Origin: Halogranum rubrum
Lineage (GTDB): Archaea; Halobacteriota; Halobacteria; Halobacteriales; Haloferacaceae
DNA: 64,000 nucleotides
NCBI RefSeq assembly: GCF_900114455.1
Contig: NZ_FOTC01000001.1
Coordinates: 310,001 to 374,000 of the forward strand
Direction: 5' to 3'
Made by a program: the position numbers and the translations under genes. Below the pieces are notes generated by a model. It was not told the origin of the DNA, made no database searches, and saw nothing but the letters and a program-made list of their open reading frames with translations. Positions 1 through 64,000 of the stretch are shown here, one piece after another (position 1 is the first letter of the stretch; every line of letters begins with the position of its first letter).

Positions 1-895
1 GCGAGCAGTGTTCACACTCGCAAGCCGGATTGGTGCTCTGTTCGTACGTCCACAGCGGTCGGCCAAAGAGGAAGAACGCCTCCAGTTGGTGGCGTTCGAC
101 GACGGCGTCGGCGGCCCGTCCGCAGTTCGGACACCACTCCTCGTCGTCGGTGGGCACCTGGAAGGTCACCTTCCGGCGGCCGAATCCGGCGTTAGAGTAG
201 GCTTCGCGTCGCGACATCTCCACGAGGTCCTCGGCCGGGTAGGGTTTCTCGTCGACTTCGTTGTCGAACCCGGCCTCGCTGACGACGTCGGCGGTGAGAT
301 ACGGCCCGACGTGGACGGTGTTCTCGTAGCCGACGAAGTGAATCGACAGTTCCGCGCTCCGGCCGTCGACGTGGACGTCGTGACCGTGACCGACGAGGTA
401 GAGTTCGAGGTTCTGCCGCGTCTTCGTCAGTTCCACCTCGTGGTCCATCCCGACGGCGTAGACGCCCGTCGAGGGGTCGCTCGCCGACCCCGACTGTTGC
501 CATCCGACCGTCGCGACGTCGTACTCGTCGGGCGTCGCATCGGGCGTCTTCTCGTCGGTGTAGACGTTCTCCGCACCGGGCGCGGTGAACGCGCTGTCGG
601 CGGCGTCGACGGCGACGAACACGTCCTCGGCGTCGCTGACGACGACGTCACCGTCGACCCGTTCGACGTAGCCGTCTTCGAGGTTGCCGCCGATGGCCGT
701 CTCCGCGTCGGGGACGGTCGTGTCGCTCTCGACGGCCTGATGCGTGAACACGTACTCGGCGTTCTGTACCGTGAGGTCGCCGCCGACGCTGTCTGACGTG
801 ACGAACACGTCTGCGGGGTCTCTGAGTTCGACTGGCGGCCGTTCGGAGCCAGCGAGCGTCACGTCACCGTCGTAGTGCTGTGGATTTGCGGTCAT
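1..895 (-). CDS. Uncharacterised zinc-ribbon protein, 3' end cut by the window edge
   Basis: An open frame of 298 codons runs from an ATG off the left edge. The first ~120 residues are acidic and contain loosely repeated beta-rich stretches (VFVTSD..., VVVSDAEDVFV). The last visible part holds two cysteine pairs, CPNCG and CECEHC, about 36 residues apart, typical of a zinc ribbon. The start overlaps the stop of the upstream DUF2617-like gene in an ATGA arrangement, so the two are translationally coupled. I do not recognise the family. It sits in a cluster with a membrane aminopropyltransferase-like protein and a DUF4247-like lipoprotein, and related bacterial clusters include a DUF4178 protein. 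Whether this is the counterpart cannot be decided here. Confidence 0.75.
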   Translation of the reverse strand, partial: MTANPQHYDGDVTLAGSERPPVELRDPADVFVTSDSVGGDLTVQNAEYVFTHQAVESDTTVPDAETAIGGNLEDGYVERVDGDVVVSDAEDVFVAVDAADSAFTAPGAENVYTDEKTPDATPDEYDVATVGWQQSGSASDPSTGVYAVGMDHEVELTKTRQNLELYLVGHGHDVHVDGRSAELSIHFVGYENTVHVGPYLTADVVSEAGFDNEVDEKPYPAEDLVEMSRREAYSNAGFGRRKVTFQVPTDDEEWCPNCGRAADAVVERHQLEAFFLFGRPLWTYEQSTNPACECEHCS

Positions 896-1380
896 CGTTC
901 TCGAAGGTCGAAAGTCGTCTCGGTGTAGAGTGCGAGTCCGTGCTCGGGGTAGGTATGGTACGTCTCGTAGCCCGCGTCGTCGACGCGGATGGTGGTCCAC
1001 GCGTCGGGACCGAACTGGTAGGCCACCGTCGACTCCTCGGGGCCAGGGAATGCGGCGAGCGGCTTTCCGACGACTGTCGTCGTCGCCGCGATTCGGGCAC
1101 TCTCGAAGCGGAACTCACGGTCGACGTCGGTCGAGAGCGGCGTCTCGTGGCTCTGCTCCGCCGACAGCGGCGTACACGAACAGAGTTCGTGGAAGTCGAG
1201 TTCGGGCAGGCCGACGTAGTGCGACTCGCCGATGACGGTGAACACCGCGGGCGACCCGAGCAGGTCGTCGGGGTGGACCGTCTTCACGTCGAGTTCGTCG
1301 AGCGCGGGCGTCTCGCGGGCGTACTCGAAGTACAGTTCCGCGGGCGTCTCGATGGGTTCAGGGGATGTGTTGGAGGACAT
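892..1380 (-). CDS. DUF2617-like protein
   Basis: 162 residues, cytoplasmic, no signal or membrane segment. Motifs that recall DUF2617 are a central VFTVIGESHYV block, a later PLAAFPGPEESTVAYQF block, and a C-terminal YETYHTYPEHG resembling the WHTYPxxGE ending of actinobacterial members. An upstream in-frame start would overlap the preceding gene deeply, so I chose the ATG three bases after that gene's stop. It lies between the aminopropyltransferase-like gene and the zinc-ribbon gene in one transcription unit. No biochemical role is known to me; its association with spermidine-synthase-like genes is the only clue. Confidence 0.65.
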   Translation of the reverse strand: MSSNTSPEPIETPAELYFEYARETPALDELDVKTVHPDDLLGSPAVFTVIGESHYVGLPELDFHELCSCTPLSAEQSHETPLSTDVDREFRFESARIAATTTVVGKPLAAFPGPEESTVAYQFGPDAWTTIRVDDAGYETYHTYPEHGLALYTETTFDLRER

Positions 1381-1382
1381 GG

Positions 1383-3140
1383 TTAGGTGTCGACAAGAAT
1401 GTCGTAGTTCGGGTGGAAGATGGAGTTTACCCGCACGCCGCGATAATGAGGGACCGGACGCCACTCGGCGTCGTCGTAGCGGTCACTGTACCGTCTCACG
1501 TAGTCGGTCCCATTTTCGGGGGCGAGCGGGTCGCGTTCGCCGGGCGCGAGGAGGTAGAACCGTTCGACGCGCTCGGTCTCGCCGTCGCTGTCGAGGTCTT
1601 CCCACGCCCAGTAGGGTAGCTGGTGGGTGAACCCCGCGGCGCGGACGGTGTTGGTGAACGCCTTGTGGTGTTCGGGGTAGCTGTCGGCGGAGTACGCCCA
1701 CGCGACGACCATCCCGTCGTCGGTGAGTCGCTGGCTGGCCGACCGGTAGAACTCCGCCGAGTAGAGTTTCAGCAGGTCGTCGTCCGTCGCGCCGGGGACG
1801 TCGAGGAGGATGAGGTCGTACGTCTCGTTCGTCTGCTGGAGGTAGCGATAGCCGTCCGTGACTGTCGTGTTCAGACGGTCGTACTCGTAGGCGTCGTCGT
1901 GCCAGCGGCTGAAGAACGGGTCGTCTTTCGTCCGGTTCATGAACTCGGCGTCGAGATCGACGTGGTCGACGGTGACGTCGTACTCCCGAAGATGGTCGAT
2001 GGCGACCCAGTCGCCGCCGCCGACGACGAGCACCTTCGTCTCCGGCCCGTGTTCGACCATCGACATCGGCACGTCGACGAGGCCGTCGTGGTAGCTGTCG
2101 GCCCAACTGTCGCACATCTGGACCGCCGCGCCGAGTCGCAGACACTGCTCGGACTCGCCGGTGAAGTGTGGGTTCGGTCCGGCCCCGGTCCACGTCCGCT
2201 CGTAGTGGACGACGTGCTGGTACTGCGTCGTCGACTGCGAGGTGACTTCGGCGCGCATCGCACCCGGCGGATACTCGTTCTCGATCCCCTGTTCGAGGTA
2301 GAGCTCTGACAGTCGCTCGTCGACCGTCTCGTGAGTGGCGACGACGCCCGCGTACGACGCCGTCAACAGCAGACAGACGACGAGGAGCGTCCGCGAGACG
2401 TGACTAACGAGCGGCGTCGATTCGCTCGTCGGCGTCCACGACCAGTCGCCGAAACGAGCGACGAAGACGAGCGCCGCGGCGGCGTTGAGTAGCGCGAGGA
2501 CGAAGATAGTCGGGATGAGGCCGAGTTGTGGGTAGAGCAGTTTGGCGTAGACGACGGCCCCGAACAGGCCGCCGACGTAGTCCATCGCCAGCACGACGGA
2601 GAGTCCGCTCCGCCGTCCCTCGTTGCGTTCGACGTTCCAGAAGAGACCGACGCAGGCCACAGAGAAGTCGTGGACGCGCCCGCCAACGCGACGGACCCAC
2701 GTCGGCGTCGACGCACTCTCGCCGTCGAGTTCGTCGACCATGTGGGTCAAGAGCGGGAGTTCGAACCCCGAGAGGAAGCCGACGACGACGACGGGGAGTC
2801 GTGCGGCGACCCAGAGTAGTTCCGCTGGCACTGCCTGCGGAATACGCACGCTGTTGAGTCCGACGATGAGCAGGAATCCCGCCGGAGCGACGGCGGCGAG
2901 CAGTACTTCCGTCCGGAAGAAGTTCTCGCCGTGGTCGTCGGCGTTCAGGTCGTCCGAGAGCGCGGCCCCGATACCTAGACTGAAGAAGTATAGGCCGACG
3001 GTGATGACGTACTGTGTCACCGTTCCACCGTACATCACGGTCAGCAGTTCTGAGTAGACGAACTCGTAGGCGAAGCTACAGAAGGAGACGACGAACGTGA
3101 GCACGAGCAGCGTCAGTGTCGCGGTTCGTCGCTCAGTCAT
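1383..3140 (-). CDS. Membrane-anchored polyamine aminopropyltransferase-like protein
   Basis: 585 residues. About seven hydrophobic segments fill residues 1-270 (for example 8-24, 42-60, 78-96, 112-130, 182-200, 205-228, 250-268). A soluble domain of the spermidine-synthase fold follows: the nucleotide-binding glycine motif VLVVGGGD lies at about 370-377, and LILLDVPGATDDD corresponds to the catalytic/substrate region. Members of the family transfer an aminopropyl group from decarboxylated S-adenosylmethionine. Proteins with this N-terminal membrane region are poorly characterised, so the substrate is an inference. It is followed in the operon by DUF2617-like and zinc-ribbon genes and preceded by a DUF4247-like lipoprotein. 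Confidence 0.8.
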   Translation of the reverse strand: MTERRTATLTLLVLTFVVSFCSFAYEFVYSELLTVMYGGTVTQYVITVGLYFFSLGIGAALSDDLNADDHGENFFRTEVLLAAVAPAGFLLIVGLNSVRIPQAVPAELLWVAARLPVVVVGFLSGFELPLLTHMVDELDGESASTPTWVRRVGGRVHDFSVACVGLFWNVERNEGRRSGLSVVLAMDYVGGLFGAVVYAKLLYPQLGLIPTIFVLALLNAAAALVFVARFGDWSWTPTSESTPLVSHVSRTLLVVCLLLTASYAGVVATHETVDERLSELYLEQGIENEYPPGAMRAEVTSQSTTQYQHVVHYERTWTGAGPNPHFTGESEQCLRLGAAVQMCDSWADSYHDGLVDVPMSMVEHGPETKVLVVGGGDWVAIDHLREYDVTVDHVDLDAEFMNRTKDDPFFSRWHDDAYEYDRLNTTVTDGYRYLQQTNETYDLILLDVPGATDDDLLKLYSAEFYRSASQRLTDDGMVVAWAYSADSYPEHHKAFTNTVRAAGFTHQLPYWAWEDLDSDGETERVERFYLLAPGERDPLAPENGTDYVRRYSDRYDDAEWRPVPHYRGVRVNSIFHPNYDILVDT

Positions 3141-3257
3141 CTGTGTGGGTCTTCACTCTCTGTGTCCGTTCCGTCAGCCGGTCAGTCGGTCGGATACGCT
3201 GTGCTCGTCGGTCCCGCCGCCGTCGACCGGCCGAGACGGCGGTGTGGTCTGACATCC

Positions 3258-3950
3258 TCAGATGCGCGGCGACACTTTCCACTGTTCGTCGATGCTGTAA
3301 CTGTCGCCACCGAATCCGCGGTCGATCTCGAGGTCGAAACATTCCCAGCGGAAGTCGTGGTCGACGCTGTCACCGACGATGTGGGCACCGACGCGGTACC
3401 AGCCGTCGCCCGTCGACTGCTCTGCGACGTCGTACTGGACGGTGTCGTTGGGATTCTGGAACGTCTCGTCCCACGGGACCGGTCCCGCGTCGGGCGCGTC
3501 GTCTTCCATCTGCGACGTACTCCCGAGATAGGCGACGCCGAGTGCGGCCACGCCGACGCCGTACCGGGACACGTCGTCAGCGTGGTCCTCGTACCAGTCG
3601 TCGGCGTAGTCGCCGCCGTGATACCACGCGTGCCCGTATCGCGTTCGTGGTGCCGAGGCGTATCCGCCGGACCCGCGTCCGGTCGCACCGCGGCCGCCAC
3701 CGCCGCCGCCCTTGCCTTTGGCACTGGCGACGCCGACCGGATTCACACTGGCGAGCGACTGTTGGTTGGCTTCGTAGCGAGACACGACCCACGTGTCGTC
3801 AGCGAGATCGACGGTGAGCGACCCGTCGGCCATCTCGAACTCCGAGACGACGCTGGACTTTCGTGGTGGAGGGGACGAGTTACCGAGGCATCCGCCCAGA
3901 GCGGTGAGCGCTCCGAAACCGGATGCAGCGATGAAGGTGCGGCGACGCAT
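3258..3950 (-). CDS. Tat-exported lipoprotein, DUF4247-like
   Basis: 230 residues. I chose the internal ATG that begins MRRRTFIAASGFGAL because it gives a compact Tat signal ending in a lipobox (LGGC); an ATG 30 bases upstream would only prepend charged residues. The mature protein has a Ser/Pro linker, then EMADGSLTVDLADDTWVVSRYEA, a low-complexity Gly/Lys/Arg segment (about residues 76-92), and a Trp/Tyr-rich C-terminal half. The layout matches DUF4247-type proteins that accompany DUF2617 and spermidine-synthase-like genes in bacteria. It is expected to be anchored on the outer face of the membrane. Function unknown. Confidence 0.65.
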   Translation of the reverse strand: MRRRTFIAASGFGALTALGGCLGNSSPPPRKSSVVSEFEMADGSLTVDLADDTWVVSRYEANQQSLASVNPVGVASAKGKGGGGGGRGATGRGSGGYASAPRTRYGHAWYHGGDYADDWYEDHADDVSRYGVGVAALGVAYLGSTSQMEDDAPDAGPVPWDETFQNPNDTVQYDVAEQSTGDGWYRVGAHIVGDSVDHDFRWECFDLEIDRGFGGDSYSIDEQWKVSPRI

Positions 3951-4066
3951 GATTCGATTCCTCTCCCGATGATTGGACAACTGGATTAACTATCTTGTGG
4001 TTCAGACTGACAGACGTACGCATACACACTCCCGACAGCCCAGAGCCAAACGAGCCGAACCGACGC

Positions 4067-4444
4067 TCACAGCACACCGCGAACCAGCGACCCCCACGTC
4101 GGTGCGAGAACCCCCGCAACCACCGCCACGTACGACGCGGGAGTCAACGCCACGAACTCGCTCGCGTTCATCGCGGGCGTCACGAACAGTTGGACGAAGA
4201 GAACCACGACGCCGAGAGCCACGCCAGCGACGAGTGCTCGTGGGAGACTCTTGCTGACGAGGCCGACGAGCGCTCCAGCGACGAACAGTCCGAGCCAGTG
4301 TATCCACGCGAGTCCGAGACCGACGAGTGCGACGAGTACGAGGGCGATGAATCGCCGACGTCGGTCAGCGCGAACAGTGGCGAGCCACTGCGGCGTCCAG
4401 TCGGTCGGTGGTGTCTCAGCGTTCTCGGTGCTTTCCTCGCTCAT
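4067..4444 (-). CDS. Small four-helix membrane protein
   Basis: 125 residues. After a polar, Glu/Thr-rich N-terminus of about 30 residues, hydrophobic segments occupy roughly 32-50, 52-68, 70-86 and 100-120. No recognised motif. Its ATG overlaps the stop of the penicillin-acylase gene (ATGA), so it is probably co-translated with it, and it lies upstream of the lipoprotein gene on the same strand. It could be a membrane partner of either neighbour; I cannot assign a function. Confidence 0.6.
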   Translation of the reverse strand: MSEESTENAETPPTDWTPQWLATVRADRRRRFIALVLVALVGLGLAWIHWLGLFVAGALVGLVSKSLPRALVAGVALGVVVLFVQLFVTPAMNASEFVALTPASYVAVVAGVLAPTWGSLVRGVL

Positions 4445-6843
4445 TCCGTCTCACCTTGGAACGTGATCTGTTCGCCCCCTCCCGGCACGTCGAACGACAT
4501 CGGTTTGTACTCGCCGTCGGCCCAGAGTCGAAGTTGGTCATCGTAGTGTTCCGAGAAGTACGACCCGTCCTGTCCGCCCGGAATCACCGACAGCGACTCG
4601 CCGTCCATCGGCGAGATCTGTCGCCAACTGCTGCCGTGGTTCGCGCCGTCGCCGACGTTGCACACGGTGTAGGCCGTCCCGTCGGTCGGATAGCGAGGGT
4701 AGTTCAACGCCGGGAGTTGCCCGCCGAACTGGTGGTCGATGGTCGTCCGGTGGTAGTCACCGTAGACCGACCACCCTTCGGACTCGATGCGCTCTACTGC
4801 CGCCTCTGTCGCCTCGACGACGACGCTGGCTCGGTCGCCGCCGAAGAACTCGTCGTCCGGCGGGAGCGTGACGAGCACCCACTCCTGCGGCCACCAGTCT
4901 TCACTCAATCCGCTCGCCTCGAAGTCGTCGGTCCAAGTTAGTTCCCGAAAGTGCTCGTAGAACCAGTGAAACAGGAGCGCTGCTTCCGACTCGCGGTCCA
5001 TCCGGTAGTTCCAGTCGGCCAGTGCGTCGACCCAGCGGTCAGTCGACTCCGAGAGTCGCTCGCGGACGTCGAGGATGGCCGGGACGAGCATCCGCGCACG
5101 GACGTCGAGCGTGTCACGCTGGACCGACTGCATGAACGCCGGTGTGACTGGCTCTCCGCTCTCGACGCGTTCGTCCAGTCGCTCGTAGATTCGTCGTCCT
5201 CGAAAGCCCGACGCGTATCGCTGACCGATGGGGTAGGTCGGGTCGTCGACCGGCCGCTGGTTCGCCGTCCCGATGTACGCCGGGTCGGAGACGCCCGGTT
5301 TCTCGTCGAAGGGGACGAACCCGTCCCACGTACTCGGGCCGAACGGTTCGAACCCCTCCCACTCGGCTTCGCCCGCCGACCCGTCGAACACGCGGTCACC
5401 GCGGACGACGTCGCCGTCGACCCGCCGAATCGGAATCTGTCCCGTGATCTTGTAGAAGACGTGGTCGTCGTCAACGTAAAGGGCGTTCTGCGTCGGCACG
5501 TCCATCTTTCGGAGCGCGGCGCGGTAGTCGTCGACGCCGGTCGCTCGACTGAACTCGTAGATTGCCTCGGCCTCGCGCGTTCCACTCATCCCGGTCCACG
5601 CGACACCGACGTGTCGCGTCTCGCCGTTCACCTCCCGGTCGAGGTAGGCTCCGTGGACCGTCTTTCGCACGTCGACCGCTCGATTCTCGCCGTCGGCAAC
5701 CTCGATTGTCCGGGTCTCCGTCTCGAACTCGCGCCACTCGCCGCGGTAGTTGTACCGACTCCCGTCGGTCTCGTAGGTGTAGAAGTCGACGACGTCGGCC
5801 CCGGTGTTGGTGAACCCCCACGCGCCGTGCGTGTTCTCGCCGACGATGACGAACGGGATGCCGGGGAACGTCGCCCCGCGAACGTCGACGTCGCCGACGA
5901 CGAGATGTTGTTCGTACCAGACGGGCGGTGCCATCAGCGTCAGATGGGGGTCGTAGGCGAGAATCGGCGACCCGCTGTCGGTGTGTTCGCCGGAGACGGC
6001 CCAGTGGTTCGACCCCCACAGCGGCGGTGGCTCGAACGCCGAGAGCCAATCGACGAACGCGCCGTCGATACCGTCGCCGACACTGCGGACTGCGTCGGGT
6101 CGGCCGACACGGCCGAACCCCTCCACTCCGTCGACGGTGCCGGTGGTCGATTCACGGACGATCGGCGCGCCGTGGTCGAACGGTGTCTCGTAGAGTCGCT
6201 CGTACGTCGACTCGTCGAGTTTCTCTCTGAGGACGGCACGACGCAGCGTCTCGAAACTCCCCGTCAGCCCCCACGCGATTTGGGTGCTGACGAGGAGGGT
6301 GTCGACAAACGTCCACTCCCGCGCCTCGTAGCCGAGGACGCCGAACTCGAACGGCTCCGGCCCCGACTCGATGTAGGCGTTGACGCCGTCGGCGTAGGCA
6401 TCGGCGAGCGTCTCGGTCCGCGTGCCGGAGAGGGCCGTGGCCGACGCTTCGGCCGACCCACGAAAGTCCATCTTCGCGTGAAACCGGTCGGAGTCGACGG
6501 CCCGTTCGCCGACGGCGGCCGCGAGTCGGCCGTCCATCAGTCGCCTGATGAGGTCCATCTCGAACAGGCGGTCTGCCGCCTGTGTGTACCCGACGGCGAA
6601 GTAGGCCGCCGCCTCGTCGTCGGCCTCGATGTGTGGGACGTGATAGTCGTCGTACGTGACCGTCGCCTCCCCGTGTGGACTCGATACCGTCTCGGGGACC
6701 GACCGTGTCTGTCCGTGCCACGCCCGCCCGCTCAGCGGTGCGAACGAGTCGAGATACCCCGAGATGGGTGAGAGTGCTGCACCGCCGACACCAACACTCA
6801 CGAGGGCACCGAGGAGGGCTCGTCGTGTGGTATCTCGGTTCAT
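4441..6843 (-). CDS. Penicillin acylase family (peptidase S45) Ntn-hydrolase, exported
   Basis: 800 residues, the usual size of S45 precursors. The N-terminus has RR at 7-8 followed by a hydrophobic stretch, a likely Tat signal. The autoprocessing site is visible as WG-SNHW with Ser278 as the predicted N-terminal nucleophile of the beta chain; about 200 residues of alpha chain precede it. Downstream motifs typical of the family include GxTFPGIPFVIVGENTHGAWGFTN and a late GDGANHGSSWR. Known members cleave amide bonds of beta-lactams, acyl-homoserine lactones or N-acyl amino acids; the substrate here is unknown. A second acylase clue is the membrane protein translated from an overlapping start. 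Confidence 0.88.
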   Translation of the reverse strand: MNRDTTRRALLGALVSVGVGGAALSPISGYLDSFAPLSGRAWHGQTRSVPETVSSPHGEATVTYDDYHVPHIEADDEAAAYFAVGYTQAADRLFEMDLIRRLMDGRLAAAVGERAVDSDRFHAKMDFRGSAEASATALSGTRTETLADAYADGVNAYIESGPEPFEFGVLGYEAREWTFVDTLLVSTQIAWGLTGSFETLRRAVLREKLDESTYERLYETPFDHGAPIVRESTTGTVDGVEGFGRVGRPDAVRSVGDGIDGAFVDWLSAFEPPPLWGSNHWAVSGEHTDSGSPILAYDPHLTLMAPPVWYEQHLVVGDVDVRGATFPGIPFVIVGENTHGAWGFTNTGADVVDFYTYETDGSRYNYRGEWREFETETRTIEVADGENRAVDVRKTVHGAYLDREVNGETRHVGVAWTGMSGTREAEAIYEFSRATGVDDYRAALRKMDVPTQNALYVDDDHVFYKITGQIPIRRVDGDVVRGDRVFDGSAGEAEWEGFEPFGPSTWDGFVPFDEKPGVSDPAYIGTANQRPVDDPTYPIGQRYASGFRGRRIYERLDERVESGEPVTPAFMQSVQRDTLDVRARMLVPAILDVRERLSESTDRWVDALADWNYRMDRESEAALLFHWFYEHFRELTWTDDFEASGLSEDWWPQEWVLVTLPPDDEFFGGDRASVVVEATEAAVERIESEGWSVYGDYHRTTIDHQFGGQLPALNYPRYPTDGTAYTVCNVGDGANHGSSWRQISPMDGESLSVIPGGQDGSYFSEHYDDQLRLWADGEYKPMSFDVPGGGEQITFQGETE

Positions 6844-7324
6844 GACGTGGAAACTGCCAACGAACGAATAAATATTCCGGTGACAACCCCCCTCACACCG
6901 CCCACAGCCCCCACAGCTGATAGAGAGTTATCAGAAGTTATTAAACACGCCAATTCTGTACCTTCGATATCGCTCGGCCCGAGCCGAACGATTTCAGGAG
7001 CTATGAGACCCATACTCGACATCTGCACGCCGAATTATCTCGCCAACGACAGTGAGCATATACTTTCGAAGCCAACAAAGAGACGGATGAAATGAATTTA
7101 TTGAACCATATCTGCCCAAAACATTGCAAAATCTTCGCATTAGCCATATATTTTGAATGTCTCTACAGATATAGCGTACGATGCGAATGCGAAAATTCAT
7201 CCAAAAACTTCTATTTAGTATTGCTGTGGGCACACAACGGTAATTACAGTTCTAAGACTGTAACGCTTCTCGTCTCTCTCGTTGGAGTGGTCCATCGTCC
7301 GAACACATGTTCGGTAGAGGCGAA
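6844..7324. other. AT-rich intergenic region without a gene
   Basis: About 480 bases between the acylase start and the IclR stop. The sequence is clearly poorer in GC than the flanking genes and the short open frames in it show no haloarchaeal codon bias. The end next to the acylase start (GAATAAATATTCC) can hold its promoter. Apart from the palindrome listed separately I see no structured element. Confidence 0.5.
7299..7314. repeat. 16-bp perfect palindrome just downstream of the IclR gene
   Basis: CCGAACACATGTTCGG reads as two 7-base arms around a 2-base centre. It starts 11 bases beyond the IclR stop codon. It may be a short transcript-end hairpin or a protein-binding site; position alone does not decide. 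Confidence 0.45.
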
Positions 7325-8095
7325 CTACGAGTACGTCGCGCGGATTCCGATGATGCGGGCGGCCTGCATCACCATCTCTGGCACCTCTCGGCGGTACCAC
7401 TCGCCTTTCATCCGCGTCGTCGGTCCGGAGACACTGATTGCGCCGAGAATCGTGTCGTCGTCCGAGAGGATGGGTGCGCCGACGGCGCGCATTCCCGTGA
7501 TACGCTCCTCGTCGTTGAACGCGTAGCCTCGCTCGCGAATCGTCTCCAGTTCCTCGAGGAGCGTCTCGCGGTCGCTGATGGTGTTCGAAGTGAGTTCCGA
7601 GAGACTGTTCTCCAAGAGTCTCTCGCGCGTGTCGTCGTCACAGAACGCGAGGTAGGACTTCCCGACGGCCGTCGTGTGGAGGTCGACCGTCGTCCCGATG
7701 TGTGAGTCGGTCTGGACGCCCTGTTCGGTCTTCACCTGGTAGATGTAGACGCCGCGGCCGTTCTCCTCGACCATGACCTGTCCCCGTTCGCCAACGGCCT
7801 CCACCAGGTCGTCCATCTCGCTGATGGCGGCGTGATACAGCGCGTGCCGTCTACGGGCGTGGTCGCCTAAATCGAGGAACTTGAGACTCAAGTCGTAGCC
7901 CTCGTCGGTCTGAATCACGTAACCGAGCTCTGCGAGCGTCTGGAGGTGGTTGTGAGCCGTGCTCTTCGAGACACCGAGTGCGGAGGCAACTTCGGAGACG
8001 CCCATCGTCCCGTGATTCCGAAGGTGTTCAACGATGCCGAACGACGTTTTCGTCGCACCGATCTGTCCCTCTGTCGCCGGGTCGTTCGTTGTCAT
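7325..8095 (-). CDS. IclR-family transcriptional regulator of the catabolic island
   Basis: 256 residues. An N-terminal winged helix-turn-helix (about 15-75, with SEVASALGVSKSTAHNHLQTLAELGYV as the recognition region) is followed by the IclR effector domain (about 85-250, with TTAVGKSYLAF and GAISVSGPTTRM as family landmarks). Effectors of this family are usually small metabolites of the regulated pathway. It is the last gene on the strand that carries the MmgE/PrpD and Liv genes, so control of that operon and of the opposite-strand degradation genes is likely but inferred. A TATA-like sequence lies about 25-35 bases before its ATG. Confidence 0.9.
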   Translation of the reverse strand: MTTNDPATEGQIGATKTSFGIVEHLRNHGTMGVSEVASALGVSKSTAHNHLQTLAELGYVIQTDEGYDLSLKFLDLGDHARRRHALYHAAISEMDDLVEAVGERGQVMVEENGRGVYIYQVKTEQGVQTDSHIGTTVDLHTTAVGKSYLAFCDDDTRERLLENSLSELTSNTISDRETLLEELETIRERGYAFNDEERITGMRAVGAPILSDDDTILGAISVSGPTTRMKGEWYRREVPEMVMQAARIIGIRATYS

Positions 8096-8166
8096 AGTGA
8101 ACTGTTCGCACGAAGGTTCATAACGGTTAGTAATTTCGTTCGCCTCTCCAAAACAGCTGTTCTGTC

Positions 8167-9552
8167 TTACTGTCGAGAGAGTGCCTCGACCGTCTCACCG
8201 ACTGGAACCGTCTCCACGTCGTCGAGAGCACGTCGCGCCCGTTCGACCGCTTCACTGTCGCTCTCGACGCCTAATCCGAGTGCGAGCAACGCACGAGTCC
8301 GTTCGTCGAACGCTTCCTCCGAGAGCGGGTCGCGGTAGTCACCGCTCGGATACGCGCGGCGACCGGTGTAGGTCGCTCCACTCGTCGTCGTGAGTTCGAC
8401 GCTCGCTCCCCACGATTCGGGAAACGCGGCTTCTAACTCGTCGTCGACGTGGAAGTGAACGCGCTCACTCAGCGCCTGGACGTGCTCCTCTTCGAGTGCG
8501 TCGCCGCCGAAGTGGTCGAGCCGTAGTTCGCCGTCCGCAATCCACCGGGCGAGGACGTACGGTGTCGAGAACTTCGCCGCCGTCGTCGTCTGCGGCCGTG
8601 TATGGCTCATGTCGACGCCGTTGCGATACGTGGAGACGTCGATTCGCTCGATGTCGTCGACAGCCAGTCCGTCGACACCGGCCGCTCGAAGCGCGTCCAG
8701 CGGTGCGTGGGTGTACCGACACGAGGGGTACTGCTTGTGGTAGGCTTCGGTCAGCCACCAGTCGTCGCCGAGCGACGCGAACAGCGCGTCGAACTCACCG
8801 TCTCCCAAGATGTCCTCGAACGGGTCGTACACCGCTTCGATGGCCGCCGCAGACCCGCGAAGACCAGCGGCGGCGCAGGTGGCGACGCTCACACCGGCTT
8901 GCGCTGAGAATCCCGCGGTGAAGTTCCGCGACGGCGCGCCCTCGGCGTAGGGGTCGTGCATCGAGACGACGGCGAGGTTCGCGGCCGTCCGGAACGTCTC
9001 GCGGCACTGGTCGGCGTCGAGTCCGAGACACACGGCCGATGTCAACGCCGGACCGACCGTCGTCCACGTCGAGTGGGGGTTCCGGACCAGCCATGGAACG
9101 GCGTCGTTGATGCGTGCCTTCATCGCGAACAGCGCGTATTCGAGGCGAGTACAGAGTTCGTACGAGCGAATACAGGCGTCGACGAACTCTTTTCCAGCTA
9201 CGTCGTTCGCCTCCGCGACGCCGACGGCCCCGGCGACGATGCTCGCCCCGACGTGACCGCCGCGGTTGTGTCCCTCTTCCATCTCTTGGGTGATGGCGGC
9301 CGTGACGTTCAGCAACGCCGCCTGTGAGGGGTCGACGCGGCGGTTCGTCCCGAGGACGGAGGCGCCTCCCTCGGCCATCGCAGCCTCGCGGAAGACCTGT
9401 TCGTGTTGCGGTGCGACGGCCCCGGCGACTGTCGCCGAGAGCACGTCGGTCACGAGGCGGCGTCCCTCCTCGCGGACCTCGTCCGGAATCTCGGTGGTCA
9501 GAAAGTCGTACACGTGTCGTTCCCAGTCTCGGACTGGTGTCTGTGGAATCAT
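8167..9552 (-). CDS. MmgE/PrpD family protein (first copy)
   Basis: 461 residues, the normal length. Family landmarks: VTAAITQEMEEGHNRGGHVGASIV near residues 90-115 (the EDGH/DxGH active-site region of 2-methylcitrate dehydratase relatives) and a C-terminal KQYPSCRYTHAPLDAL segment. The family includes 2-methylcitrate dehydratase, cis-aconitate decarboxylase and iminodisuccinate epimerase, all acting on branched or substituted dicarboxylic or tricarboxylic acids. It stands next to a second paralogue and a Liv-type importer, so it probably acts on the imported compound or an intermediate. The exact reaction cannot be read from sequence. Confidence 0.85.
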   Translation of the reverse strand: MIPQTPVRDWERHVYDFLTTEIPDEVREEGRRLVTDVLSATVAGAVAPQHEQVFREAAMAEGGASVLGTNRRVDPSQAALLNVTAAITQEMEEGHNRGGHVGASIVAGAVGVAEANDVAGKEFVDACIRSYELCTRLEYALFAMKARINDAVPWLVRNPHSTWTTVGPALTSAVCLGLDADQCRETFRTAANLAVVSMHDPYAEGAPSRNFTAGFSAQAGVSVATCAAAGLRGSAAAIEAVYDPFEDILGDGEFDALFASLGDDWWLTEAYHKQYPSCRYTHAPLDALRAAGVDGLAVDDIERIDVSTYRNGVDMSHTRPQTTTAAKFSTPYVLARWIADGELRLDHFGGDALEEEHVQALSERVHFHVDDELEAAFPESWGASVELTTTSGATYTGRRAYPSGDYRDPLSEEAFDERTRALLALGLGVESDSEAVERARRALDDVETVPVGETVEALSRQ

Positions 9553-9705
9553 GATGAGTATGGTGAGTGGATGGTGCGTGTGGTGCGTGCGGTGAATCGT
9601 GGGTTTCGTCTGGTGGTCGGTAGTCGATGGTCGAGAGTCAGTCGTCGAACGTCGGTTCGTCTCGCCTCACTTCGCCTCGTGCAGTCGGCGTCGGCCGCCG
9701 ACTGC

Positions 9706-11094
9706 TCACGCTCGCGTCAACGTACAGAGGACGCGCGGTGCGGCGGGTTCCCGGGCGGCGCTCCAGAGGTGGTCGACGTGTGACGACCCGACCACCGGGG
9801 CGACGAGTTCGTCGAACTTGGCTCTGAGTTCCGCTTCGGTGAACGGGTCGTGTTCGCCGCCGCGGGCGCTTCGAACACTCGCGTCGAGCGTCTCGCCGCT
9901 GTCGAGCGTGACTCGTACGCGCGCGCCGCGTTCGTCGGGCACACGTGCGGCAACGTCGTCGGCGACGGTCACCGTCACCCGCCGTGCCAGTTTGTAGGCG
10001 TCTTCGGTCAACGCCTCGTCGGTGAACGCTTCTTTCCCCGTCGTTCCGGTCGTGAGCACGGTGCCGACGGCGAACGGAATCGAGAACTTCGCTTGGAGCG
10101 CGTTCGTCGGTTCCGGATTCGAGAGGGTCGCAGCGGCCGGATACGTCTCGACGGTCACCGCGTCGACGTCGGCGGCCGAGACGTCGTGGTCGGCCCGTAC
10201 CTGAGTCAGTGCGTCGAGCACCGGATGCGTGTACCGGCAGGCGGCGTGGCGTTTGAAGTAGCCGCGTTCGATCTCCCACAGTTCCCCGAGTCCTGCTGCG
10301 AGCGCGTCACGCTCGGGTTCCGCGTCGGCGACAGATTGGAGGTGGCGCGCCAGTCCGTCTGTGAGACCGGTGAATCCCGCCTGTGCTTGGTCGGCGGCGA
10401 CGAGACCTGCGAGGTTGCTCATTCCGGTGTAGCCGTTTCTGACCGTCGCCCCTTCCGTCGCCGCCTCGAAGCGCGTGTGTTGGGCGTAGTTGGCCGCGAT
10501 GCGCATCGCGTGCAGTGTCGTCTCGGCGTCGAACTCGCGGAGGCGGGCGACACCGGCCGCCGCACCGACCGCACCCCAAACGCCGTGTGGGTGATAGGCC
10601 GACGTGAGTGGGACGACCATCCGTGCGACACGGACGGCGGTCTCGTAGGCGGCGACGAAGGCGGTGAGGAACTCTTGGCCGCTCTTGAACTCGCTTTCCC
10701 CGTCTGCTAACAGGGCCGGGAGGACGTGTATCGCCGGATGACCTGCTGCGAAGCGGTGTCCTTCGTCGAGTTCGAGTACCGACCCTGCCGTTCCGTTGAG
10801 GAACGCCGCCTGATACGGCGAAGTGCGTTGGCCGGCAGTTCCGAAGAGCGTCGCGTTCCCGCCGTTTTGTGCGGCCCAGTCCGCGGTGAGCGCCGCGACG
10901 GCCGGGTCCGAGGTGCCGCCGAGAATCACGCCGACGGTGTCGGCGATGGTCAGACTGGCTCTGTCAGCGACGCGGTCCGGAATCGCCGACGTATCGAGCT
11001 CGGCGACGAACGAGGCTAGTGACCGTTCATCGAGTTCGGATTCGGACTCGGCGTTCGCCCCGGATTCGGCGGCTCGCTCCTGTGGTTCGTTCAT
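9706..11094 (-). CDS. MmgE/PrpD family protein (second copy)
   Basis: 462 residues from the ATG that begins MNEPQERAAES; a start 63 bases upstream would overlap the ABC ATPase gene and add an atypical N-terminus. Landmarks match the first copy: GTAGSVLELDEGHRFAAGHPAIHV near residues 95-120 and KRHAACRYTHPVLDAL near 300. The two copies are clearly diverged, which suggests different substrates or steps, or a heteromeric complex. It begins 11 bases after the livF-like stop and so belongs to the transporter operon. A Glu/Ser/Ala-rich N-terminal tail of about 25 residues is likely disordered. Confidence 0.85.
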   Translation of the reverse strand: MNEPQERAAESGANAESESELDERSLASFVAELDTSAIPDRVADRASLTIADTVGVILGGTSDPAVAALTADWAAQNGGNATLFGTAGQRTSPYQAAFLNGTAGSVLELDEGHRFAAGHPAIHVLPALLADGESEFKSGQEFLTAFVAAYETAVRVARMVVPLTSAYHPHGVWGAVGAAAGVARLREFDAETTLHAMRIAANYAQHTRFEAATEGATVRNGYTGMSNLAGLVAADQAQAGFTGLTDGLARHLQSVADAEPERDALAAGLGELWEIERGYFKRHAACRYTHPVLDALTQVRADHDVSAADVDAVTVETYPAAATLSNPEPTNALQAKFSIPFAVGTVLTTGTTGKEAFTDEALTEDAYKLARRVTVTVADDVAARVPDERGARVRVTLDSGETLDASVRSARGGEHDPFTEAELRAKFDELVAPVVGSSHVDHLWSAAREPAAPRVLCTLTRA

Positions 11095-11104
11095 CTTCAC
11101 CACC

Positions 11105-11809
11105 TCACACTCCGAGGTAGGCTTCGACGATGCCGTCGTCTTCGAGCAGTTCGTCACCCGGTGCGGACATCGTGATGCGTCCGTTCTCCATCACGTAGCC
11201 TCTGTCGGCGAGTCGAAGCGTCTGCTGGACGTTCTGTTCGACCATGAGCACGGTCACCCCTTGACTGTGGACCTCCTCGACGACGTCGAACACCTCTTGG
11301 ACGAGTTGCGGAGCGAGACCGATAGACGGTTCGTCGAGGATGAGCAGGTCCGGGTCGCCCATGAGCGCGCGGGCGAGCGTCAACATCTGTTGTTCGCCGC
11401 CGGACATAGTCCCTGCCCGCTGGCTCTTTCGCTCTGCGAGGCGGGGAAAGAGCTCGAGCATCTCCTCTAACGTCTCGTCGCGCTTGGCCTGCGCGTCGGC
11501 CGTCTGCGCGCCGAGGAGCAGGTTGTCCATGACGGTCATGTTCGTGAACAGGTCGCGGTTCTCCGGCACCTGCACGATACCGCGCTCGACGATTTCGTGT
11601 GAGGGTTCTTCCTGAATCGGCTCTCCACGGTAGGTAATCGTCCCGTGTGTCGCCGAGAGGATGCCGCAGATGGTTCGCATCGTTGTCGTCTTGCCCGCAC
11701 CGTTCGACCCGATGAGCGCGACGATCTCTCCTTCGCCGACGGTCATGTCGACGCCGTGGAGTACCTCGATCTCGTCGTAGCCTGCACGGACGTTACTGAG
11801 TTCAAGCAT
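11105..11809 (-). CDS. livF: Branched-chain-amino-acid-type ABC transporter ATPase LivF
   Basis: 234 residues from the ATG giving MLELSNVRAGYDEIEVLHGV; this start overlaps the livG stop by 8 bases. Walker A is GSNGAGKTT, the signature is MSGGEQQML, and Walker B is LLILDEPSIGLAP. The short length and the sequence after the signature are LivF-like rather than LivG-like. With the other subunits it energises uptake of amino acids, amides, urea derivatives or aromatic acids; the neighbours make a non-amino-acid substrate plausible. Confidence 0.9.
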   Translation of the reverse strand: MLELSNVRAGYDEIEVLHGVDMTVGEGEIVALIGSNGAGKTTTMRTICGILSATHGTITYRGEPIQEEPSHEIVERGIVQVPENRDLFTNMTVMDNLLLGAQTADAQAKRDETLEEMLELFPRLAERKSQRAGTMSGGEQQMLTLARALMGDPDLLILDEPSIGLAPQLVQEVFDVVEEVHSQGVTVLMVEQNVQQTLRLADRGYVMENGRITMSAPGDELLEDDGIVEAYLGV

Positions 11810-12563
11810 CGACGTCGGACCCCCCGATGTAGGCCTCGATGACACGCTCGTTCGAGACGATCTCCTGTGGTCGCCCGAAGCCGATTCCTTTCCCTTGGTT
11901 GAGCACCTTCACGTAGTCTGAGATGTTCATGATTGCCTTCATGTCGTGTTCGATGATGAGGAGGCTCGTTCCTCGCTCGCGCAGTTGACGGAACAGGTCG
12001 AGCATCTGCTTCGACTCGGAGGGAGTGAGTCCCGCCATAATCTCGTCTAAGAGCAGAATCTTCGGTTTCGTCGCGATAGAGCGCGCCAGTTCGAGCCGTT
12101 TCTGTGCGCCGATGGTCAACTCGCCTGCCTCTTCGGTGGCACGGTCGGCGAGGCCGACGAACTCCAACTGTTCCATGGCGATCTTCTCCGCCTCGCTGCG
12201 GCGACGCGTGTGGATGTGTGCGCCGACCATCGCGTTCTCGACGACGGTCAACTCTTCGAGCGGCCGCGTGATCTGGAACGTCCGGGCGAGGCCGCGCCGA
12301 GCGATCTTGTGAGAGGGGAGCCCCGAAATCTCCTCGCCTTCGAGCGTCACCGTTCCCGATGTCGGTGGGAACGTTCCACTGATACAGTTGAACAGCGTCG
12401 TCTTGCCCGCGCCGTTCGGTCCGATGAGACCGATAATCTCGCCGCGTTTGACATCCATGTCGACGCCGTCGAGTGCCTGCAGTCCGGAGAAACGTTTGCC
12501 GACGTCACGGACCGAGAGGATAGTCTCTCCCTCGCGGTCGGCGTGCTGGTTCGTCTCAGACAT
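11802..12563 (-). CDS. livG: Branched-chain-amino-acid-type ABC transporter ATPase LivG
   Basis: 253 residues. Walker A is GPNGAGKTT, followed by LFNCISGTFPPTSG; the region GLARTFQITRPLEELTVVENAMVG is characteristic of LivG. Walker B is ILLLDEIMAGLTP. The usual LSGG-type signature is replaced by ELTIGAQKRLELARS, which is common in this subfamily. It starts on the base where livM stops and overlaps livF at its end, so all Liv subunits are made from one message. Confidence 0.9.
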   Translation of the reverse strand: MSETNQHADREGETILSVRDVGKRFSGLQALDGVDMDVKRGEIIGLIGPNGAGKTTLFNCISGTFPPTSGTVTLEGEEISGLPSHKIARRGLARTFQITRPLEELTVVENAMVGAHIHTRRRSEAEKIAMEQLEFVGLADRATEEAGELTIGAQKRLELARSIATKPKILLLDEIMAGLTPSESKQMLDLFRQLRERGTSLLIIEHDMKAIMNISDYVKVLNQGKGIGFGRPQEIVSNERVIEAYIGGSDVDA

Positions 12564-13648
12564 CAGTTGTTCACCTCCTCGTTGGAATCAGTCGAGCGGA
12601 CACGGTTCCAGAGCGCCCGTGCGCGACTCGGCCAACTCACCACACCACGCGGTGAGTAGATGACGATGGCGACGAGGAACGCCCCGTAGATGATGCGGTC
12701 CAACCCGTTGATGTTCGTGAACGTCGTCCGGGCGACTTCACTGACCGGCGTGACGATGAACGACCCGACGATGGGGCCGATGAGCGTCCCCGGGCCGCCG
12801 ACGACGGCGGGCAGGAGTAGTTCGACGTTCTTGAACAATGCGAACACCGTGTCGGGGCGAATCGTGTTGAAGTACATAGACCAGTAGGCACCGCCGAGAG
12901 CCGTGAAGAACGCGCTCACGGCGACACCGAGCATCTTGTAGCGGAACGCGGGGACACCCACGCTCGCGGCGGCGGATTCGTCCTCGCGGATAGCGAAGAA
13001 GTAGAGTCCGATCCACGAGTTCTTGATGAGCCACGAGATAAGCGTGACGACGAGGAGGAACCCGAGGATGAGATAGTAGTACGGCAGGTCACTTTGGAAC
13101 TGGAAGGCGAGGAGTCCGTACTCCGCGCCGTAGTCCCGTGGGAACGGTTTGAAGTACCCGTTCGCACCCTGTAGTTCGGACATGTTTACCACGACGAACC
13201 GGAGCAGTTCGGCGAACGCCAGCGTCGCCAGTGCGAAGTAGTGCCCCTTCAGCTTGAACCGGAAGGTGAGAAAGCCGATGATGAGACCATAGCCCGCCGC
13301 GATGACGCCCGCGACGAGCATCCCCACCCACGGGTTGAGCGCGAGGTCCGCGAGGAGCTTTTGGGTCGCATAGGCACCGATGCCGAAGAACGCGGCGTGT
13401 CCGAACGAGAACTGCCCGGTGTAACCGGACATGATGTTCCACGCTTGGGCGGTGTAGGCGTAGATGACGGTCAGAATCAGGACTTTGAGGCTCAGCGTCG
13501 CCGCCAGTTCCATCCCGGCGACGTCGATTTCGATGATGTACGGGAGCGCGGCGAGGAACCCGAACAGTGCCACTCCCTTCACGAACGGCGCGTACGTCTG
13601 GTCGTCGAAGTCGCGGTAACTCTCGCGAACCGACTCGATGGTGCTCAT
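12563..13648 (-). CDS. livM: Branched-chain-amino-acid-type ABC transporter permease LivM
   Basis: 361 residues with about nine to ten hydrophobic segments. SGYTGQFSFGHAAFFGIGAYA near residues 70-95 is the LivM signature, and FFAIREDESAAASVGVPAFRYK near 215-240 is the cytoplasmic coupling loop that contacts the ATPase. The ATG overlaps the livH stop by four bases. It forms the translocation pore with LivH. Confidence 0.92.
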   Translation of the reverse strand: MSTIESVRESYRDFDDQTYAPFVKGVALFGFLAALPYIIEIDVAGMELAATLSLKVLILTVIYAYTAQAWNIMSGYTGQFSFGHAAFFGIGAYATQKLLADLALNPWVGMLVAGVIAAGYGLIIGFLTFRFKLKGHYFALATLAFAELLRFVVVNMSELQGANGYFKPFPRDYGAEYGLLAFQFQSDLPYYYLILGFLLVVTLISWLIKNSWIGLYFFAIREDESAAASVGVPAFRYKMLGVAVSAFFTALGGAYWSMYFNTIRPDTVFALFKNVELLLPAVVGGPGTLIGPIVGSFIVTPVSEVARTTFTNINGLDRIIYGAFLVAIVIYSPRGVVSWPSRARALWNRVRSTDSNEEVNN

Positions 13649-14610
13649 GCGTCGGCACCTCCGAAGAGGCCCTCGGGCTTGACCAGCAGCGTCCCGATGA
13701 AGAGGAGGAAGATGAGAACCTGTGCGGTCGTTCCGGGCAGGTAATAGCCGCCGAACACCTGAATCATCCCCACGATGAGACCGCCGACGAACGCCCCCGG
13801 GAACGACCCGAGGCCGCCGAGGATGACGATGACGAAGGCGTTGATGAGGTAGGTCTCGCCCGTAAAGGGGTCGAAGCGCTGGAAGAGCGCGATGGACGCG
13901 CCCGCGACACCTGCGAGCGCCGCACCGATGCCGAACGTGAGGTAGTTGATGCGCTTGACGTTGATACCGACGTAGCGCGCACCGTCACGGTTGTCCGCCG
14001 TGCCACGAATCCGTCGTCCGAGGTCGGTGCTGTTGAGAAACGCCCGGACGGCGAGCATCGTTCCGAGTGCGATGATGAGCGCGTACAGTTGACCCAGCGG
14101 GATGAACACGCCGCCGACTTGGAGAGACCCGAGCGAGAGTTGCACCTGCTGCGGGTCGGGCGTAAACACGATTTCGATAGCCGACTGGATGATGAGCAAC
14201 ACACCGAGCGTGGCGATGAGTTGGTTCTGTTGGGGTGCCTCCAGAATCGGCTCGACGGTGAGGACGTGGACGACCACCCCCAACACGAACAACACGACGG
14301 CGGCGATTGGAATGCCGACGAACGGACTGATGCCGAGTGATTCGGAGACCAACCAGACGGTGTACATTCCGACGACCAGAAACACACCGTGGGCGAAGTT
14401 GATGACGTCCATCACACCGAAAATCATCGTCAGGCCGAGTGCAGTCAACGCGTAGACTCCACCGAGCAGGAGTCCGAACGCTAGCAACTGCAACAAGACG
14501 GCATCGAGATTTGCGATATCGGTCAGGAACTGTACGAGCGGGTCTGTGAACCGGTCTAACCCGCCCCCCTGCAGTGGGAACGTAACGACGGATATGTCTA
14601 TTTGTGGCAT
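13645..14610 (-). CDS. livH: Branched-chain-amino-acid-type ABC transporter permease LivH
   Basis: 321 residues, about eight hydrophobic segments. LTMIFGVMDVINFAHGVFLVVGMYTV near residues 55-85 is the conserved LivH block; GLGSFPGAFVGGLIVGMIQ near 265-285 is another family landmark. First permease gene after the binding-protein gene, separated from it by about 137 bases. Confidence 0.92.
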   Translation of the reverse strand: MPQIDISVVTFPLQGGGLDRFTDPLVQFLTDIANLDAVLLQLLAFGLLLGGVYALTALGLTMIFGVMDVINFAHGVFLVVGMYTVWLVSESLGISPFVGIPIAAVVLFVLGVVVHVLTVEPILEAPQQNQLIATLGVLLIIQSAIEIVFTPDPQQVQLSLGSLQVGGVFIPLGQLYALIIALGTMLAVRAFLNSTDLGRRIRGTADNRDGARYVGINVKRINYLTFGIGAALAGVAGASIALFQRFDPFTGETYLINAFVIVILGGLGSFPGAFVGGLIVGMIQVFGGYYLPGTTAQVLIFLLFIGTLLVKPEGLFGGADA

Positions 14611-14747
14611 ACGGGTGGCTTACACTCGGTGATAGTTGGCATGTCTCATAAAGGGTACCCTCGTCGTCTCAGTTCGTTGCTGCGAAAGAAAGCGGGGACG
14701 GGATGACGAAGTAGTCAGGTAGTCGCGATGAGCGCAGGTCGCCGAAC

Positions 14748-16073
14748 TCAGATCTGCGGTGACGTCTCGGCGTACTCTTCGGGGTAGACCACTTTGACCG
14801 AGAGGTCTTGCACCTGGTTGACCGGCGCGAGCGCGTTGATGTTCTCGCCGGCGTCGTTGAACTCGATGGTCCCCATCGCGGAGATGTGGTCCTCGTACTG
14901 GAGTTGCTTCAGCGCGTTGTTGATGTCTTCGGAGTCGGCGCTGCCGGCCTCCTCGATGGCTTGGATGATGACCTCTCCGGCGGTGTAGGCCATCCCGACG
15001 GACGCGGAGAACTCCTGGTCGTAGTTCTCCGTGAACTGCGAGCGGACCTCGGCGGTCTTGTCGGTGGTCGGGTTCAGTGCGTAGTTGTTGTCCAGCACAC
15101 CGTTAGCGAAGTCACCGATGTCGGAGACAGCCTTGTCGTCGGTGAACGTCGCCGAAGCACAGGCCGTCAGATGCGGCGGACGGTAGCTTTGGTCTTGCAG
15201 CGCCTGTGCGAGGAGGACGCCGCCGGCGACGTACGTCGACGCGATGATGGTGTCGGGGTCCGCCTGTCGGAGTCTCGAAACCTGCGTGTTCGCGTTCGAC
15301 GCACCGAACTCGATGGCCGTCTCCTCGACGATTTCGACGTCCTGTTCGGGGAGCGTCTCACGGAGACTGTCGCGAATCGCCTGCCCGTAGCTGTTGTTGA
15401 TGTAGAACAGACCGGCCGTGTCGAGCGTGCCGCCGTTGTCGCGGACGACCGTCGGAACGAGGTCGGCGTAGTCGCTCGCCATCCGTCGGGCCGGTGGCTG
15501 TGGACGGTAGACGTAGTTGAACCCGCGGTTCTCCAGGATGTTGTCGGCGGCCGCGATGGAGATGACGAACGGCACGCCCTGTCGCTCTGCCACCTGCGTC
15601 GCCGCCGTCGTGACGGGCGAGGAGTAACATCCGGTGAGGACGTTCGCCCCGTCCGAGAGCAGTTCTTCCGTGACCTGCCCACCGAGTTCCTGCTTCCCTT
15701 GGTTGTCGCCCTGGATGACGTTCACCTCTGCGCCGCCGAGCGATTCGATACCACCCGCCTCGTTCTTCCGCATGGCGGCGAGTTTGATGGCGTTGTTCAT
15801 CCCGACGCCGGTGGCGGCGAGACTGCCCGAGAGCGGGTGGTTCGACCCGATGACGACTTCGTCGACGGAGCCACCACTCGACCCCGTCGTAGTCCCTTGG
15901 TTCCCGCCGGACCCGCCGTCCGAACCGTTGTCTCCACCGTCTCCGCCATCACCGCCGGACCCGGTATCGTCGCTGGTACATCCCGCGAGTGTCAGTGCCG
16001 CAACGCTCGCTCCAGTCGTCTTGAGAAAACGTCGCCTGTTGCTCGTCACCGAAGACTTGAGAGTCTTACCCAT
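14748..16073 (-). CDS. Liv-type substrate-binding lipoprotein
   Basis: 441 residues. NRRRFLKTTGASVAALTLAGC is a Tat signal with lipobox, followed by a Gly/Asp/Ser linker of about 40 residues. The mature domain begins VIGSNHPLSGSLAATGVGMNNAIKLAA, the classic start of type I periplasmic-binding folds of the Liv/amide family, and continues with VNVIQGDNQGKQ and GCYSSPVTTAATQVAERQGVPFV. It captures the substrate outside the cell and delivers it to LivHM. It is the first gene of the transporter operon and is divergent from the SDR gene, with a shared regulatory region of about 137 bases that includes AT-rich TATA candidates. Confidence 0.92.
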   Translation of the reverse strand: MGKTLKSSVTSNRRRFLKTTGASVAALTLAGCTSDDTGSGGDGGDGGDNGSDGGSGGNQGTTTGSSGGSVDEVVIGSNHPLSGSLAATGVGMNNAIKLAAMRKNEAGGIESLGGAEVNVIQGDNQGKQELGGQVTEELLSDGANVLTGCYSSPVTTAATQVAERQGVPFVISIAAADNILENRGFNYVYRPQPPARRMASDYADLVPTVVRDNGGTLDTAGLFYINNSYGQAIRDSLRETLPEQDVEIVEETAIEFGASNANTQVSRLRQADPDTIIASTYVAGGVLLAQALQDQSYRPPHLTACASATFTDDKAVSDIGDFANGVLDNNYALNPTTDKTAEVRSQFTENYDQEFSASVGMAYTAGEVIIQAIEEAGSADSEDINNALKQLQYEDHISAMGTIEFNDAGENINALAPVNQVQDLSVKVVYPEEYAETSPQI

Positions 16074-16210
16074 GGCAATCGATCACAGCTTTGGGGTTGA
16101 TGATAATAAACACCAATAAAAGATAGTTGTCATGTACGGGTGAGAAATACCCGACAAAGTGTGTGAATCTAACGCACACGTTCAAGACACCGGTCGTCGT
16201 CACTCCGACT

Positions 16211-16996
16211 ATGGACTCGGACACCAGTCTCGCTTCCGACACGAGCGAAGCGTTTCGACAGCAGACGGTCATCGTCACGGGCACCGCGAGCGGTATCGGA
16301 CGGGCGTGCGCTCGTCTCGTCGTCGCTGGCGGCGGTACCGTCGCCGGTGGAGATATACGCGACCAACAGGCGACCGTCGAGGCGTGTGACGAGTATTCCG
16401 GGACGTTCGTCCCCGTCGACACCGACGTGACCGACGAAGCCGACGTCGCCCGACTCGTTGAGCGTGCCGCCGAAACCGGTGAGACTGGTGAGGTGGACGT
16501 CGTCGTCAACGTGGCCGGAATCATCAGTCGTGGTCCCGTCGAGAACCTGCGCGACGAGGATTGGCAAGGCGCACTCGACGTGAATCTCTCAGGACCACTT
16601 CGCGTCTGTCGAGCGGCAGCGCCCCATCTCCGGACGAACGGCGGCGCAGTCGTCAACGTCTCGTCCATCTTCGGGCAGATTGGGGCCGCAGAGCGCGCGA
16701 GTTACACTGCCTCGAAAGCCGGACTGGAAGGATTGACTCGGGCGCTCGCTGCGGAGTGGGGTTCCGATGGCGTCCGTGTCAACGCCGTCGCACCGGGATA
16801 CATCCGCACGCGGATGACCGAACCGTTCGAGGACGACGAGGTCGCTCTCGACCGCTTCCGCGCGCTCTCGGCACTCGACCGAGTCGGCCGACCGGAAGAA
16901 GTTGCCTCCGTCGTCGGCTTCCTCGCTAGCGACGCCGCCAGTTTCGTCACCGGTGAGACGCTACTCGTCGATGGGGGTCGGGCGACTGTCGAGTGA
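16211..16996 (+). CDS. Short-chain dehydrogenase/reductase
   Basis: 261 residues from the ATG that gives MDSDTSLASDTSE; an earlier in-frame ATG would add 28 atypical residues. Rossmann motif TGTASGIG near residues 24-31, NVAGI in place of NAG near 105, catalytic Ser in VNVSS, and Tyr/Lys in YTASK near 168-172, followed by RVNAVAPGYIRT. NAD(P)-dependent oxidation or reduction of an alcohol or ketone is expected. It is the first plus-strand gene of the island, divergent from the transporter operon. Confidence 0.9.
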   Translation: MDSDTSLASDTSEAFRQQTVIVTGTASGIGRACARLVVAGGGTVAGGDIRDQQATVEACDEYSGTFVPVDTDVTDEADVARLVERAAETGETGEVDVVVNVAGIISRGPVENLRDEDWQGALDVNLSGPLRVCRAAAPHLRTNGGAVVNVSSIFGQIGAAERASYTASKAGLEGLTRALAAEWGSDGVRVNAVAPGYIRTRMTEPFEDDEVALDRFRALSALDRVGRPEEVASVVGFLASDAASFVTGETLLVDGGRATVE

Positions 16997-17039
16997 GAAT
17001 CGAGTAGGAGGTGAGAAGAACAGTGCGCTATTCGACCGA

Positions 17040-18470
17040 CTAGAGCGACTGCCGAGCGTGGATACCGGCGAGTCGACCGTAGCCGAGTGCCGTCGTCAGG
17101 CCGTTGCCCGAGAGGTAACCGCCCGCGCCGTGGCCGCTGATGCCGCAGGCCGTCCCGCCGCCCGCGTAGAGGTTCTCCACGTAACTTCCGTCGGCCCGAA
17201 GGACACGCGCGTGTTCGTCGACGACGAGGCCGCCTTGGGTGTGAAACAGCGACCCGGTGACTTTCGCGCCGTAGAAGGGAGCTTCGAGCGGGTTCGCGCC
17301 GTCAGTGCGACCGACTTCGTCCGGTTCGCCCGCACGAGCGGCGTCGTTGTAGGCGGCGACTGCCTTCGCCGCCGACTCGCCGTCACAGCCGAGATGGTCA
17401 CAGAGTTCCTCTATCGTCGCCGCCGAGTGGTACGTCCCGACGCTGGCCGCCTCGTCGAAGTCGTCGAACTCGCCGCGTAACTTCTCGAAGATACGCTCGT
17501 CGAACAGTTCGTAGCCGATTCCGCCCGACTGCTTCAGCACGTCGATGGCGAACTCGCTGTACCCCGCGGACTCGTCGCCGAAGCGCTCGCCCTCGGCGTT
17601 GACGAGGATTCCGCCGTTCATCACGACGGCGTACGTCGAGAGCATCCCGGTCTGGCTGGCGACGGTGGCGTGTCCCTGATAAGCGTCCATGTATGCGAGT
17701 TCACCGCCGAGTTCCGAACCGAAGCGGACGCCGTCACCGGTGTTGCCGTCCGCGCCGAAGTAGAGCGCACGTTCGATGTCCTCCTCACAGTAGTCCGTGA
17801 TCATCTCGCGGTTGCCCGCGAAGCCGTCGGTTCCGAGGATGACCTTCTTCGCTTCGATGGCCTCCTCACGGTGAATACCGGCGACGACGCCGCGAACCGT
17901 CCCTTCGTCGGCGACGAGTTTCGTCACGGGCGCGTTCGTCAGGAGTTCGATGTTCGGCGTCGACTCGACGCGTTCGACCAGTTCGGCGACGAGGTTCTCA
18001 CCGTTTCGTCCGTCGGGGGCGTGCATCCGGTACTCCGAGTGTTTGGGGTATTTGAAGTCGTCGACGATGTGGAGCGTGATGTCCCAGTCGTCCACCAACC
18101 AGTGGATGAGGTTCGCGCTCTCTTCGCAGAGGTACTGGACCCGGTCTTCGTCCGCTTCGTAGCCGTTCTTCTCTAAGATGTCGCGAGCCATGTCCGCGGG
18201 CGTCTCGTCGATGCCGACTTCGCGCTGGAGTCGCGTGCCCGCCGCGGGGACCATCCCCGTCGACAGCGACGTGTTGCCGCCGCACTCGGGGGCCTTCTCC
18301 AGAATCGTCACCTGCAGGTCGGGGTTCTCGCTGGCCGCGAGCGCAGCGACGAGACCGGTTCCGCCGCCGCCGGCGACGAGTACGTCCGTGTCGATGTCCC
18401 ACTCGACGTCGTCGGCGGAGACGACTTCGGAGGCGCTGTCGCTGGGTGTCCGCTGAGCTAGTTCGTCCAT
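17040..18470 (-). CDS. FAD-dependent oxidoreductase, fumarate reductase/dehydrogenase-like flavoprotein
   Basis: 476 residues. The N-terminal dinucleotide-binding motif VLVAGGGGTGLVAALAASE lies near 30-48 after an acidic leader, with LEKAPECGGNTSLSTG as the next FAD contact. The C-terminal end has GGGTACGISGHGAGGYLSGNGLTTAL, the FAD-closing block of the FAD_binding_2 family. Relatives include soluble fumarate reductases, urocanate reductase, tricarballylate dehydrogenase and 3-ketosteroid dehydrogenases. In this island, oxidation of a carboxylic acid next to a C-C single bond is the simplest idea. It is transcribed toward the SDR stop, with convergent ends 43 bases apart. Confidence 0.85.
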   Translation of the reverse strand: MDELAQRTPSDSASEVVSADDVEWDIDTDVLVAGGGGTGLVAALAASENPDLQVTILEKAPECGGNTSLSTGMVPAAGTRLQREVGIDETPADMARDILEKNGYEADEDRVQYLCEESANLIHWLVDDWDITLHIVDDFKYPKHSEYRMHAPDGRNGENLVAELVERVESTPNIELLTNAPVTKLVADEGTVRGVVAGIHREEAIEAKKVILGTDGFAGNREMITDYCEEDIERALYFGADGNTGDGVRFGSELGGELAYMDAYQGHATVASQTGMLSTYAVVMNGGILVNAEGERFGDESAGYSEFAIDVLKQSGGIGYELFDERIFEKLRGEFDDFDEAASVGTYHSAATIEELCDHLGCDGESAAKAVAAYNDAARAGEPDEVGRTDGANPLEAPFYGAKVTGSLFHTQGGLVVDEHARVLRADGSYVENLYAGGGTACGISGHGAGGYLSGNGLTTALGYGRLAGIHARQSL

Positions 18471-18577
18471 AGTTCGTGCTAGGTAGTCTCTCTCGTAAAT
18501 CTACCGTTCACGGTCGTCGTCTCTCGTTTCTCTCTGCCGGGGGTGAGAGCTATGGTGTCTCGGTGCGCGGATATGGT

Positions 18578-18949
18578 ATGAACGCAGACTCGCCACGAGC
18601 AGTCGTCGAGGAGTTCTTCGACCGGATGAGCGACGACCGACGCGAGACGATTGGAGAGTTGTTCCACGACGACGCCGTCGTCACCCTCCCGGGTGTACAG
18701 TTCGAAGGACCGACCGCCCCTGCCGATTTCCTCGCCTTCCTCGAACCGCGCTACGAGTGGGCCGGCAAGGAGTTCGACCGGTGGATAGAAGCAGGCGAGA
18801 CAGTCGTGAGCATCGGGACGCTCTACGGCGTCGACAACGACGGCGACGAGTTCCACGACGTCCGATACGTCGACGTCTACGAGGTCGAGGATGGGAAGAT
18901 TAGTCGTCTCGACATCTGGAACGACCTCGCGGTGGAGGGCGTCGTATGA
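18578..18949 (+). CDS. SnoaL-like / NTF2-fold protein
   Basis: 123 residues from the ATG giving MNADSPRAVVEEFFDRMSDD. The pattern is that of the SnoaL-like cone fold: an N-terminal helix, then LFHDDAVVTLPG, GPTAPADFLAFLEPRYEW and a C-terminal VRYVDVYEVEDGKISRLDIWND. Such proteins are small isomerases, hydrolases or binding proteins for ring compounds. Its stop overlaps the start of the LLM gene by four bases, so it is probably a partner or auxiliary factor of that enzyme. Confidence 0.8.
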   Translation: MNADSPRAVVEEFFDRMSDDRRETIGELFHDDAVVTLPGVQFEGPTAPADFLAFLEPRYEWAGKEFDRWIEAGETVVSIGTLYGVDNDGDEFHDVRYVDVYEVEDGKISRLDIWNDLAVEGVV

Positions 18950-19941
18950 GTGCTGGAGGTGCCGAAAACGACCGAATCGGCGCCCTGTTCGCGCTCCGTG
19001 ACGACCCGTCGCTCGTCGTTCGCGCCGAAGAGTTGGGGTACGAGTCGGCGTGGGCAGCGGAGGGGCAGGGAAAGACGGCGTTCGGGAAACTGGAGCGATG
19101 GGCGGTCCACACGGACGAAATCGGCCTCGCGACGGGCATCGTCAACGTCTTCTCCAGAACGCCCGCCACGCTCGCGGCGGCCGCAGCGACGCTCGACGAC
19201 CACTCCGACGGCCGGGCCATCCTCGGTCTCGGTGTGGCGCATCCGGGTGTCGTCGAGACGTTTCACGGCGTCCCCTTCGAGCGTCCGCTCGCGCGCATGG
19301 ACGAGTACATCGAACTCGTTCGTCGATATCTCCGTGGCGACGCCGACGGGTTCGACGGCGAGTTCTTCACGCCCGAGCGAACGAGTTTCTGGGACGCGTT
19401 CGAACCGCTACGTGAAGAGATACCCATCTACAACGGCGCGCTCGGGCCGGCGAACGTCCGACTGACGGGGCAGTTCGCCGACGGGTGGCTTCCGAACCTC
19501 TATCCGCGTCCCCAGTTCGAGGAGGCGATGGAGTGGCTGGCGACGGGTGCCGAGCGGGCGGGTCGCGACGTCGACGACGTGGACGTGGCGATGTACGTGC
19601 TCACGTCGGTCCACGAAGACGAAGCAGTCGCGCGTGAACAGGCGGCCCGTCACGTCGCGTACTACCTTCGCGACGTTCCGGGCTACTACGGGCGGGCGGC
19701 CGAACACGCCGGATTAGGTGACGAAGTCGAGGCGGCGCGGCAGGCCCCGACGATGGACGCCGCTATCGACGAACTCTCCGACGAGTTCTTGGACCTCGTC
19801 GGTCTCGTCGGCACGCCCGACGACGTCCGCGGGCGACTGGACGAGTTACGGGCGATGGGTGTCGACCTGCCTGTCGTCCGTGCGCCGTCGGGCGTCGACC
19901 GTGACTGGGTCGAACGGATGCTGGAGGTGTTCGCCCCGTAA
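18946..19941 (+). CDS. LLM-class flavin/F420-dependent oxidoreductase
   Basis: 331 residues with the luciferase-like TIM-barrel pattern: RAEELGYESAWAAEGQGKTAF, LATGIVNVFSRTPATLAAAAATLDDHSDGRAILGLGVAHPGVVE, and YNGALGPANVRLTGQFADGWLPNLYP. The length and the GLATGIVNVFSRTP block resemble F420-using members (Mer-like), and haloarchaea make F420; FMN use cannot be excluded. Bacterial RutA, which opens the uracil ring, belongs to this superfamily and also sits beside an isochorismatase-like amidohydrolase, as here. Confidence 0.85.
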   Translation: MSAGGAENDRIGALFALRDDPSLVVRAEELGYESAWAAEGQGKTAFGKLERWAVHTDEIGLATGIVNVFSRTPATLAAAAATLDDHSDGRAILGLGVAHPGVVETFHGVPFERPLARMDEYIELVRRYLRGDADGFDGEFFTPERTSFWDAFEPLREEIPIYNGALGPANVRLTGQFADGWLPNLYPRPQFEEAMEWLATGAERAGRDVDDVDVAMYVLTSVHEDEAVAREQAARHVAYYLRDVPGYYGRAAEHAGLGDEVEAARQAPTMDAAIDELSDEFLDLVGLVGTPDDVRGRLDELRAMGVDLPVVRAPSGVDRDWVERMLEVFAP

Positions 19942-20004
19942 CAGGTGGTTGAGGAGAGCCGTACTTTTATGCTGGTTGCCAGCCCACCACAAACGAAACC
20001 CTGT

Positions 20005-20664
20005 ATGACAGAGCGCATCTGGGAGGACCTGCTGTCCGAACAGGACCGACAGGTCATCTCGAAAGCCGGTTACGACAAGGAGGGCGCGTCGTCGTGGGAG
20101 TCGCGCGGTATGGGCGAGAACCCGATGGTCCTCGTCATCGACATGCAGCGACTCATCGTCGGCGACGACGTCCCCATCCTCGACGCCATCGAGGAGCATC
20201 GCACCGCGATGGGCGAAATCGCGTGGAACGCCATCGAGTACATCGACCCGTTTCTCGACTTCGCGCGCGAGCAGGACGTCCCCGTGACGTACACGCGCGT
20301 CGTCCCGTCGAGTTACGACGATTCCAATCATCCGGACCTCGACATCGTCGACGCCGTCGGCCCGAAAGACGGTGAGACAGTCGTCGACAAGTCCTACGCC
20401 TCGGCGTTCTACGGGACGGACCTCCTCTCGCGACTCGTCCGCGGCGGGCACGACTCGGTCATCATCGTCGGCAACTCCACCAGCGGGTGTGTTCGTGCCA
20501 CCGCCGTCGACGCGAAACAGAACGGACTCAGCGTGGTTCTGCCGCAGGAGTGCATCTTCGACCGTATCGAAGCCTCACACAAAGTCGGCCTGCTCGACCT
20601 GTGGATGAAGTACGCGGAGGTCTTAGAGACCGAAGAGGTCGAGGAGTGGGTCGAGACGCTATGA
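20005..20664 (+). CDS. Isochorismatase-family cysteine amidohydrolase
   Basis: 219 residues from the ATG giving MTERIWEDLL. The catalytic triad of the family is complete: Asp46 in VIDMQ, Lys129 in DKSYASAF and Cys162 in STSGCVRATAVDA. The long N-terminal helix and the GC-V-R-A-T pattern resemble N-carbamoylsarcosine amidase and ureidoacrylate or maleamate amidohydrolases. It would hydrolyse an amide or N-carbamoyl group, releasing ammonia (and CO2 from a carbamoyl). Its stop overlaps the hydantoinase ATG by four bases, a strong hint that the two act in sequence. Confidence 0.88.
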   Translation: MTERIWEDLLSEQDRQVISKAGYDKEGASSWESRGMGENPMVLVIDMQRLIVGDDVPILDAIEEHRTAMGEIAWNAIEYIDPFLDFAREQDVPVTYTRVVPSSYDDSNHPDLDIVDAVGPKDGETVVDKSYASAFYGTDLLSRLVRGGHDSVIIVGNSTSGCVRATAVDAKQNGLSVVLPQECIFDRIEASHKVGLLDLWMKYAEVLETEEVEEWVETL

Positions 20665-22070
20665 GCGACACTGAGTACGACCTCGTCGTCTCCGGCGGCA
20701 CGGTGGTCACGCCCGAACACGGCACTTTCGAGGCAGACGTTGCCGCCGACGGCGAGACGATTTCGGCGATTGCCTCGCCGGGGACGCTCTCGGGAGCGAC
20801 AGAAATCGACGCGACGGGCAAGTACGTCCTCCCGGGCGCGATAGACCCGCACACGCACCACGGTATCTACCGTGGGCTGGAAGCCGACGCCGAGTCCGAG
20901 TCGAAGTCGGACCTCGTCGGCGGCGTCACGACGATTGGTAACTACTTCCGCCGGGCCGGCGCGTACGCCGACATCATGCCGGACTACTTCGCGCAGGCCG
21001 AACCCAACTACTACCACGACTACTTCTTCTCGCTCGGGCTCCTGTCGATGGAGCACGTCGAGGAGATTCCCACCATCGTCGAGGAGTTCGGCATCACGAC
21101 GTTCAAGTGGTACATGAACTACAAGAACGCCGCCCGCGAGAAGTTCGGCGTCGACTGCGACATGCACGACGACTTCGGCGACGCGTTCATCCAGAAACTC
21201 GCCGAGCAGGACGTCCCGACGACGCTCGGCTACCACTCCGAGAACGTCGAGATCACGAACGCACTCGCCGGCGGCAACGTCTACGTCACCTCCGAATCGG
21301 AGGACGCGGGAGGGGATGAAGACGAAGGCTACGAGGTGATGGTCGAGGAGTTCCCCGGCTACGCCGAGACGCAGAGCATGGTCGCGGGCGCGTCGCTCGC
21401 GAAGGTCCACGGCTACGACGACCGGTTCTACGCCGTCCACATCTCGGCGGGCCAGACCGCCGACGAACTCGCCGCACTTCACGAGGCGGGCTATCGGACG
21501 TGGGGTGAGACCTGCATCCACTATCTGACGCTCACGACCGAGGAGTGCGACGAGCGGATGAAGGTCAACCCACCGGTTCGCTCGAAAGAAGACCAAGAGA
21601 CGCTCTGGAAGCGTCTCGCCGACGGCACCATCTCGACTATCGGGACCGACCACTGTGCGAACCTCGCCGAGAACAAGTTCGGCGAGGGCATTCGTGACAG
21701 TCTCCTCGGCTTCCCGTCGACATCGGTGATGCTCCCGCTCATCCTCTCTGAGGGTGTCAACGAGGGCCGCATCTCGCTGGAACGCGCCGTCGAGGTGACG
21801 AGTACGAACGCCGCGAAGGCGTTCAACCTCTACCCGAAGAAAGGGACGGTGCGGGTCGGCAGCGACGCCGACCTCGCCATCGTCGACCTCGACGAGACGA
21901 AGACCGTCACCCCCGACTTGCTCCACAGCGTCTCCGGCTACTCGCCCTACGAGGGCCGCGAGGTCACGGGATGGCCGACACAGACGGTCGTGAAAGGGCA
22001 ACTCGCCTACGACGACGGCGACGTCGTCGGAACGAAAGGACATGGAACGCACGTCGACCGACCGGTGTGA
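20661..22070 (+). CDS. Hydantoinase/dihydropyrimidinase-type cyclic amidohydrolase
   Basis: 469 residues; start chosen at the ATG overlapping the amidohydrolase stop. Binuclear metal ligands are visible: His64 and His66 in DPHTHHG, the carboxylated Lys149 in TTFKWYMNY, His192 in LGYHSEN, His260 in YAVHISA, and the Asp in IGTDHC. These are the hallmarks of hydantoinases, dihydropyrimidinases and allantoinases, which open cyclic imides or amides. The residues around position 68-75 (HHGIYRGLEAD) differ from textbook dihydropyrimidinase, so the ring substrate may be unusual. Confidence 0.9.
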   Translation: MSDTEYDLVVSGGTVVTPEHGTFEADVAADGETISAIASPGTLSGATEIDATGKYVLPGAIDPHTHHGIYRGLEADAESESKSDLVGGVTTIGNYFRRAGAYADIMPDYFAQAEPNYYHDYFFSLGLLSMEHVEEIPTIVEEFGITTFKWYMNYKNAAREKFGVDCDMHDDFGDAFIQKLAEQDVPTTLGYHSENVEITNALAGGNVYVTSESEDAGGDEDEGYEVMVEEFPGYAETQSMVAGASLAKVHGYDDRFYAVHISAGQTADELAALHEAGYRTWGETCIHYLTLTTEECDERMKVNPPVRSKEDQETLWKRLADGTISTIGTDHCANLAENKFGEGIRDSLLGFPSTSVMLPLILSEGVNEGRISLERAVEVTSTNAAKAFNLYPKKGTVRVGSDADLAIVDLDETKTVTPDLLHSVSGYSPYEGREVTGWPTQTVVKGQLAYDDGDVVGTKGHGTHVDRPV

Positions 22071-22174
22071 GGCCGTGGTGACAACGACCCGAACCACCGC
22101 CCGAACCGGCCGGACGCGACGAATCGAACGCTGACGACAGACGAACACAGCAGACACGAACACAGACAAGACAC

Positions 22175-23380
22175 ATGACAGACGACACTGACGGACCACT
22201 CGCAGGCCTCGTCGTCCTCGAAGCCGGGTCGATGATCTCCGGCCCGACGGTCGGGCGACTACTCGCCGACTTCGGCGCGACGGTCATCAAGATCGAACAC
22301 CCCGAGTTCGGTGACCACATCCGGAACTTCGGCCCGAAGAAGGACGGCGTCGGCCTCTGGCACAAGTACCTCTCGCGCAACAAACAGTCCATCACGCTCA
22401 ACATCTCCACCGACTCCGGTAGCGCGGTGTTTGAGGACCTCGTGAGTGAAGCGGACCTCCTCGTCGAGAACTTCCGACCGGGGACGCTCGAACGGTGGGG
22501 ACTCGGCTGGGAGCACCTCTCGGACGTGAATCCGGACCTCGTGATGCTCCGGATGTCCGGGTTCGGACAGGACGGCCCGTACGCCGAGCGTCCCGGATTC
22601 GGCACGCTCGCGGAGGCGATGTCCGGGTTCGCCTACCTCAACGGCTTCCCCGACTCGCCGCCACTACTCCCGCCGACGGGACTCGCCGACAACATCGCCG
22701 CGCTGTTCTCGACGTTCGCGGTGATGTTCGCGCTCTACCACCGCGACGTCAACGACGGCGGCGGCCAGTACATCGATACGAGTCTCATCGAACCCATCTT
22801 CGGGTTGCTCGGGCCGCAACCGCTCCGCTACGACCAACTCGGTGAAATCGAGTCGCGGTCGGGGAACCGTTCGACGTCGTCGGCCCCGCGGAACGTCTAC
22901 CGCACCGGCGACGACCGCTGGGTCGCCATCTCGGCGAGCGCCCAGCCACTGGCGATGCGTACGTTCGACGCCATCGACCGACCGGACCTGAAAGACGACC
23001 CGCGCTTCGAGACGAACGCGAAGCGATTGGAGAACGTCGACGAACTCGACGCCATCATCCAAGGGTGGATGGACGAGCACACGCGCGAAGAGATACTCGA
23101 ATCGTTCGAAGAGGCCGACGCGACCATCGCGCCCGTGTACAACGTCGAAGACATCCTCAACGACGAGCACTACGCCGCCCGCGAGTCGTTCATCTCCGTC
23201 GACGACGAGGACCTCGGCGAGGCAACGGTACAAAACGTCTTCCCGAAGTTCTCGAAGACGCCGGGCAAAGTCGACCATCTCGGCCCGTCGCTCGGCGAAC
23301 ACAACGACGACGTGTACCGTGACCGACTCGGCTACGACGACGAGATGCTCGCGGACCTCGACTCGGAGGGTGCGATATGA
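22175..23380 (+). CDS. Family III (CaiB/BaiF-type) CoA-transferase
   Basis: 401 residues. Conserved stretches: VVLEAGSMISGPTVGRLLADFGATVIKIEHPEFGD at the N-terminus, SEADLLVENFRPGTLERWGL near 90-110, MRMSGFGQDGP-like LVMLRMSGFGQDGPYAERPGFG near 122-143. Asp172 in TGLADNIAAL is at the place of the nucleophilic Asp. The enzyme moves CoA between carboxylic acids, for example from succinyl-CoA. Its stop overlaps the lyase start by four bases, so the product is probably the substrate of the lyase. A role as succinyl-CoA:citramalate-like transferase is inferred from that pairing. Confidence 0.9.
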   Translation: MTDDTDGPLAGLVVLEAGSMISGPTVGRLLADFGATVIKIEHPEFGDHIRNFGPKKDGVGLWHKYLSRNKQSITLNISTDSGSAVFEDLVSEADLLVENFRPGTLERWGLGWEHLSDVNPDLVMLRMSGFGQDGPYAERPGFGTLAEAMSGFAYLNGFPDSPPLLPPTGLADNIAALFSTFAVMFALYHRDVNDGGGQYIDTSLIEPIFGLLGPQPLRYDQLGEIESRSGNRSTSSAPRNVYRTGDDRWVAISASAQPLAMRTFDAIDRPDLKDDPRFETNAKRLENVDELDAIIQGWMDEHTREEILESFEEADATIAPVYNVEDILNDEHYAARESFISVDDEDLGEATVQNVFPKFSKTPGKVDHLGPSLGEHNDDVYRDRLGYDDEMLADLDSEGAI

Positions 23381-24345
23381 GCCTCCTCGACGACCTGCCC
23401 GAGAAGGTTCACGTGGTCGAGATGCTCCCTCGCGACGGCTTCCAGCGACTCGACGAGTTCGTCGAGACCGACAAGAAAGTCGAGATAATCGACTCCCTTT
23501 CGGCCACTGGCGTCGACGAAATCGAAATCTCCTCGTTCACGCATCCGAAGGCCGTCCCCACACTCAGGGACGCCGACGAAGTCGCCCAGCAAATCGAGCG
23601 TCACGACGACGTGACCTACCGGGCGCTCGTTCCCAACCTCGTCGGGATGGAGCGCGCCGTCAAAGCGGAGGTGGACAAAGTGAACGCCCTCGTCACGAAC
23701 AGCCAGGCGAACACCGAGAAGAACCAGAACCGCACTCGCGAGGAGGTGCTCGCGGAGATGGACGACATCGTCGAACTCGCCCACGACCACGGTATCGAAG
23801 TCGAGGCGGGGATGGGCACGAGTTTCTACTGTCCGTACGAAGGGCACATCGACCCCGCAGAGACGCTCGCCGTCGTCGACAGCGTGGTCGAGTCCGGCGT
23901 CGACGAAGTGACGCTGGCGACGACGATGGGCCTCGCCAACCCCGTCGAGATTACGGAGCGGTTCAGTGCCGCTTTCGAGGCGCATCCGGGTCTCGACATG
24001 GGGCTCCATCTGCACGACACGAACGGGATGAGCCTGGCGAACACGCTCGCCGCGATGGCCGTCGGCGTCGACCGGTTCGACGCCTCCGTATGTGGCCTCG
24101 GCGGCGGCGTCGTCCTCCCCGGCGGGATGTCGGGCGTCGGCAACACGCCGACGGAGGACCTCGTGCAGATGCTCACCCGGATGGGCGTCGACCACGGTGT
24201 CGACTTCGGGAAGATAGAGGCCGCCGCCCACGACGTCTCCGACGAACTGGGCCTCGGCGCGACGAGTCACGTCCTGATGGGCGGGACCGTCGAGCGTGTT
24301 CTAGAGACGGTCGCAGCAGACAAGAGAGGCGGTGAGAACGCATGA
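23377..24345 (+). CDS. HMG-CoA-lyase-like enzyme (candidate citramalyl-CoA-type lyase)
   Basis: 322 residues, DRE-TIM metallolyase fold. Landmarks: EMLPRDGFQ (Arg19, Asp20), SFYCPYEGHIDP near 149-160, metal ligands His211 and His213 in GLHLHDTNG. In true HMG-CoA lyases the loop reads GLGGCP with an essential Cys; here it is GLGGGVVLPGG with Gly244 at that place. The signature Cys is therefore missing, which argues for another beta-hydroxyacyl-CoA substrate. Paired with a CoA-transferase and an aconitase-type hydratase, cleavage of citramalyl-CoA or a methylated analogue to pyruvate plus an acyl-CoA fits well. Confidence 0.85.
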   Translation: MSLLDDLPEKVHVVEMLPRDGFQRLDEFVETDKKVEIIDSLSATGVDEIEISSFTHPKAVPTLRDADEVAQQIERHDDVTYRALVPNLVGMERAVKAEVDKVNALVTNSQANTEKNQNRTREEVLAEMDDIVELAHDHGIEVEAGMGTSFYCPYEGHIDPAETLAVVDSVVESGVDEVTLATTMGLANPVEITERFSAAFEAHPGLDMGLHLHDTNGMSLANTLAAMAVGVDRFDASVCGLGGGVVLPGGMSGVGNTPTEDLVQMLTRMGVDHGVDFGKIEAAAHDVSDELGLGATSHVLMGGTVERVLETVAADKRGGENA

Positions 24346-25655
24346 CAGGAAAGACACTCGCAGAAAAGTTGCTCTCCGACAAATCTGGAACCGACGCCCG
24401 CGCGGGCGACTACGTCGAGGCCGAAATCGACGTGGCGATGGCCCACGACATCACGGGGCCGCTCGCGTTCCAGACGTTCGACGAGGTGACGGGCGAGGAC
24501 GCCGACCTCTTCGCCCCCGACCGGACCATCTTCACCATCGACCACCACGCGCCAGCCGACGGCGTACAGGCCGCGAACAACCACAACGCGGTTCGGGAGT
24601 TCGCCGCGAAACACGGCGCACACCAGTTCGACGTCGGCGACGGCATCTGTCACGCCGTCCTCGTCGAGGAGGGGTTCGTCAAGCCGGGTGACCTCGTCAT
24701 CGGCGCGGACTCGCACTCGACGACCTACGGCGGAATCGGCGCGTTCGGAACCGGCGTCGGGTCGACTGACCTCGGCACCGCGCTCGCGACGGGCGAGTTG
24801 TGGTTCCGCGTTCCCGAGACGATGCGCTTCGAGGTGGAGGGTGAACTCGCAGACGGCGTCTACGCGAAAGACCTCATCCTCCGGTTCATCGGCGACGTCG
24901 GCTTCGACGGCTGTACCTACATGGCCGCCGAGTACGGCGGCAGCACCATCGAGTCGCTGCCGATTCACGAGCGCCTCGTGCTCTCGAACATGGCCATCGA
25001 GATGGGCGGGAAGGCGGGGTTCGTCGAACCGGACCTCCGGACCATCGACTACCTCGAACGCCAGACCGGCGAAGTCGTCCCCTTCGACGACGACTTACAC
25101 TCCGACGAGGACGCGACGTACGACTCGGTCCACACCTACCGTGCCGAGGACCTCGCACCGCAGGTGTCGAAGCCGTCGAACCCGGAGAACGCCGTCGACG
25201 TCACCGAAGTCGAGGGAACCGAAATCGACCAACTGTTCGTCGGGACGTGTACGAACGGTCGGTACGAGGACATCAAACTCGTCGCCGACATACTCGACGG
25301 CGAGGAACTCGCACCGAACGTCCGGATGGTCGTCGTCCCCGCCTCGAAGTCCGTCTACCAGTACATGCTGCAGACGGGCGTGTTCCAGACGCTCACCGAC
25401 GCCGGCGCGGTCATCCAGAGTGCTGGCTGTGGACCGTGTGCGGGCTACCACCAGGGCGTCCTCGGTGACGACGACATCTGTCTCGCGACGGCGAACCGCA
25501 ACTTCCCCGGGCGTGAGGGGTCGATGCAGTCGCAGGTCTATCTGGCGAGTCCGGCCACCGTCGGCGCGAGCGCGCTGTACGGCGAGATTACGGACCCACG
25601 CGGTGTGCAGACGGAGCGCTACGACGACACGGTGTTCGCGGAGGTGCTCTCATGA
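24342..25655 (+). CDS. Aconitase-family hydro-lyase, large subunit (LeuC-like)
   Basis: 437 residues. Iron-sulfur ligands are visible in FVGTCTNGRYEDI and in SAGCGPCAGYHQG (CxxC). Other landmarks: MAHDITGPLAFQTFDEV, TIDHHAPADGVQAANNH and VIGADSHSTTYGGIGAFGTGVGSTDLG. This is the bacterial/archaeal two-subunit type covering isopropylmalate isomerase, homoaconitase, maleate/citraconate hydratase and dimethylmaleate hydratase. No leuA or leuB is nearby, so a catabolic hydratase acting upstream of the CoA-transferase is more likely than leucine synthesis. Four-base overlaps with both neighbours. Confidence 0.88.
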   Translation: MTGKTLAEKLLSDKSGTDARAGDYVEAEIDVAMAHDITGPLAFQTFDEVTGEDADLFAPDRTIFTIDHHAPADGVQAANNHNAVREFAAKHGAHQFDVGDGICHAVLVEEGFVKPGDLVIGADSHSTTYGGIGAFGTGVGSTDLGTALATGELWFRVPETMRFEVEGELADGVYAKDLILRFIGDVGFDGCTYMAAEYGGSTIESLPIHERLVLSNMAIEMGGKAGFVEPDLRTIDYLERQTGEVVPFDDDLHSDEDATYDSVHTYRAEDLAPQVSKPSNPENAVDVTEVEGTEIDQLFVGTCTNGRYEDIKLVADILDGEELAPNVRMVVVPASKSVYQYMLQTGVFQTLTDAGAVIQSAGCGPCAGYHQGVLGDDDICLATANRNFPGREGSMQSQVYLASPATVGASALYGEITDPRGVQTERYDDTVFAEVLS

Positions 25656-26152
25656 GCGACCCTTCTGAACCGGGCAGAGCGTGGGTGTTCGGCGACAACA
25701 TCGACACCGACCAGATCACGCCGTCGCGGTTCATCGTCTCGTCGGACCCCGACGAACTCGCGACGCACGCCTTCGAGGACCTCAGACCGGAGTTCTCCGG
25801 AAAAGTCGAGACGGGCGACTTCGTCGTCGCTGGCGAGAACTTTGGGAGCGGCTCCTCGCGCGAGCACTCGCCGCTCTCGCTCGTCGGCGCGGGCGTCTCG
25901 GGCGTCATCGCGCAGTCGTTCGCGCGCATCTTCTTCCGCAACGCCATCAACCTCGGCCTTCCGGTACTCATCTGTCCGGGGGCGGACGCCATCGACGACG
26001 GCGACGAGGTCAGTATGGACATCGACGCGGGTATCGTCCACAACCACACGAAAGGCGAGCAGTACGACGCGGAGGCGCTTCCCGAGTTCCTCCAGACGCT
26101 CGTCGAACAGGGCGGGTTGAAGGCGTACACGAAGGCGAAACTCAGCGAGTAG
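25652..26152 (+). CDS. Aconitase-family hydro-lyase, small swivel subunit (LeuD-like)
   Basis: 166 residues. Begins with AWVFGDNIDTDQITPSRF, the conserved LeuD N-terminus, and carries GENFGSGSSREHSPLSL, the substrate-binding loop of the swivel domain, near residues 63-80. It forms a heterodimer with the large subunit immediately upstream. The specificity loop between TPSRF and the next helix (IVSSDPDELATHAFEDL) is neither the YLRT of LeuD nor a clear homoaconitase version, in line with a different substrate. Confidence 0.88.
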   Translation: MSDPSEPGRAWVFGDNIDTDQITPSRFIVSSDPDELATHAFEDLRPEFSGKVETGDFVVAGENFGSGSSREHSPLSLVGAGVSGVIAQSFARIFFRNAINLGLPVLICPGADAIDDGDEVSMDIDAGIVHNHTKGEQYDAEALPEFLQTLVEQGGLKAYTKAKLSE

Positions 26153-26156
26153 ACAC

Positions 26157-26180
26157 TCGGGCATTCGGGCATTCGGGCAG
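26157..26180. repeat. Three tandem 8-bp units after the LeuD-like gene
   Basis: The unit TCGGGCAT occurs twice and is followed by TCGGGCAG. It lies between the LeuD-like gene and the converging MFS gene; further TCGGCGGGCAG and ACGGGCACG echoes follow. Probably slippage-derived, no function evident. Confidence 0.5.
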
Positions 26181-26295
26181 TGGGTCGGCGGGCAGTAGAC
26201 GGGCACGCGGTTCAGGGCAGCAGAAACGGGCACGTGGTTAGAGAGAGGCACCCGATTTACGCGCGACGTTCGACCCGACTTTTTCGAGGAATCTG

Positions 26296-27558
26296 CTAGA
26301 GGTCCCAGTAGAGCAATCCGGCGGCGACGAGGAGACAGACCGCGAGTCCGGCGAAGGCGACGACGTAGTTCGCGTACGTCGCCGTGATTCCGACGTAGGC
26401 CGGGCCGAGCGCGTTCGCCCCCAAGAAGAGCGCACGTGCCGCCCCGAGGTCGGCGCCCATGCCGCCGTCGGGGGCGTTGTCGACGATGATGGTGTCGGCC
26501 AGCGGAAACTCCATCTTGTAGCCGAGTGCGAGGACGGCGATACTGGCGTAGACGAGGAGCGGCGTCTGGACGAACGAGAGGATACCGAGGGCAACGGCGG
26601 CGACGAGGAGGCCGACGACGGCGATAGACTCTCGACTAAAGCGGTCGCTCACGTCGCCAGCGACGGGCTTGATGGCGAGACCGACCACGAAGACGATGGC
26701 GAACGACGCGCTGGCGAGTTCTTGGGAGAACGACTTGGACTCGATGAGAAAGGTCGGAAAGAAGTTGATGAAGCCGCCGACCATGAAGTAGAAGAGCGAG
26801 AAGGCGACGAGCGTCCGGCGTTGGGCGGGGCTGGCGACGAGTCGACGAACCGTCCCCGTCGCGTCGAGCGTCGGTCGTGCGACGGTGTAGCCTTCCGTCG
26901 ACCAGTGGACGAAGAGGAGCGTGAGACCGACGAGGAGCAGCGCTACGGGGACGAACGGCGTTCGCCACGTGGCGTAGGTGAGTGCAAGAATCGCCACGCC
27001 GGAGGCGAGCAGACCACCGAAGTCCGTCCCGGCAGCGTAGAGGCCCATCGCACGCCCGCGGCGTTCGACGAAGAGGTCCGAGAGGAGTGCTCGCGACGGG
27101 ATGGCGAAGAGCCCTTTCCCGAGGCCGGTGACGGCGGCGGCGAGGACGAACCCCGCGAGGCCACCGGCTAGCCCGAACGTCGTGAACCCGAGGACCAGGA
27201 CGACGAGACCGGGGACGATGAGGGTGGCGCGGGTCCAACGGTCGGAGAACTCGCCGCCGGGGTACTGCGTAATCGCGTAGATGCCCTGAAAGAGCGCGAG
27301 TGCCACGCCAGCCGTCGCCTCGGTGATGCCGAGGTCGGCGATAATCGTCGGCAAGAGTGGCGACAGAAGGAATCGGCCCAACTGGAGGACGCCCCACGCG
27401 AGCGAGAGCGTCGCAAGCATCCGGCCAGGATAGCCAGCGAACAACCGTTCTGTCGACGCCGACACTCGTGTCACAGGCTTCGTTCGACGCGGGAGTATCA
27501 GTGGATTTCGGTTGCGGCCAGCGACCATCGGCTCTGTAGTCGCTCTCTCTCTCTGCAT
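26296..27558 (-). CDS. MFS transporter
   Basis: 420 residues with about 12 membrane segments. EFSDRWTRATLIVPGLVVLVLGF is a loop 2-3 motif of the major facilitator superfamily, and SDRFSRESIAVVGLL is its repeat in the second half. An inner ATG 30 bases downstream would give MVAGRNRN and is possible; I keep the longer form. It faces the hydratase genes with converging ends and likely moves a substrate or product of the island, which is inference from position only. Confidence 0.85.
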   Translation of the reverse strand: MQRERATTEPMVAGRNRNPLILPRRTKPVTRVSASTERLFAGYPGRMLATLSLAWGVLQLGRFLLSPLLPTIIADLGITEATAGVALALFQGIYAITQYPGGEFSDRWTRATLIVPGLVVLVLGFTTFGLAGGLAGFVLAAAVTGLGKGLFAIPSRALLSDLFVERRGRAMGLYAAGTDFGGLLASGVAILALTYATWRTPFVPVALLLVGLTLLFVHWSTEGYTVARPTLDATGTVRRLVASPAQRRTLVAFSLFYFMVGGFINFFPTFLIESKSFSQELASASFAIVFVVGLAIKPVAGDVSDRFSRESIAVVGLLVAAVALGILSFVQTPLLVYASIAVLALGYKMEFPLADTIIVDNAPDGGMGADLGAARALFLGANALGPAYVGITATYANYVVAFAGLAVCLLVAAGLLYWDL

Positions 27559-27631
27559 AGCTGTTCAAAAGTTACTGGACACACACTCTATCGTCGATAG
27601 ATATCTCTGTGAGACCGGCGACTCAGTTAAT

Positions 27632-27652
27632 ACATAGATATCGTGTCTATGT
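27632..27652. promoter_or_regulatory. Inverted repeat in AT-rich gap (possible operator)
   Basis: ACATAGA and TCTATGT form perfect 7-base arms separated by 7 bases. The element lies about 75 bases before the MFS start and in the AT-rich gap between MFS and the Bat-type regulator. The remaining roughly 250 bases of this gap show no gene. Confidence 0.35.
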
Positions 27653-27813
27653 GCTCTAACACGGCTTTTCAATTCTGTATGTCGAACTATATGGAGAAAA
27701 GCACGCCATTCAGCTGTTATTATAAATGTCATACAATTTATAGAAGAGTTCCCGTACGGTGTCTGTTCCAAAGAGTTCTAACAATTTTCTCAGTTATCAT
27801 CATCTCTCTTCGC

Positions 27814-28479
27814 CTACTGCTGTCGAAGGTACGCTTGGGCGAGTTTCGCTTCGATGCGTTGGAGATGTTCGCTCACCGTTCCCGCCGCGAGGTCGAGTTC
27901 CGCGGCGAGTTCTCGGTGGGTCGTCTGGCGCGGGACCTCGTAGTAGCCCGCTCGAACGGCGAGGTCGAAGACTTCGTGTTGCCGGTCGGTCAGAAGGTCC
28001 GCGAGGACTCCCGTGTCGGGTCGGTACTCGCCGATTCGTTCGAGCGTGAACCCGATTACTGGCGGGAGGTTCGAGACGGCCTGCTGAATCGCTCGGTCGG
28101 TGCCGATGACCGTCAGATGGAGGCCGCGAACGTCGCCGTCGTCGAAGTAGTGAATCGGCCAGTCGACGACGATTTCGTGGTCGTGGAGCGTCCCGAGGAG
28201 GTCGTCGACGAGACCAGCACTCCGACACTGGACGTACGCGACGCCGTGGTCGTCCGCCCCCGTCACGTCGGAGGCGAGGACATCGGGGGTCTCGTCCAAG
28301 AGCGTCGCCGCTCGGTCGAGGTCGCCGCGGAGTTCGAGGAGTTCGACGTACTGTCCGGTCGGACCGGGACTGACATAGTGAATCGCCTCGACGGTGACCG
28401 TCTCGTCGTGAGCGAAGATGTCGTCGACCGGGTGGACTGCGCCGTCGGTCCAACTCAGGGTAACTGTCGCGTAGCGCAT
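27814..28479 (-). CDS. Bat-type HTH transcriptional regulator
   Basis: 221 residues. The C-terminal block LTDRQHEVFDLAVRAGYYEVPRQTTHRELAAELDLAAGTVSEHLQRIEAKL is the HTH_10 domain of bacterio-opsin-activator-like proteins; the N-terminal ~150 residues are a beta-rich sensory part (bacterio-opsin activator GAF-like region). Such regulators are widespread in haloarchaea. It is divergent from the P450 gene with about 130 bases between starts, so control of the P450 is a reasonable inference. Confidence 0.88.
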   Translation of the reverse strand: MRYATVTLSWTDGAVHPVDDIFAHDETVTVEAIHYVSPGPTGQYVELLELRGDLDRAATLLDETPDVLASDVTGADDHGVAYVQCRSAGLVDDLLGTLHDHEIVVDWPIHYFDDGDVRGLHLTVIGTDRAIQQAVSNLPPVIGFTLERIGEYRPDTGVLADLLTDRQHEVFDLAVRAGYYEVPRQTTHRELAAELDLAAGTVSEHLQRIEAKLAQAYLRQQ

Positions 28480-28550
28480 CGTGTGTGGGTTGTGTTCGTT
28501 CGCTGTCTACCCGCACTGTTCATCTTGACCGAAGGGTCACTCGGCGACCT

Positions 28551-28558
28551 ACTTAAAC
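28551..28558 (+). promoter_or_regulatory. TATA-like box of the cytochrome P450 gene
   Basis: ACTTAAAC lies about 60 bases before the P450 ATG in the divergent region. The GTTTAAGT reading of the same site could also serve the Bat-type regulator gene on the other strand. Confidence 0.45.
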
Positions 28559-28612
28559 ACACCTAGCATGCTCGGAAACAGATAGAGGGACCGTGCGGAC
28601 GAAGAGAGTGTA

Positions 28613-29959
28613 ATGAGCAACGAGACACCGCCGGTGTCGACCGAGATGCCGCCCGGCCCCGACGGGCTACCACTCGTCGGCAACTATCCCGCGTTCGTAC
28701 GTCGTCCGTTCGAGTTCATGACCCAGAACGCCGCCGAGTACGGCGACATCGTCGGCTGGGAGGAACTCGACGGCCCCATCTACCAGTTGAACCACCCCGA
28801 CCACATCGAACAGGTGCTCGTCCAGAACAACCAGAACTACATCAAGGGTGACGCCTTCCAGCGGACGCTCTCGCCGATTACGGGCGACGGAATCCTGAAC
28901 AGCGAGGGGGCCGTCTGGCGACGGAACCGCCACCTCATCCAACCTGCGTTCGGCCCGAGTCGCATCAGCGAGTACGCCGAGATGATGACCGACGCCACCG
29001 AGGAGTTGCTGGCAACGTGGGGCGACGGCGAGACACGACTCATCCACGACGACATGATGGACGTGACGCTCCGCATCGTCGCCCAGGCGCTCTTCGGCGT
29101 CGACATCGACGACTACGTCGACGAGGTGGGGCTCGCACTGGAGGAGTTCATGGAGGCTTCCGAGAGTCTCTCACACTACGTCCTCCCGGAGAACGTTCCG
29201 ACGCCGTCGCGGCGTCGGATTCGACACGCCCGTGAACGACTGGACAACGTCGTCTACGACATCATCGAACAGCGACGGGAGAACCCCGGCGAGCGAGACG
29301 TCATCTCGATGTTGCTCTCCGTGAGTGACGACGAAGGCGACGGCCTCTCGACGGAGCAGATTCGCGACGAGGTGGTCACGCTCCTCCTCGCCGGTCACGA
29401 GACGACAGCCCTGTCGCTGACGTTCACCGCCTACGCGCTCGCACGCCACCCCGAAGTCGAGAAGCGACTCGTCGCCGAACTCGACGAGGTGTTGGACGGC
29501 GAGACGCCGACGATGGCGGACCTCGCCGAGTTGCCCTACACCGAACAGGTGGTCAAAGAGTCGATGCGTCTGTATCCGCCGGTTCCGGGTATCGTCCGCG
29601 AACCGGTCAAACCCGACATCATCGGTGGGTACGAGATCCCTGCCGGTGCGACGATTCGCATGCACCAGTGGGTCGTCCACCGCGACGCTCGATGGTACGA
29701 CGACCCTCTCGCGTTCGACCCGAGTCGGTGGACGAAGGAGTTCGAAAAGTCGCTCCCGAAACTGGCGTACTTCCCCTTCGCCGCCGGACCGAGACGGTGT
29801 ATCGGTGACCGCTTCGCCATGCTCGAAGCGCGACTGCTCTTGGCGACCATCTACCAACAGTACCACCTCGAACTCACGCCAGACACGGAGTTGAACCTCG
29901 CAGCGTCGGTGACGGCCCGCCCGAAAGACCCGGTGCGGATGACCGTCCACCGTCGGTAA
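28613..29959 (+). CDS. Cytochrome P450
   Basis: 448 residues. The I-helix oxygen motif AGHETTALSL, the K-helix EXXR in KESMRLYPP, and the heme-binding FAAGPRRCIGDRFAM with the axial Cys are all intact. There is no N-terminal membrane anchor, so the protein is soluble. The sequence resembles fatty-acid-type and CYP174-like haloarchaeal P450s. It needs electron transfer partners, which are not encoded next to it. Substrate unknown. Confidence 0.95.
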   Translation: MSNETPPVSTEMPPGPDGLPLVGNYPAFVRRPFEFMTQNAAEYGDIVGWEELDGPIYQLNHPDHIEQVLVQNNQNYIKGDAFQRTLSPITGDGILNSEGAVWRRNRHLIQPAFGPSRISEYAEMMTDATEELLATWGDGETRLIHDDMMDVTLRIVAQALFGVDIDDYVDEVGLALEEFMEASESLSHYVLPENVPTPSRRRIRHARERLDNVVYDIIEQRRENPGERDVISMLLSVSDDEGDGLSTEQIRDEVVTLLLAGHETTALSLTFTAYALARHPEVEKRLVAELDEVLDGETPTMADLAELPYTEQVVKESMRLYPPVPGIVREPVKPDIIGGYEIPAGATIRMHQWVVHRDARWYDDPLAFDPSRWTKEFEKSLPKLAYFPFAAGPRRCIGDRFAMLEARLLLATIYQQYHLELTPDTELNLAASVTARPKDPVRMTVHRR

Positions 29960-30090
29960 CGCCGACGAACGCGCCTCACCGACTGTTCGTCGTCCGACAC
30001 TCGACGTACCCTCTTTTCGTCCGTCTCTCGTCGTCCGATAGGCTCGCCCGAATCTGCAGAAATGGATGAATGTTCAGTATATATCTGATT

Positions 30091-30118
30091 AACAATGAAA
30101 ACGATAATGTAAATTGTT
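30091..30118. promoter_or_regulatory. AT-rich promoter with inverted repeat before the GntP permease
   Basis: AACAAT and ATTGTT are 6-base arms about 16 bases apart. They lie just downstream of a TATA-like AGTATATATC (about 30077-30086), so the repeat covers the expected transcription start. A repressor site is possible. Confidence 0.35.
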
Positions 30119-30168
30119 CCGTATAGAAATTATTTTCAATGCACTACCACACCGACAACACGGCACAC

Positions 30169-31575
30169 ATGGCGATCGAATTTGCACATAGTCCGCTTCT
30201 GACGTTCGGAATCGGACTCGCGCTGGTCGTATTACTACTCGTCGTCTGGGACCTCCCGGCGTTCGTCGGGTTGGCACTCGCTGCGTTCTCCGTCGGCGTC
30301 GTGAACGCAGTGTTCGTCCCCGACTTCGCACTCGCGCAAGCGGCGACGCAGACGGCAACCGCGTTCGGGAACGGGATGGCCGGTATCGGGATACCCATCC
30401 TGATGGCTGCCATCATCGGGAAGTCGATGCTCGAAAGCGGTTCTGCGCAACGCGTCGTCCGGACGTTCCAGTCGCTCGTCGGCAAGGAGAACTCGGACGT
30501 CGCACTCTGGGGCAGTTCGACGATTCTCGCGATTCCGGTGTTCTTCGACAGCGTCTTCTACCTGCTCGCGCCGCTCGCTCGCTCGATGCGCGCGCGGATG
30601 GGAAAGAACTACGCGCTCTACATCGTCGTCGTCGGTGCCGGTGCCGCGACGGCCCACGTGTTCGTCCCGCCGACGCCCGGCCCGCTGGCCGTCGCCAGCG
30701 AGATTGGGTCCGACCTCGGTATGACGATGGTCATCGGCGTCGCCGTCGCCGCCCCCTCGGCAACGATGGGCGGTCTCGTCTACGGTCGCTGGATCAACAA
30801 GCGACTCGACATCCCGCTTCGCGACTCGATGGGGACGACGCGAGAAGAACTCGAAGAACGCGCACAGCGCGATTCGAGCACGCTCCCGAGTTTCCTCGAA
30901 GCTGTCGGCCCAATCGTCGTCGCCGTCGCCCTCGTCGGCGCGTCGACGGCCATCGGCCCGCTCCAGCAGGTCCTTCCCGGCTTCGCAGGCTTGTTCGCCA
31001 CACTCGAACCCCTCGTCGCGTTCCTCGGCGACAAGAACGTCGCGCTCACCGCTGCGGCCCTTCTCGCGGCGTACATCTACCTCCGCTGGACCGACCTCTC
31101 ACGCTCCGAGTGGGAGGGCGAACTCACCGAGGCGCTGAAGAGCGGTGGCAACATCGCCGCCATCACTGCGATGGGTGGCGCGTTCGGTGCACTGCTCGCC
31201 GCCTCCGGCATCGGTTCGTACCTCGCGGGGAGTCTCCAGAACATCGGTATCGGACTCCTCATCACGGCGTGGCTCATCGCCGCCATCGTCCGTATCGCAC
31301 AGGGTTCGGCGACAGCAGCGATGCTCACCGCCGCCGGTATCATGGCCCCCTTGACCGGCCAACTCGACGTTCACGCGGCGTATCTCGTGATGGCTATCGG
31401 CGCCGGTGGAAACATCTGCTCGTGGTACCCTGACTCCGGCTTCTGGCTCGTCAAGGAGATCGGTGGACTGACGCAGGCCGAGACGCTCAAGACGTGGACT
31501 GTGGTGACGACGATTATCTCCGTCACCGGTCTCGTCTCTGTCCTCATCCTCTCGACTATCTTCCCGCTGGCCTAA
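30169..31575 (+). CDS. GntP-family permease (gluconate/organic acid:H+ symporter type)
   Basis: 468 residues from the ATG giving MAIEFAHSPLLTFGIGLALVVLLLV; an ATG 30 bases upstream would add ten polar residues. About 12 hydrophobic segments. Landmarks of the GntP/DctM-like gluconate family include FFDSVFYLLAPLARSMRARMGKNYALYIV, HVFVPPTPGPLAVASEIG and GSATAAMLTAAGIMAP. Members carry gluconate, glycerate, fructuronate and related hydroxyacids. It stands alone between P450 and two hypothetical genes, so the substrate is open. Confidence 0.9.
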   Translation: MAIEFAHSPLLTFGIGLALVVLLLVVWDLPAFVGLALAAFSVGVVNAVFVPDFALAQAATQTATAFGNGMAGIGIPILMAAIIGKSMLESGSAQRVVRTFQSLVGKENSDVALWGSSTILAIPVFFDSVFYLLAPLARSMRARMGKNYALYIVVVGAGAATAHVFVPPTPGPLAVASEIGSDLGMTMVIGVAVAAPSATMGGLVYGRWINKRLDIPLRDSMGTTREELEERAQRDSSTLPSFLEAVGPIVVAVALVGASTAIGPLQQVLPGFAGLFATLEPLVAFLGDKNVALTAAALLAAYIYLRWTDLSRSEWEGELTEALKSGGNIAAITAMGGAFGALLAASGIGSYLAGSLQNIGIGLLITAWLIAAIVRIAQGSATAAMLTAAGIMAPLTGQLDVHAAYLVMAIGAGGNICSWYPDSGFWLVKEIGGLTQAETLKTWTVVTTIISVTGLVSVLILSTIFPLA

Positions 31576-31726
31576 CTGGGCTAGCGTCCTGCGGTCTTTC
31601 TCGGTTCTGTCGCTGACTCTTCTTGACTCTTCACCGCCTCTCTGTCGTTCTCGACGCCACATTCCCCGACCAGCCGTGCGTACGACGGCCACAGCACATA
31701 CGTACGTCGCAGGTCTCCGTGTAGCC

Positions 31727-32080
31727 ATGACAGACGAAGAACTCGGACAGGCCACCATCGTCTACGAAGACCCCAACGAGGGGACTGTCGAGAAGACGGT
31801 CGACAACGAACACATCGCGTACTTTCAAGACCACTGGATTCTCAAGACCGACGAACAGGACGACCGCGACATCGTCCGGCGGATTCCGCTCCAGAACGTC
31901 TACTACGTCGAGCGCTCCGTCGAGGAGTTCGAAGAAGAGGTGGCGACGGTCCGAAACCAAGTCGAGTCGTGCGCTGGCAACCTCCGAGAGCGACTGTTCG
32001 GGAGCGAACAACAGGACGACGGCGAGACGGAGAGTCTGACTATCGACGTCGGCGAGGACTCCGACGACGACAGTCGGTAG
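31727..32080 (+). CDS. Small acidic hypothetical protein
   Basis: 117 residues from the ATG giving MTDEELGQATIVYEDP; a start 51 bases earlier is less likely. Strongly acidic, with a beta-rich first half (TVDNEHIAYFQDHWILKT, RRIPLQNVYYVERSVEEFEEEV) and an Asp/Glu/Ser tail. No signal peptide or membrane segment. Amino-acid use is typical of real haloarchaeal genes. Family not recognised. Confidence 0.65.
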   Translation: MTDEELGQATIVYEDPNEGTVEKTVDNEHIAYFQDHWILKTDEQDDRDIVRRIPLQNVYYVERSVEEFEEEVATVRNQVESCAGNLRERLFGSEQQDDGETESLTIDVGEDSDDDSR

Positions 32081-32272
32081 TCTCACTCTCAACCGACGGC
32101 AACGAATCGGCTCGGCTACGTTTGTACTGCTGTTGTCGCCTGTCTCTCGGTGCTGTCGAGCAGTGGGTGAGAGCCACGCTTCCGATGAGGTTACGGACTC
32201 ATTCACGAGTTGCTGAGTGGTGACGATTCTCGCTGTCGCTTCGGGTGCCAGAACACATCGGCTGATAACTAC

Positions 32273-33541
32273 TCATCTCTTCTCCAGTCGCCACCGCTCG
32301 CCAAGTGCATCAGCGACGGTCCCGGGTGCAGTCACGTGGACGACCGATAGTGGGACGTTCGTGTGTCTGTCCTCGTTGTCGACAGCCTCGGGGTCTGGAA
32401 GCGTGAACTGTATCTCTCGCGACTCATCACCGACCGTCTCGAAGGCGAGCGTCTGTGTCCCGAAGCATCTGTCTACCAAGTCCTTCTCGACGGAGAGTCC
32501 AGTGACGGCGTCACGTTCGAGACGTGCTTGTGGGGTGTCCAACACCGTGTCGTGGACGATGAGCACGTCGTCGTAACAGTGGTATTCGACCCAGCCGTAA
32601 CGAACGTAGCGAGCAGTCGCCTGTAGCCCCACGAACGCACCGATGACAGCGAACGGAGCGACCACCAGCGTTGACGGCGCAAAGACGAGGAGCGACACGG
32701 CAATCGCGTAGAACAACAGCACGCCGCTGGTCAGCGAGTACAACACTCCCTGATAGAGTGCGTCGACGAGACGCACTCGCCGAGGTGTACGTACTCGATA
32801 GGTCGGTGCTCCCTCGGGGACGTCGATGGGAACAGGCTCGATCTCTGTCTCGGTGCTCCCGTATAGCCTGTAAAAGACCCCACGGGCGTCTTCGTTTTGC
32901 TGGACCTGCAACGCACGAAGGTCGTACACGAGTTTGCCACCGATAATCACCCACAGGACACCTGCACTCCCGAGTGCGTCACCAAACACGCCAGCAATGA
33001 GCAGGAGCGCTCCGATGCCGAAGAAGTGCTTGAACGAGGCCAACAGGACCGAACGCGGCGAGTGGTCGCGATATCCCCCGGCACGGAAGTAGTCGGTGGC
33101 AGTCTCGATACCCCGACCGACGAATACCCCAAGCCCACCGAGCAGTAGCTGCCTAGCCACGGGGTCCGTGACAACCGGGTCCGAGAGCGCAAACACGCCG
33201 AGGGCGACGGTGAGTTCGAGCGGGGCGAACAGGACAACCGCGACGATGAGCATGGGGAGATTTCGGAGATAGACTGGCGGGAGTGGACCGGGGACCGCCG
33301 TCGACCCGCGTTTTGCTTGCAACGGGGCCAACAGTCGCAGGTTCTCGACGGCGTTGTTCGGACGCTTGGCCGCAAAGGGAAGCTTGACCACTGACCAGAA
33401 CAGCACGGCGACGAGTTCGAGAACGACGACTCCTAACAGTGCAGTCGTCGACCAGCCGAACGCGAGGACGCCGATAGGGGCGATAAGATTCGAGCCGAGT
33501 ACGGCAACGACACCGAGTCGGTACGTGGAGGGCCGTCGCAT
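32273..33541 (-). CDS. Multi-pass membrane protein, possibly DUF6498-type with C-terminal PH-like domain
   Basis: 422 residues. Hydrophobic segments near 10-50, 94-118, 130-150, 165-200 and 260-310 suggest eight or more helices. After about 310, a soluble region (EYHCYDDVLIVHDTVLDTPQARLERDAVTGLSVEK...) looks like a bacterial PH-like beta domain. The early segment KLPFAAKRPNN and the overall layout recall haloarchaeal DUF6498-containing proteins, but I hold this loosely. No operon partner on the same strand. Confidence 0.6.
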   Translation of the reverse strand: MRRPSTYRLGVVAVLGSNLIAPIGVLAFGWSTTALLGVVVLELVAVLFWSVVKLPFAAKRPNNAVENLRLLAPLQAKRGSTAVPGPLPPVYLRNLPMLIVAVVLFAPLELTVALGVFALSDPVVTDPVARQLLLGGLGVFVGRGIETATDYFRAGGYRDHSPRSVLLASFKHFFGIGALLLIAGVFGDALGSAGVLWVIIGGKLVYDLRALQVQQNEDARGVFYRLYGSTETEIEPVPIDVPEGAPTYRVRTPRRVRLVDALYQGVLYSLTSGVLLFYAIAVSLLVFAPSTLVVAPFAVIGAFVGLQATARYVRYGWVEYHCYDDVLIVHDTVLDTPQARLERDAVTGLSVEKDLVDRCFGTQTLAFETVGDESREIQFTLPDPEAVDNEDRHTNVPLSVVHVTAPGTVADALGERWRLEKR

Positions 33542-33647
33542 ACGTCCGGGAGTTACGCGTCAAATATATCACCTGTGACATCGCTCCTCGCAGACCCGAA
33601 CTGGCGGTAGTGACACGAACCTCTGTCAGTTGTAGATCCGCTGTGGG

Positions 33648-35093
33648 CTACTGACCTCCAAAGACGAGAGATTTGACCACGACAGGAACCGTCTGACTCG
33701 ACAACATCGGCTCACCGACGTCGAGATAATCGCCGTCACTCACAGCAATCTCGTCGATGACGATGAGCGGCGACAAGTCACTCGAACTCGCTCGCAGACA
33801 TTGCGCGAGTGCTTTCGCACAGTTCTGTCTCGGAACGAGTACGACTGGCAACTGCGTGTCGACGTAGCCGGCGTCCACATAGCCCTGCGTGAGTGCCTGT
33901 GCAAGAGTCTGCATGCGGGCGTACGAGAGCGACCCAACGTCGGGGAGGGCTACTGCAAGCCCTGCTAACTGCTCTGTTTCATGGAGAGCAAGCCCATGTT
34001 CCAACTGCCGACACACCTCCGCAGCGAGTGACGTACAATCTGTGCCAGCGAGCGACACCTCGACGACGGGGAGGTTTCGCAGTGGGAGGACGTCTTCGTC
34101 GAGCGACACTGTGGTCCCACTGAAAGACGTCGTCTGTGTTCCGGCACCGATGACAGTCGCCCGAATCGTCTCGTTCGGCGAGCGGTACGCCAGCGGAGAC
34201 GACTCGAGTCGGTCCCGGATTGCTGCGGCGAGGAAGTTGCCGAAGTCTCCGTACGCGAACGTCTCTGTATCTGTGTCCGATGCGATTAGCTGTCCGACGC
34301 CACCGCTGAAGCAAACCCCATCGAGCGATCGGGCGGCGTACTCGCCATCCCCGATGGTGAGTGCCTTCGTCGTCGAACTGCGCCCACTTCCGTCGATAGT
34401 CTCGAAAACTACATCAGCCATCAACGCGGCCAGTTCGTGGAGCTCTCCTTCTGTCGGACGAGACCCGACGTCCAGAGAGAGGCCTGCGGTTTCCAGCAAC
34501 TGCGCCGCCGGGACAGAGACGTGCGTAATCGTCCCGCTCGTGTCAAATCGGAGCAGTCGACCGCCGACGTCGAGACACCGCGTTTCGACGACCGAGTCAC
34601 CGGCGAACAGACACATGTTGGTCGTCCCGCCACCGATGTCGACGTTGAGAATCGTCGCCTCTCGCTCTCGTGCCCACGCCGCAGCCCCCGAGCCGGTACC
34701 AGCTAGCACGGATTCTAGTTCGGGACCTGCCGCAGCGACGACGAACTCGCCAGCGTCGGCCGCAATACGCGTCACCAACTCTTCGGCGTTCGTCTTGTAC
34801 GAGGACTCGCCAGTGACGATGACGGCACCGCTGTCGATGCTCGCAGGGGTGTAGCCTGCGTTCTCGAACTCGGTCGTAACGAGGTCGGCAATCGCATCGA
34901 CATCGAGCGTCTGGTGGTCCAAAAGCGGCGTCTCGTAGATAGTCCCTCGATAGACGATGTCGGTGTCCTCGATTTCGACGTTCACCGCACCGAGTCCTGT
35001 CGTCGAGAGGGTGAGTTCACTGATTATCAGCTGTGTCGTCGTGGTGCCGATATCGATACCGACGCTCGTGAGGGTGGGTGTCTCTGTGGCCAT
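33648..35093 (-). CDS. eutA: Ethanolamine ammonia-lyase reactivase EutA
   Basis: 481 residues. ASKHA-type ATPase motifs: GIDIGTTTTQLIISE at the N-terminus and NVDIGGGTTNMCLFAGD near 170-186. LTIGDGEYAARSLDGVCFSGGVGQL near 245-270 is typical of EutA. It exchanges damaged cobalamin for fresh adenosylcobalamin on EutBC in an ATP-dependent way. It starts 11 bases after the EutC stop and is the last gene of the eutBCA unit. Confidence 0.92.
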   Translation of the reverse strand: MATETPTLTSVGIDIGTTTTQLIISELTLSTTGLGAVNVEIEDTDIVYRGTIYETPLLDHQTLDVDAIADLVTTEFENAGYTPASIDSGAVIVTGESSYKTNAEELVTRIAADAGEFVVAAAGPELESVLAGTGSGAAAWAREREATILNVDIGGGTTNMCLFAGDSVVETRCLDVGGRLLRFDTSGTITHVSVPAAQLLETAGLSLDVGSRPTEGELHELAALMADVVFETIDGSGRSSTTKALTIGDGEYAARSLDGVCFSGGVGQLIASDTDTETFAYGDFGNFLAAAIRDRLESSPLAYRSPNETIRATVIGAGTQTTSFSGTTVSLDEDVLPLRNLPVVEVSLAGTDCTSLAAEVCRQLEHGLALHETEQLAGLAVALPDVGSLSYARMQTLAQALTQGYVDAGYVDTQLPVVLVPRQNCAKALAQCLRASSSDLSPLIVIDEIAVSDGDYLDVGEPMLSSQTVPVVVKSLVFGGQ

Positions 35094-35104
35094 CGTTCAC
35101 CCCG

Positions 35105-35833
35105 TCACTCCAAGTCGAGACCGCTTCCCTGCTGTTCGTGCATCGTCGCCACGAGTTCGACGATCTGTGCGCCCGCCTCAATCGCCGGCAGCCCATCCGG
35201 GTGGATGTTCGATATCACCGACTTTTTCGCCGTTGGCTTCCCTCGCTCGGGGCCATAGACCAGGTACGCGCTCAGACTTTTCGCGGTGTTCAGCCCTGGC
35301 CGTTCCCCGATGAGGTTCACCACGATCTCCGCCTCGAGTTCCTCGCCGATGGCGTCCATCACGTCGACACGGCCGAACTCCACGAACAGCGGTGTGCCGA
35401 CGGTGAAGCCCCGTTCTTCGAGTCCATCGATGAGAATCGGCAGGAGGTCACCAACGTTCGCGTCGACGGCGGTCGAACTGAGGCCATCACAGACGACGAG
35501 TTGCACGTCTGGTGCGTGAATGCACGCTTCGCGGAGTTCCGTGACTGTCGCGTCGCTGATCTCTCGACCCAAATCTGGCCGGGCGAGATACTCGTCTTGA
35601 TCCGATACACGGCTCGTGATCTTGTGAAGCCCTGCTCGTTCGATTGTTTCCTCGGAGACACGTGTGAGCACGGCGTCGCGAGCCCGCGCATGATCCGCCC
35701 GAAAGGACAGTACCGACGCCGTTCGTGGCCGGCGACCACTGCGGCCAACTCCGAGTCGAGATGGACTCGCCTCGAGGATTCGATCGAGTGCTGTCTCGTC
35801 GTCGCCGTCGGCACGCGATTCAGCATCGGTCAT
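35105..35833 (-). CDS. eutC: Ethanolamine ammonia-lyase small subunit EutC
   Basis: 242 residues from the ATG that overlaps the EutB stop by four bases; upstream in-frame codons lie inside eutB and are rejected. Landmarks: SPSRLGVGRSGRRPRTASVLSFRADHARARDAVLTRV, QLVVCDGLSSTAVDAN and VVNLIGERPGLNTAKSLSAYLVY, followed by the C-terminal Ile-His-Pro-Asp-Gly-Leu-Pro stretch. It binds adenosylcobalamin together with EutB and lies at the subunit interface. Confidence 0.93.
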   Translation of the reverse strand: MTDAESRADGDDETALDRILEASPSRLGVGRSGRRPRTASVLSFRADHARARDAVLTRVSEETIERAGLHKITSRVSDQDEYLARPDLGREISDATVTELREACIHAPDVQLVVCDGLSSTAVDANVGDLLPILIDGLEERGFTVGTPLFVEFGRVDVMDAIGEELEAEIVVNLIGERPGLNTAKSLSAYLVYGPERGKPTAKKSVISNIHPDGLPAIEAGAQIVELVATMHEQQGSGLDLE

Positions 35834-37236
35834 TGGGTTCCCTCCTGTCTCAAGTGTTCCTCGGGTTCGTCTAAGAAGACCGTCAGATCGCCCGCCTTCT
35901 CGGTCAACTGTCCATCTTCGACGATACCCATGGCCTCGAGCCACGACTCGAACTCCGGGGCAGGATGGACGTCGAAGATGTCCCACAGTGCAGCCGCGTC
36001 ATGGTAGCTATTCGATTGGTAGTTGAGCATCGTGTCGTCACCCATGGGAACGCTGATGAAGTAGTTCGACCCAGCAGCCGTCAGTAAGACGGCCAAGTTC
36101 TCGATATCGTTTTGGTCGGCTTGGATGTGGTTCGTGTAACAGGCGTCGATGCCCATCGAAATCCCCGTCAACTGGCCCATAAACACGTCTTCGAGCCCCG
36201 CTCGAATGACCTGTTTCCCGTCGTAGAGATACTCGGGGCCGATGAAGCCGACGACGGTGTTCACGATGAACGGGTCGTACCGCTTTGCGAGGCCGTAACA
36301 GCGCGCTTCCAACGTTACCTGATCGACGCCTGCGTGGGCATCGCTAGAGAGCTCCGAGCCTTGGCCCGTCTCGAAGTACATGAAGTTCGGCCCAGCGGCG
36401 GTACACTCGTCTTCGCCAAATGCATACGCCTCGTCGAGCAGTTCCACATCGATACCGAAGCTCTCGTTTCCGGCCTCCGTTCCAGCCAGACTCTGAAACA
36501 GCAGGTCCGCAGGCGCACCGTTCTCGACCGCCTCCATCTGCGTCGTGATGTGCGAGAGGACACAGTTCTGCGTTGGGATCTCCCACGTCTCGATGAACTC
36601 CTTCGTTATTTCGAGGAGACGCTTCGTCTGTTCAGCGTTATCCTCGACCGGGTTGATGCCGATGACGGCGTCGCCGACGCCGTACGACAGCCCTTCTCGA
36701 ATCGAGTTCCGGATGTTGTCGATGTCGTCGGTCGGGTCGTTTGGCTGGAGGCGAAACGAGAGTGTTCCCTCGCCACCGATGGTGTTGTTACAGCGCGCCG
36801 TCACGGTCATCTTCGAGGTCGCCTGAATCAGATCCAGATTCGACATGAGTTTTGCGACGGCGGCGACCATCTCGCTCGTCAGCCCCGGCCGAATCTCGGC
36901 AATCTCTCGCTCTGTCGTTTCCTCGGCGAGCAGGAACTCACGGAGCTCCGAGACGGTCCACTCACGAAGTTTCCCATATACGTCCTCGTCCACTGCATCT
37001 TGGATGACCCGTGTCACCTCGTCTTCGTCGTAGGGAATCACGGGATTCTCTCGGAGAGTCGCCAACGAAACTCGGCTGAGCGCGTCTTTGGCCGCGACCC
37101 GTTCTGCAGCGGAGTCCGCCGCAATGTCTGCGAGTTCGTCGCCGGTCTTCTCTTCGTTGGCCTTCGCTAACACCTCGGTGAGCGAGTCGAACGAATAGCG
37201 TGTCCCGGTGATTGTGGATTCAAAGTCACTGGTCAT
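35830..37236 (-). CDS. eutB: Ethanolamine ammonia-lyase large subunit EutB
   Basis: 468 residues, near the usual ~455. The TIM barrel carries VTARCNNTIGGEGTLSFRLQPND near 145-170, the substrate-binding region QNCVLSHITTQMEAVENGAPADLLFQSLAGTEAGN, and GPNFMYFETGQGSELSSDAHAGVDQVTLEARCYG. With EutC it converts ethanolamine to acetaldehyde and ammonia by a B12 radical mechanism. A palindrome covers the TATA-like site about 40 bases before the ATG. No acetaldehyde dehydrogenase, ethanolamine permease or microcompartment shell gene lies in the window. Confidence 0.95.
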   Translation of the reverse strand: MTSDFESTITGTRYSFDSLTEVLAKANEEKTGDELADIAADSAAERVAAKDALSRVSLATLRENPVIPYDEDEVTRVIQDAVDEDVYGKLREWTVSELREFLLAEETTEREIAEIRPGLTSEMVAAVAKLMSNLDLIQATSKMTVTARCNNTIGGEGTLSFRLQPNDPTDDIDNIRNSIREGLSYGVGDAVIGINPVEDNAEQTKRLLEITKEFIETWEIPTQNCVLSHITTQMEAVENGAPADLLFQSLAGTEAGNESFGIDVELLDEAYAFGEDECTAAGPNFMYFETGQGSELSSDAHAGVDQVTLEARCYGLAKRYDPFIVNTVVGFIGPEYLYDGKQVIRAGLEDVFMGQLTGISMGIDACYTNHIQADQNDIENLAVLLTAAGSNYFISVPMGDDTMLNYQSNSYHDAAALWDIFDVHPAPEFESWLEAMGIVEDGQLTEKAGDLTVFLDEPEEHLRQEGTQ

Positions 37237-37275
37237 TGGTGCTATATGGGGCGGATCGGTCTAAGTGGTAATGGC

Positions 37276-37289
37276 TAGCATTTATGCTA
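37276..37289 (-). promoter_or_regulatory. Palindrome overlapping the eutB promoter
   Basis: TAGCAT-TT-ATGCTA is a perfect 14-base palindrome. On the minus strand its centre reads GCATAAATGC, a TATA-like core about 45 bases before the eutB ATG. A regulator bound here would block promoter access. Confidence 0.45.
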
Positions 37290-37552
37290 CGCGGTAAGGA
37301 CGCTTTCAGTCTCGCAACCGCTCAGACGTCAGTCGTGTGACTAATCTCGGCACTGTCTAGTTAAGGCCAGTTTGAGAAACGAGCGGATCGTAAATCTAGT
37401 ACTTTGCTTGACCTAGAACTGCTTACAGAGTCGTTGGAAACGGCGAATTATTACGCCTGATCGGCATATAACCAGGCGGAAAACCCTGAGGCGGCCGAAA
37501 TTAGTTCTGTGGTTCAAACGAAGCGTGTATTGACGACATTGATATGGAGACA

Positions 37553-37575
37553 CACCCCTCGTTTGGAGTGAAAAA
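37553..37575 (-). repeat. ORB-like G-rich repeat, copy 1 (inverted)
   Basis: On the minus strand it reads TTTTTCACTCCAAACGAGGG followed by GTG. Identical at its core to copies 3 and 4, opposite orientation. Confidence 0.6.
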
Positions 37576-37621
37576 CAGTCGTACCTACTGGTTAAAACGA
37601 TTGGCAAATTACACTTCTTGA

Positions 37622-37695
37622 ACTGTAGAGGCGAGCAGACGCTCGGTTTGAAATCCCATGGCGGGTTCCTGCGTCTTTAGGCGTGGGAGGAGGTC
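37622..37695 (+). mobile_element. Relic of an IS200/IS605-type right end (tnpB tail / guide-RNA scaffold)
   Basis: A 9-base stem TCCTGCGTC / GGCGTGGGA (with G-U pairs) around TTTA, followed by GGAGGTCAATG, has the form of the haloarchaeal tnpB 3' end, where the sequence encodes both the protein tail and the RNA scaffold. A short ACTGTAGAGGCGAGC before it may be the decayed end of tnpB. No upstream tnpB frame survives. Confidence 0.45.
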
Positions 37696-37839
37696 AATGG
37701 AGTGTCTGAGCTGAGACGAAATCTCAGTATTCTAAGTGTTGCAGCCGACTGGATTTCAGTCAACGGAATCCGGCCCACTTAAATTCAAACAGGGTTGAGA
37801 GGATGTTATCTCATCTGCACCCTCTTTGCTCTGGTTTCG

Positions 37840-37864
37840 TTTCACTCAAAATGAGGGGTGGGTG
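37840..37864 (+). repeat. ORB-like G-rich repeat, copy 2 (degenerate)
   Basis: Reads TTTCACTCAAAATGAGGGG then TGGGTG; differs from copy 4 in the middle (AAAATG for CAAACG) but keeps both ends. Confidence 0.55.
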
Positions 37865-38119
37865 TTACTCTACTCTCATTAATCAAGGGCACCCTTAAAT
37901 CGACACGCAGATGGCTTTTGTGAGTAAAACCCATTGAGAGTCACTGTAACGGTATTATACCGGGTTTCTACATACAGGTGAAACCACCTCTGCCTATCAT
38001 CAAGAACGATTAATTCAGACCCCGCGGTGCTTCTTTTGTAGTGGTGATCTTCCTTCGCTCACATCGACTACACAAACACAGACAGGCTTCAGAACACATA
38101 TCTCGCACGAATGTGGCGC

Positions 38120-38145
38120 TTTTTCACTCCAAACGAGGGGGTGGG
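38120..38145 (+). repeat. ORB-like G-rich repeat, copy 3
   Basis: TTTTTCACTCCAAACGAGGG followed by GGTGGG; one extra G in the G-string relative to copy 4. Confidence 0.6.
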
Positions 38146-38355
38146 GTCTGAGGGTCGTCGATTATCAATAGTACTGAGTTATCCTGCCCTACCCAGTACC
38201 GACTCGGGGGTTAACAGGTCTATGCCGTCCATTTTCACCTGCAAGGGAGGTGTGTCTGAGATTTTCCTCCCTCACAAGTGTATTTCACTCGCAGCGGTGA
38301 TGGTTCCGACTGATTCACCCAGCGAAAAGAGAGTCATAGGGCCCGAAACCAGACT

Positions 38356-38382
38356 TTTTTCACTCCAAACGAGGGGTGGGTG
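38356..38382 (+). repeat. ORB-like G-rich repeat, copy 4
   Basis: TTTTTCACTCCAAACGAGGG followed by GTGGGTG. Closest copy to the start of the MFS gene's 3' end. Confidence 0.6.
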
Positions 38383-38578
38383 ACACCGTCGGCCCCCTTA
38401 GTTGGTTCTCCAAAACATAGAGAGTACGTTTCGTGAGTCACTCCGCCTGGGAGACGCTCAGGACTCGATACAATGGAACTGCGCGTTTAGATAAAACTAC
38501 CCACATCTCTCTGTCGAGAACAAACGAAGCACGTCTGAGACGTGTACGCCGGATTCACGATTGGCCTAGTTCGCGGAG

Positions 38579-39781
38579 CTACTTCGGCTCAGGCGCGCGC
38601 AGTGCGACGAGAACGCCGAGGAAGGCGACGCCACCGGCGACGAGAAACGCCGGCCCGTAGCCCGCCTGGTCGATAATGATGCCAGCGGCGATGGGTGCAG
38701 CAAACGCTCCGAGCAAGCCGATGCTCGTCAGCAGCGAGACAGCAGTGGCACGCACCGCGACTGGGACGAGTTCGGCGATGTACGAAAAGAGCAGTCCAGT
38801 GACGAGTTGGATGGCGAAGCCGACGGCGAGGACGGTGCCGACGACGACGCCAAGTTGCGAAACGAATGCGAAGGCGACGATGGCGGGGGTGGCGACGACG
38901 AACGACAAGACGACGACGGGACGACGCTTTCCATTGAACACTCTGTCGGAGATGACCCCGCTACTCGACCGTCCGACGGCTCCAATCGCCGGAAACAGTG
39001 CCGTCAGTAGGCCGCCCGTCGCCAGCGAGATATCGAATCCCTCGACGAGGTAGCTCGGTAACCAGGTGTTGACGAAGAGATACAGCGAGTAGGCGAGAAA
39101 GCAGAGCACGCAGACGGTCCAGACAGCTCGACTGGTGAACAGCGCCCGGAGCGCCGTCCGGTCAGGCGCAGCCGCGTCGACACCGGGGACGTGGCGACGA
39201 GTTGCGAGTAAGAAAATCGTGACGCCGACGACACCGAGAGCGGCGTACAGCGGGAGAATCGCCGGCCAACCAGCCACGTCCGCAACGAGCGGGCTACCGA
39301 ACTGTCCGAGCGCGAACCCAACGGGTGCGCTCGCGGTGAACACGCCGACAGCGGTTGCTCGGTGTCGAGACGCGACGGCACTGCCGACGACGTTCGCACC
39401 CGCATTCCAGAAGATGACGTACGCGATACCACCCAGAACCCGAGACACGAGTAACCAGAGGTAGGCGCCGGCGGTGGCTGCGTACCAGCCCCACACACCG
39501 GCGACGACGAGTGCGACGGTACCGAAGCAGACCACCCGACGTACCGAGAAGCGATCGAGGACGATCCCGGTGGGGATGCTCGTGACGACCGCAGTCGCAT
39601 ACATGATACTGACGAGCCAGCCTGCCGTGCTCGCTTTGAGACGCAGCGTCTCTTGGATGAGCGGCAGAACGCTCGCCGGTGCAATTTCGTAGGCTGCGGC
39701 CGCCGTCGAGAGCACGAAGAACCCAACGACGAGACCGAGCGTTTCGAGGCGAGAGCCAGTGGTGTTCGTTTGGGTGCTCAC
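38579..39781 (-). CDS. MFS transporter
   Basis: 400 residues, GTG start, about 12 membrane helices. DRFSVRRVVCFGTVALVVAGV is the loop 2-3 motif and SRVLGGIAYVIFWNAGANVVGS the fourth helix region; SGVISDRVFNGKRRPVVVLSF repeats the motif in the second half. The layout fits sugar- or anion-type MFS carriers (CynX/sialate-like), without enough detail to choose a substrate. Its 3' end faces the origin-like region. Confidence 0.85.
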   Translation of the reverse strand: MSTQTNTTGSRLETLGLVVGFFVLSTAAAAYEIAPASVLPLIQETLRLKASTAGWLVSIMYATAVVTSIPTGIVLDRFSVRRVVCFGTVALVVAGVWGWYAATAGAYLWLLVSRVLGGIAYVIFWNAGANVVGSAVASRHRATAVGVFTASAPVGFALGQFGSPLVADVAGWPAILPLYAALGVVGVTIFLLATRRHVPGVDAAAPDRTALRALFTSRAVWTVCVLCFLAYSLYLFVNTWLPSYLVEGFDISLATGGLLTALFPAIGAVGRSSSGVISDRVFNGKRRPVVVLSFVVATPAIVAFAFVSQLGVVVGTVLAVGFAIQLVTGLLFSYIAELVPVAVRATAVSLLTSIGLLGAFAAPIAAGIIIDQAGYGPAFLVAGGVAFLGVLVALRAPEPK

Positions 39782-39998
39782 TGTCTTTGTCCTCGGTTCT
39801 CTGAGCTATCGCAAACCCTTTGCTGTCTGTCCTGTGGTCGTCGCTCATCTCCACTTGACGAGTCTCTGTAGACGGGCGTGTGTACGAGGCCGAAGGGAGT
39901 TCTCCAGAGCAACGATACGGAACGTCGTCTAGCGAGTCCGCTTCGTGCTCGAAAGATAGTGTCTGAGGATATTTCCCTCAAGAGCACCAACCGTCAGT

Positions 39999-40772
39999 AT
40001 GCTCCAACTCTTCGGATATCTCTCCCTCTTTCGAACCTCGTTTCGGGTTGCGCTCAAGCAGAAGATTCGCTATCCTGCGGCTGCGCTCGCGTACTACGCG
40101 TTCGTCTCTTTCGCCCCGCTTCTCGTGTTGACGTTTGCTGCAGTCGGCAGACCGCTCGCGGTAGAGTTCTCTCGGGTGGCCCCTTCGTTTCTGACCCCGC
40201 CAGTACGGAAGCTGGTCACCCAGTCGATAACGACGGCGAACGGTCGAACCGGTGCCGGAGTGCTCGCCGTACTCGTGTTGGGGTGGTGCGGTGCGAACGC
40301 CGTCGGTGATATCCGAACCGTTATCGAACAGATCGAAGGGACGGCCCAGAACCGACTCCGGGACCTCGTTCGCGATTCGGTCGTCATCCTGGGGAGTATC
40401 GGGCTCGCACTCCTCGCTGTCGCGACGACGAGTATCCTCTTTGCGCTGCCTCCCGCCGGCCCACTCGTCGAACTCGCCTCATTTTTCGGCCTCTGGGTGA
40501 CGCTCGCTGTCGTGTTCGTCCCCCTCTACTACGTGCCGTCGCGTGTGGTAGCGACACCGCGCGCGGCGCTCCCCGGTGCGCTCACAGCTTCCTTCGGGTG
40601 GACGGTGCTCAACACTGCGCTTCACTTCTACTCGACTCACGCTGGCCAATACGCAATCTACGGAGTCCTCAGCGGAATCGTGATTCTCCTCACGAGTTTC
40701 TACCTGGCCGCGTCGCTCCTTTTGACCGGCATCATCGTCAACGACCAGCGTCAAACTGAGTCGTCCCTCTGA
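39999..40772 (+). CDS. YihY/BrkB-family inner membrane protein
   Basis: 257 residues with about six hydrophobic segments. RYPAAALAYYAFVSFAPLLVLTFAAVG near the N-terminus and FVPLYYVPSRVVATPRAALPGALTASFGWTVLNTAL near 165-205 are family landmarks, and the end YAIYGVLSGIVILLTSFYLAASLLLTGIIVND is typical. These proteins were once annotated as ribonuclease BN in error; their true role is unclear. Stand-alone gene. Confidence 0.88.
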   Translation: MLQLFGYLSLFRTSFRVALKQKIRYPAAALAYYAFVSFAPLLVLTFAAVGRPLAVEFSRVAPSFLTPPVRKLVTQSITTANGRTGAGVLAVLVLGWCGANAVGDIRTVIEQIEGTAQNRLRDLVRDSVVILGSIGLALLAVATTSILFALPPAGPLVELASFFGLWVTLAVVFVPLYYVPSRVVATPRAALPGALTASFGWTVLNTALHFYSTHAGQYAIYGVLSGIVILLTSFYLAASLLLTGIIVNDQRQTESSL

Positions 40773-40945
40773 GCGGGGTTGCTTCGAACAGGATGTATGT
40801 GACCTCGTACTCTACTCCACGGTGACACCGCGAAACAGCAGTGACCGCTCTGTCGGCGTGCTCTGCTCAGTCGGCCGAGTCGACCCACCGACTGTGTCCG
40901 CGTGACACGACTCAAAAAACGGCGTCGTTCGACTGCTTTCCGGGT

Positions 40946-43138
40946 TTACTCTTCGCTCTCTGTCTCCGCCTCACTCTCCTCGGGGTTCTCGTCGCCCTTT
41001 CCGGGGTTCTCGTCGCCCTTTCCGGGGTTCTCGTCGCCTTTTCCTGGGTTCGCGTTGCCTTCGGGTTCGAAGACGTAGAGACAGTCGTTCGGATACGACC
41101 GCTGGGACTCGTTGAACCCGTCCTCACAACAGAGGACGCGGCCGTCGTCCATCACGTAGACGTTGTCGACGTTACGAAGCGCGTCGTTCGCCACCTTTGG
41201 ACCGTCCGTGAAGTCCGGCCCGACGATGACGGGTTCGAGCGTCGAGATGTTGTACTGCTCTTCGAGTTTTCCGCGATAGACGACACCACCGTCGACGCGG
41301 TCCATCTGGATGTCGCCCGTCTCGTCTGCGAGGTCGTCGTTGAACTCGGAGATGCCGAAGTAGACGTAGTCACCCGGCCGAGCGTTGGACTCGCTGTCGA
41401 CGCCTTCGGCCTTGTTGAACTCGATGGAGGCCCCGATCTCCTTTGCGGCGGCGCGAGTCTCGATGAACGGCACCTTGCGGAGTTCTTCGTCGACACCGTC
41501 CGGTCCGTCCGCCTCGTACTGGCTGGCCCACTCGACGATCTCCTCGTTGCTGACGTAGTTGGGGTTGCCGTACTCGATGACGTACAGGTCGGCGGCTTCG
41601 ATCTTGTCTTCGAGTGAGGCGTCCGCGTCGACGGCGAACTCGTGGTCGTCGACGGCAGGATGGGACGCGTCGCCGATGGAGACGTAGTCCGCCTGCGTCA
41701 CGTCGTCGTACTCGGCGATCCACGTCTCGATTTCGGCGTTGGAGGCGTGTCCGAGCTCCAGCCACTCGACGTCGAGGTCGGTGTTGGCGGGTGACGCTCG
41801 TGGCTCCGTAATCGGCGCGGAGATCTTCGGGGCGTAGAGCGTCCCCGCGATTTCGGTCGGGTCGTCGTAGCTGGTCATCGGGCGGTCGGCGACGAACTTG
41901 TAGATACCCTTGGAGTCGCCGTCCGAACAGCCGTAGACCGTCTTCTTGTCGTTCTGGAAGTCCGGGCACTCCCACGCGGCGCGGCCCATCACGTAGTGCT
42001 TGATAGGTTCGATGTCGTCCGGGTCAGCGGCGTCGCCGTTGCGGAACTCGACGTGGTAGCCGTAGCGGTAGGGGTTCGGATAGACGTCGCTGATGAGTTC
42101 GAGACTGTTCTCACCAGTGTCCTCGTTGACCCGCTCTGCACCGAGGTAGTACGCGAGGAACTCGACGCCGGTGAGTGCGAAAGCACCCTGTGGAGTCCAT
42201 CCCTCGTCGAGAGCGCCGTCGTCGACGTAGTCGCTGATGACACCCGAAATATCGGCGGGGTTCGGTCGATTCCAGAAGTGCGCGGCACCGAGAAGCCCCG
42301 CACCCGTCCCCGCGTCGACGATGTCGCCGACGGTGTTCGTCAGCGAGACGCGTGGGTGTGCGTAGTGTTCCTCGGAGGTGACCATCGTCTCCCACGGCGT
42401 CGTGTCACCGTAGCAGTTGATACGTGTCCCCCCGAGACTGCGGAACGCCTCCGTGTTAGCGAGGTTTCTCGCGTTCTCGAGGTCCGAGTGCCACTCGCCA
42501 TCGTCGCAGTAGATGGGGATGCGCGAGACGTTTCCGGGACTGTTCTCCCAGTTCGTGAAGAGATAGTGGTCGTACTCCGACTCACGAGGGGCCTCGACGA
42601 GGCGGTTACAGTCGGGGTTCGTCGCCGCTGCGCCGTACTGGGTGCCTGCGAAGTTGTCACGCGTGACGTTCGTACCGTCGGGTGTCTGGGTCACTCCGAG
42701 GAGTCCTGCACCGTCGTCGACCGAATCACGACCCCGGGCGAGATACGTGTACTCGCCCGCGCTACTCCGAATCCGTGTCTGCTCGTCCTTCGTATTGGGA
42801 ATCGGTAGTTCTTCGAAGTCGTCGTTGTTGCCGTCGTCGGCGAACTGGAACCCGCTGAAGTAGCCGACACCGGGCTGGCTGTACTTCCCTTGGTTCTCGT
42901 CGCTGGGGTGTTGATTACTGAAGAGAAGCGTCCCGTCGTCGAAGACACACGGTCCCGTCACTTCGGCCCCGAACGCCGTGTTCGCGAACCGCTTGAGTTC
43001 GCCTTTGACACTCGGGGCACCCGGCGTGTCCGATTCGTCGATTTCGCTCTCGCTCGCGTTCGCGACGCCGCTCACACTAGCGCCAAGCGCGACGGCCGCG
43101 GACGTCGCCATCAACTGTCGTCGGTTGATATCTACCAT
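40946..43138 (-). CDS. PhoX-family (DUF839) secreted alkaline phosphatase
   Basis: 730 residues. The N-terminus NRRQLMATSAAVALGASVSGVANA is a Tat signal ending in AxA. The body has PhoX-type landmarks: GTLLFSNQHPSDE, TRINCYGDTTPWETMVTSEEH, and GRAAWECPDFQNDKKTVYGCSDGDSKGIYKFV. PhoX enzymes are Ca/Fe-dependent phosphomonoesterases outside the cell, usually induced by phosphate limitation. The last ~35 residues carry three tandem PGKGDEN units and an acidic tail, not found in standard PhoX. An inverted repeat lies just upstream. Confidence 0.88.
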   Translation of the reverse strand: MVDINRRQLMATSAAVALGASVSGVANASESEIDESDTPGAPSVKGELKRFANTAFGAEVTGPCVFDDGTLLFSNQHPSDENQGKYSQPGVGYFSGFQFADDGNNDDFEELPIPNTKDEQTRIRSSAGEYTYLARGRDSVDDGAGLLGVTQTPDGTNVTRDNFAGTQYGAAATNPDCNRLVEAPRESEYDHYLFTNWENSPGNVSRIPIYCDDGEWHSDLENARNLANTEAFRSLGGTRINCYGDTTPWETMVTSEEHYAHPRVSLTNTVGDIVDAGTGAGLLGAAHFWNRPNPADISGVISDYVDDGALDEGWTPQGAFALTGVEFLAYYLGAERVNEDTGENSLELISDVYPNPYRYGYHVEFRNGDAADPDDIEPIKHYVMGRAAWECPDFQNDKKTVYGCSDGDSKGIYKFVADRPMTSYDDPTEIAGTLYAPKISAPITEPRASPANTDLDVEWLELGHASNAEIETWIAEYDDVTQADYVSIGDASHPAVDDHEFAVDADASLEDKIEAADLYVIEYGNPNYVSNEEIVEWASQYEADGPDGVDEELRKVPFIETRAAAKEIGASIEFNKAEGVDSESNARPGDYVYFGISEFNDDLADETGDIQMDRVDGGVVYRGKLEEQYNISTLEPVIVGPDFTDGPKVANDALRNVDNVYVMDDGRVLCCEDGFNESQRSYPNDCLYVFEPEGNANPGKGDENPGKGDENPGKGDENPEESEAETESEE
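40981..41043 (-). repeat. Three 21-bp tandem repeats inside the PhoX-type gene
   Basis: Three nearly identical 21-base units encode consecutive PGKGDEN heptads near the C-terminus. Being in multiples of three they keep the frame, so copy number could vary without destroying the protein. Confidence 0.85.
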
Positions 43139-43180
43139 CCAGAAGAAATTGTATCTATATCATTAAAATTATTGGCATAA

Positions 43181-43198
43181 TCTAATTTATGAATTAGA
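43181..43198 (-). promoter_or_regulatory. Inverted repeat upstream of the PhoX-type gene
   Basis: TCTAATT-TATG-AATTAGA, perfect 7-base arms, about 45-60 bases before the PhoX ATG in a very AT-rich stretch that also provides TATA candidates. A phosphate-responsive regulator site is a guess from context. Confidence 0.4.
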
Positions 43199-43240
43199 TA
43201 GTATATCTCCAACTGCGCAGTATTTTCACGCACCCGACTG

Positions 43241-43669
43241 CTACCCCAGCCCCTGCTCGACGACACCGGTTCGAATCTCTTCGGCCTGCCCCTGCACCCA
43301 CTCGACGTACTTGCGGACCCGGTGGGGTTTCTTCCCGAAGAACGAGGCAACCCAGTCACGGTCGGTTCCTGGTTGGGTGAGGAAGTACGCTGCCAGCACC
43401 GCGCGCCCTGCGCCGATGACTTCCGGGGGAACCCCGCGTTCACCCGTCCCTTCTTCGACGAACCCGTTTGTACAGAAGTAGATGTCCGCGTACAACTCCG
43501 CCATCTCGGGGTCGTCGAAACTCATCGGCGTGTGTTCGGGTGCCTCGAACCGATATTGGGGACGGTCCACGTCGGGTCGAACGCACTCGACGATGCGGAC
43601 ATCCAGTACGTACTGTTCGTGAATCGACTCGCGTTCTTCGTTCGGGGTTTCTTCGTTTAGCTTCGACAT
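43241..43669 (-). CDS. Hypothetical haloarchaeal protein
   Basis: 142 residues from the ATG giving MSKLNEETPNEERESIHEQ; an earlier start would add about 89 residues of atypical, basic composition. Contains RPQYRFEAPEHTPMSFDDPEMAELYADIYFCTNGFVEEG and GRAVLAAYFLTQPGTDRDWVASFFGKKPHRVRKYVEWVQGQAEEIR. The second half looks like a helix-turn-helix region by its helix pattern, but I cannot place it in a family. No membrane segment. Confidence 0.65.
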   Translation of the reverse strand: MSKLNEETPNEERESIHEQYVLDVRIVECVRPDVDRPQYRFEAPEHTPMSFDDPEMAELYADIYFCTNGFVEEGTGERGVPPEVIGAGRAVLAAYFLTQPGTDRDWVASFFGKKPHRVRKYVEWVQGQAEEIRTGVVEQGLG

Positions 43670-44545
43670 GGGTGGTGGTCGTCTGATGCTCGTCTCACCA
43701 CTTCCGTGGCGGACGGAGGAGCCGGGTGCATTTCGGTCGTACCCCTCCTGATGTTCTCTTGTTACTTCACAATTGTGTGTGATAGTCTCGTCGGCCGGTC
43801 TCACCGACGGGGATGCTGAGGCGGAGACACCGCGTGAGACTATAATGACCGACCGCAGCGGCCGGGGGGCAGGCGACCAACGGACGCAGAGAGCATGTTG
43901 AGTCGGAGGACCGATCGTGAAGTACCCGGGGGTCAAGCTCTAGGCACTCTGCCTTGATTTCTGTGGACCGTTTTTCCGGAAGCATCCGAAGGAGTTTCCG
44001 CCGTCACCTGATCCGGCACCCGTTCGCTCAAGGTTAGAATTATAAACTTTTATCAACATTAGTCAGGAGAAGATGGTGTAGTCGACAATATTTCTGGGAC
44101 GAAAAGAACGGTCAGTCCCCGTCTTCTAATCCGAAGTTGAATTTTGTTTATCGCTCATTTTCACGGTGGAGTCAGTATATTCTCCGTCAAAATGGCCAGA
44201 TCAGAACTAAAAAGGCACACACACATCTCGGAAAGGAGGGATGAATCAATCTCTTCAACAGAGACCATTGGGTTCGGGTCAGATCCAACCAGATCCGTAC
44301 ATAAACTATTTCGAGAAGCTCTTTCTCGCGCACTCTTGTGTTCTGAGGACAATATAATTGCTCGGGGTTGAGAAGCCAACTTCACCTCGGAGGCAGGGAT
44401 CGGCGACCACGTCGGTCGGACTCCGAGTGGAGTCGACTCGACGGCAACCTCGTTCGCGTGAAGTAGCGTCCGCCTCTCAGTAGTGTTCACTGAGCGCGCG
44501 GCCCGGTACCTTAAAACTAAGAGGCGTGTCCTCCTGATAAGAGTC
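43670..44545. other. Intergenic region of about 870 bases, no gene recognised
   Basis: A GC-rich part (to about 43950) gives way to an AT-rich part (44030-44360). TATA-like AATTATAAACTTTTATC occurs near 44037-44053. The longest frames (72-75 codons) do not look like haloarchaeal proteins. The right end is the promoter of the aldolase gene. Confidence 0.5.
44511..44518 (+). promoter_or_regulatory. TATA box of the aldolase gene, near-leaderless
   Basis: TTAAAACT ends about 28 bases before the GTG start, so transcription should begin at or a few bases before the start codon. This supports the GTG over the upstream ATG at 44483, which would lie before the promoter. Confidence 0.55.
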
Positions 44546-45190
44546 GTGACCGCCGATATCGCCCAGCGAGTCGTAGAGACGGGTGTCGTCGCCATCATCC
44601 GTGGGACCGACCCCGAAACAGCCATCGAAACCGTCGACGCGCTTCGACGCGGTGGTGTCGACGTCGTCGAAGTGACGGCGAACACCAACGGCGTCCTCGA
44701 TATGATTCGAGACGTCTCCTCGACGTTCACCGCCGAAGAGATTACCGTCGGGGCGGGGACGGTCCTCGACAGTGAAACCGCACGTGCAGTGCTACTCGCT
44801 GGTGCAGAGTTCGTCGTCACGCCGTCGTTCGATGCGGAGACGGTGGAGACGGCGAACCGCTACGGTGCGACGTCGATTGTCGGTATCGCCACGCCGACGG
44901 AAGCGTTGGAAGCCTACACCACCGGTGCCGACATGGTGAAGGTGTTTCCCGCGTCGACGCACGGCCCCGAGTTCGTGTCGGCGTTGGGGGGCCCGCTCGG
45001 TCACATCCCTGTGGTCCCGACCGGTGGTGTCTCGCTCGACAACGTCGGTGCGTTCTTCGATGCTGGCGCGTCGGCCGTCGGTGTCGGAAGCTCGATCGTC
45101 GACAACGCGGCCATCGCCCGTGGCGACTACGAAGCGATCACAGCGAACGCACGGGCCTTCGTGGACGCCGTCGAGACGGCGCGCGACTGA
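44546..45190 (+). CDS. 2-keto-3-deoxy-6-phosphogluconate/galactonate aldolase
   Basis: 214 residues from a GTG placed by the TATA box. Class I aldolase: Glu42 in VVEVTANT, the Schiff-base Lys132 in DMVKVFPAS, with TVGAGTVLD, VTPSFD and VPTGGV as family landmarks. It splits a 2-keto-3-deoxy-6-phospho sugar acid into pyruvate and glyceraldehyde 3-phosphate. Beside galactonate dehydratase it most likely acts on the galactose-derived isomer (KDPGal). It converges on the SDR gene of the main operon. Confidence 0.9.
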   Translation: MTADIAQRVVETGVVAIIRGTDPETAIETVDALRRGGVDVVEVTANTNGVLDMIRDVSSTFTAEEITVGAGTVLDSETARAVLLAGAEFVVTPSFDAETVETANRYGATSIVGIATPTEALEAYTTGADMVKVFPASTHGPEFVSALGGPLGHIPVVPTGGVSLDNVGAFFDAGASAVGVGSSIVDNAAIARGDYEAITANARAFVDAVETARD

Positions 45191-45271
45191 AGCGAAGCAG
45201 TCGCGCCCTCAATTCGTTATACCCGAAACGCCGGTGTGGTCGCGCTCGACGAGAGAGAAGAGTACCGACGC

Positions 45272-46063
45272 TCACTCGGTGCGACGCGCCCGGTAGTCAG
45301 GGAGCATGTCGTCTTGCATCACGGCCGTTCGGCCACCGTCGGCGAGGACGTAGCTTCCGGTGACGAACGCTGCGTCGTCGCTCGCGAGAAACGAGACGAC
45401 GCCAGCGACGTCGTCGGGCGTCCCGAGTCGGCCGACCGGGTGGATCGACTCCAACTTCGCACGATACTCGGGGTCCATCTCGTCGGTCGTCCGGTCGATG
45501 GCAATCCACCCAGGATTGACGGTGTTGACACGGACGTGCGGACCGAAGTCGAGCGCCATCGCCCGCGTCATGCCGTTGATGCCCGCTTTCACCGCGTTGT
45601 AAGGGAACATCTCCGGCATCGTCAAACACGCGTGGTTCGACGAGATGTTGACGATGGCTCCGTCGTCCATGTACTCCAGGGCGTGCTTCGCACAGAGCCA
45701 GTACGATCGAAAGTCCGTCTCGAGGACGAACTCCCAGTCGTCCATCGTCGCCTCGTCAGCGGCCGTATTCGTCTCGACACCCGCATTGTTGACGAGGACG
45801 TCGAGACCGCCGTAGGCTTCCGCAGTCGCCTCGACGAGCGCCGCGATAGCGTCCGGGTCACGCATGTCCGCCCGGACGAACGTCGCTTCTCCGCCCGCCT
45901 CGGTGATACGGTCGACGACCGTGCGGCCGTCGGCTTCGGTTCGTCCCGTCACGACAACGTTCGCCCCTTCTGCGGCGAATCGCTCGGCCGTTCCGGCACC
46001 GATACCGCGAGTCGACCCAGTGACGAGCACCGTTTGGCCTTCGAATCGTTGGGCCGCTACCAC
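45272..46063 (-). CDS. Short-chain dehydrogenase, candidate galactose 1-dehydrogenase
   Basis: 263 residues from a GTG overlapping the dehydratase stop by seven bases; a longer form would start inside that gene. TGSTRGIG Rossmann motif, VNNAG, catalytic Ser in VNISSN and Tyr/Lys in YNAVK, then RVNTVNPGWIAIDR. Last gene of the galactoside operon. Aldose 1-dehydrogenases of this family oxidise galactose or glucose to the lactone with NAD(P). The exact substrate is inferred from the operon. Confidence 0.85.
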   Translation of the reverse strand: MVAAQRFEGQTVLVTGSTRGIGAGTAERFAAEGANVVVTGRTEADGRTVVDRITEAGGEATFVRADMRDPDAIAALVEATAEAYGGLDVLVNNAGVETNTAADEATMDDWEFVLETDFRSYWLCAKHALEYMDDGAIVNISSNHACLTMPEMFPYNAVKAGINGMTRAMALDFGPHVRVNTVNPGWIAIDRTTDEMDPEYRAKLESIHPVGRLGTPDDVAGVVSFLASDDAAFVTGSYVLADGGRTAVMQDDMLPDYRARRTE

Positions 46064-47205
46064 TCGGCGACACTCCCGTCGGCGTGGCGCCACACCGGGT
46101 TATGCCACTCTCCGTGACCTGCCCGTTCCTCGATGGCCTCGAGATCGGGTTCGATACCGAGTCCCGGTCGGTCGGGGATGTCGACGTATCCCTCGTGATA
46201 CTCGAAGACCGAGGGGTCTGCGAGGTAATCCAGCACGTCACTCGTCTCGTTGTAGTGGATGTCGAGACTTTGCTCTTGGATGAGCGCGTTCGGTGCGACG
46301 GCGTCGACTTGCAAACAGGCAGCCAGTGCAATGGGACCGAGCGGACAGTGCGGTGCCATCGCTACGTCGTACGCCTCGGCCATCGCCGCGATCTTGTGCA
46401 CCTCGGTGATTCCGCCTGCGTGTGACAGGTCGGGTTGGATGACGTCAACGACGCCTTGTTCGAAGACCTCCTTGAAGTCCCACCGTGAGTACATCCGTTC
46501 GCCCGTCGCGATGGGAGTCGACGTGTGCTCGGCAATCTGGGGTAACGCGTCGTTATGTTCCGGGAGTACTGGCTCTTCGAGGAAGAACGGGTCATACTCT
46601 TCGAGTGCGGTAGCCAACCGCTTGGCCATCGGTTTGGTGACTCGCCCGTGGAAGTCGACGCCGATGTCGACTTCGGGACCGACGGCCTCGCGGACGGCCG
46701 CCAGTCGGTCGCGGGCCTCGGTGACGGCCGCCGGGTTGTCGACGCGCTCGAGTTCTGCCGTCGCATTCATCTTCAGGGCGGAGAAGCCCGCTTCGACCTT
46801 CTCGCGGGCTTTGTCGGCGACGCCGCTCGGTCGGTCACCACCGATCCACTGGTAGACCCGAATCCGGTCGCGAGCGCGCCCACCGAGCAGTTCGTAAACC
46901 GGCGCGTCGTAGTGCTTGCCTTTGATGTCCCACAGCGCTTGGTCGATGCCTGCGATGGCGCTCATCAATACCGGCCCACCGCGGTAGAAGCCGCCACGGT
47001 ACATCGTCTGCCAGTGGTCTTCGATGCGCATCGGGTCTTTCCCGAGCAGGTAGGTTTGCATTAGCTCTTCGACAGCCGCACGTACCGTGTGGGTGCGCCC
47101 TTCGACGACCGGTTCCCCCCAACCGATGAGCCCGTCGCTCGTCTCGATTCGGAGGAACAGCCATCGCGGTGGCACCGCGTACAGTTCGTAATCGACAATT
47201 TGCAT
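46057..47205 (-). CDS. dgoD: D-galactonate dehydratase
   Basis: 382 residues, enolase superfamily. The sequence follows E. coli DgoD closely over its whole length, including PPRWLFLRIETSDGLIGWGEPVVEGR, GGFYRGGPVLMSAIAGIDQALWDIKGK and the identical ending NSVAEW-like GSVAEW. Catalytic and metal residues are visible: Asp184 and His186 in VDFHGR, Glu210 in LEEPVL, Glu236 in TGERM and His286 in APHCPLGP. It turns D-galactonate into 2-keto-3-deoxy-galactonate. Sits between the sugar ABC ATPase and the SDR. Confidence 0.95.
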   Translation of the reverse strand: MQIVDYELYAVPPRWLFLRIETSDGLIGWGEPVVEGRTHTVRAAVEELMQTYLLGKDPMRIEDHWQTMYRGGFYRGGPVLMSAIAGIDQALWDIKGKHYDAPVYELLGGRARDRIRVYQWIGGDRPSGVADKAREKVEAGFSALKMNATAELERVDNPAAVTEARDRLAAVREAVGPEVDIGVDFHGRVTKPMAKRLATALEEYDPFFLEEPVLPEHNDALPQIAEHTSTPIATGERMYSRWDFKEVFEQGVVDVIQPDLSHAGGITEVHKIAAMAEAYDVAMAPHCPLGPIALAACLQVDAVAPNALIQEQSLDIHYNETSDVLDYLADPSVFEYHEGYVDIPDRPGLGIEPDLEAIEERAGHGEWHNPVWRHADGSVAEW

Positions 47206-47209
47206 GATA

Positions 47210-48328
47210 CTACGATTGAATCTCCTTCACACCGACATCCACATCGTCGGTCTTTGTCTTTATCGCATCACCGCTCTCCGCATCGAAGAGGTACAACGCG
47301 TCCTCGTCGAACGCGAACTGTACCGTTTCGCCGGCTTGCGGGCGCATCGAACTATCGACTCGGGCGGTCATGTCGATGTCACCCATCGTCAGATAGAGGA
47401 AGTTTTCGTTCCCCATTGGTTCGACGACGGTCACGTCGACGTTGTTTCCCCCCTCGGAGACGAGTCGCATATCCTCCGGGCGAATTCCCGCGCGGATACG
47501 GTCGTAGCCCTCGACGTAACTGGGGTTCTCTAGCGTGTAACTGAACCCACCTGGCCCGACGAGTGTGTCACCATTCACTTCGGCGGTGAATAGGTTGATG
47601 CTCGGACTGCCGATGAAGTTCGCGACGAACTCGTTGGTTGGCGACCGGTACACCTCCTCGGGTCTCCCGACCTGTTGGAGTCGGCCGTCGTTCATGACGG
47701 CGATGCGGTCACCCATCGCCATCGCTTCCGTCTGGTCGTGGGTGACGTAGACGGTGGTGACGCCGAGTTCGTGCTGGAGCTCCTGTAGCTCGGTCCGCAT
47801 CTGCGCACGGAGCTTGGCGTCCAGATTCGAGAGCGGTTCGTCCATCAAGAACACCTCGGGTTCGCGGACGATCGCACGACCGAGTGCAACCCGCTGTTGC
47901 TGGCCGCCCGAGAGTTCCTTGGGCTTGTCACCGAGCAGATCAGAGATGCCGAGCATGGCGGCAGTCTCCTCGACGCGCCGGTCGATTTCCGCGGAGGTGA
48001 GCTTCGTCGATAACTTGAGCCCGAAGCCGATGTTGCTTCGGACGTCCATGTGCGGATACAGCGCGTAGTTCTGGAACACCATCGCGACGTCTCGTTCTCG
48101 GGCTCGGAGGTCGGTCACGTCGGTGTCCCCGAACTTCAGGGTCCCCGAGGTGACGTCTTCGAGACCGGCGATACAACGAAGCGTCGTCGTCTTCCCACAG
48201 CCGGAGGGGCCGACGAGGACGAGAAACTCCCCATCCTCGATTTGGAAGTCGACGTCTTCGACGGCGACGACAGCGTCACTGCCCTCACCGAACTCCTTTC
48301 GTAGTGTGTTGACGTTGATTCGTGCCAT
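47210..48328 (-). CDS. Sugar ABC transporter ATPase (MalK/UgpC type)
   Basis: 372 residues. Walker A GPSGCGKTT, signature LSGGQQQRVALGRAIVREP, Walker B VFLMDEPLSNLDAKLR, and a C-terminal regulatory TOBE/OB region (about 240-372) ending in a distinct acidic tail. Lies two bases from the permease and five from the dehydratase genes. Powers uptake of a galactoside in this context. Confidence 0.93.
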   Translation of the reverse strand: MARINVNTLRKEFGEGSDAVVAVEDVDFQIEDGEFLVLVGPSGCGKTTTLRCIAGLEDVTSGTLKFGDTDVTDLRARERDVAMVFQNYALYPHMDVRSNIGFGLKLSTKLTSAEIDRRVEETAAMLGISDLLGDKPKELSGGQQQRVALGRAIVREPEVFLMDEPLSNLDAKLRAQMRTELQELQHELGVTTVYVTHDQTEAMAMGDRIAVMNDGRLQQVGRPEEVYRSPTNEFVANFIGSPSINLFTAEVNGDTLVGPGGFSYTLENPSYVEGYDRIRAGIRPEDMRLVSEGGNNVDVTVVEPMGNENFLYLTMGDIDMTARVDSSMRPQAGETVQFAFDEDALYLFDAESGDAIKTKTDDVDVGVKEIQS

Positions 48329-48330
48329 AA

Positions 48331-49215
48331 TTACTCCTTGACGGACCCCGCGAGAATCCCGCTGACAAACTGCTTTTGCAGGAACAAGAACAGCAGGAAG
48401 ATGGGGATAATCGACAGCGTTGCGGCGACCATGATCTGGTCGTAGTAGACGCGCTGTGCACCCACGAGTTGGTTGATTGCGACCGGAATCGTGTACTTGT
48501 CACCCTCAAGAATGACCAGCGGGAACAAAAAGAGGTTCCACTGGAACAGAAAGAGGATGATCGAGAGCGCCGCCAGCGACGACTTCATCGTCGGCAGCGC
48601 GATGCGGTAGTACAGTTGGAACTCCGTCGCTCCGTCCATCCGCGCCGACTCGAGCAGCGCGTCAGGCAGCGACTTCATGTTCTGCCGCATGAGAAAGATG
48701 CCGAGCGGATTCGCCGCCCACGGGAGGATAATCGCCCAGTAGGTGTTGGTCATCCCGAGTTGGCTCATGAGCAAGAACAGTGGGATGACGAGCAGTTGGA
48801 TGGGCAACACCAGCGTCGCCAGGATGGTGTAGAAGATGGGCTCTTTGAACCGGAACTCGTATTTCGCGAACGCGAAGCCAGCCATCGAACAGATGACGAG
48901 CGAGAGCAGGGTGTAGACGACGGCGATGAAGACGCTGTTGGCGATGGCACCGAGGAACCCGAAGTCGGTGCCGAGCAACTCGTCGAACATCAGAAAGCCG
49001 ATGTTCAGACGGTCTTGCAGCGCCGAAAAGTTCGCCCAGAACTCGCCGCCGGGGAAGAGCTGTGGGGCTGTCCCAGCGGTGAGAAACGCCTCTTCGGGGA
49101 GCGTCGATGCGATGACGATCCAGTAGAGCGGGACGATGGTAAGTACGATCATCACGAGGATGAACGTGTACGTGAGGAACTTCCAGACGCCCTCCCTGCG
49201 GTCGGCTTCACGCAT
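48331..49215 (-). CDS. Sugar ABC transporter permease (MalG type)
   Basis: 294 residues from the ATG that overlaps the partner permease stop by eight bases. Six membrane helices. The EAA motif DALLESARMDGATEFQLYYRIALPTMKSSLAALSI near 175-210 contacts the ATPase. The N-terminal VWKFLTYTFILVMIVLTIVPLYWIV is the first helix. Confidence 0.92.
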   Translation of the reverse strand: MREADRREGVWKFLTYTFILVMIVLTIVPLYWIVIASTLPEEAFLTAGTAPQLFPGGEFWANFSALQDRLNIGFLMFDELLGTDFGFLGAIANSVFIAVVYTLLSLVICSMAGFAFAKYEFRFKEPIFYTILATLVLPIQLLVIPLFLLMSQLGMTNTYWAIILPWAANPLGIFLMRQNMKSLPDALLESARMDGATEFQLYYRIALPTMKSSLAALSIILFLFQWNLFLFPLVILEGDKYTIPVAINQLVGAQRVYYDQIMVAATLSIIPIFLLFLFLQKQFVSGILAGSVKE

Positions 49216-50218
49216 CGTTCTCACCACCGAGGCGAATCTGGACGATAGACAGCACGCTCACGACGGCGATGAGGACGTAGGTGAGCGCGCTAGCGTAGCC
49301 GAGGTTGAAGTCGATGAACGCGGTCATGTAGATGTACTGGACGATAGTGATGGTACTCTCCAGCGGCGCGCCGCCGCCGTTGATGATGATGGGTTCGGCG
49401 AACAGTTTGAACGTGCCGATAGTCGAGGTGACGAAGACGAACAGGAGCACCGGTCGGAGCTGTGGAATCGTCACATACCGGAACTTCTCGATTCGGTTCG
49501 CTCCGTCGATTTCGGCGGCCTCGTACAGCTGTTGGGGGACGTTCTGCAAGCCGGCGAGTAGGATGATCATATTGTACCCGGTCCATCGCCAAGTCACCGC
49601 ACCGACGATGGTCATCCGCGACCAGAAGTCACTGGAAAGCCATGGAATCGGTTGGAACCCGAGCGTCGTCAACACGAAGTTGACGAGACCAGTCTCCTGC
49701 ATGAGGAGGAGAAAGACCGTCGAGTAGGCGACGAGGTTCGCTGACACCGGTAGGGCCAGCATCGTCCGGAAGAGTCCCTTGAAACGGACGAACGAGGCGT
49801 CCAATGCAACCGCGAGCAAGAGCGCGATGCCGACCATCAGCGGTACCTGCAAGAGCAGGATGAACACGGTGTTGAACATCGCTTGATGGAACATCGCATC
49901 CGAGAGGAGTCGCGTATAGTTCTCGAATCCGACGAACGCCAGTTGCATCTCGTTCAACTCAATGACGTGGAACCCGAGGTCGAGCCAAAAGACTGTCTCC
50001 TGTGTCACACCGTTGAACTTGAAAAACGACAGGTACAGCGTGAAGACGATGGGGAAGGCGAGAAACAGCCCGAACAGGACGAAGAACGGAGCGAGAAACA
50101 CGTACGCAACCCGCCCGCTCGACGTTGAGGGGAGCGCCTTCGAGAGCGACTGCCGCCAGTACCGGAGGGTATCGGTGACAGTCGGACTCGTCTCGCGGTT
50201 CGAATCGTGTGTGGCCAT
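49208..50218 (-). CDS. Sugar ABC transporter permease (MalF type)
   Basis: 336 residues, six to seven membrane helices after a polar N-terminus of about 35 residues. The EAA motif QLYEAAEIDGANRIEKFRYVTIPQLRPVLLFV lies near 232-262. Pairs with the MalG-type subunit. Begins about 10 bases after the binding-protein stop. Confidence 0.92.
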   Translation of the reverse strand: MATHDSNRETSPTVTDTLRYWRQSLSKALPSTSSGRVAYVFLAPFFVLFGLFLAFPIVFTLYLSFFKFNGVTQETVFWLDLGFHVIELNEMQLAFVGFENYTRLLSDAMFHQAMFNTVFILLLQVPLMVGIALLLAVALDASFVRFKGLFRTMLALPVSANLVAYSTVFLLLMQETGLVNFVLTTLGFQPIPWLSSDFWSRMTIVGAVTWRWTGYNMIILLAGLQNVPQQLYEAAEIDGANRIEKFRYVTIPQLRPVLLFVFVTSTIGTFKLFAEPIIINGGGAPLESTITIVQYIYMTAFIDFNLGYASALTYVLIAVVSVLSIVQIRLGGENDA

Positions 50219-50228
50219 GACGGAGACT

Positions 50229-51593
50229 CTATGCGACCTCGCGGTCGGTCCGGTCTGCGACTTGCTTGGCGGCCTTGTCGACCGCCTCTTTGGGCGTGTT
50301 CTTCCCGTTCATCATGTCGCGGAAGTGCTTGTTGACCGCCTTCGTGACCTCCGGCGTATCCGTGGTGAAGCGATATGGTTTGATCTTCGGGGCGATTTCG
50401 GCGAACATCCGCCCGGCTTTCTGCCCGCCGAGGAACTCGTTTTTCTTGTCGAATGCGTCGCTCTCGTAGGCGGACTTCAGTGCCGGGAAGATACCGTACT
50501 CGTTGTACATCTTCACCTGCATCTCCTTCTGTGCGAGGGTGAACTTCATGTAGTCCCACGCACGGCGAGCGACGGGATCCGACGTCTGCGCTGCGATGGT
50601 GAGATTCGAGCCACCCCAGTTGGTTGCACGCGACCCCCCGGACTCGATGGCTGGCGGTTTGATGACGCCCCACTTTCCAGCCGTATCACTAAGTTCTGCT
50701 TTGAGCGTTCCCTCCATCCACGCACCCGCCGTTAAACTCGCCGTGGTACCGTCGCCGAAGGCACTGAACCAGTTGCTCGACCACGAGGCGAGATCGTTGG
50801 CCACACCCGAGTCACGAATCTTCTTCAGGATGCGGGCGACCTGCAGACTTTTGTCGGAGTTGATGTTGACCGCGCCGTTCTCGGTGAACGGCTGGCCACC
50901 GATCTGCCGGTACATCATCCGCCAGAGGCCGTCGTAATCGTTCGGCGGGAGGTTCAGCAGGTACTGACCGTCAGGGAGCTTCTCCCCCTCCTCGATGAAC
51001 TGGTCCCACGTCTCGATGCTCGAGGCGTCGATGTCGTGGTTCTCGTAGACGTCACGGCGGTAGAACGTCCCGACGGGGCCGATGTCCCACGGCAACGCGT
51101 ACACCTTCCCGTCTTTGGTCAGCGGCTCCCACTTCCCCGAGACGAACTGATCTTTGATCTGTGCCTCGTCGAGCCACCCCGAGATATCTCGGAGTCCGTC
51201 GGTAGCGACCCACGCGGCGGCGTCAACTGACTCCATCATCGCCGCTCCGGGCGCACCGGACCCCGACAAGAGCGTCGATTTGAACTTGTCTTTCATATCA
51301 GAGCGGCCGATCTGCGTGATCGACACCTCGCCGCCGTTCTGCTCCATGTAAGGGTCATTCGTCAGGTCCATCGACTTCGCCGCGACGTCCCACCCCCACA
51401 CCTCGATGCTGTCCGCCATGTTCGCGCCGTCGCCGGCAGTCGAACTTCCGTTCCCGGATCCGCCGTCGCCCTGCGTCGTCTCTCCCGCGCTCGGGTCTCC
51501 TGTTCCCGCACAACCGGCCAGTCCGGTCGCACCTGCGAGTCCAGCGTATTTCAGTATCTGTCGCCGTCGGAGTGATGTGGCATCCATACTCAT
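50229..51593 (-). CDS. Sugar ABC transporter substrate-binding lipoprotein
   Basis: 454 residues. RRRQILKYAGLAGATGLAGC is a Tat signal with lipobox, then a Gly/Ser/Thr linker of about 30 residues. The mature region is a type II solute-binding fold, with VYALPWDIGPVGTFYRRDVYENHDID and WMEGTLKAEL typical of extracellular sugar-binding proteins. A second ATG two codons later is equally possible. Longer forms are rejected because they begin with non-signal sequence. First gene of the transport unit, with its own TATA box. Confidence 0.9.
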   Translation of the reverse strand: MSMDATSLRRRQILKYAGLAGATGLAGCAGTGDPSAGETTQGDGGSGNGSSTAGDGANMADSIEVWGWDVAAKSMDLTNDPYMEQNGGEVSITQIGRSDMKDKFKSTLLSGSGAPGAAMMESVDAAAWVATDGLRDISGWLDEAQIKDQFVSGKWEPLTKDGKVYALPWDIGPVGTFYRRDVYENHDIDASSIETWDQFIEEGEKLPDGQYLLNLPPNDYDGLWRMMYRQIGGQPFTENGAVNINSDKSLQVARILKKIRDSGVANDLASWSSNWFSAFGDGTTASLTAGAWMEGTLKAELSDTAGKWGVIKPPAIESGGSRATNWGGSNLTIAAQTSDPVARRAWDYMKFTLAQKEMQVKMYNEYGIFPALKSAYESDAFDKKNEFLGGQKAGRMFAEIAPKIKPYRFTTDTPEVTKAVNKHFRDMMNGKNTPKEAVDKAAKQVADRTDREVA

Positions 51594-51628
51594 AGCTCGT
51601 GATCTACACTGTACATTCGACAAACGAT

Positions 51629-51637
51629 ACTTATAGA
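51629..51637 (-). promoter_or_regulatory. TATA box of the sugar-binding protein gene
   Basis: On the minus strand TCTATAAGT lies about 40 bases before the ATG, giving a short leader. Shows that the transporter operon can be transcribed apart from the beta-galactosidase gene upstream. Confidence 0.5.
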
Positions 51638-51700
51638 TAACGATTAAACGAGATGATGCAGAACGATACTGCGAGCGAGTGTAGTAAGAAATACCGGAGG

Positions 51701-53722
51701 TTACTCGACGGCTACGTCGTCGACTCGACACTCGACGACGGCGACGCCGAAGGGGTCGACGTCGACCGTGTCGTTCCGTTCTGTCTTCGATTCACCGACG
51801 TGACATGGAGTCCCCTGCGGGACGTCGAGCGTGACCGCGTCGCTCGTGAAGTTCGTCACCCAGACGTGGCCGTCGCGTTCGGCCACGCGGAGGCCGTCGG
51901 GAAGCACGTCGGTCGAGGTCACGCCTGCTGTCTGCAGTGCGTCGCCGACGATGGTGTTCGCGAGCTCCGCCTCGGGCCAGACGCCGACGTAGGTGACGGT
52001 CCCGCGCCGAGCCTCATTACGTATGATTGCGGGCTTCGCTTCGGTCACACCCGCCGTCGTGTGTTCGGCGACAACGTCGGCCTCATCGGGGTTGAGCCAC
52101 TCGCTCCACGTTCGATAGTCATACGCATCACCGTCGTACATCAGCGAGAGGTCGACCGAAGCGGGGAAGCTCTCGTGTTGGTCCACCGTCGCACCGACGA
52201 GGTTCGAGAGGGCTCCGGGCTGTCGAGCATCGGGAAGCCGGTTGTACGAGTCTTTGTAGCCGGTGCGGGCACCGAGAAGCAGGTGTCCACCGTCGGAGAC
52301 GTAGTCGCTCAGGTGGTCGGCTCGCTCCTCGCTCATGAGATGGAGCGTCGGGGCGACGACGAGCGCATAGTCTTCGAGGGACGTCTCGGGGTGGACGATG
52401 TCGACTTGGACCCCACGCGCACGGAGTGCTCGGTAGTACGTCCGGAGGTGTTCCCAGTAGTCGAAGTCGGGCGCGTGCGGTTGGCTGCTGATCGCCCACC
52501 AGTCGTGGTAGTCGTGGAGGAGCGCGACAGGTGCATCGACGTGGGCGACGTCGAGGCCGTCGAGTTCTGCCGCCGCCTGGGACGCGTCGTGATAGCCGCG
52601 GTCGGCCGAGCCATCGTGCTTCCGCAGTCCCGCGTGGTACTGTTCCTGTCCGCCGCGGCAGCGTCGCCACCGGAAGTACAGCACGGCGTCAGCGCCGTGA
52701 GCCGTCGCGTGGTGTGCCCATAGCCGCATCGCACCGTCCCCTGGTTGTGGACACGTCGGCGGCCAGTTGACGTCACCCGGTTGTTGCTCCATCACCCAAA
52801 ACGGAGCGTCGTTCGTCCCGCGGTAGAGGTCGTGATTCATGCTTACCTGGTCGGGGTCACCCGCCCGCAGTTCGTCGAGCGTCGGGTCGTCTTCACGGCG
52901 GTCCTGGACGAACCCGGTCGGATAGGAATCCCACGTCACAAGATCGAGATCGTCGGCGACAGCGTGAGCGTCGAGCGTCTCGAAGTCCCCCATGAAGTTG
53001 TGCGCGACGAACCATTCGTCGTTGACCTCCCGAAGCAAGTTGGCGTGCAGACGATTGTAGTCGACGACGCTGTCGTTCGCAAACCGATAGTAATCCAGCA
53101 GCAACGAAGGGTGGTGGTCGGCGGGCGTCGGCTGCGGCGGATCGACAGCTTCGAAACTCGGGTACCGCTGGCTCCAGAACGTCGTCCCCCAGCGTTCGTT
53201 CAGCGTTTCGATAGTGTCGTACTTCTCTGCGAGCCAGTCGCTGAACGCGGCACTACAGTCTTCGCAGTAACACCGGACCGTCCGGTGACAACCGAACTCG
53301 TTGTCGGTTTGCCAGCCGACGACGTGCGGGTTGTCGCCGTAGCGCTCGGCCAGTCGCGAGACGATTCGGTCGGTCTCCTCTCGATACGCCGGCGAGTTGA
53401 AACAGTAGAAGCGTCGGCTCCCGAAGTGACGAGGCGTCCCGTCGATATCGGCTTGGAGAATCTCGGGACGCTCGTCGACCAGCCACTTCGGCGGCGTCGC
53501 GGTTGGCGTACAGAGTACAACTTTCAGGCCCTGTGCGCCGAGTACCTCGATGGCCTCGTCGAGCCAGTCGAACTCGAAGTGACCGCGTTCGGGTTCGAGG
53601 ACTGCCCATGAGAACTCCGCGAGGCGAACGTATTCGATGCCTGCCTCGGCCATGTTCGTTGCGTCGGATTCCCACTGTTCGCGCGGCCAATGCTCCGGGA
53701 AGTAGCAGACTCCGATTGTCAT
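51701..53722 (-). CDS. bgaH: GH42 beta-galactosidase
   Basis: 673 residues, close to the ~665 of Haloferax BgaH and similar to it throughout as I recall that sequence. Acid/base Glu142 in GWQTDNEFGCH, nucleophile Glu312 in FWVMEQQPG, and the zinc cluster Cys107, Cys151, Cys153 and Cys156. GH42 enzymes release galactose from beta-galactosides; no signal peptide, so it acts on imported sugar in the cytoplasm. Divergent from the alpha-galactosidase gene across about 100 bases. Confidence 0.96.
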   Translation of the reverse strand: MTIGVCYFPEHWPREQWESDATNMAEAGIEYVRLAEFSWAVLEPERGHFEFDWLDEAIEVLGAQGLKVVLCTPTATPPKWLVDERPEILQADIDGTPRHFGSRRFYCFNSPAYREETDRIVSRLAERYGDNPHVVGWQTDNEFGCHRTVRCYCEDCSAAFSDWLAEKYDTIETLNERWGTTFWSQRYPSFEAVDPPQPTPADHHPSLLLDYYRFANDSVVDYNRLHANLLREVNDEWFVAHNFMGDFETLDAHAVADDLDLVTWDSYPTGFVQDRREDDPTLDELRAGDPDQVSMNHDLYRGTNDAPFWVMEQQPGDVNWPPTCPQPGDGAMRLWAHHATAHGADAVLYFRWRRCRGGQEQYHAGLRKHDGSADRGYHDASQAAAELDGLDVAHVDAPVALLHDYHDWWAISSQPHAPDFDYWEHLRTYYRALRARGVQVDIVHPETSLEDYALVVAPTLHLMSEERADHLSDYVSDGGHLLLGARTGYKDSYNRLPDARQPGALSNLVGATVDQHESFPASVDLSLMYDGDAYDYRTWSEWLNPDEADVVAEHTTAGVTEAKPAIIRNEARRGTVTYVGVWPEAELANTIVGDALQTAGVTSTDVLPDGLRVAERDGHVWVTNFTSDAVTLDVPQGTPCHVGESKTERNDTVDVDPFGVAVVECRVDDVAVE

Positions 53723-53820
53723 TGTGTACCACCGTGGTTTCGGTATCAGGATAAAAGTCCTTCTCCATCGTTCCTGAAGTAACCGGCACCGTTATTACAT
53801 ACGGCATGGTGTTCGGAGCC

Positions 53821-55128
53821 ATGCCAACGGTTGCCTTCATCGGAGCTGGAAGTATGGTCTTCGCGAGCAAACTCGTCGGCGACATTCTCTCGTTTCCGGC
53901 ACTCGACGACAGCGAAATCCGGCTGATGGACATCGACGAATCTCGACTCGAACAGACGACACGCATCGCCGAGGCGATGGTCGAAAACGAGGGAGTCGAC
54001 GCCACCATCGTCTCTACTCTCGACCGGCGCGAAGCGCTCGAAGGGGCGGATTACGTCCTCAACATGATCAACGTCGGTGGGACCGAACCGTTCGAAAACG
54101 AGATCCGAATCCCCGAACAGTACGGTGTCGAACAAGCGATTGGTGACACCATCGGACCGGGCGGCATCTTCCGTGGGCTACGGACGATTCCGACGATGCT
54201 GGACCTCGCCGCCGACATGGAAGAGTTGTGTCCGGACGCGCTTTTGATGAACTACACGAATCCGATGTCCATCATCTGTCAGGCGCTCTTTGAGGCGACC
54301 GACATCGAAACCGTCGGACTCTGTCACTCCGTGCCCCACACCGCCGAAGCCATCGCCGATTATCTCGATATCCCGCAGTCTGAACTGGACTACTGGGTCG
54401 CCGGTATCAACCACCTCGCCTGGTTTCTCGAACTGAAACGCGACGGCGAGTCTCTTTATCCAGCACTCCGCGACGCCGCCACCGACGAGAGTATCTACCG
54501 GAAGGACACGGTCCGATTCGAGTTATTCGAGCACTTCGGCGCGTTCGTGACCGAGTCGAGCCATCACGCAAGCGAGTACGTCCCCTACTTCCGAACCGAC
54601 TCCGAGGTCATCGAGACGATGGAGGGTGAGGGATACGCCGAGCGGATGGCGACTGCGACCTATCTCGAGGGATGGAAGGCGCGTTCGGCCGAGCGCGACG
54701 ACCCGAAACGCGACGTCGACCTCGAGACGGTCGGTGCGGAACGCTCTGAAGAGTACGCATCCCGTCTCATCCACGCCATCGAGACCGACACACCTCGGCG
54801 GTTGAACCTGAACGTGAGCAACGAGACGAGTGCCATCGAAAACCTCCCCGAAGACAGTTGCGTCGAAGTCCCGTGTCTCGTTGATGGCTCCGGCGTCCAC
54901 CCCTGTTCGGTGGGGGAGCTACCGACCGAACTCGCGTCGCTCGACCAACAGCACGTCTCCGTCCACAAGTTAGTAGTCGAAGCGGTGCTCGAAGCAGATC
55001 GTGACGCCCTTCATCGAGCGGTGAAGCTCGACCCGCTGACGGCCGCTGCCTGTACGCTGGACGAAATCCACGAGATGACCGAAGCACTGCTCGAAGCGAA
55101 CGAGGCACATCTCCCAGCACTATCCTGA
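53821..55128 (+). CDS. GH4 alpha-galactosidase (NAD/Mn-dependent)
   Basis: 435 residues from the ATG giving MPTVAFIGAGSMVFASKLVGD; an ATG 15 bases earlier is less likely. NAD-binding GAGSMVF, then MLNMINVGG-like YVLNMINVGGTEPFE, IGPGGIFRGLRTIP, the metal-binding ETVGLCHSVPHT and VAGINHLAWFLEL. These are hallmarks of family 4, which cleaves by redox-assisted elimination. The GLCHSV motif is the form seen in MelA-type alpha-galactosidases. Cytoplasmic. Would release galactose from melibiose- or raffinose-type sugars. Confidence 0.92.
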   Translation: MPTVAFIGAGSMVFASKLVGDILSFPALDDSEIRLMDIDESRLEQTTRIAEAMVENEGVDATIVSTLDRREALEGADYVLNMINVGGTEPFENEIRIPEQYGVEQAIGDTIGPGGIFRGLRTIPTMLDLAADMEELCPDALLMNYTNPMSIICQALFEATDIETVGLCHSVPHTAEAIADYLDIPQSELDYWVAGINHLAWFLELKRDGESLYPALRDAATDESIYRKDTVRFELFEHFGAFVTESSHHASEYVPYFRTDSEVIETMEGEGYAERMATATYLEGWKARSAERDDPKRDVDLETVGAERSEEYASRLIHAIETDTPRRLNLNVSNETSAIENLPEDSCVEVPCLVDGSGVHPCSVGELPTELASLDQQHVSVHKLVVEAVLEADRDALHRAVKLDPLTAAACTLDEIHEMTEALLEANEAHLPALS

Positions 55129-55512
55129 GACCAGTATCCGAAATCGTTTTCTATCGGTGAACGAAAGCTTCTCTGTCGTCTTAACCTCCGTTTCTACCGA
55201 CTTTAGTGAATACCCTCTATCCCCGTGTGTTAGTGAGACCGATACCCTCCCACCGATTGTGGAAACTACTCTCTGCGGAACCGGACACTAAGGACGGCAA
55301 CCCCGACGACTTGCAACCTTTGTCCTGAAGGGGGCGGCTGACAGACGGTATCCGAACCGCCACAGAGCAGGATTGCCCGAAGAACCACCGTTCGCTACTC
55401 GTAACCGACCGACGAGTGGACTGAATTCCTCTCGTACCCGGGTCGTATTTCAAAGCAAAAGCTGTGAAACACTGATGTGGTTCCTGAGCCGATGTTACAC
55501 CACCAAAACGTC
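55129..55512. other. Intergenic region without a gene
   Basis: Nearly 400 bases between the GH4 stop and the promoter of the IclR gene. No coding frame with haloarchaeal bias and no repeat of note; it probably carries the GH4 transcript end. Confidence 0.45.
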
Positions 55513-55544
55513 TTTATTTGACAACGGTAACATGCACGCATGTT
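55513..55544 (+). promoter_or_regulatory. Promoter and palindromic operator of the galactoside-locus IclR gene
   Basis: TTTATTTG (55513-55520) is a TATA box. A perfect palindrome AACATGC-AC-GCATGTT occupies 55529-55544, at the expected transcription start. IclR proteins bind such inverted repeats, so autoregulation is likely. Confidence 0.5.
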
Positions 55545-55595
55545 TGCTACTGGCGAACGATTGTGTTCGAGGTCTCATCGGGGTGTCGGCGTCCG

Positions 55596-56345
55596 ATGAG
55601 TGACGAGTATCCGATCAAGGCTGTTCACACCTGTTTTCGCATCCTCACGGAGATTCACAACCGAGAGGGCGCAGGGGTCTCAGAGTTGGCTCGGTCGCTC
55701 GACCTCTCGAAGGCGGGAGTCCACAAGCACCTACAGACGCTCTCGCAGTTGGGATATCTCTCGCGTGACGGCGACGAGTATTGTATCGCGCTCGGTTTTC
55801 TTGGATTAGGGTTGACTGCACGCTCGCGCTTCCGCGTCTATCAAGTCAGCACCTCGCTGCTCCGAGACCTCGCCGAGACATCGGGATACGTTGCCTCGCT
55901 GAGCAGTCACCAAAACGGGAACGGTATCTGTGTCGCTCAGACGTGTGCAAACGACTCACTCACCTACCCGACCCGGGAGGGAGACCGAATCTCGCTTCAC
56001 GCCACTGCGGCAGGTAAAGCGATGTTAGCGTATCGACCGGTCGAGGAAATTGAGCGCTATCTCACGGACGGTCTTGATCCAATTACTCCGAAGACCATCA
56101 CAAACAGCGACGAGTTTCGTCGCGAACTTCAGTCTGCACGGGACCGGCGAGTTGTCTTCGACCGGGAGGAATCACGCGAGGGATGGCAAAGCGTCGCATC
56201 ACCGATCACCGACTTGGACCAAGTTGCTATCGCTGCCGTGAGCGTCTCGGGTCCTGTCGATAAGTTGACTGGCAAACGGTTAGAGGAGGATATCACTGGT
56301 CTCGTCGTCAGCACAGCAAAATCTATCGAGAACCGACTATTGTGA
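55596..56345 (+). CDS. IclR-family transcriptional regulator of the galactoside locus
   Basis: 249 residues from the ATG giving MSDEYPIKAVHTCFRIL; the earlier in-frame ATG lies in the promoter palindrome. N-terminal winged helix-turn-helix (SELARSLDLSKAGVHKHLQTLSQLGYL) and IclR effector domain (LHATAAGKAMLAY, AAVSVSGPVDKLTG). It closes the galactoside locus, so a sugar or sugar-acid effector is likely. In haloarchaea several sugar pathways are controlled by IclR proteins. Confidence 0.9.
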   Translation: MSDEYPIKAVHTCFRILTEIHNREGAGVSELARSLDLSKAGVHKHLQTLSQLGYLSRDGDEYCIALGFLGLGLTARSRFRVYQVSTSLLRDLAETSGYVASLSSHQNGNGICVAQTCANDSLTYPTREGDRISLHATAAGKAMLAYRPVEEIERYLTDGLDPITPKTITNSDEFRRELQSARDRRVVFDREESREGWQSVASPITDLDQVAIAAVSVSGPVDKLTGKRLEEDITGLVVSTAKSIENRLL

Positions 56346-56446
56346 CATCTTTCGTTCGCTACTGGTGAACACCGATGACCATTACAGGAATACGGCTGTA
56401 ACGCTCTAGAGAGACGAATCGTCGCGATTTGCGTCAGTTTCTCCAC

Positions 56447-56515
56447 TGGGTCAGTGACCCACGAGTGAACTCGTGGGCTTCCTCCTTGCATCTCTGTGAC
56501 AGATTGACCAGACAT
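56447..56515 (-). mobile_element. Relic of an IS200/IS605-type right end
   Basis: A perfect 9-base stem CCCACGAGT / ACTCGTGGG with GA loop lies at 56458-56477, next to GCTTCCTCC. Read on the minus strand, GGAGGAAGCCCACGAG followed by the stem and GTCACTGA is the usual haloarchaeal tnpB 3' end / scaffold form. No tnpB remains on its 5' side. It could now act as a terminator for the IclR gene. Confidence 0.5.
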
Positions 56516-56781
56516 AATCACAGATGAGGTTGTAATAGTGCCTATCGTCGGTAACCGAGATATTGTTGCGCTCTCGTCACAAGTACAGAAATACTGACAG
56601 TAGGTTTATTTAGTATAGAAAGTTCCCAATCTAGTCTAAAAGTAGCAGAATTTTTGTAGCGACCTCTTCGATAGTCTGTCTAAGTGTTCTAATCAAATAT
56701 GCACAGTAAAGCAAGGTGTCGTTAAGTTAGTTTAAACTTGAAACTAACGTAGTACAAGCAAAGTTTATGTCCAAAAGAATA
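56516..56781. other. AT-rich gap without a gene
   Basis: About 265 bases, strongly AT-rich, starting the low-GC segment that runs to the end of the window. No coding frame or repeat identified. Confidence 0.45.
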
Positions 56782-57378
56782 TCATAAATACAGGATCCCG
56801 CTTTTGAAATTATAATATTCGGGAGGGCCTCCAGACTCGGATACAAGTGTATTTGATTGCGGTTCCCATTCGAGAATCTCCCCTTCGGCACAAATCACGA
56901 CGTTGTACACGTGACTCCCTGCAAAATTGTGTGCTATGCCAACCATGTTGCTCGCGGGAAACTCTCCTAACCCACCAGTTAAGAACATCCACCGAAGGCC
57001 AGTCGCATATTCGTCACAATCAAACCGTTCTTCGTGACCAGAGACAAGCAGAGGCTGATAGGTTTGTGCAAGCTGTAAAAATGCATCTTTTCGGAGTAAG
57101 TCGTATGTCTGATCGGGATAGTGGTGGAATATCCCCCGCGTTGGCTGTTTGTAAAAACGACTCCCATAGTACTTTTTGAGACGTTTCTGTACCCACGAGA
57201 GCGATCGTCGTGTAGGCTGATGTACAGTCTCACCTTGTGCTACACTTTCGGCATCTGACTGAGCGTAGTGTTCTTCAAAGGGGGAGGTGAGGTCTGGGTC
57301 CCGTGGGAGTCTAAAGAGGGTTCCACCAATCGGCGTTATTCCTACCCATTTCAAGAACGACCTTCGGTTTGGGTCCAT
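56782..57378 (-). CDS. Exported papain/transglutaminase-like protein (MOA-C-like)
   Basis: 198 residues. NRRSFLKWVGITPIGGTLF at the N-terminus is a Tat-like signal. A candidate catalytic triad is visible: Cys121 in FDCDEYATGLRW, His156 in AGSHVYNVVICAEG and Glu172 in EWEPQSN. This Cys-His-Glu/Asp order with a HxYNV motif recalls the protease domain of lectin MOA-related proteins and other transglutaminase-like folds. The sequence is less acidic and its DNA less GC-rich than typical for this genome. Substrate and partner unknown. Confidence 0.6.
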   Translation of the reverse strand: MDPNRRSFLKWVGITPIGGTLFRLPRDPDLTSPFEEHYAQSDAESVAQGETVHQPTRRSLSWVQKRLKKYYGSRFYKQPTRGIFHHYPDQTYDLLRKDAFLQLAQTYQPLLVSGHEERFDCDEYATGLRWMFLTGGLGEFPASNMVGIAHNFAGSHVYNVVICAEGEILEWEPQSNTLVSESGGPPEYYNFKSGILYL

Positions 57379-57607
57379 CGGCTATGCCCTCAAGAGCACA
57401 CCGACGAACAGTCCGAGTCCACGAATGACTGTCTCGCGAAGGAAATTAGCATACGCTCCGGAGAAAGTACAGTCATTAGTGTCATGCAACATAGAAGAGT
57501 TCTTGGACCCGACTCGAATTAGTTAAAAGCTAGATAACGCCGTTAATATCGGTCTTAACCCGGTTTAACGCTGGATTTGGATTGCCCGCTGAAATCGTCT
57601 CTTGTGA

Positions 57608-58843
57608 TTAGTCTGCCAATTGTTTGAGTGGGGACAATCGAGCAAGCCGCCAACTCGCTGTGAGAGCACCAGCTAAACTCATACCGATACCAATCATTGC
57701 ACCACCACCCAGTATGGGGATCGACACCTGCACGAGGTTCTCGAACCCAACGACTGAGAGTGCAATGTAGTTCAACGCTTTCACCAGTGGATAGGTCAGC
57801 CCTGCTCCAAGTACTCCAGCGATCGTGCCGTAGAAAAGTGACTGTACCACTGTGATTCCGACGAGTGTTGAAGTCTTACTCCCAGCTGCCTTCAGCGCAG
57901 CTAATTCACGGCGCTGGTGATAGACGATCGAGAGGGACATATTGACCGTCAGTGCAAGCCCAGCAAGAACAGCTAACAGTACGAGACTGGTTCCACTCGC
58001 GATGACTACGGCCTGTTGTTGGAGTGTTGCTTGAAGTTGTTCTCGATTCGTGCGGATCTCATAGCCCGGATACTGTTGTTCAAGCTCTGCTTTTACGGCT
58101 GTTGGATTTGCGGTTGCGTGCAGATCGATAGTGATCAATGTCGCTCGGTCGGAGCCTGTGGTCCCTGTGATCTCTTGGAGCTCACTCAGATGCATGATAA
58201 CTGTCGGTGCACCCAAAAACTGTGAGAACGTTGAGGAGACACCGACAATGGTGAACTCGTTTTGTCGGGCACTGCTCAACGTGCCACCAACATAGAGTGT
58301 ATCGCCAACACCGACATCGAAGCGGTCTGCAACGCGAGGGTCAATTACCAGTTCATGAGTCATCGGTCCCGAATAGTTTCCCCCTGCATAGTGAACATCG
58401 CCTTGTACGAACCCTGTGCCCTGTTCAATACTGACTGCACCGCGTCCATGCTGTGGAATACCCGTTCCGACGATTGTCTCAAATTCAGAAGTATTTGTAC
58501 TCACATATACTGTTTGAAATGACAGTGGACTCGCTTGCTTGACGTCCTCACGTGCTTGGATTTCATCGGCAACGCGGTGTGAATCGACGACCGTGTTTTC
58601 GAACCCACCAACCGAGCTTGGATTCAACCGAACGGGCCCACCAGTCACCCACAGGTCGCGGCCGGATGCATCAAACTTCTCTTGGCCCGTTTGTACGACA
58701 CCCACGCCAACACTGGCTAGGAGTGTACTTGCAAGGACTGCAAGCGTAATGCCCAAGATCGCGAGGATTGTTTGGGTCCGATCGTGACGAAGTTGCGCAA
58801 ACGCAATCGCGACAATTGCGCGGAGTCGTGAGAGACCCCACAT
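57608..58843 (-). CDS. MacB/FtsX-type ABC transporter permease (second subunit)
   Basis: 411 residues from the ATG in a TGATG overlap with the preceding permease. One helix near 25-48, a large extracellular domain (about 60-275), and three helices near 285-400: the FtsX/MacB layout. LAALKAAGSKTSTLVGITVVQSL is the FtsX-core landmark after the second helix. Works with the ATPase and partner permease; such systems extract or export lipoproteins, peptides or surface factors by mechanotransmission. Confidence 0.85.
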   Translation of the reverse strand: MWGLSRLRAIVAIAFAQLRHDRTQTILAILGITLAVLASTLLASVGVGVVQTGQEKFDASGRDLWVTGGPVRLNPSSVGGFENTVVDSHRVADEIQAREDVKQASPLSFQTVYVSTNTSEFETIVGTGIPQHGRGAVSIEQGTGFVQGDVHYAGGNYSGPMTHELVIDPRVADRFDVGVGDTLYVGGTLSSARQNEFTIVGVSSTFSQFLGAPTVIMHLSELQEITGTTGSDRATLITIDLHATANPTAVKAELEQQYPGYEIRTNREQLQATLQQQAVVIASGTSLVLLAVLAGLALTVNMSLSIVYHQRRELAALKAAGSKTSTLVGITVVQSLFYGTIAGVLGAGLTYPLVKALNYIALSVVGFENLVQVSIPILGGGAMIGIGMSLAGALTASWRLARLSPLKQLAD

Positions 58844-60075
58844 CACCCAAGCACCTCCGAAACGCTGGTCCGCTGGCTAACCAATATCGGATAGGGGGCT
58901 GCAATAAGTCCAATCAATAGTGCAACTAAGACGCCATAAAGAAGCAAGAAGGGGGAGAACGCCGCGACTGATTCGACGCCGAAATACTGCGTTGCAAACT
59001 GATTAAACAGGACCATCCCGAGTCCACCCAGTCCGACACCGACAATGCCCCCGACGAGTGAGACAGTAACCGTCTCTGTCAAGACGAGTACTGCCCGAGA
59101 CCGACTCGAATACCCAATCGCCGCCAGTACCGCGAGTTCATTACGATCTGCCATTACCTCGAGACCCATCATCGTCCCAACAAAGAGGACGCCAACGACG
59201 ATTGCGGTCACAAATGCAGTTAGTCCCACTGCCAGCGACAGATCCGATGTCGAGAGATCTGGGCTCGAGACTCCGCTTCGAGAGACAACTGTCGTACCGG
59301 GAACCAACTGTTCGAGATGCGGTTTGAGACGTGCATCATCGGTACTCACGAGGATTTGATCGGCGAGGTCGGCGTCCGTCCCACCTGCAACAGCTTGCAG
59401 CTCGCTGAGATGCAACACTACTACTGGAATCGGTCCTGCTCCAGACGAAAGGTCAGCTTGGCTGACGTTGAGTGCCTGCAATTCTCGAGTCGTCCCTCCG
59501 CTTCGAATCGTCAACTCGTCATTGCGTGAGACACCCAAGAGCTCTGCGGCGGCATCACTCAATATCGCCTCTCCTGTCCACTGGCCATTGTACGAGCCGT
59601 TTGCATAGTAGGGATCACCAGGTGTCATCCCACGGAGCGGAAGCCCAGCAATTGAGTTTGACTCGTGTTGTGGAATCACGCCAATTGCCAATACGTATTC
59701 CTCAGTCCCTGTTGCTTTGTTCTGTAGGTTAACGACTCGTAGTTGGACTGGGGTTGCAAACTCAATTCGTTCATCGGTCTGGAGTTGAGCTGCAGTGCTG
59801 TGAACATCGCCGAGTTGGGCACCACCAACAGCGAGCGCTGCTGTGGATTTCCCGTTGTCATCAGGAACGATCCAGTAATCGACATCGTCACTCTGGACCG
59901 TTCCTTGAGTGGCTAATCCGAGTGCCACGCCCGAGACTGTCGTCATGAGCATGACTGCGAGTGCGACACCGGCTGCGCTGAGAAGTACCCGTGTCGAGGC
60001 GGTGATGGTCAGTCTGCCTAGGACACGGCGGATTCCCAGCTGAATAACCGCCGTGAATCGTCGTCCACTACGCAT
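58843..60075 (-). CDS. MacB/FtsX-type ABC transporter permease (first subunit)
   Basis: 410 residues with the same layout: N-terminal helix near 28-52, extracellular domain to about 280, then helices near 290-400. ELAVLAAIGYSSRSRAVLVLTETVTVSLVGGIVGVGLGG is the FtsX core. The start overlaps the ATPase stop by eight bases. Two different permeases suggest a heterodimer like LolCE rather than a MacB homodimer. Confidence 0.85.
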   Translation of the reverse strand: MRSGRRFTAVIQLGIRRVLGRLTITASTRVLLSAAGVALAVMLMTTVSGVALGLATQGTVQSDDVDYWIVPDDNGKSTAALAVGGAQLGDVHSTAAQLQTDERIEFATPVQLRVVNLQNKATGTEEYVLAIGVIPQHESNSIAGLPLRGMTPGDPYYANGSYNGQWTGEAILSDAAAELLGVSRNDELTIRSGGTTRELQALNVSQADLSSGAGPIPVVVLHLSELQAVAGGTDADLADQILVSTDDARLKPHLEQLVPGTTVVSRSGVSSPDLSTSDLSLAVGLTAFVTAIVVGVLFVGTMMGLEVMADRNELAVLAAIGYSSRSRAVLVLTETVTVSLVGGIVGVGLGGLGMVLFNQFATQYFGVESVAAFSPFLLLYGVLVALLIGLIAAPYPILVSQRTSVSEVLG

Positions 60076-60829
60076 CTGCGATCAACTTTCCGTCCTGAAG
60101 GCGAATGACGCGATCCGTCCGTGCGAGCGCTCGCTCATCGTGAGATGCCATGATAACGGCGTGGTCGGTCGAGAGTTCTTCGAACAGATCGAGAATGGAA
60201 CCGCCTGTCGCTGTATCCAATTCACCGGTTGGTTCGTCCGCAATGAGGAGATCTGGCTCGGTTGCGAGTGCTCGTGCGATGGCTACTCGCTGTTGCTCTC
60301 CACCACTCAATTCGCTTGGTTTGTGTGTGATGCGGTCGTCAAGCCCAACAGTGGTGAGTAGAGTGGTTGCGCGCTCTCTCCGCTTTCGCTTACTCCAGCC
60401 TCGCTCAACGAGCGGAATGGCCACATTTGCCCGCGCAGAGAGTGCAGACAGGAGATAGAAATGTTGGAAGATGATTCCAATCGTTTCGAGACGAAGCCGT
60501 GTTCGTTGCTTTGCAGAAAGCGTCGTCACGTCTGTTCCGTCAATCGAAAGCAACCCACGTGTGGGCGTGTCGAGACCAGCCACGAGGTGGAGCAATGTCG
60601 ATTTCCCACTGCCGCTTGGACCAGCGATACCGACGAACTCACCGCGGTCAATAGCTAGTGAAACGTCGTCGAGGGCCGTGACTGTCTGCGTAGCCTTTCG
60701 CTGTCTTAACACCGACTTCTTTCCACGAGTATATTGGCGTGTTACATTCTGACAGGAGACGAGTGGCTGAGGGGATGCGGTCGAATCTGAGCGTTTCTCG
60801 GCCACCCTGGAGGGCGTGTTCGTTTTCAT
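60068..60829 (-). CDS. MacB/LolD-type ABC transporter ATPase
   Basis: 253 residues. Walker [30 protein letters not shown], signature [19 protein letters not shown], Walker [13 protein letters not shown]: all LolD/MacB-type. About 30 extra N-terminal residues precede the fold. A strong TATA box gives it a very short leader. Energises the two permeases downstream. Confidence 0.9.
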
Positions 60830-60865
60830 GACTACGTGCTACTAATGTAGACGCTTTCTTGCACC

Positions 60866-60877
60866 TACATATAATCC
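60866..60877 (-). promoter_or_regulatory. TATA box of the MacB/LolD-type operon
   Basis: On the minus strand GGGATTATATGT lies about 40 bases before the ATPase ATG, so the message starts roughly 10-15 bases before the start codon. Confidence 0.55.
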
Positions 60878-61023
60878 CGGCCTCCATATCTATTGACAAG
60901 AGACGAATATGATAGCAAAATGCCACAGCGAGTCTCTCAGCTAGAGAACCGTCAAGCAGAGCGTCCTCTCTATTTCGATTGAGAGTCAAAGAAGATCGGA
61001 AAGAAATAGCCGGGAATCAGCGC

Positions 61024-63303
61024 TTACTGCAGTCGATCTTGCAGATCGTCGCGGAAGTAGAAGATGCTGAGACCAACTGCAAGCAGGGCAAGTACGAGAA
61101 GCACGGGGACGGCGATTGTCCCGATGCCACCATCATTCCCACCTGGTGTCTCTGGCGACTCCTCAGGTGATCCTTGGTTGTCGCCTGGCTGCTCATCTGG
61201 ATCTTGGTTGTCGTTTCCGTCACCCTGCTGGGACACTTCGATTGTTCCGGCGTCGTTCCCGTTGATCGCCAGTTCGTACGTACCAGCTTCAGAGAAGGAC
61301 ACATCGAACGAGACTATAACTGATTCACCAGCATCAAGTTCGACGCTCTCTTCGCGGACCATCTCGCCGTTACTCGTTAGCGTCACGGTGTGGAAACCGG
61401 ATGCGCTCCCGTCGTTACTAACCGACGCTTCAACGACTATTTGTTCACCAATTGAAGCGGATTCAGCATTAACCGAGATGTCGCCTAACTTGAAGTTTGG
61501 TTGGCCAGCCTGTGCCTTTCCGACTGCGAAGTACGAGAAGCCAGGCGTGTCGGCTTTGTACTTCTCGCCGTTCACATGTGTCGTTTCTAACGTTTGCCAC
61601 TCACCATCGTGGAAGCGGTACATTGTCACCTCATCACGCGAGGCATCGATCCGTTGGCGCGTTTCGTCACTGAGTGTGAATCGGAACGTTCCACCCGACA
61701 CAGAACTGTCGTCAAAGCCACTCAACTGCACGTCGTAGAATGCAGCGGTCGAGAAGCTCGGAGCTGGAATGTTACTCGGACGGTCGGCGAGTGGCACGAC
61801 CTGCACGTTGACGTCTTTAAGCGTCTTGTTTGCCGTGAAGTCGAATTGCTGGAGTGCGACACCATTGACAGTGACGGTGCTGTCGAAGCTCTTGCGGACG
61901 GTCTGTCCGGCGTCAACTTGTTTGATATTGAGGATGTAGCGACCGTCTTTCACATCCGTGTCGACGTTGTTGACTGGGCCGGCACCGCCGCCGCCGCCGC
62001 CGCCACCGCCGCCACCACCGCCGCCACCGCCGCCACCGCCGCCGGCGTTACCGTCGTCAGTATCTGCTTCTGCAATGGTCACCTTTCCAGTGTTTGTCGA
62101 GATCTCGTCGGTACTCTCTCCAGTTGCGTAGTGGACGTAGCGATAGGACCCAAGAGACCAATTCTCAAGTGTTTCAACCGTAATCTCAGTTGTTCCGTCC
62201 TCTGAGGTGACCGTCGTCACGGACGCATCAATCGTACTTGAGTCGGTTGCTTCTGTCTCTGGTTTGTCGGTACCGACTTCATCAGCGAGAAGTCCAATGA
62301 CGTCTTCTAGCTGGGATGAGCCACTGAAGCGGCCGTCATCGAACTCTTCGGCATCTGAAACCGAATCCGGGATGTTCGCGACGCCGTTGACACGTTCTAA
62401 GGAATGTTCAACTGTGATCTGATCCGAAGAGATACTCCGGTCAATCTCTCCTTCAACGACGATGTTGAACTCCTGTGATTGGAGTTGCCCCTCGCGGTAG
62501 AGCACGACCGTGTGGTTCACTTCGCCCTCGAGGTCAGTCTCAACCTCAAAAGTGAAGGAATCACCAGGCTGTCCTTTCTTCTCTACGTTAACTTGGGAGG
62601 GTGCCTGTTGGACGACAGTAGCGTCCATGCCAATTACGCGAGTAGGTCCATCGACGACGAGGTCTCCCTCAGAGGTAGTGACGTCATTGGAGTTGTCGCT
62701 CTGAACGAGAAAGAACACATAGTTGCCAGATTCACTCGGTGTGTAGCTGATTTCACTATTTTCTCCGTTGTCATCCAGCGAAATCGTGTCCGCAATCTCG
62801 AAATAAGCGTCGTCGTTCGAATCTTCACTGACCAAATCCGATAACTCTGTCATTTTCATGTTGCCGAATCCCATTCCACTGGTTGCTTCTGGATTGAGAC
62901 GAGCAACAAGCAGCTCAGCATCAGAGTTGCTGAATGCTTCTGTTCCCGCTCCAGTTCGGGTCTCGTATGAAAGTTGGATCGGCTCCCCTGCTGTATGAAC
63001 ACCCATAGCCCGCTTGTTAAGCGGAACCTCTCCGGTGTTCTCTGATAGCAAGTTCGCGTTGACCGATGGACCGACAATTGAGGTCGCTGCATTGCTATTT
63101 TGCACTCGGAGTGGGAGGACTGATCGCTTCCAGACTTTAACGTCTGATGACGTCTCGAAGAAATCATCATCATCCATTGCCTGCGGTACCGCTGAACTCT
63201 CTCCAGAAGAGAGTATGCTCCCGCTCACGGGAGCAGCCGTTGATAAGAGTAGTACAACAACTAGTGTTGCCACCCCTATCTGTTTGGAGCGTTGATGTGT
63301 CAC
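61024..63303 (-). CDS. PGF-pre-PGF-type surface protein with long glycine run
   Basis: 759 residues, GTG start. Sec signal (about 8-30), a beta-rich ectodomain, an uninterrupted run of about 20 glycines near 420-445, then a PGF-pre-PGF domain (VDAGQTVRKSFDSTV to DTPGFSYFAVGKA, about 465-610) and a CARDB-like domain (FKLGDISVNAESASIGEQIVVEASVSNDGSASG). A polar Asp/Gln/Pro linker leads to one C-terminal membrane helix. It is expected on the cell surface. Same strand and adjacent to the MacB-like operon, so it may be a client or partner. Confidence 0.85.
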   Translation of the reverse strand: MTHQRSKQIGVATLVVVLLLSTAAPVSGSILSSGESSAVPQAMDDDDFFETSSDVKVWKRSVLPLRVQNSNAATSIVGPSVNANLLSENTGEVPLNKRAMGVHTAGEPIQLSYETRTGAGTEAFSNSDAELLVARLNPEATSGMGFGNMKMTELSDLVSEDSNDDAYFEIADTISLDDNGENSEISYTPSESGNYVFFLVQSDNSNDVTTSEGDLVVDGPTRVIGMDATVVQQAPSQVNVEKKGQPGDSFTFEVETDLEGEVNHTVVLYREGQLQSQEFNIVVEGEIDRSISSDQITVEHSLERVNGVANIPDSVSDAEEFDDGRFSGSSQLEDVIGLLADEVGTDKPETEATDSSTIDASVTTVTSEDGTTEITVETLENWSLGSYRYVHYATGESTDEISTNTGKVTIAEADTDDGNAGGGGGGGGGGGGGGGGGGGGAGPVNNVDTDVKDGRYILNIKQVDAGQTVRKSFDSTVTVNGVALQQFDFTANKTLKDVNVQVVPLADRPSNIPAPSFSTAAFYDVQLSGFDDSSVSGGTFRFTLSDETRQRIDASRDEVTMYRFHDGEWQTLETTHVNGEKYKADTPGFSYFAVGKAQAGQPNFKLGDISVNAESASIGEQIVVEASVSNDGSASGFHTVTLTSNGEMVREESVELDAGESVIVSFDVSFSEAGTYELAINGNDAGTIEVSQQGDGNDNQDPDEQPGDNQGSPEESPETPGGNDGGIGTIAVPVLLVLALLAVGLSIFYFRDDLQDRLQ
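61981..62045 (-). repeat. GCC/ACC triplet tract coding for polyglycine
   Basis: A run of near-perfect trinucleotides encodes the glycine run of the PGF-pre-PGF protein. Length variation by slippage would stay in frame. Confidence 0.85.
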
Positions 63304-63534
63304 ATTCAGATATCCACAAGCGAGACAAATAATTGTTCCGAGGGTTCAGTGGCTCATAATTACTGCGTGCCTCCTGTATTTCCTCCTTGGGATCCACTAG
63401 AAACGACCGACCATCGCAAGCAACCGGTCGGTGCAGATTCGATGAACATACTTGGCTTCCTTCATTGTCTATGGATATGTTTCTCTGTGCGAACTGTGAC
63501 AAGAATTATTTACCTCCCATTTGCTCACTTAGAC

Positions 63535-64000
63535 ATGGGACATCACCCCGCTCGTTCTCGCCTCGCACTTGTGGTCGCACTAGTACTGCTCTGTAGCACC
63601 CTTTCGTTTGGTGTCGCTGCACAGTCACAGTACTCACTCACGGTAGATGGTGGAATCGATACTCCAGATAAGACGGTCACTGTCGAAGGACAGTCGTTCG
63701 ACGTCTCTGAGACGGTGAGAGTCGAACCTGGCGACGAGATTGCTGTAGAGACGTCTGGACCGACTGACAAACAGTACCGTGTCAATCTACTAAACAAGAA
63801 AAACCAGATTGCCGCGTACAACAACACGCTCTCCGGTGAAGAGTCGTTCTCCTTCGAGACAGAAGGGTTGACCCCGGGTTCGTACGTCGTCGCAGTCTAC
63901 GGTGCTGATGGCAACTACAAGATGATTCAGCCGGTCGTAGTCTCTGGGTACGACGTGAGCACTGACGTCGATAACACGGTTGAAGAAGATTCAGAATCGA
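63535..64000 (+). CDS. Secreted protein, 3' end cut by the window edge
   Basis: 155 codons visible. Sec-type signal RLALVVALVLLCSTLSFGVAAQ, then a beta-rich region: TPDKTVTVEGQSFDVSETVRVEPGDEIAVETSGP, and a YVVAVYGADGNYKMIQPVVVSGYDV block resembling an immunoglobulin-like surface domain. It becomes acidic where the window ends. Divergent from the PGF-pre-PGF gene with about 230 bases between starts, which hold no other gene. Likely another surface protein of the same system. Confidence 0.75.
   Translation, partial: MGHHPARSRLALVVALVLLCSTLSFGVAAQSQYSLTVDGGIDTPDKTVTVEGQSFDVSETVRVEPGDEIAVETSGPTDKQYRVNLLNKKNQIAAYNNTLSGEESFSFETEGLTPGSYVVAVYGADGNYKMIQPVVVSGYDVSTDVDNTVEEDSES

Follow-up and report, generated by a model that had tools for sequence, protein, structure and literature searches.

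Haloarchaeal replication origins are described as having at least two origin recognition box (ORB) repeats with a G-string, placed in inverted orientation around an AT-richer segment; the definition of Wu et al. 2012 also requires direct adjacency to an orc1/cdc6 gene, and non-adjacent origins may exist (PMC3528665). In variable regions, haloarchaeal origins are gained, lost or disrupted through transposases (PMC4441112). An example is oriC3-cdc6D of Haloarcula hispanica, the remnant of an origin that sits in a variable region rich in transposons and has been entered by a mobile element; deficient or disrupted origins of this type retain their cdc6 (PMC4441112). The dormant origins oriC4-cdc6H and oriP1-cdc6L of Haloferax mediterranei are recently acquired structures in variable regions and are apparently unused. 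Dormant origins of this kind keep their own cdc6 and fire once the primary origins are removed (PMC4595724). The oriC2D region of Haloarcula hispanica groups many ORBs but contains no initiator gene itself. It comprises 11 ORBs, lies directly beside the cognate cdc6E, and its boxes match this resident initiator (PMC3936714).

We analysed a window of 64,000 nucleotides from contig C6 of Halogranum rubrum, in which an array of four ORB-like boxes lies in an intergenic gap. Like the origins described in PMC3528665, the array combines G-strings with boxes of the TTTC...AAACGAGGGG type, placed in inverted orientation about a segment richer in AT (AT 0.52), and by its box form and layout it therefore matches a haloarchaeal origin as described there. 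Unlike those origins, it has no orc1/cdc6 neighbour. Since this adjacency is lacking, the array lies outside the orc1/cdc6-adjacent class; its cis anatomy is nonetheless that of such an origin. It resembles oriC3-cdc6D in its variable, transposon-rich setting, the Haloferax dormant origins in its apparent recent acquisition and disuse, and oriC2D in being a cluster without an initiator gene. In contrast to the first two, the array is without a cdc6, and ORB-like boxes are found at both edges of the island that carries it.

The box array and its surroundings

The array consists of four boxes of the TTTTTCACTCCAAACGAGGGGTGGG type, each 26–27 bp long, at window positions 37550–38382 between eutB and a major facilitator (MFS) gene. 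One box on the minus strand is followed by three on the plus strand. The features of the gap and its neighbours are, in window coordinates:

35830..37236, minus strand: eutB, followed by eutC and eutA; flanks the array on the left
37347..37451, plus strand: end fragment of a presumed IS6-family element, GGCACTGTCTAGTTAAG...
37550..37575, minus strand: ORB-like box 1, TTTTTCACTCCAAACGAGGGGTGTGT, inverted
37576..37837, no strand: inter-box segment, at the position of the unwinding region in ordinary origins
37616..37701, plus strand: relic of the 3' end of a TnpB (IS200/IS605-type) element, between boxes 1 and 2
37838..37864, plus strand: ORB-like box 2, TTTCACTCAAAATGAGGGGTGGGTG, variant
38120..38146, plus strand: ORB-like box 3, TTTTTCACTCCAAACGAGGGGGTGGGG
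38356..38382, plus strand: ORB-like box 4, TTTTTCACTCCAAACGAGGGGTGGGTG
38529..38559, minus strand: antisense tnpB gene fragment of 31 bp, matching within a tnpB ORF of the sister genome (G043)
38579..39781, minus strand: MFS transporter gene; right neighbour of the array

The boxes span 833 bp, with start-to-start spacings of ~292, 282 and 236 bp. An identical 21-mer is common to boxes 1, 3 and 4, and box 2 differs from the others at two positions of the 18-base core. All boxes have intact G-strings. The copies share no sequence beyond the core of 21–26 bp and so look like protein-binding sites rather than a duplicated stretch. At up to three mismatches, 0.04 chance matches are expected per window, and four were reached in none of 100 shuffles. 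In the 4.57-Mb genome, the 18-base core at up to two mismatches was found only at the four sites of the array. Two further sites appeared at three mismatches, one of which (about C6:539986) kept the G-string. The original prediction had counted four repeats, one inverted and three direct, at similar distances, and all were located as it had described them. It had also named occurrence of the repeat at many unrelated loci as an outcome that would speak against an origin; at up to two mismatches the array is the only such locus.

The gap between eutB and the MFS gene (37237–38578) has a GC content of about 0.49–0.50, compared to about 0.60–0.64 in its surroundings, and no convincing gene was found in it. 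The stretch is thus AT-richer and gene-free, as had been predicted, although it does contain transposon relics. The inter-box segment is about 268 bp long (182 bp without the TnpB relic), and its AT content reaches a maximum of 0.64 over 50 bp. In 12 comparison origins, the inner segment measured 128–782 bp with an AT content of 0.43–0.60, a range that includes the overall value of the array. We take the fragment at 37347..37451 to be an IS6-family end, based on a neighbouring transposase ORF in locus L129 and on the usual form of such ends. Colinearity with the sister genome upstream of eutB breaks off at window position 37348, where this fragment starts.

No relatives of the whole array were found in phages, and viral contigs held no related box (17 bases). 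Among the plasmid matches listed, only the TnpB relic was matched, not the array. A weak, sub-threshold Rfam match to HgcC at 37628–37706 coincided with the 3' end of the TnpB element; the HgcC family may partly overlap with the RNA ends of TnpB elements.

Boxes and initiators in this and other genomes

Because boxes of the same form flank orc1/cdc6 genes in other haloarchaea, in the same divergent order, we classify the array boxes on sequence grounds as ORBs. Elsewhere in the family and order, the box TTTTCACTCTGAACGAGGGGTG, identical at 17 of 19 core positions, occurs around a cdc6 clade in loci L069, L070, L074, L076 and L200. Another box with 17/19 identical core positions, TTTTCACTGAAAACGAGGGGTG, adjoins the cdc6 of L201. 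A third, CTCACTCCAAACGAGGGGTGGGG, surrounds a cdc6 clade in Halorubrum laminariae, Natrialba sp. SSL1 and Halosimplex pelagicum; the core CACTCCAAACGAGGGGTG is shared by the array and the CTCACTCC... box flanking this clade. In most comparison loci, L069, L074, L076, L200 and L201 among them, and in the resident oriC1, minus boxes stand to the left and plus boxes to the right of the inner segment, as they do in the array, which bears out the ORB likeness and inverted placement noted earlier. L074, L076 and L200 also have a distal minus box, separated from the proximal boxes by the cdc6.

The genome encodes about 16 Orc1/Cdc6 proteins. Own boxes were readable for 12 of these resident initiators (L008–L011 and L018; L007 and L012–L017); L019, with no recognised box, L020, L021 and the weak match L023/L024 stood outside the comparison. 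None of the 12 used the box of the array. The comparison with boxes beside resident cdc6 genes, suggested with the original prediction, thus yielded 12 readable cases out of ~16, all different from the array. The nearest resident boxes were those of oriC1 and L009, with 15 of 19 positions identical. For the initiator clades that use near-identical boxes in other genomes, the best resident relatives had 39–46% identity. The resident Orc1/Cdc6 loci (L049–L063) include at least 12 with mutually different box types, and some of their boxes depart from the usual AAACG core, e.g. GAACAAATCGATAGGGGTGAG at L015 and TTACATTCGCGACGGTGGTGTG at L012.

Neither the window nor the island described below, taken over its full length, gave a cdc6 match, and a profile search detected no relic there, which extends the predicted absence of orc1/cdc6 well beyond the immediate neighbours. 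A candidate cdc6 relic near the right edge of the island was rejected: the short tblastn matches at C6:542.6 kb were chance-like, with a profile score of 2.6 bits (E = 26).

GC skew was measured on three stretches. The skew change at oriC1 ranked first or second in its region (z 2.7–2.8), and that at the L014 origin was the highest in its region (z 2.8–3.0). At the array, the turn was unremarkable (z −0.6 and −0.2). The array shows no sign of lasting origin action at its present place; it may have arrived recently or fire rarely.

The island carrying the array

The array lies within a region of deviating composition:

C6:342.08–543.69 kb (window part 32081..64000, the left part), no strand: low-GC island of ~202 kb, absent in the sister genome

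The GC content of contig C6 is about 0.64 up to ~340 kb and again from ~548 kb, and is mostly 0.43–0.62 in between. In the sister genome, the gene ending at C6:342.08 kb (window position 32080) and the gene starting at C6:543.69 kb are adjacent, 260 bp apart, and colinearity continues on both sides beyond these flanking genes; a tnpB element is present in that genome. The region is therefore absent from the same place in a close relative and differs in composition, with a GC content of 0.43–0.63 inside and about 0.64 outside, as expected of an integrated replicon, although it may instead have been deleted in the sister genome. The island contains glycan-related and transport genes as well as transposon genes. 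In the sampled part of its proteins, none was recognised as serving plasmid partition or replication, and its edges carry no att direct repeats beyond chance.

The array is located 5.5 kb inside the left edge of the island. A lone second box, TTTTCACTTAGAACGAGGGGTGTCAC, lies on the minus strand 3.7 kb inside the right edge; it is the G-string-keeping site with three mismatches mentioned above. On a circularised island, this box would lie ~9 kb to the left of the array on the minus strand, in the orientation of the distal minus box of L074, L076 and L200. By the order of these loci, a cdc6 would be expected at the island junction, where the chromosome ends, a DUF6498 gene and the eut genes are now found.

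Origin of the array and alternative explanations

With moderate confidence, we interpret the array as the decayed, initiator-less remnant of an orc1/cdc6-type origin that came with an integrated extrachromosomal replicon, the present ~202-kb island. The divergent boxes would originally have served an Orc1/Cdc6 of the parent replicon, which would have bound them, opened the DNA from box 1 to box 2 and loaded MCM. The circular replicon would have been opened between the lone box and the array, leaving the distal box at the right edge and the remaining boxes at the left edge, with box orientations as expected. After integration and transposon activity, the cdc6 would have been lost; related loci have this gene flanked by the distal minus box on one side and the proximal boxes on the other. 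A TnpB element would have struck the inter-box segment. Today the array probably does nothing, or serves at most as a weak binding site: no resident Orc1/Cdc6 is known to recognise its box, and it is thus probably not used.

The original prediction had offered a dormant or orphan origin, the scar of an integrated replicon or an Orc-titration site. The scar is the best supported of these because of the position at an island edge, the lone box at the other edge, the transposon relics and the lack of a resident cognate initiator. A dormant origin as defined in the literature is less probable since the known ones keep their own cdc6 and are activatable, and the array has none. Titration is possible and gained no positive support. 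Several points speak against this reading. The identical 21-mer is kept in three of four boxes, better than a long-dead remnant would need. The sampled island proteins included none recognised as a plasmid partition or replication protein, att repeats were not found, and the island may have been deleted in the sister genome rather than inserted here. The same box type is also found at a distance from cdc6 on Halobacterium plasmids, among them pSTJ003, whose own Orc is associated with a different box, so that some orphan boxes may serve a distinct role.

A functional or conditionally dormant origin fired in trans by a resident Orc1/Cdc6 encoded elsewhere is unlikely. The initiator could perhaps be one of those without readable boxes (L019, L020, L021 or the weak match L023/L024) or that of the chromosomal oriC1 (L018), whose box is among the most similar resident ones at 15/19. 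The existence of such initiators, the intact G-strings, the inverted boxes and an inter-box AT content as in real origins are all consistent with firing in trans. Yet the skew turn shown by two resident origins is missing, a TnpB relic lies between the boxes, no relative of L019–L021 was found beside this box type in the loci fetched, and active origins of Haloarcula hispanica each depend on a co-located cdc6 (PMC3936714). Improbable, too, is an Orc1/Cdc6-titrating site, even though the grouping of good boxes in the absence of an initiator gene would suit it and the ORB-rich oriC2D region is documented as titrating (PMC3936714). That region has 11 ORBs directly downstream of the gene of the titrated product; here there are four, and none of the resident initiators with readable boxes has a matching one (15/19 at best, for oriC1 and L009).

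It is more improbable still that the boxes belong to a mobile element unrelated to replication. In other haloarchaea, such a box occurs in a ~90-bp dispersed repeat, and single boxes lie inside a gene (L195, L196, L202), but this repeat is absent from the genome, and the array boxes have only their 21–26 bp core in common, no shared flanks and an origin-like order. The least credible alternative is that the boxes are operator sites of a transcription factor for eutBCA or the MFS gene. The array is indeed upstream of eutB, but the distances of the boxes from this gene range from 313 bp to about 1.1 kb, and the MFS gene is directed towards the array, which places the boxes beyond its 3' end. In the sister species, the ~110 bp next to eutB on its upstream side are conserved, yet this species has no box, and a scan of ten more eutB loci in the family gave no box of this class. 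On this comparison of eutB loci, a eut operator was rejected.

The multiple origins of archaeal chromosomes are believed to stem from plasmid origins captured along with the initiators that serve them. Read as a remnant of an integrated replicon, the locus looks like the end stage of such a capture, an origin without its initiator whose boxes remain at both edges of the acquired DNA. Origin loss could here be followed by comparing sister species, and the locus would allow a clean test of what ORBs do when no cognate Orc is present: stay silent, act in trans or titrate.

Similar orphan boxes were observed elsewhere. The Halobacterium hubeiense plasmid pSTJ003 (L259, NZ_LN831305) has two direct boxes at 7722 and 8002, 280 bp apart and ~5.6 kb from an MCM gene. 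Like the array, this pair has no cdc6 beside it, and one of its cores is identical at 19/19 positions; unlike the array, it lies on a plasmid with its own Orc1/Cdc6 ~15 kb away, which has a different box, and no inverted box was seen. Halobellus captivus carries three orphan boxes (L080, 10061–10256; L087) flanked by a serine recombinase-like ORF on one side and a restriction-modification-like ORF of 1435 aa on the other, and no cdc6 was found near this trio. That the island, Halobellus captivus and pSTJ003 represent a recurrent initiator-less class in haloarchaea, used in trans as an origin or replication regulator, we consider doubtful. Single boxes, present on pNRC100 and others, were not counted as evidence for orphan origins, since several lie in the dispersed repeat or inside a gene. 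The ~90-bp repeat (L184–L192) contains one ORB-like box (GTCAGCAAGAGCGGTCGTTTC..TTTTCACTCCGAACGAGGGGTGTCGTCGCGCC) and was found in several haloarchaeal genomes, with some copies at contig ends.
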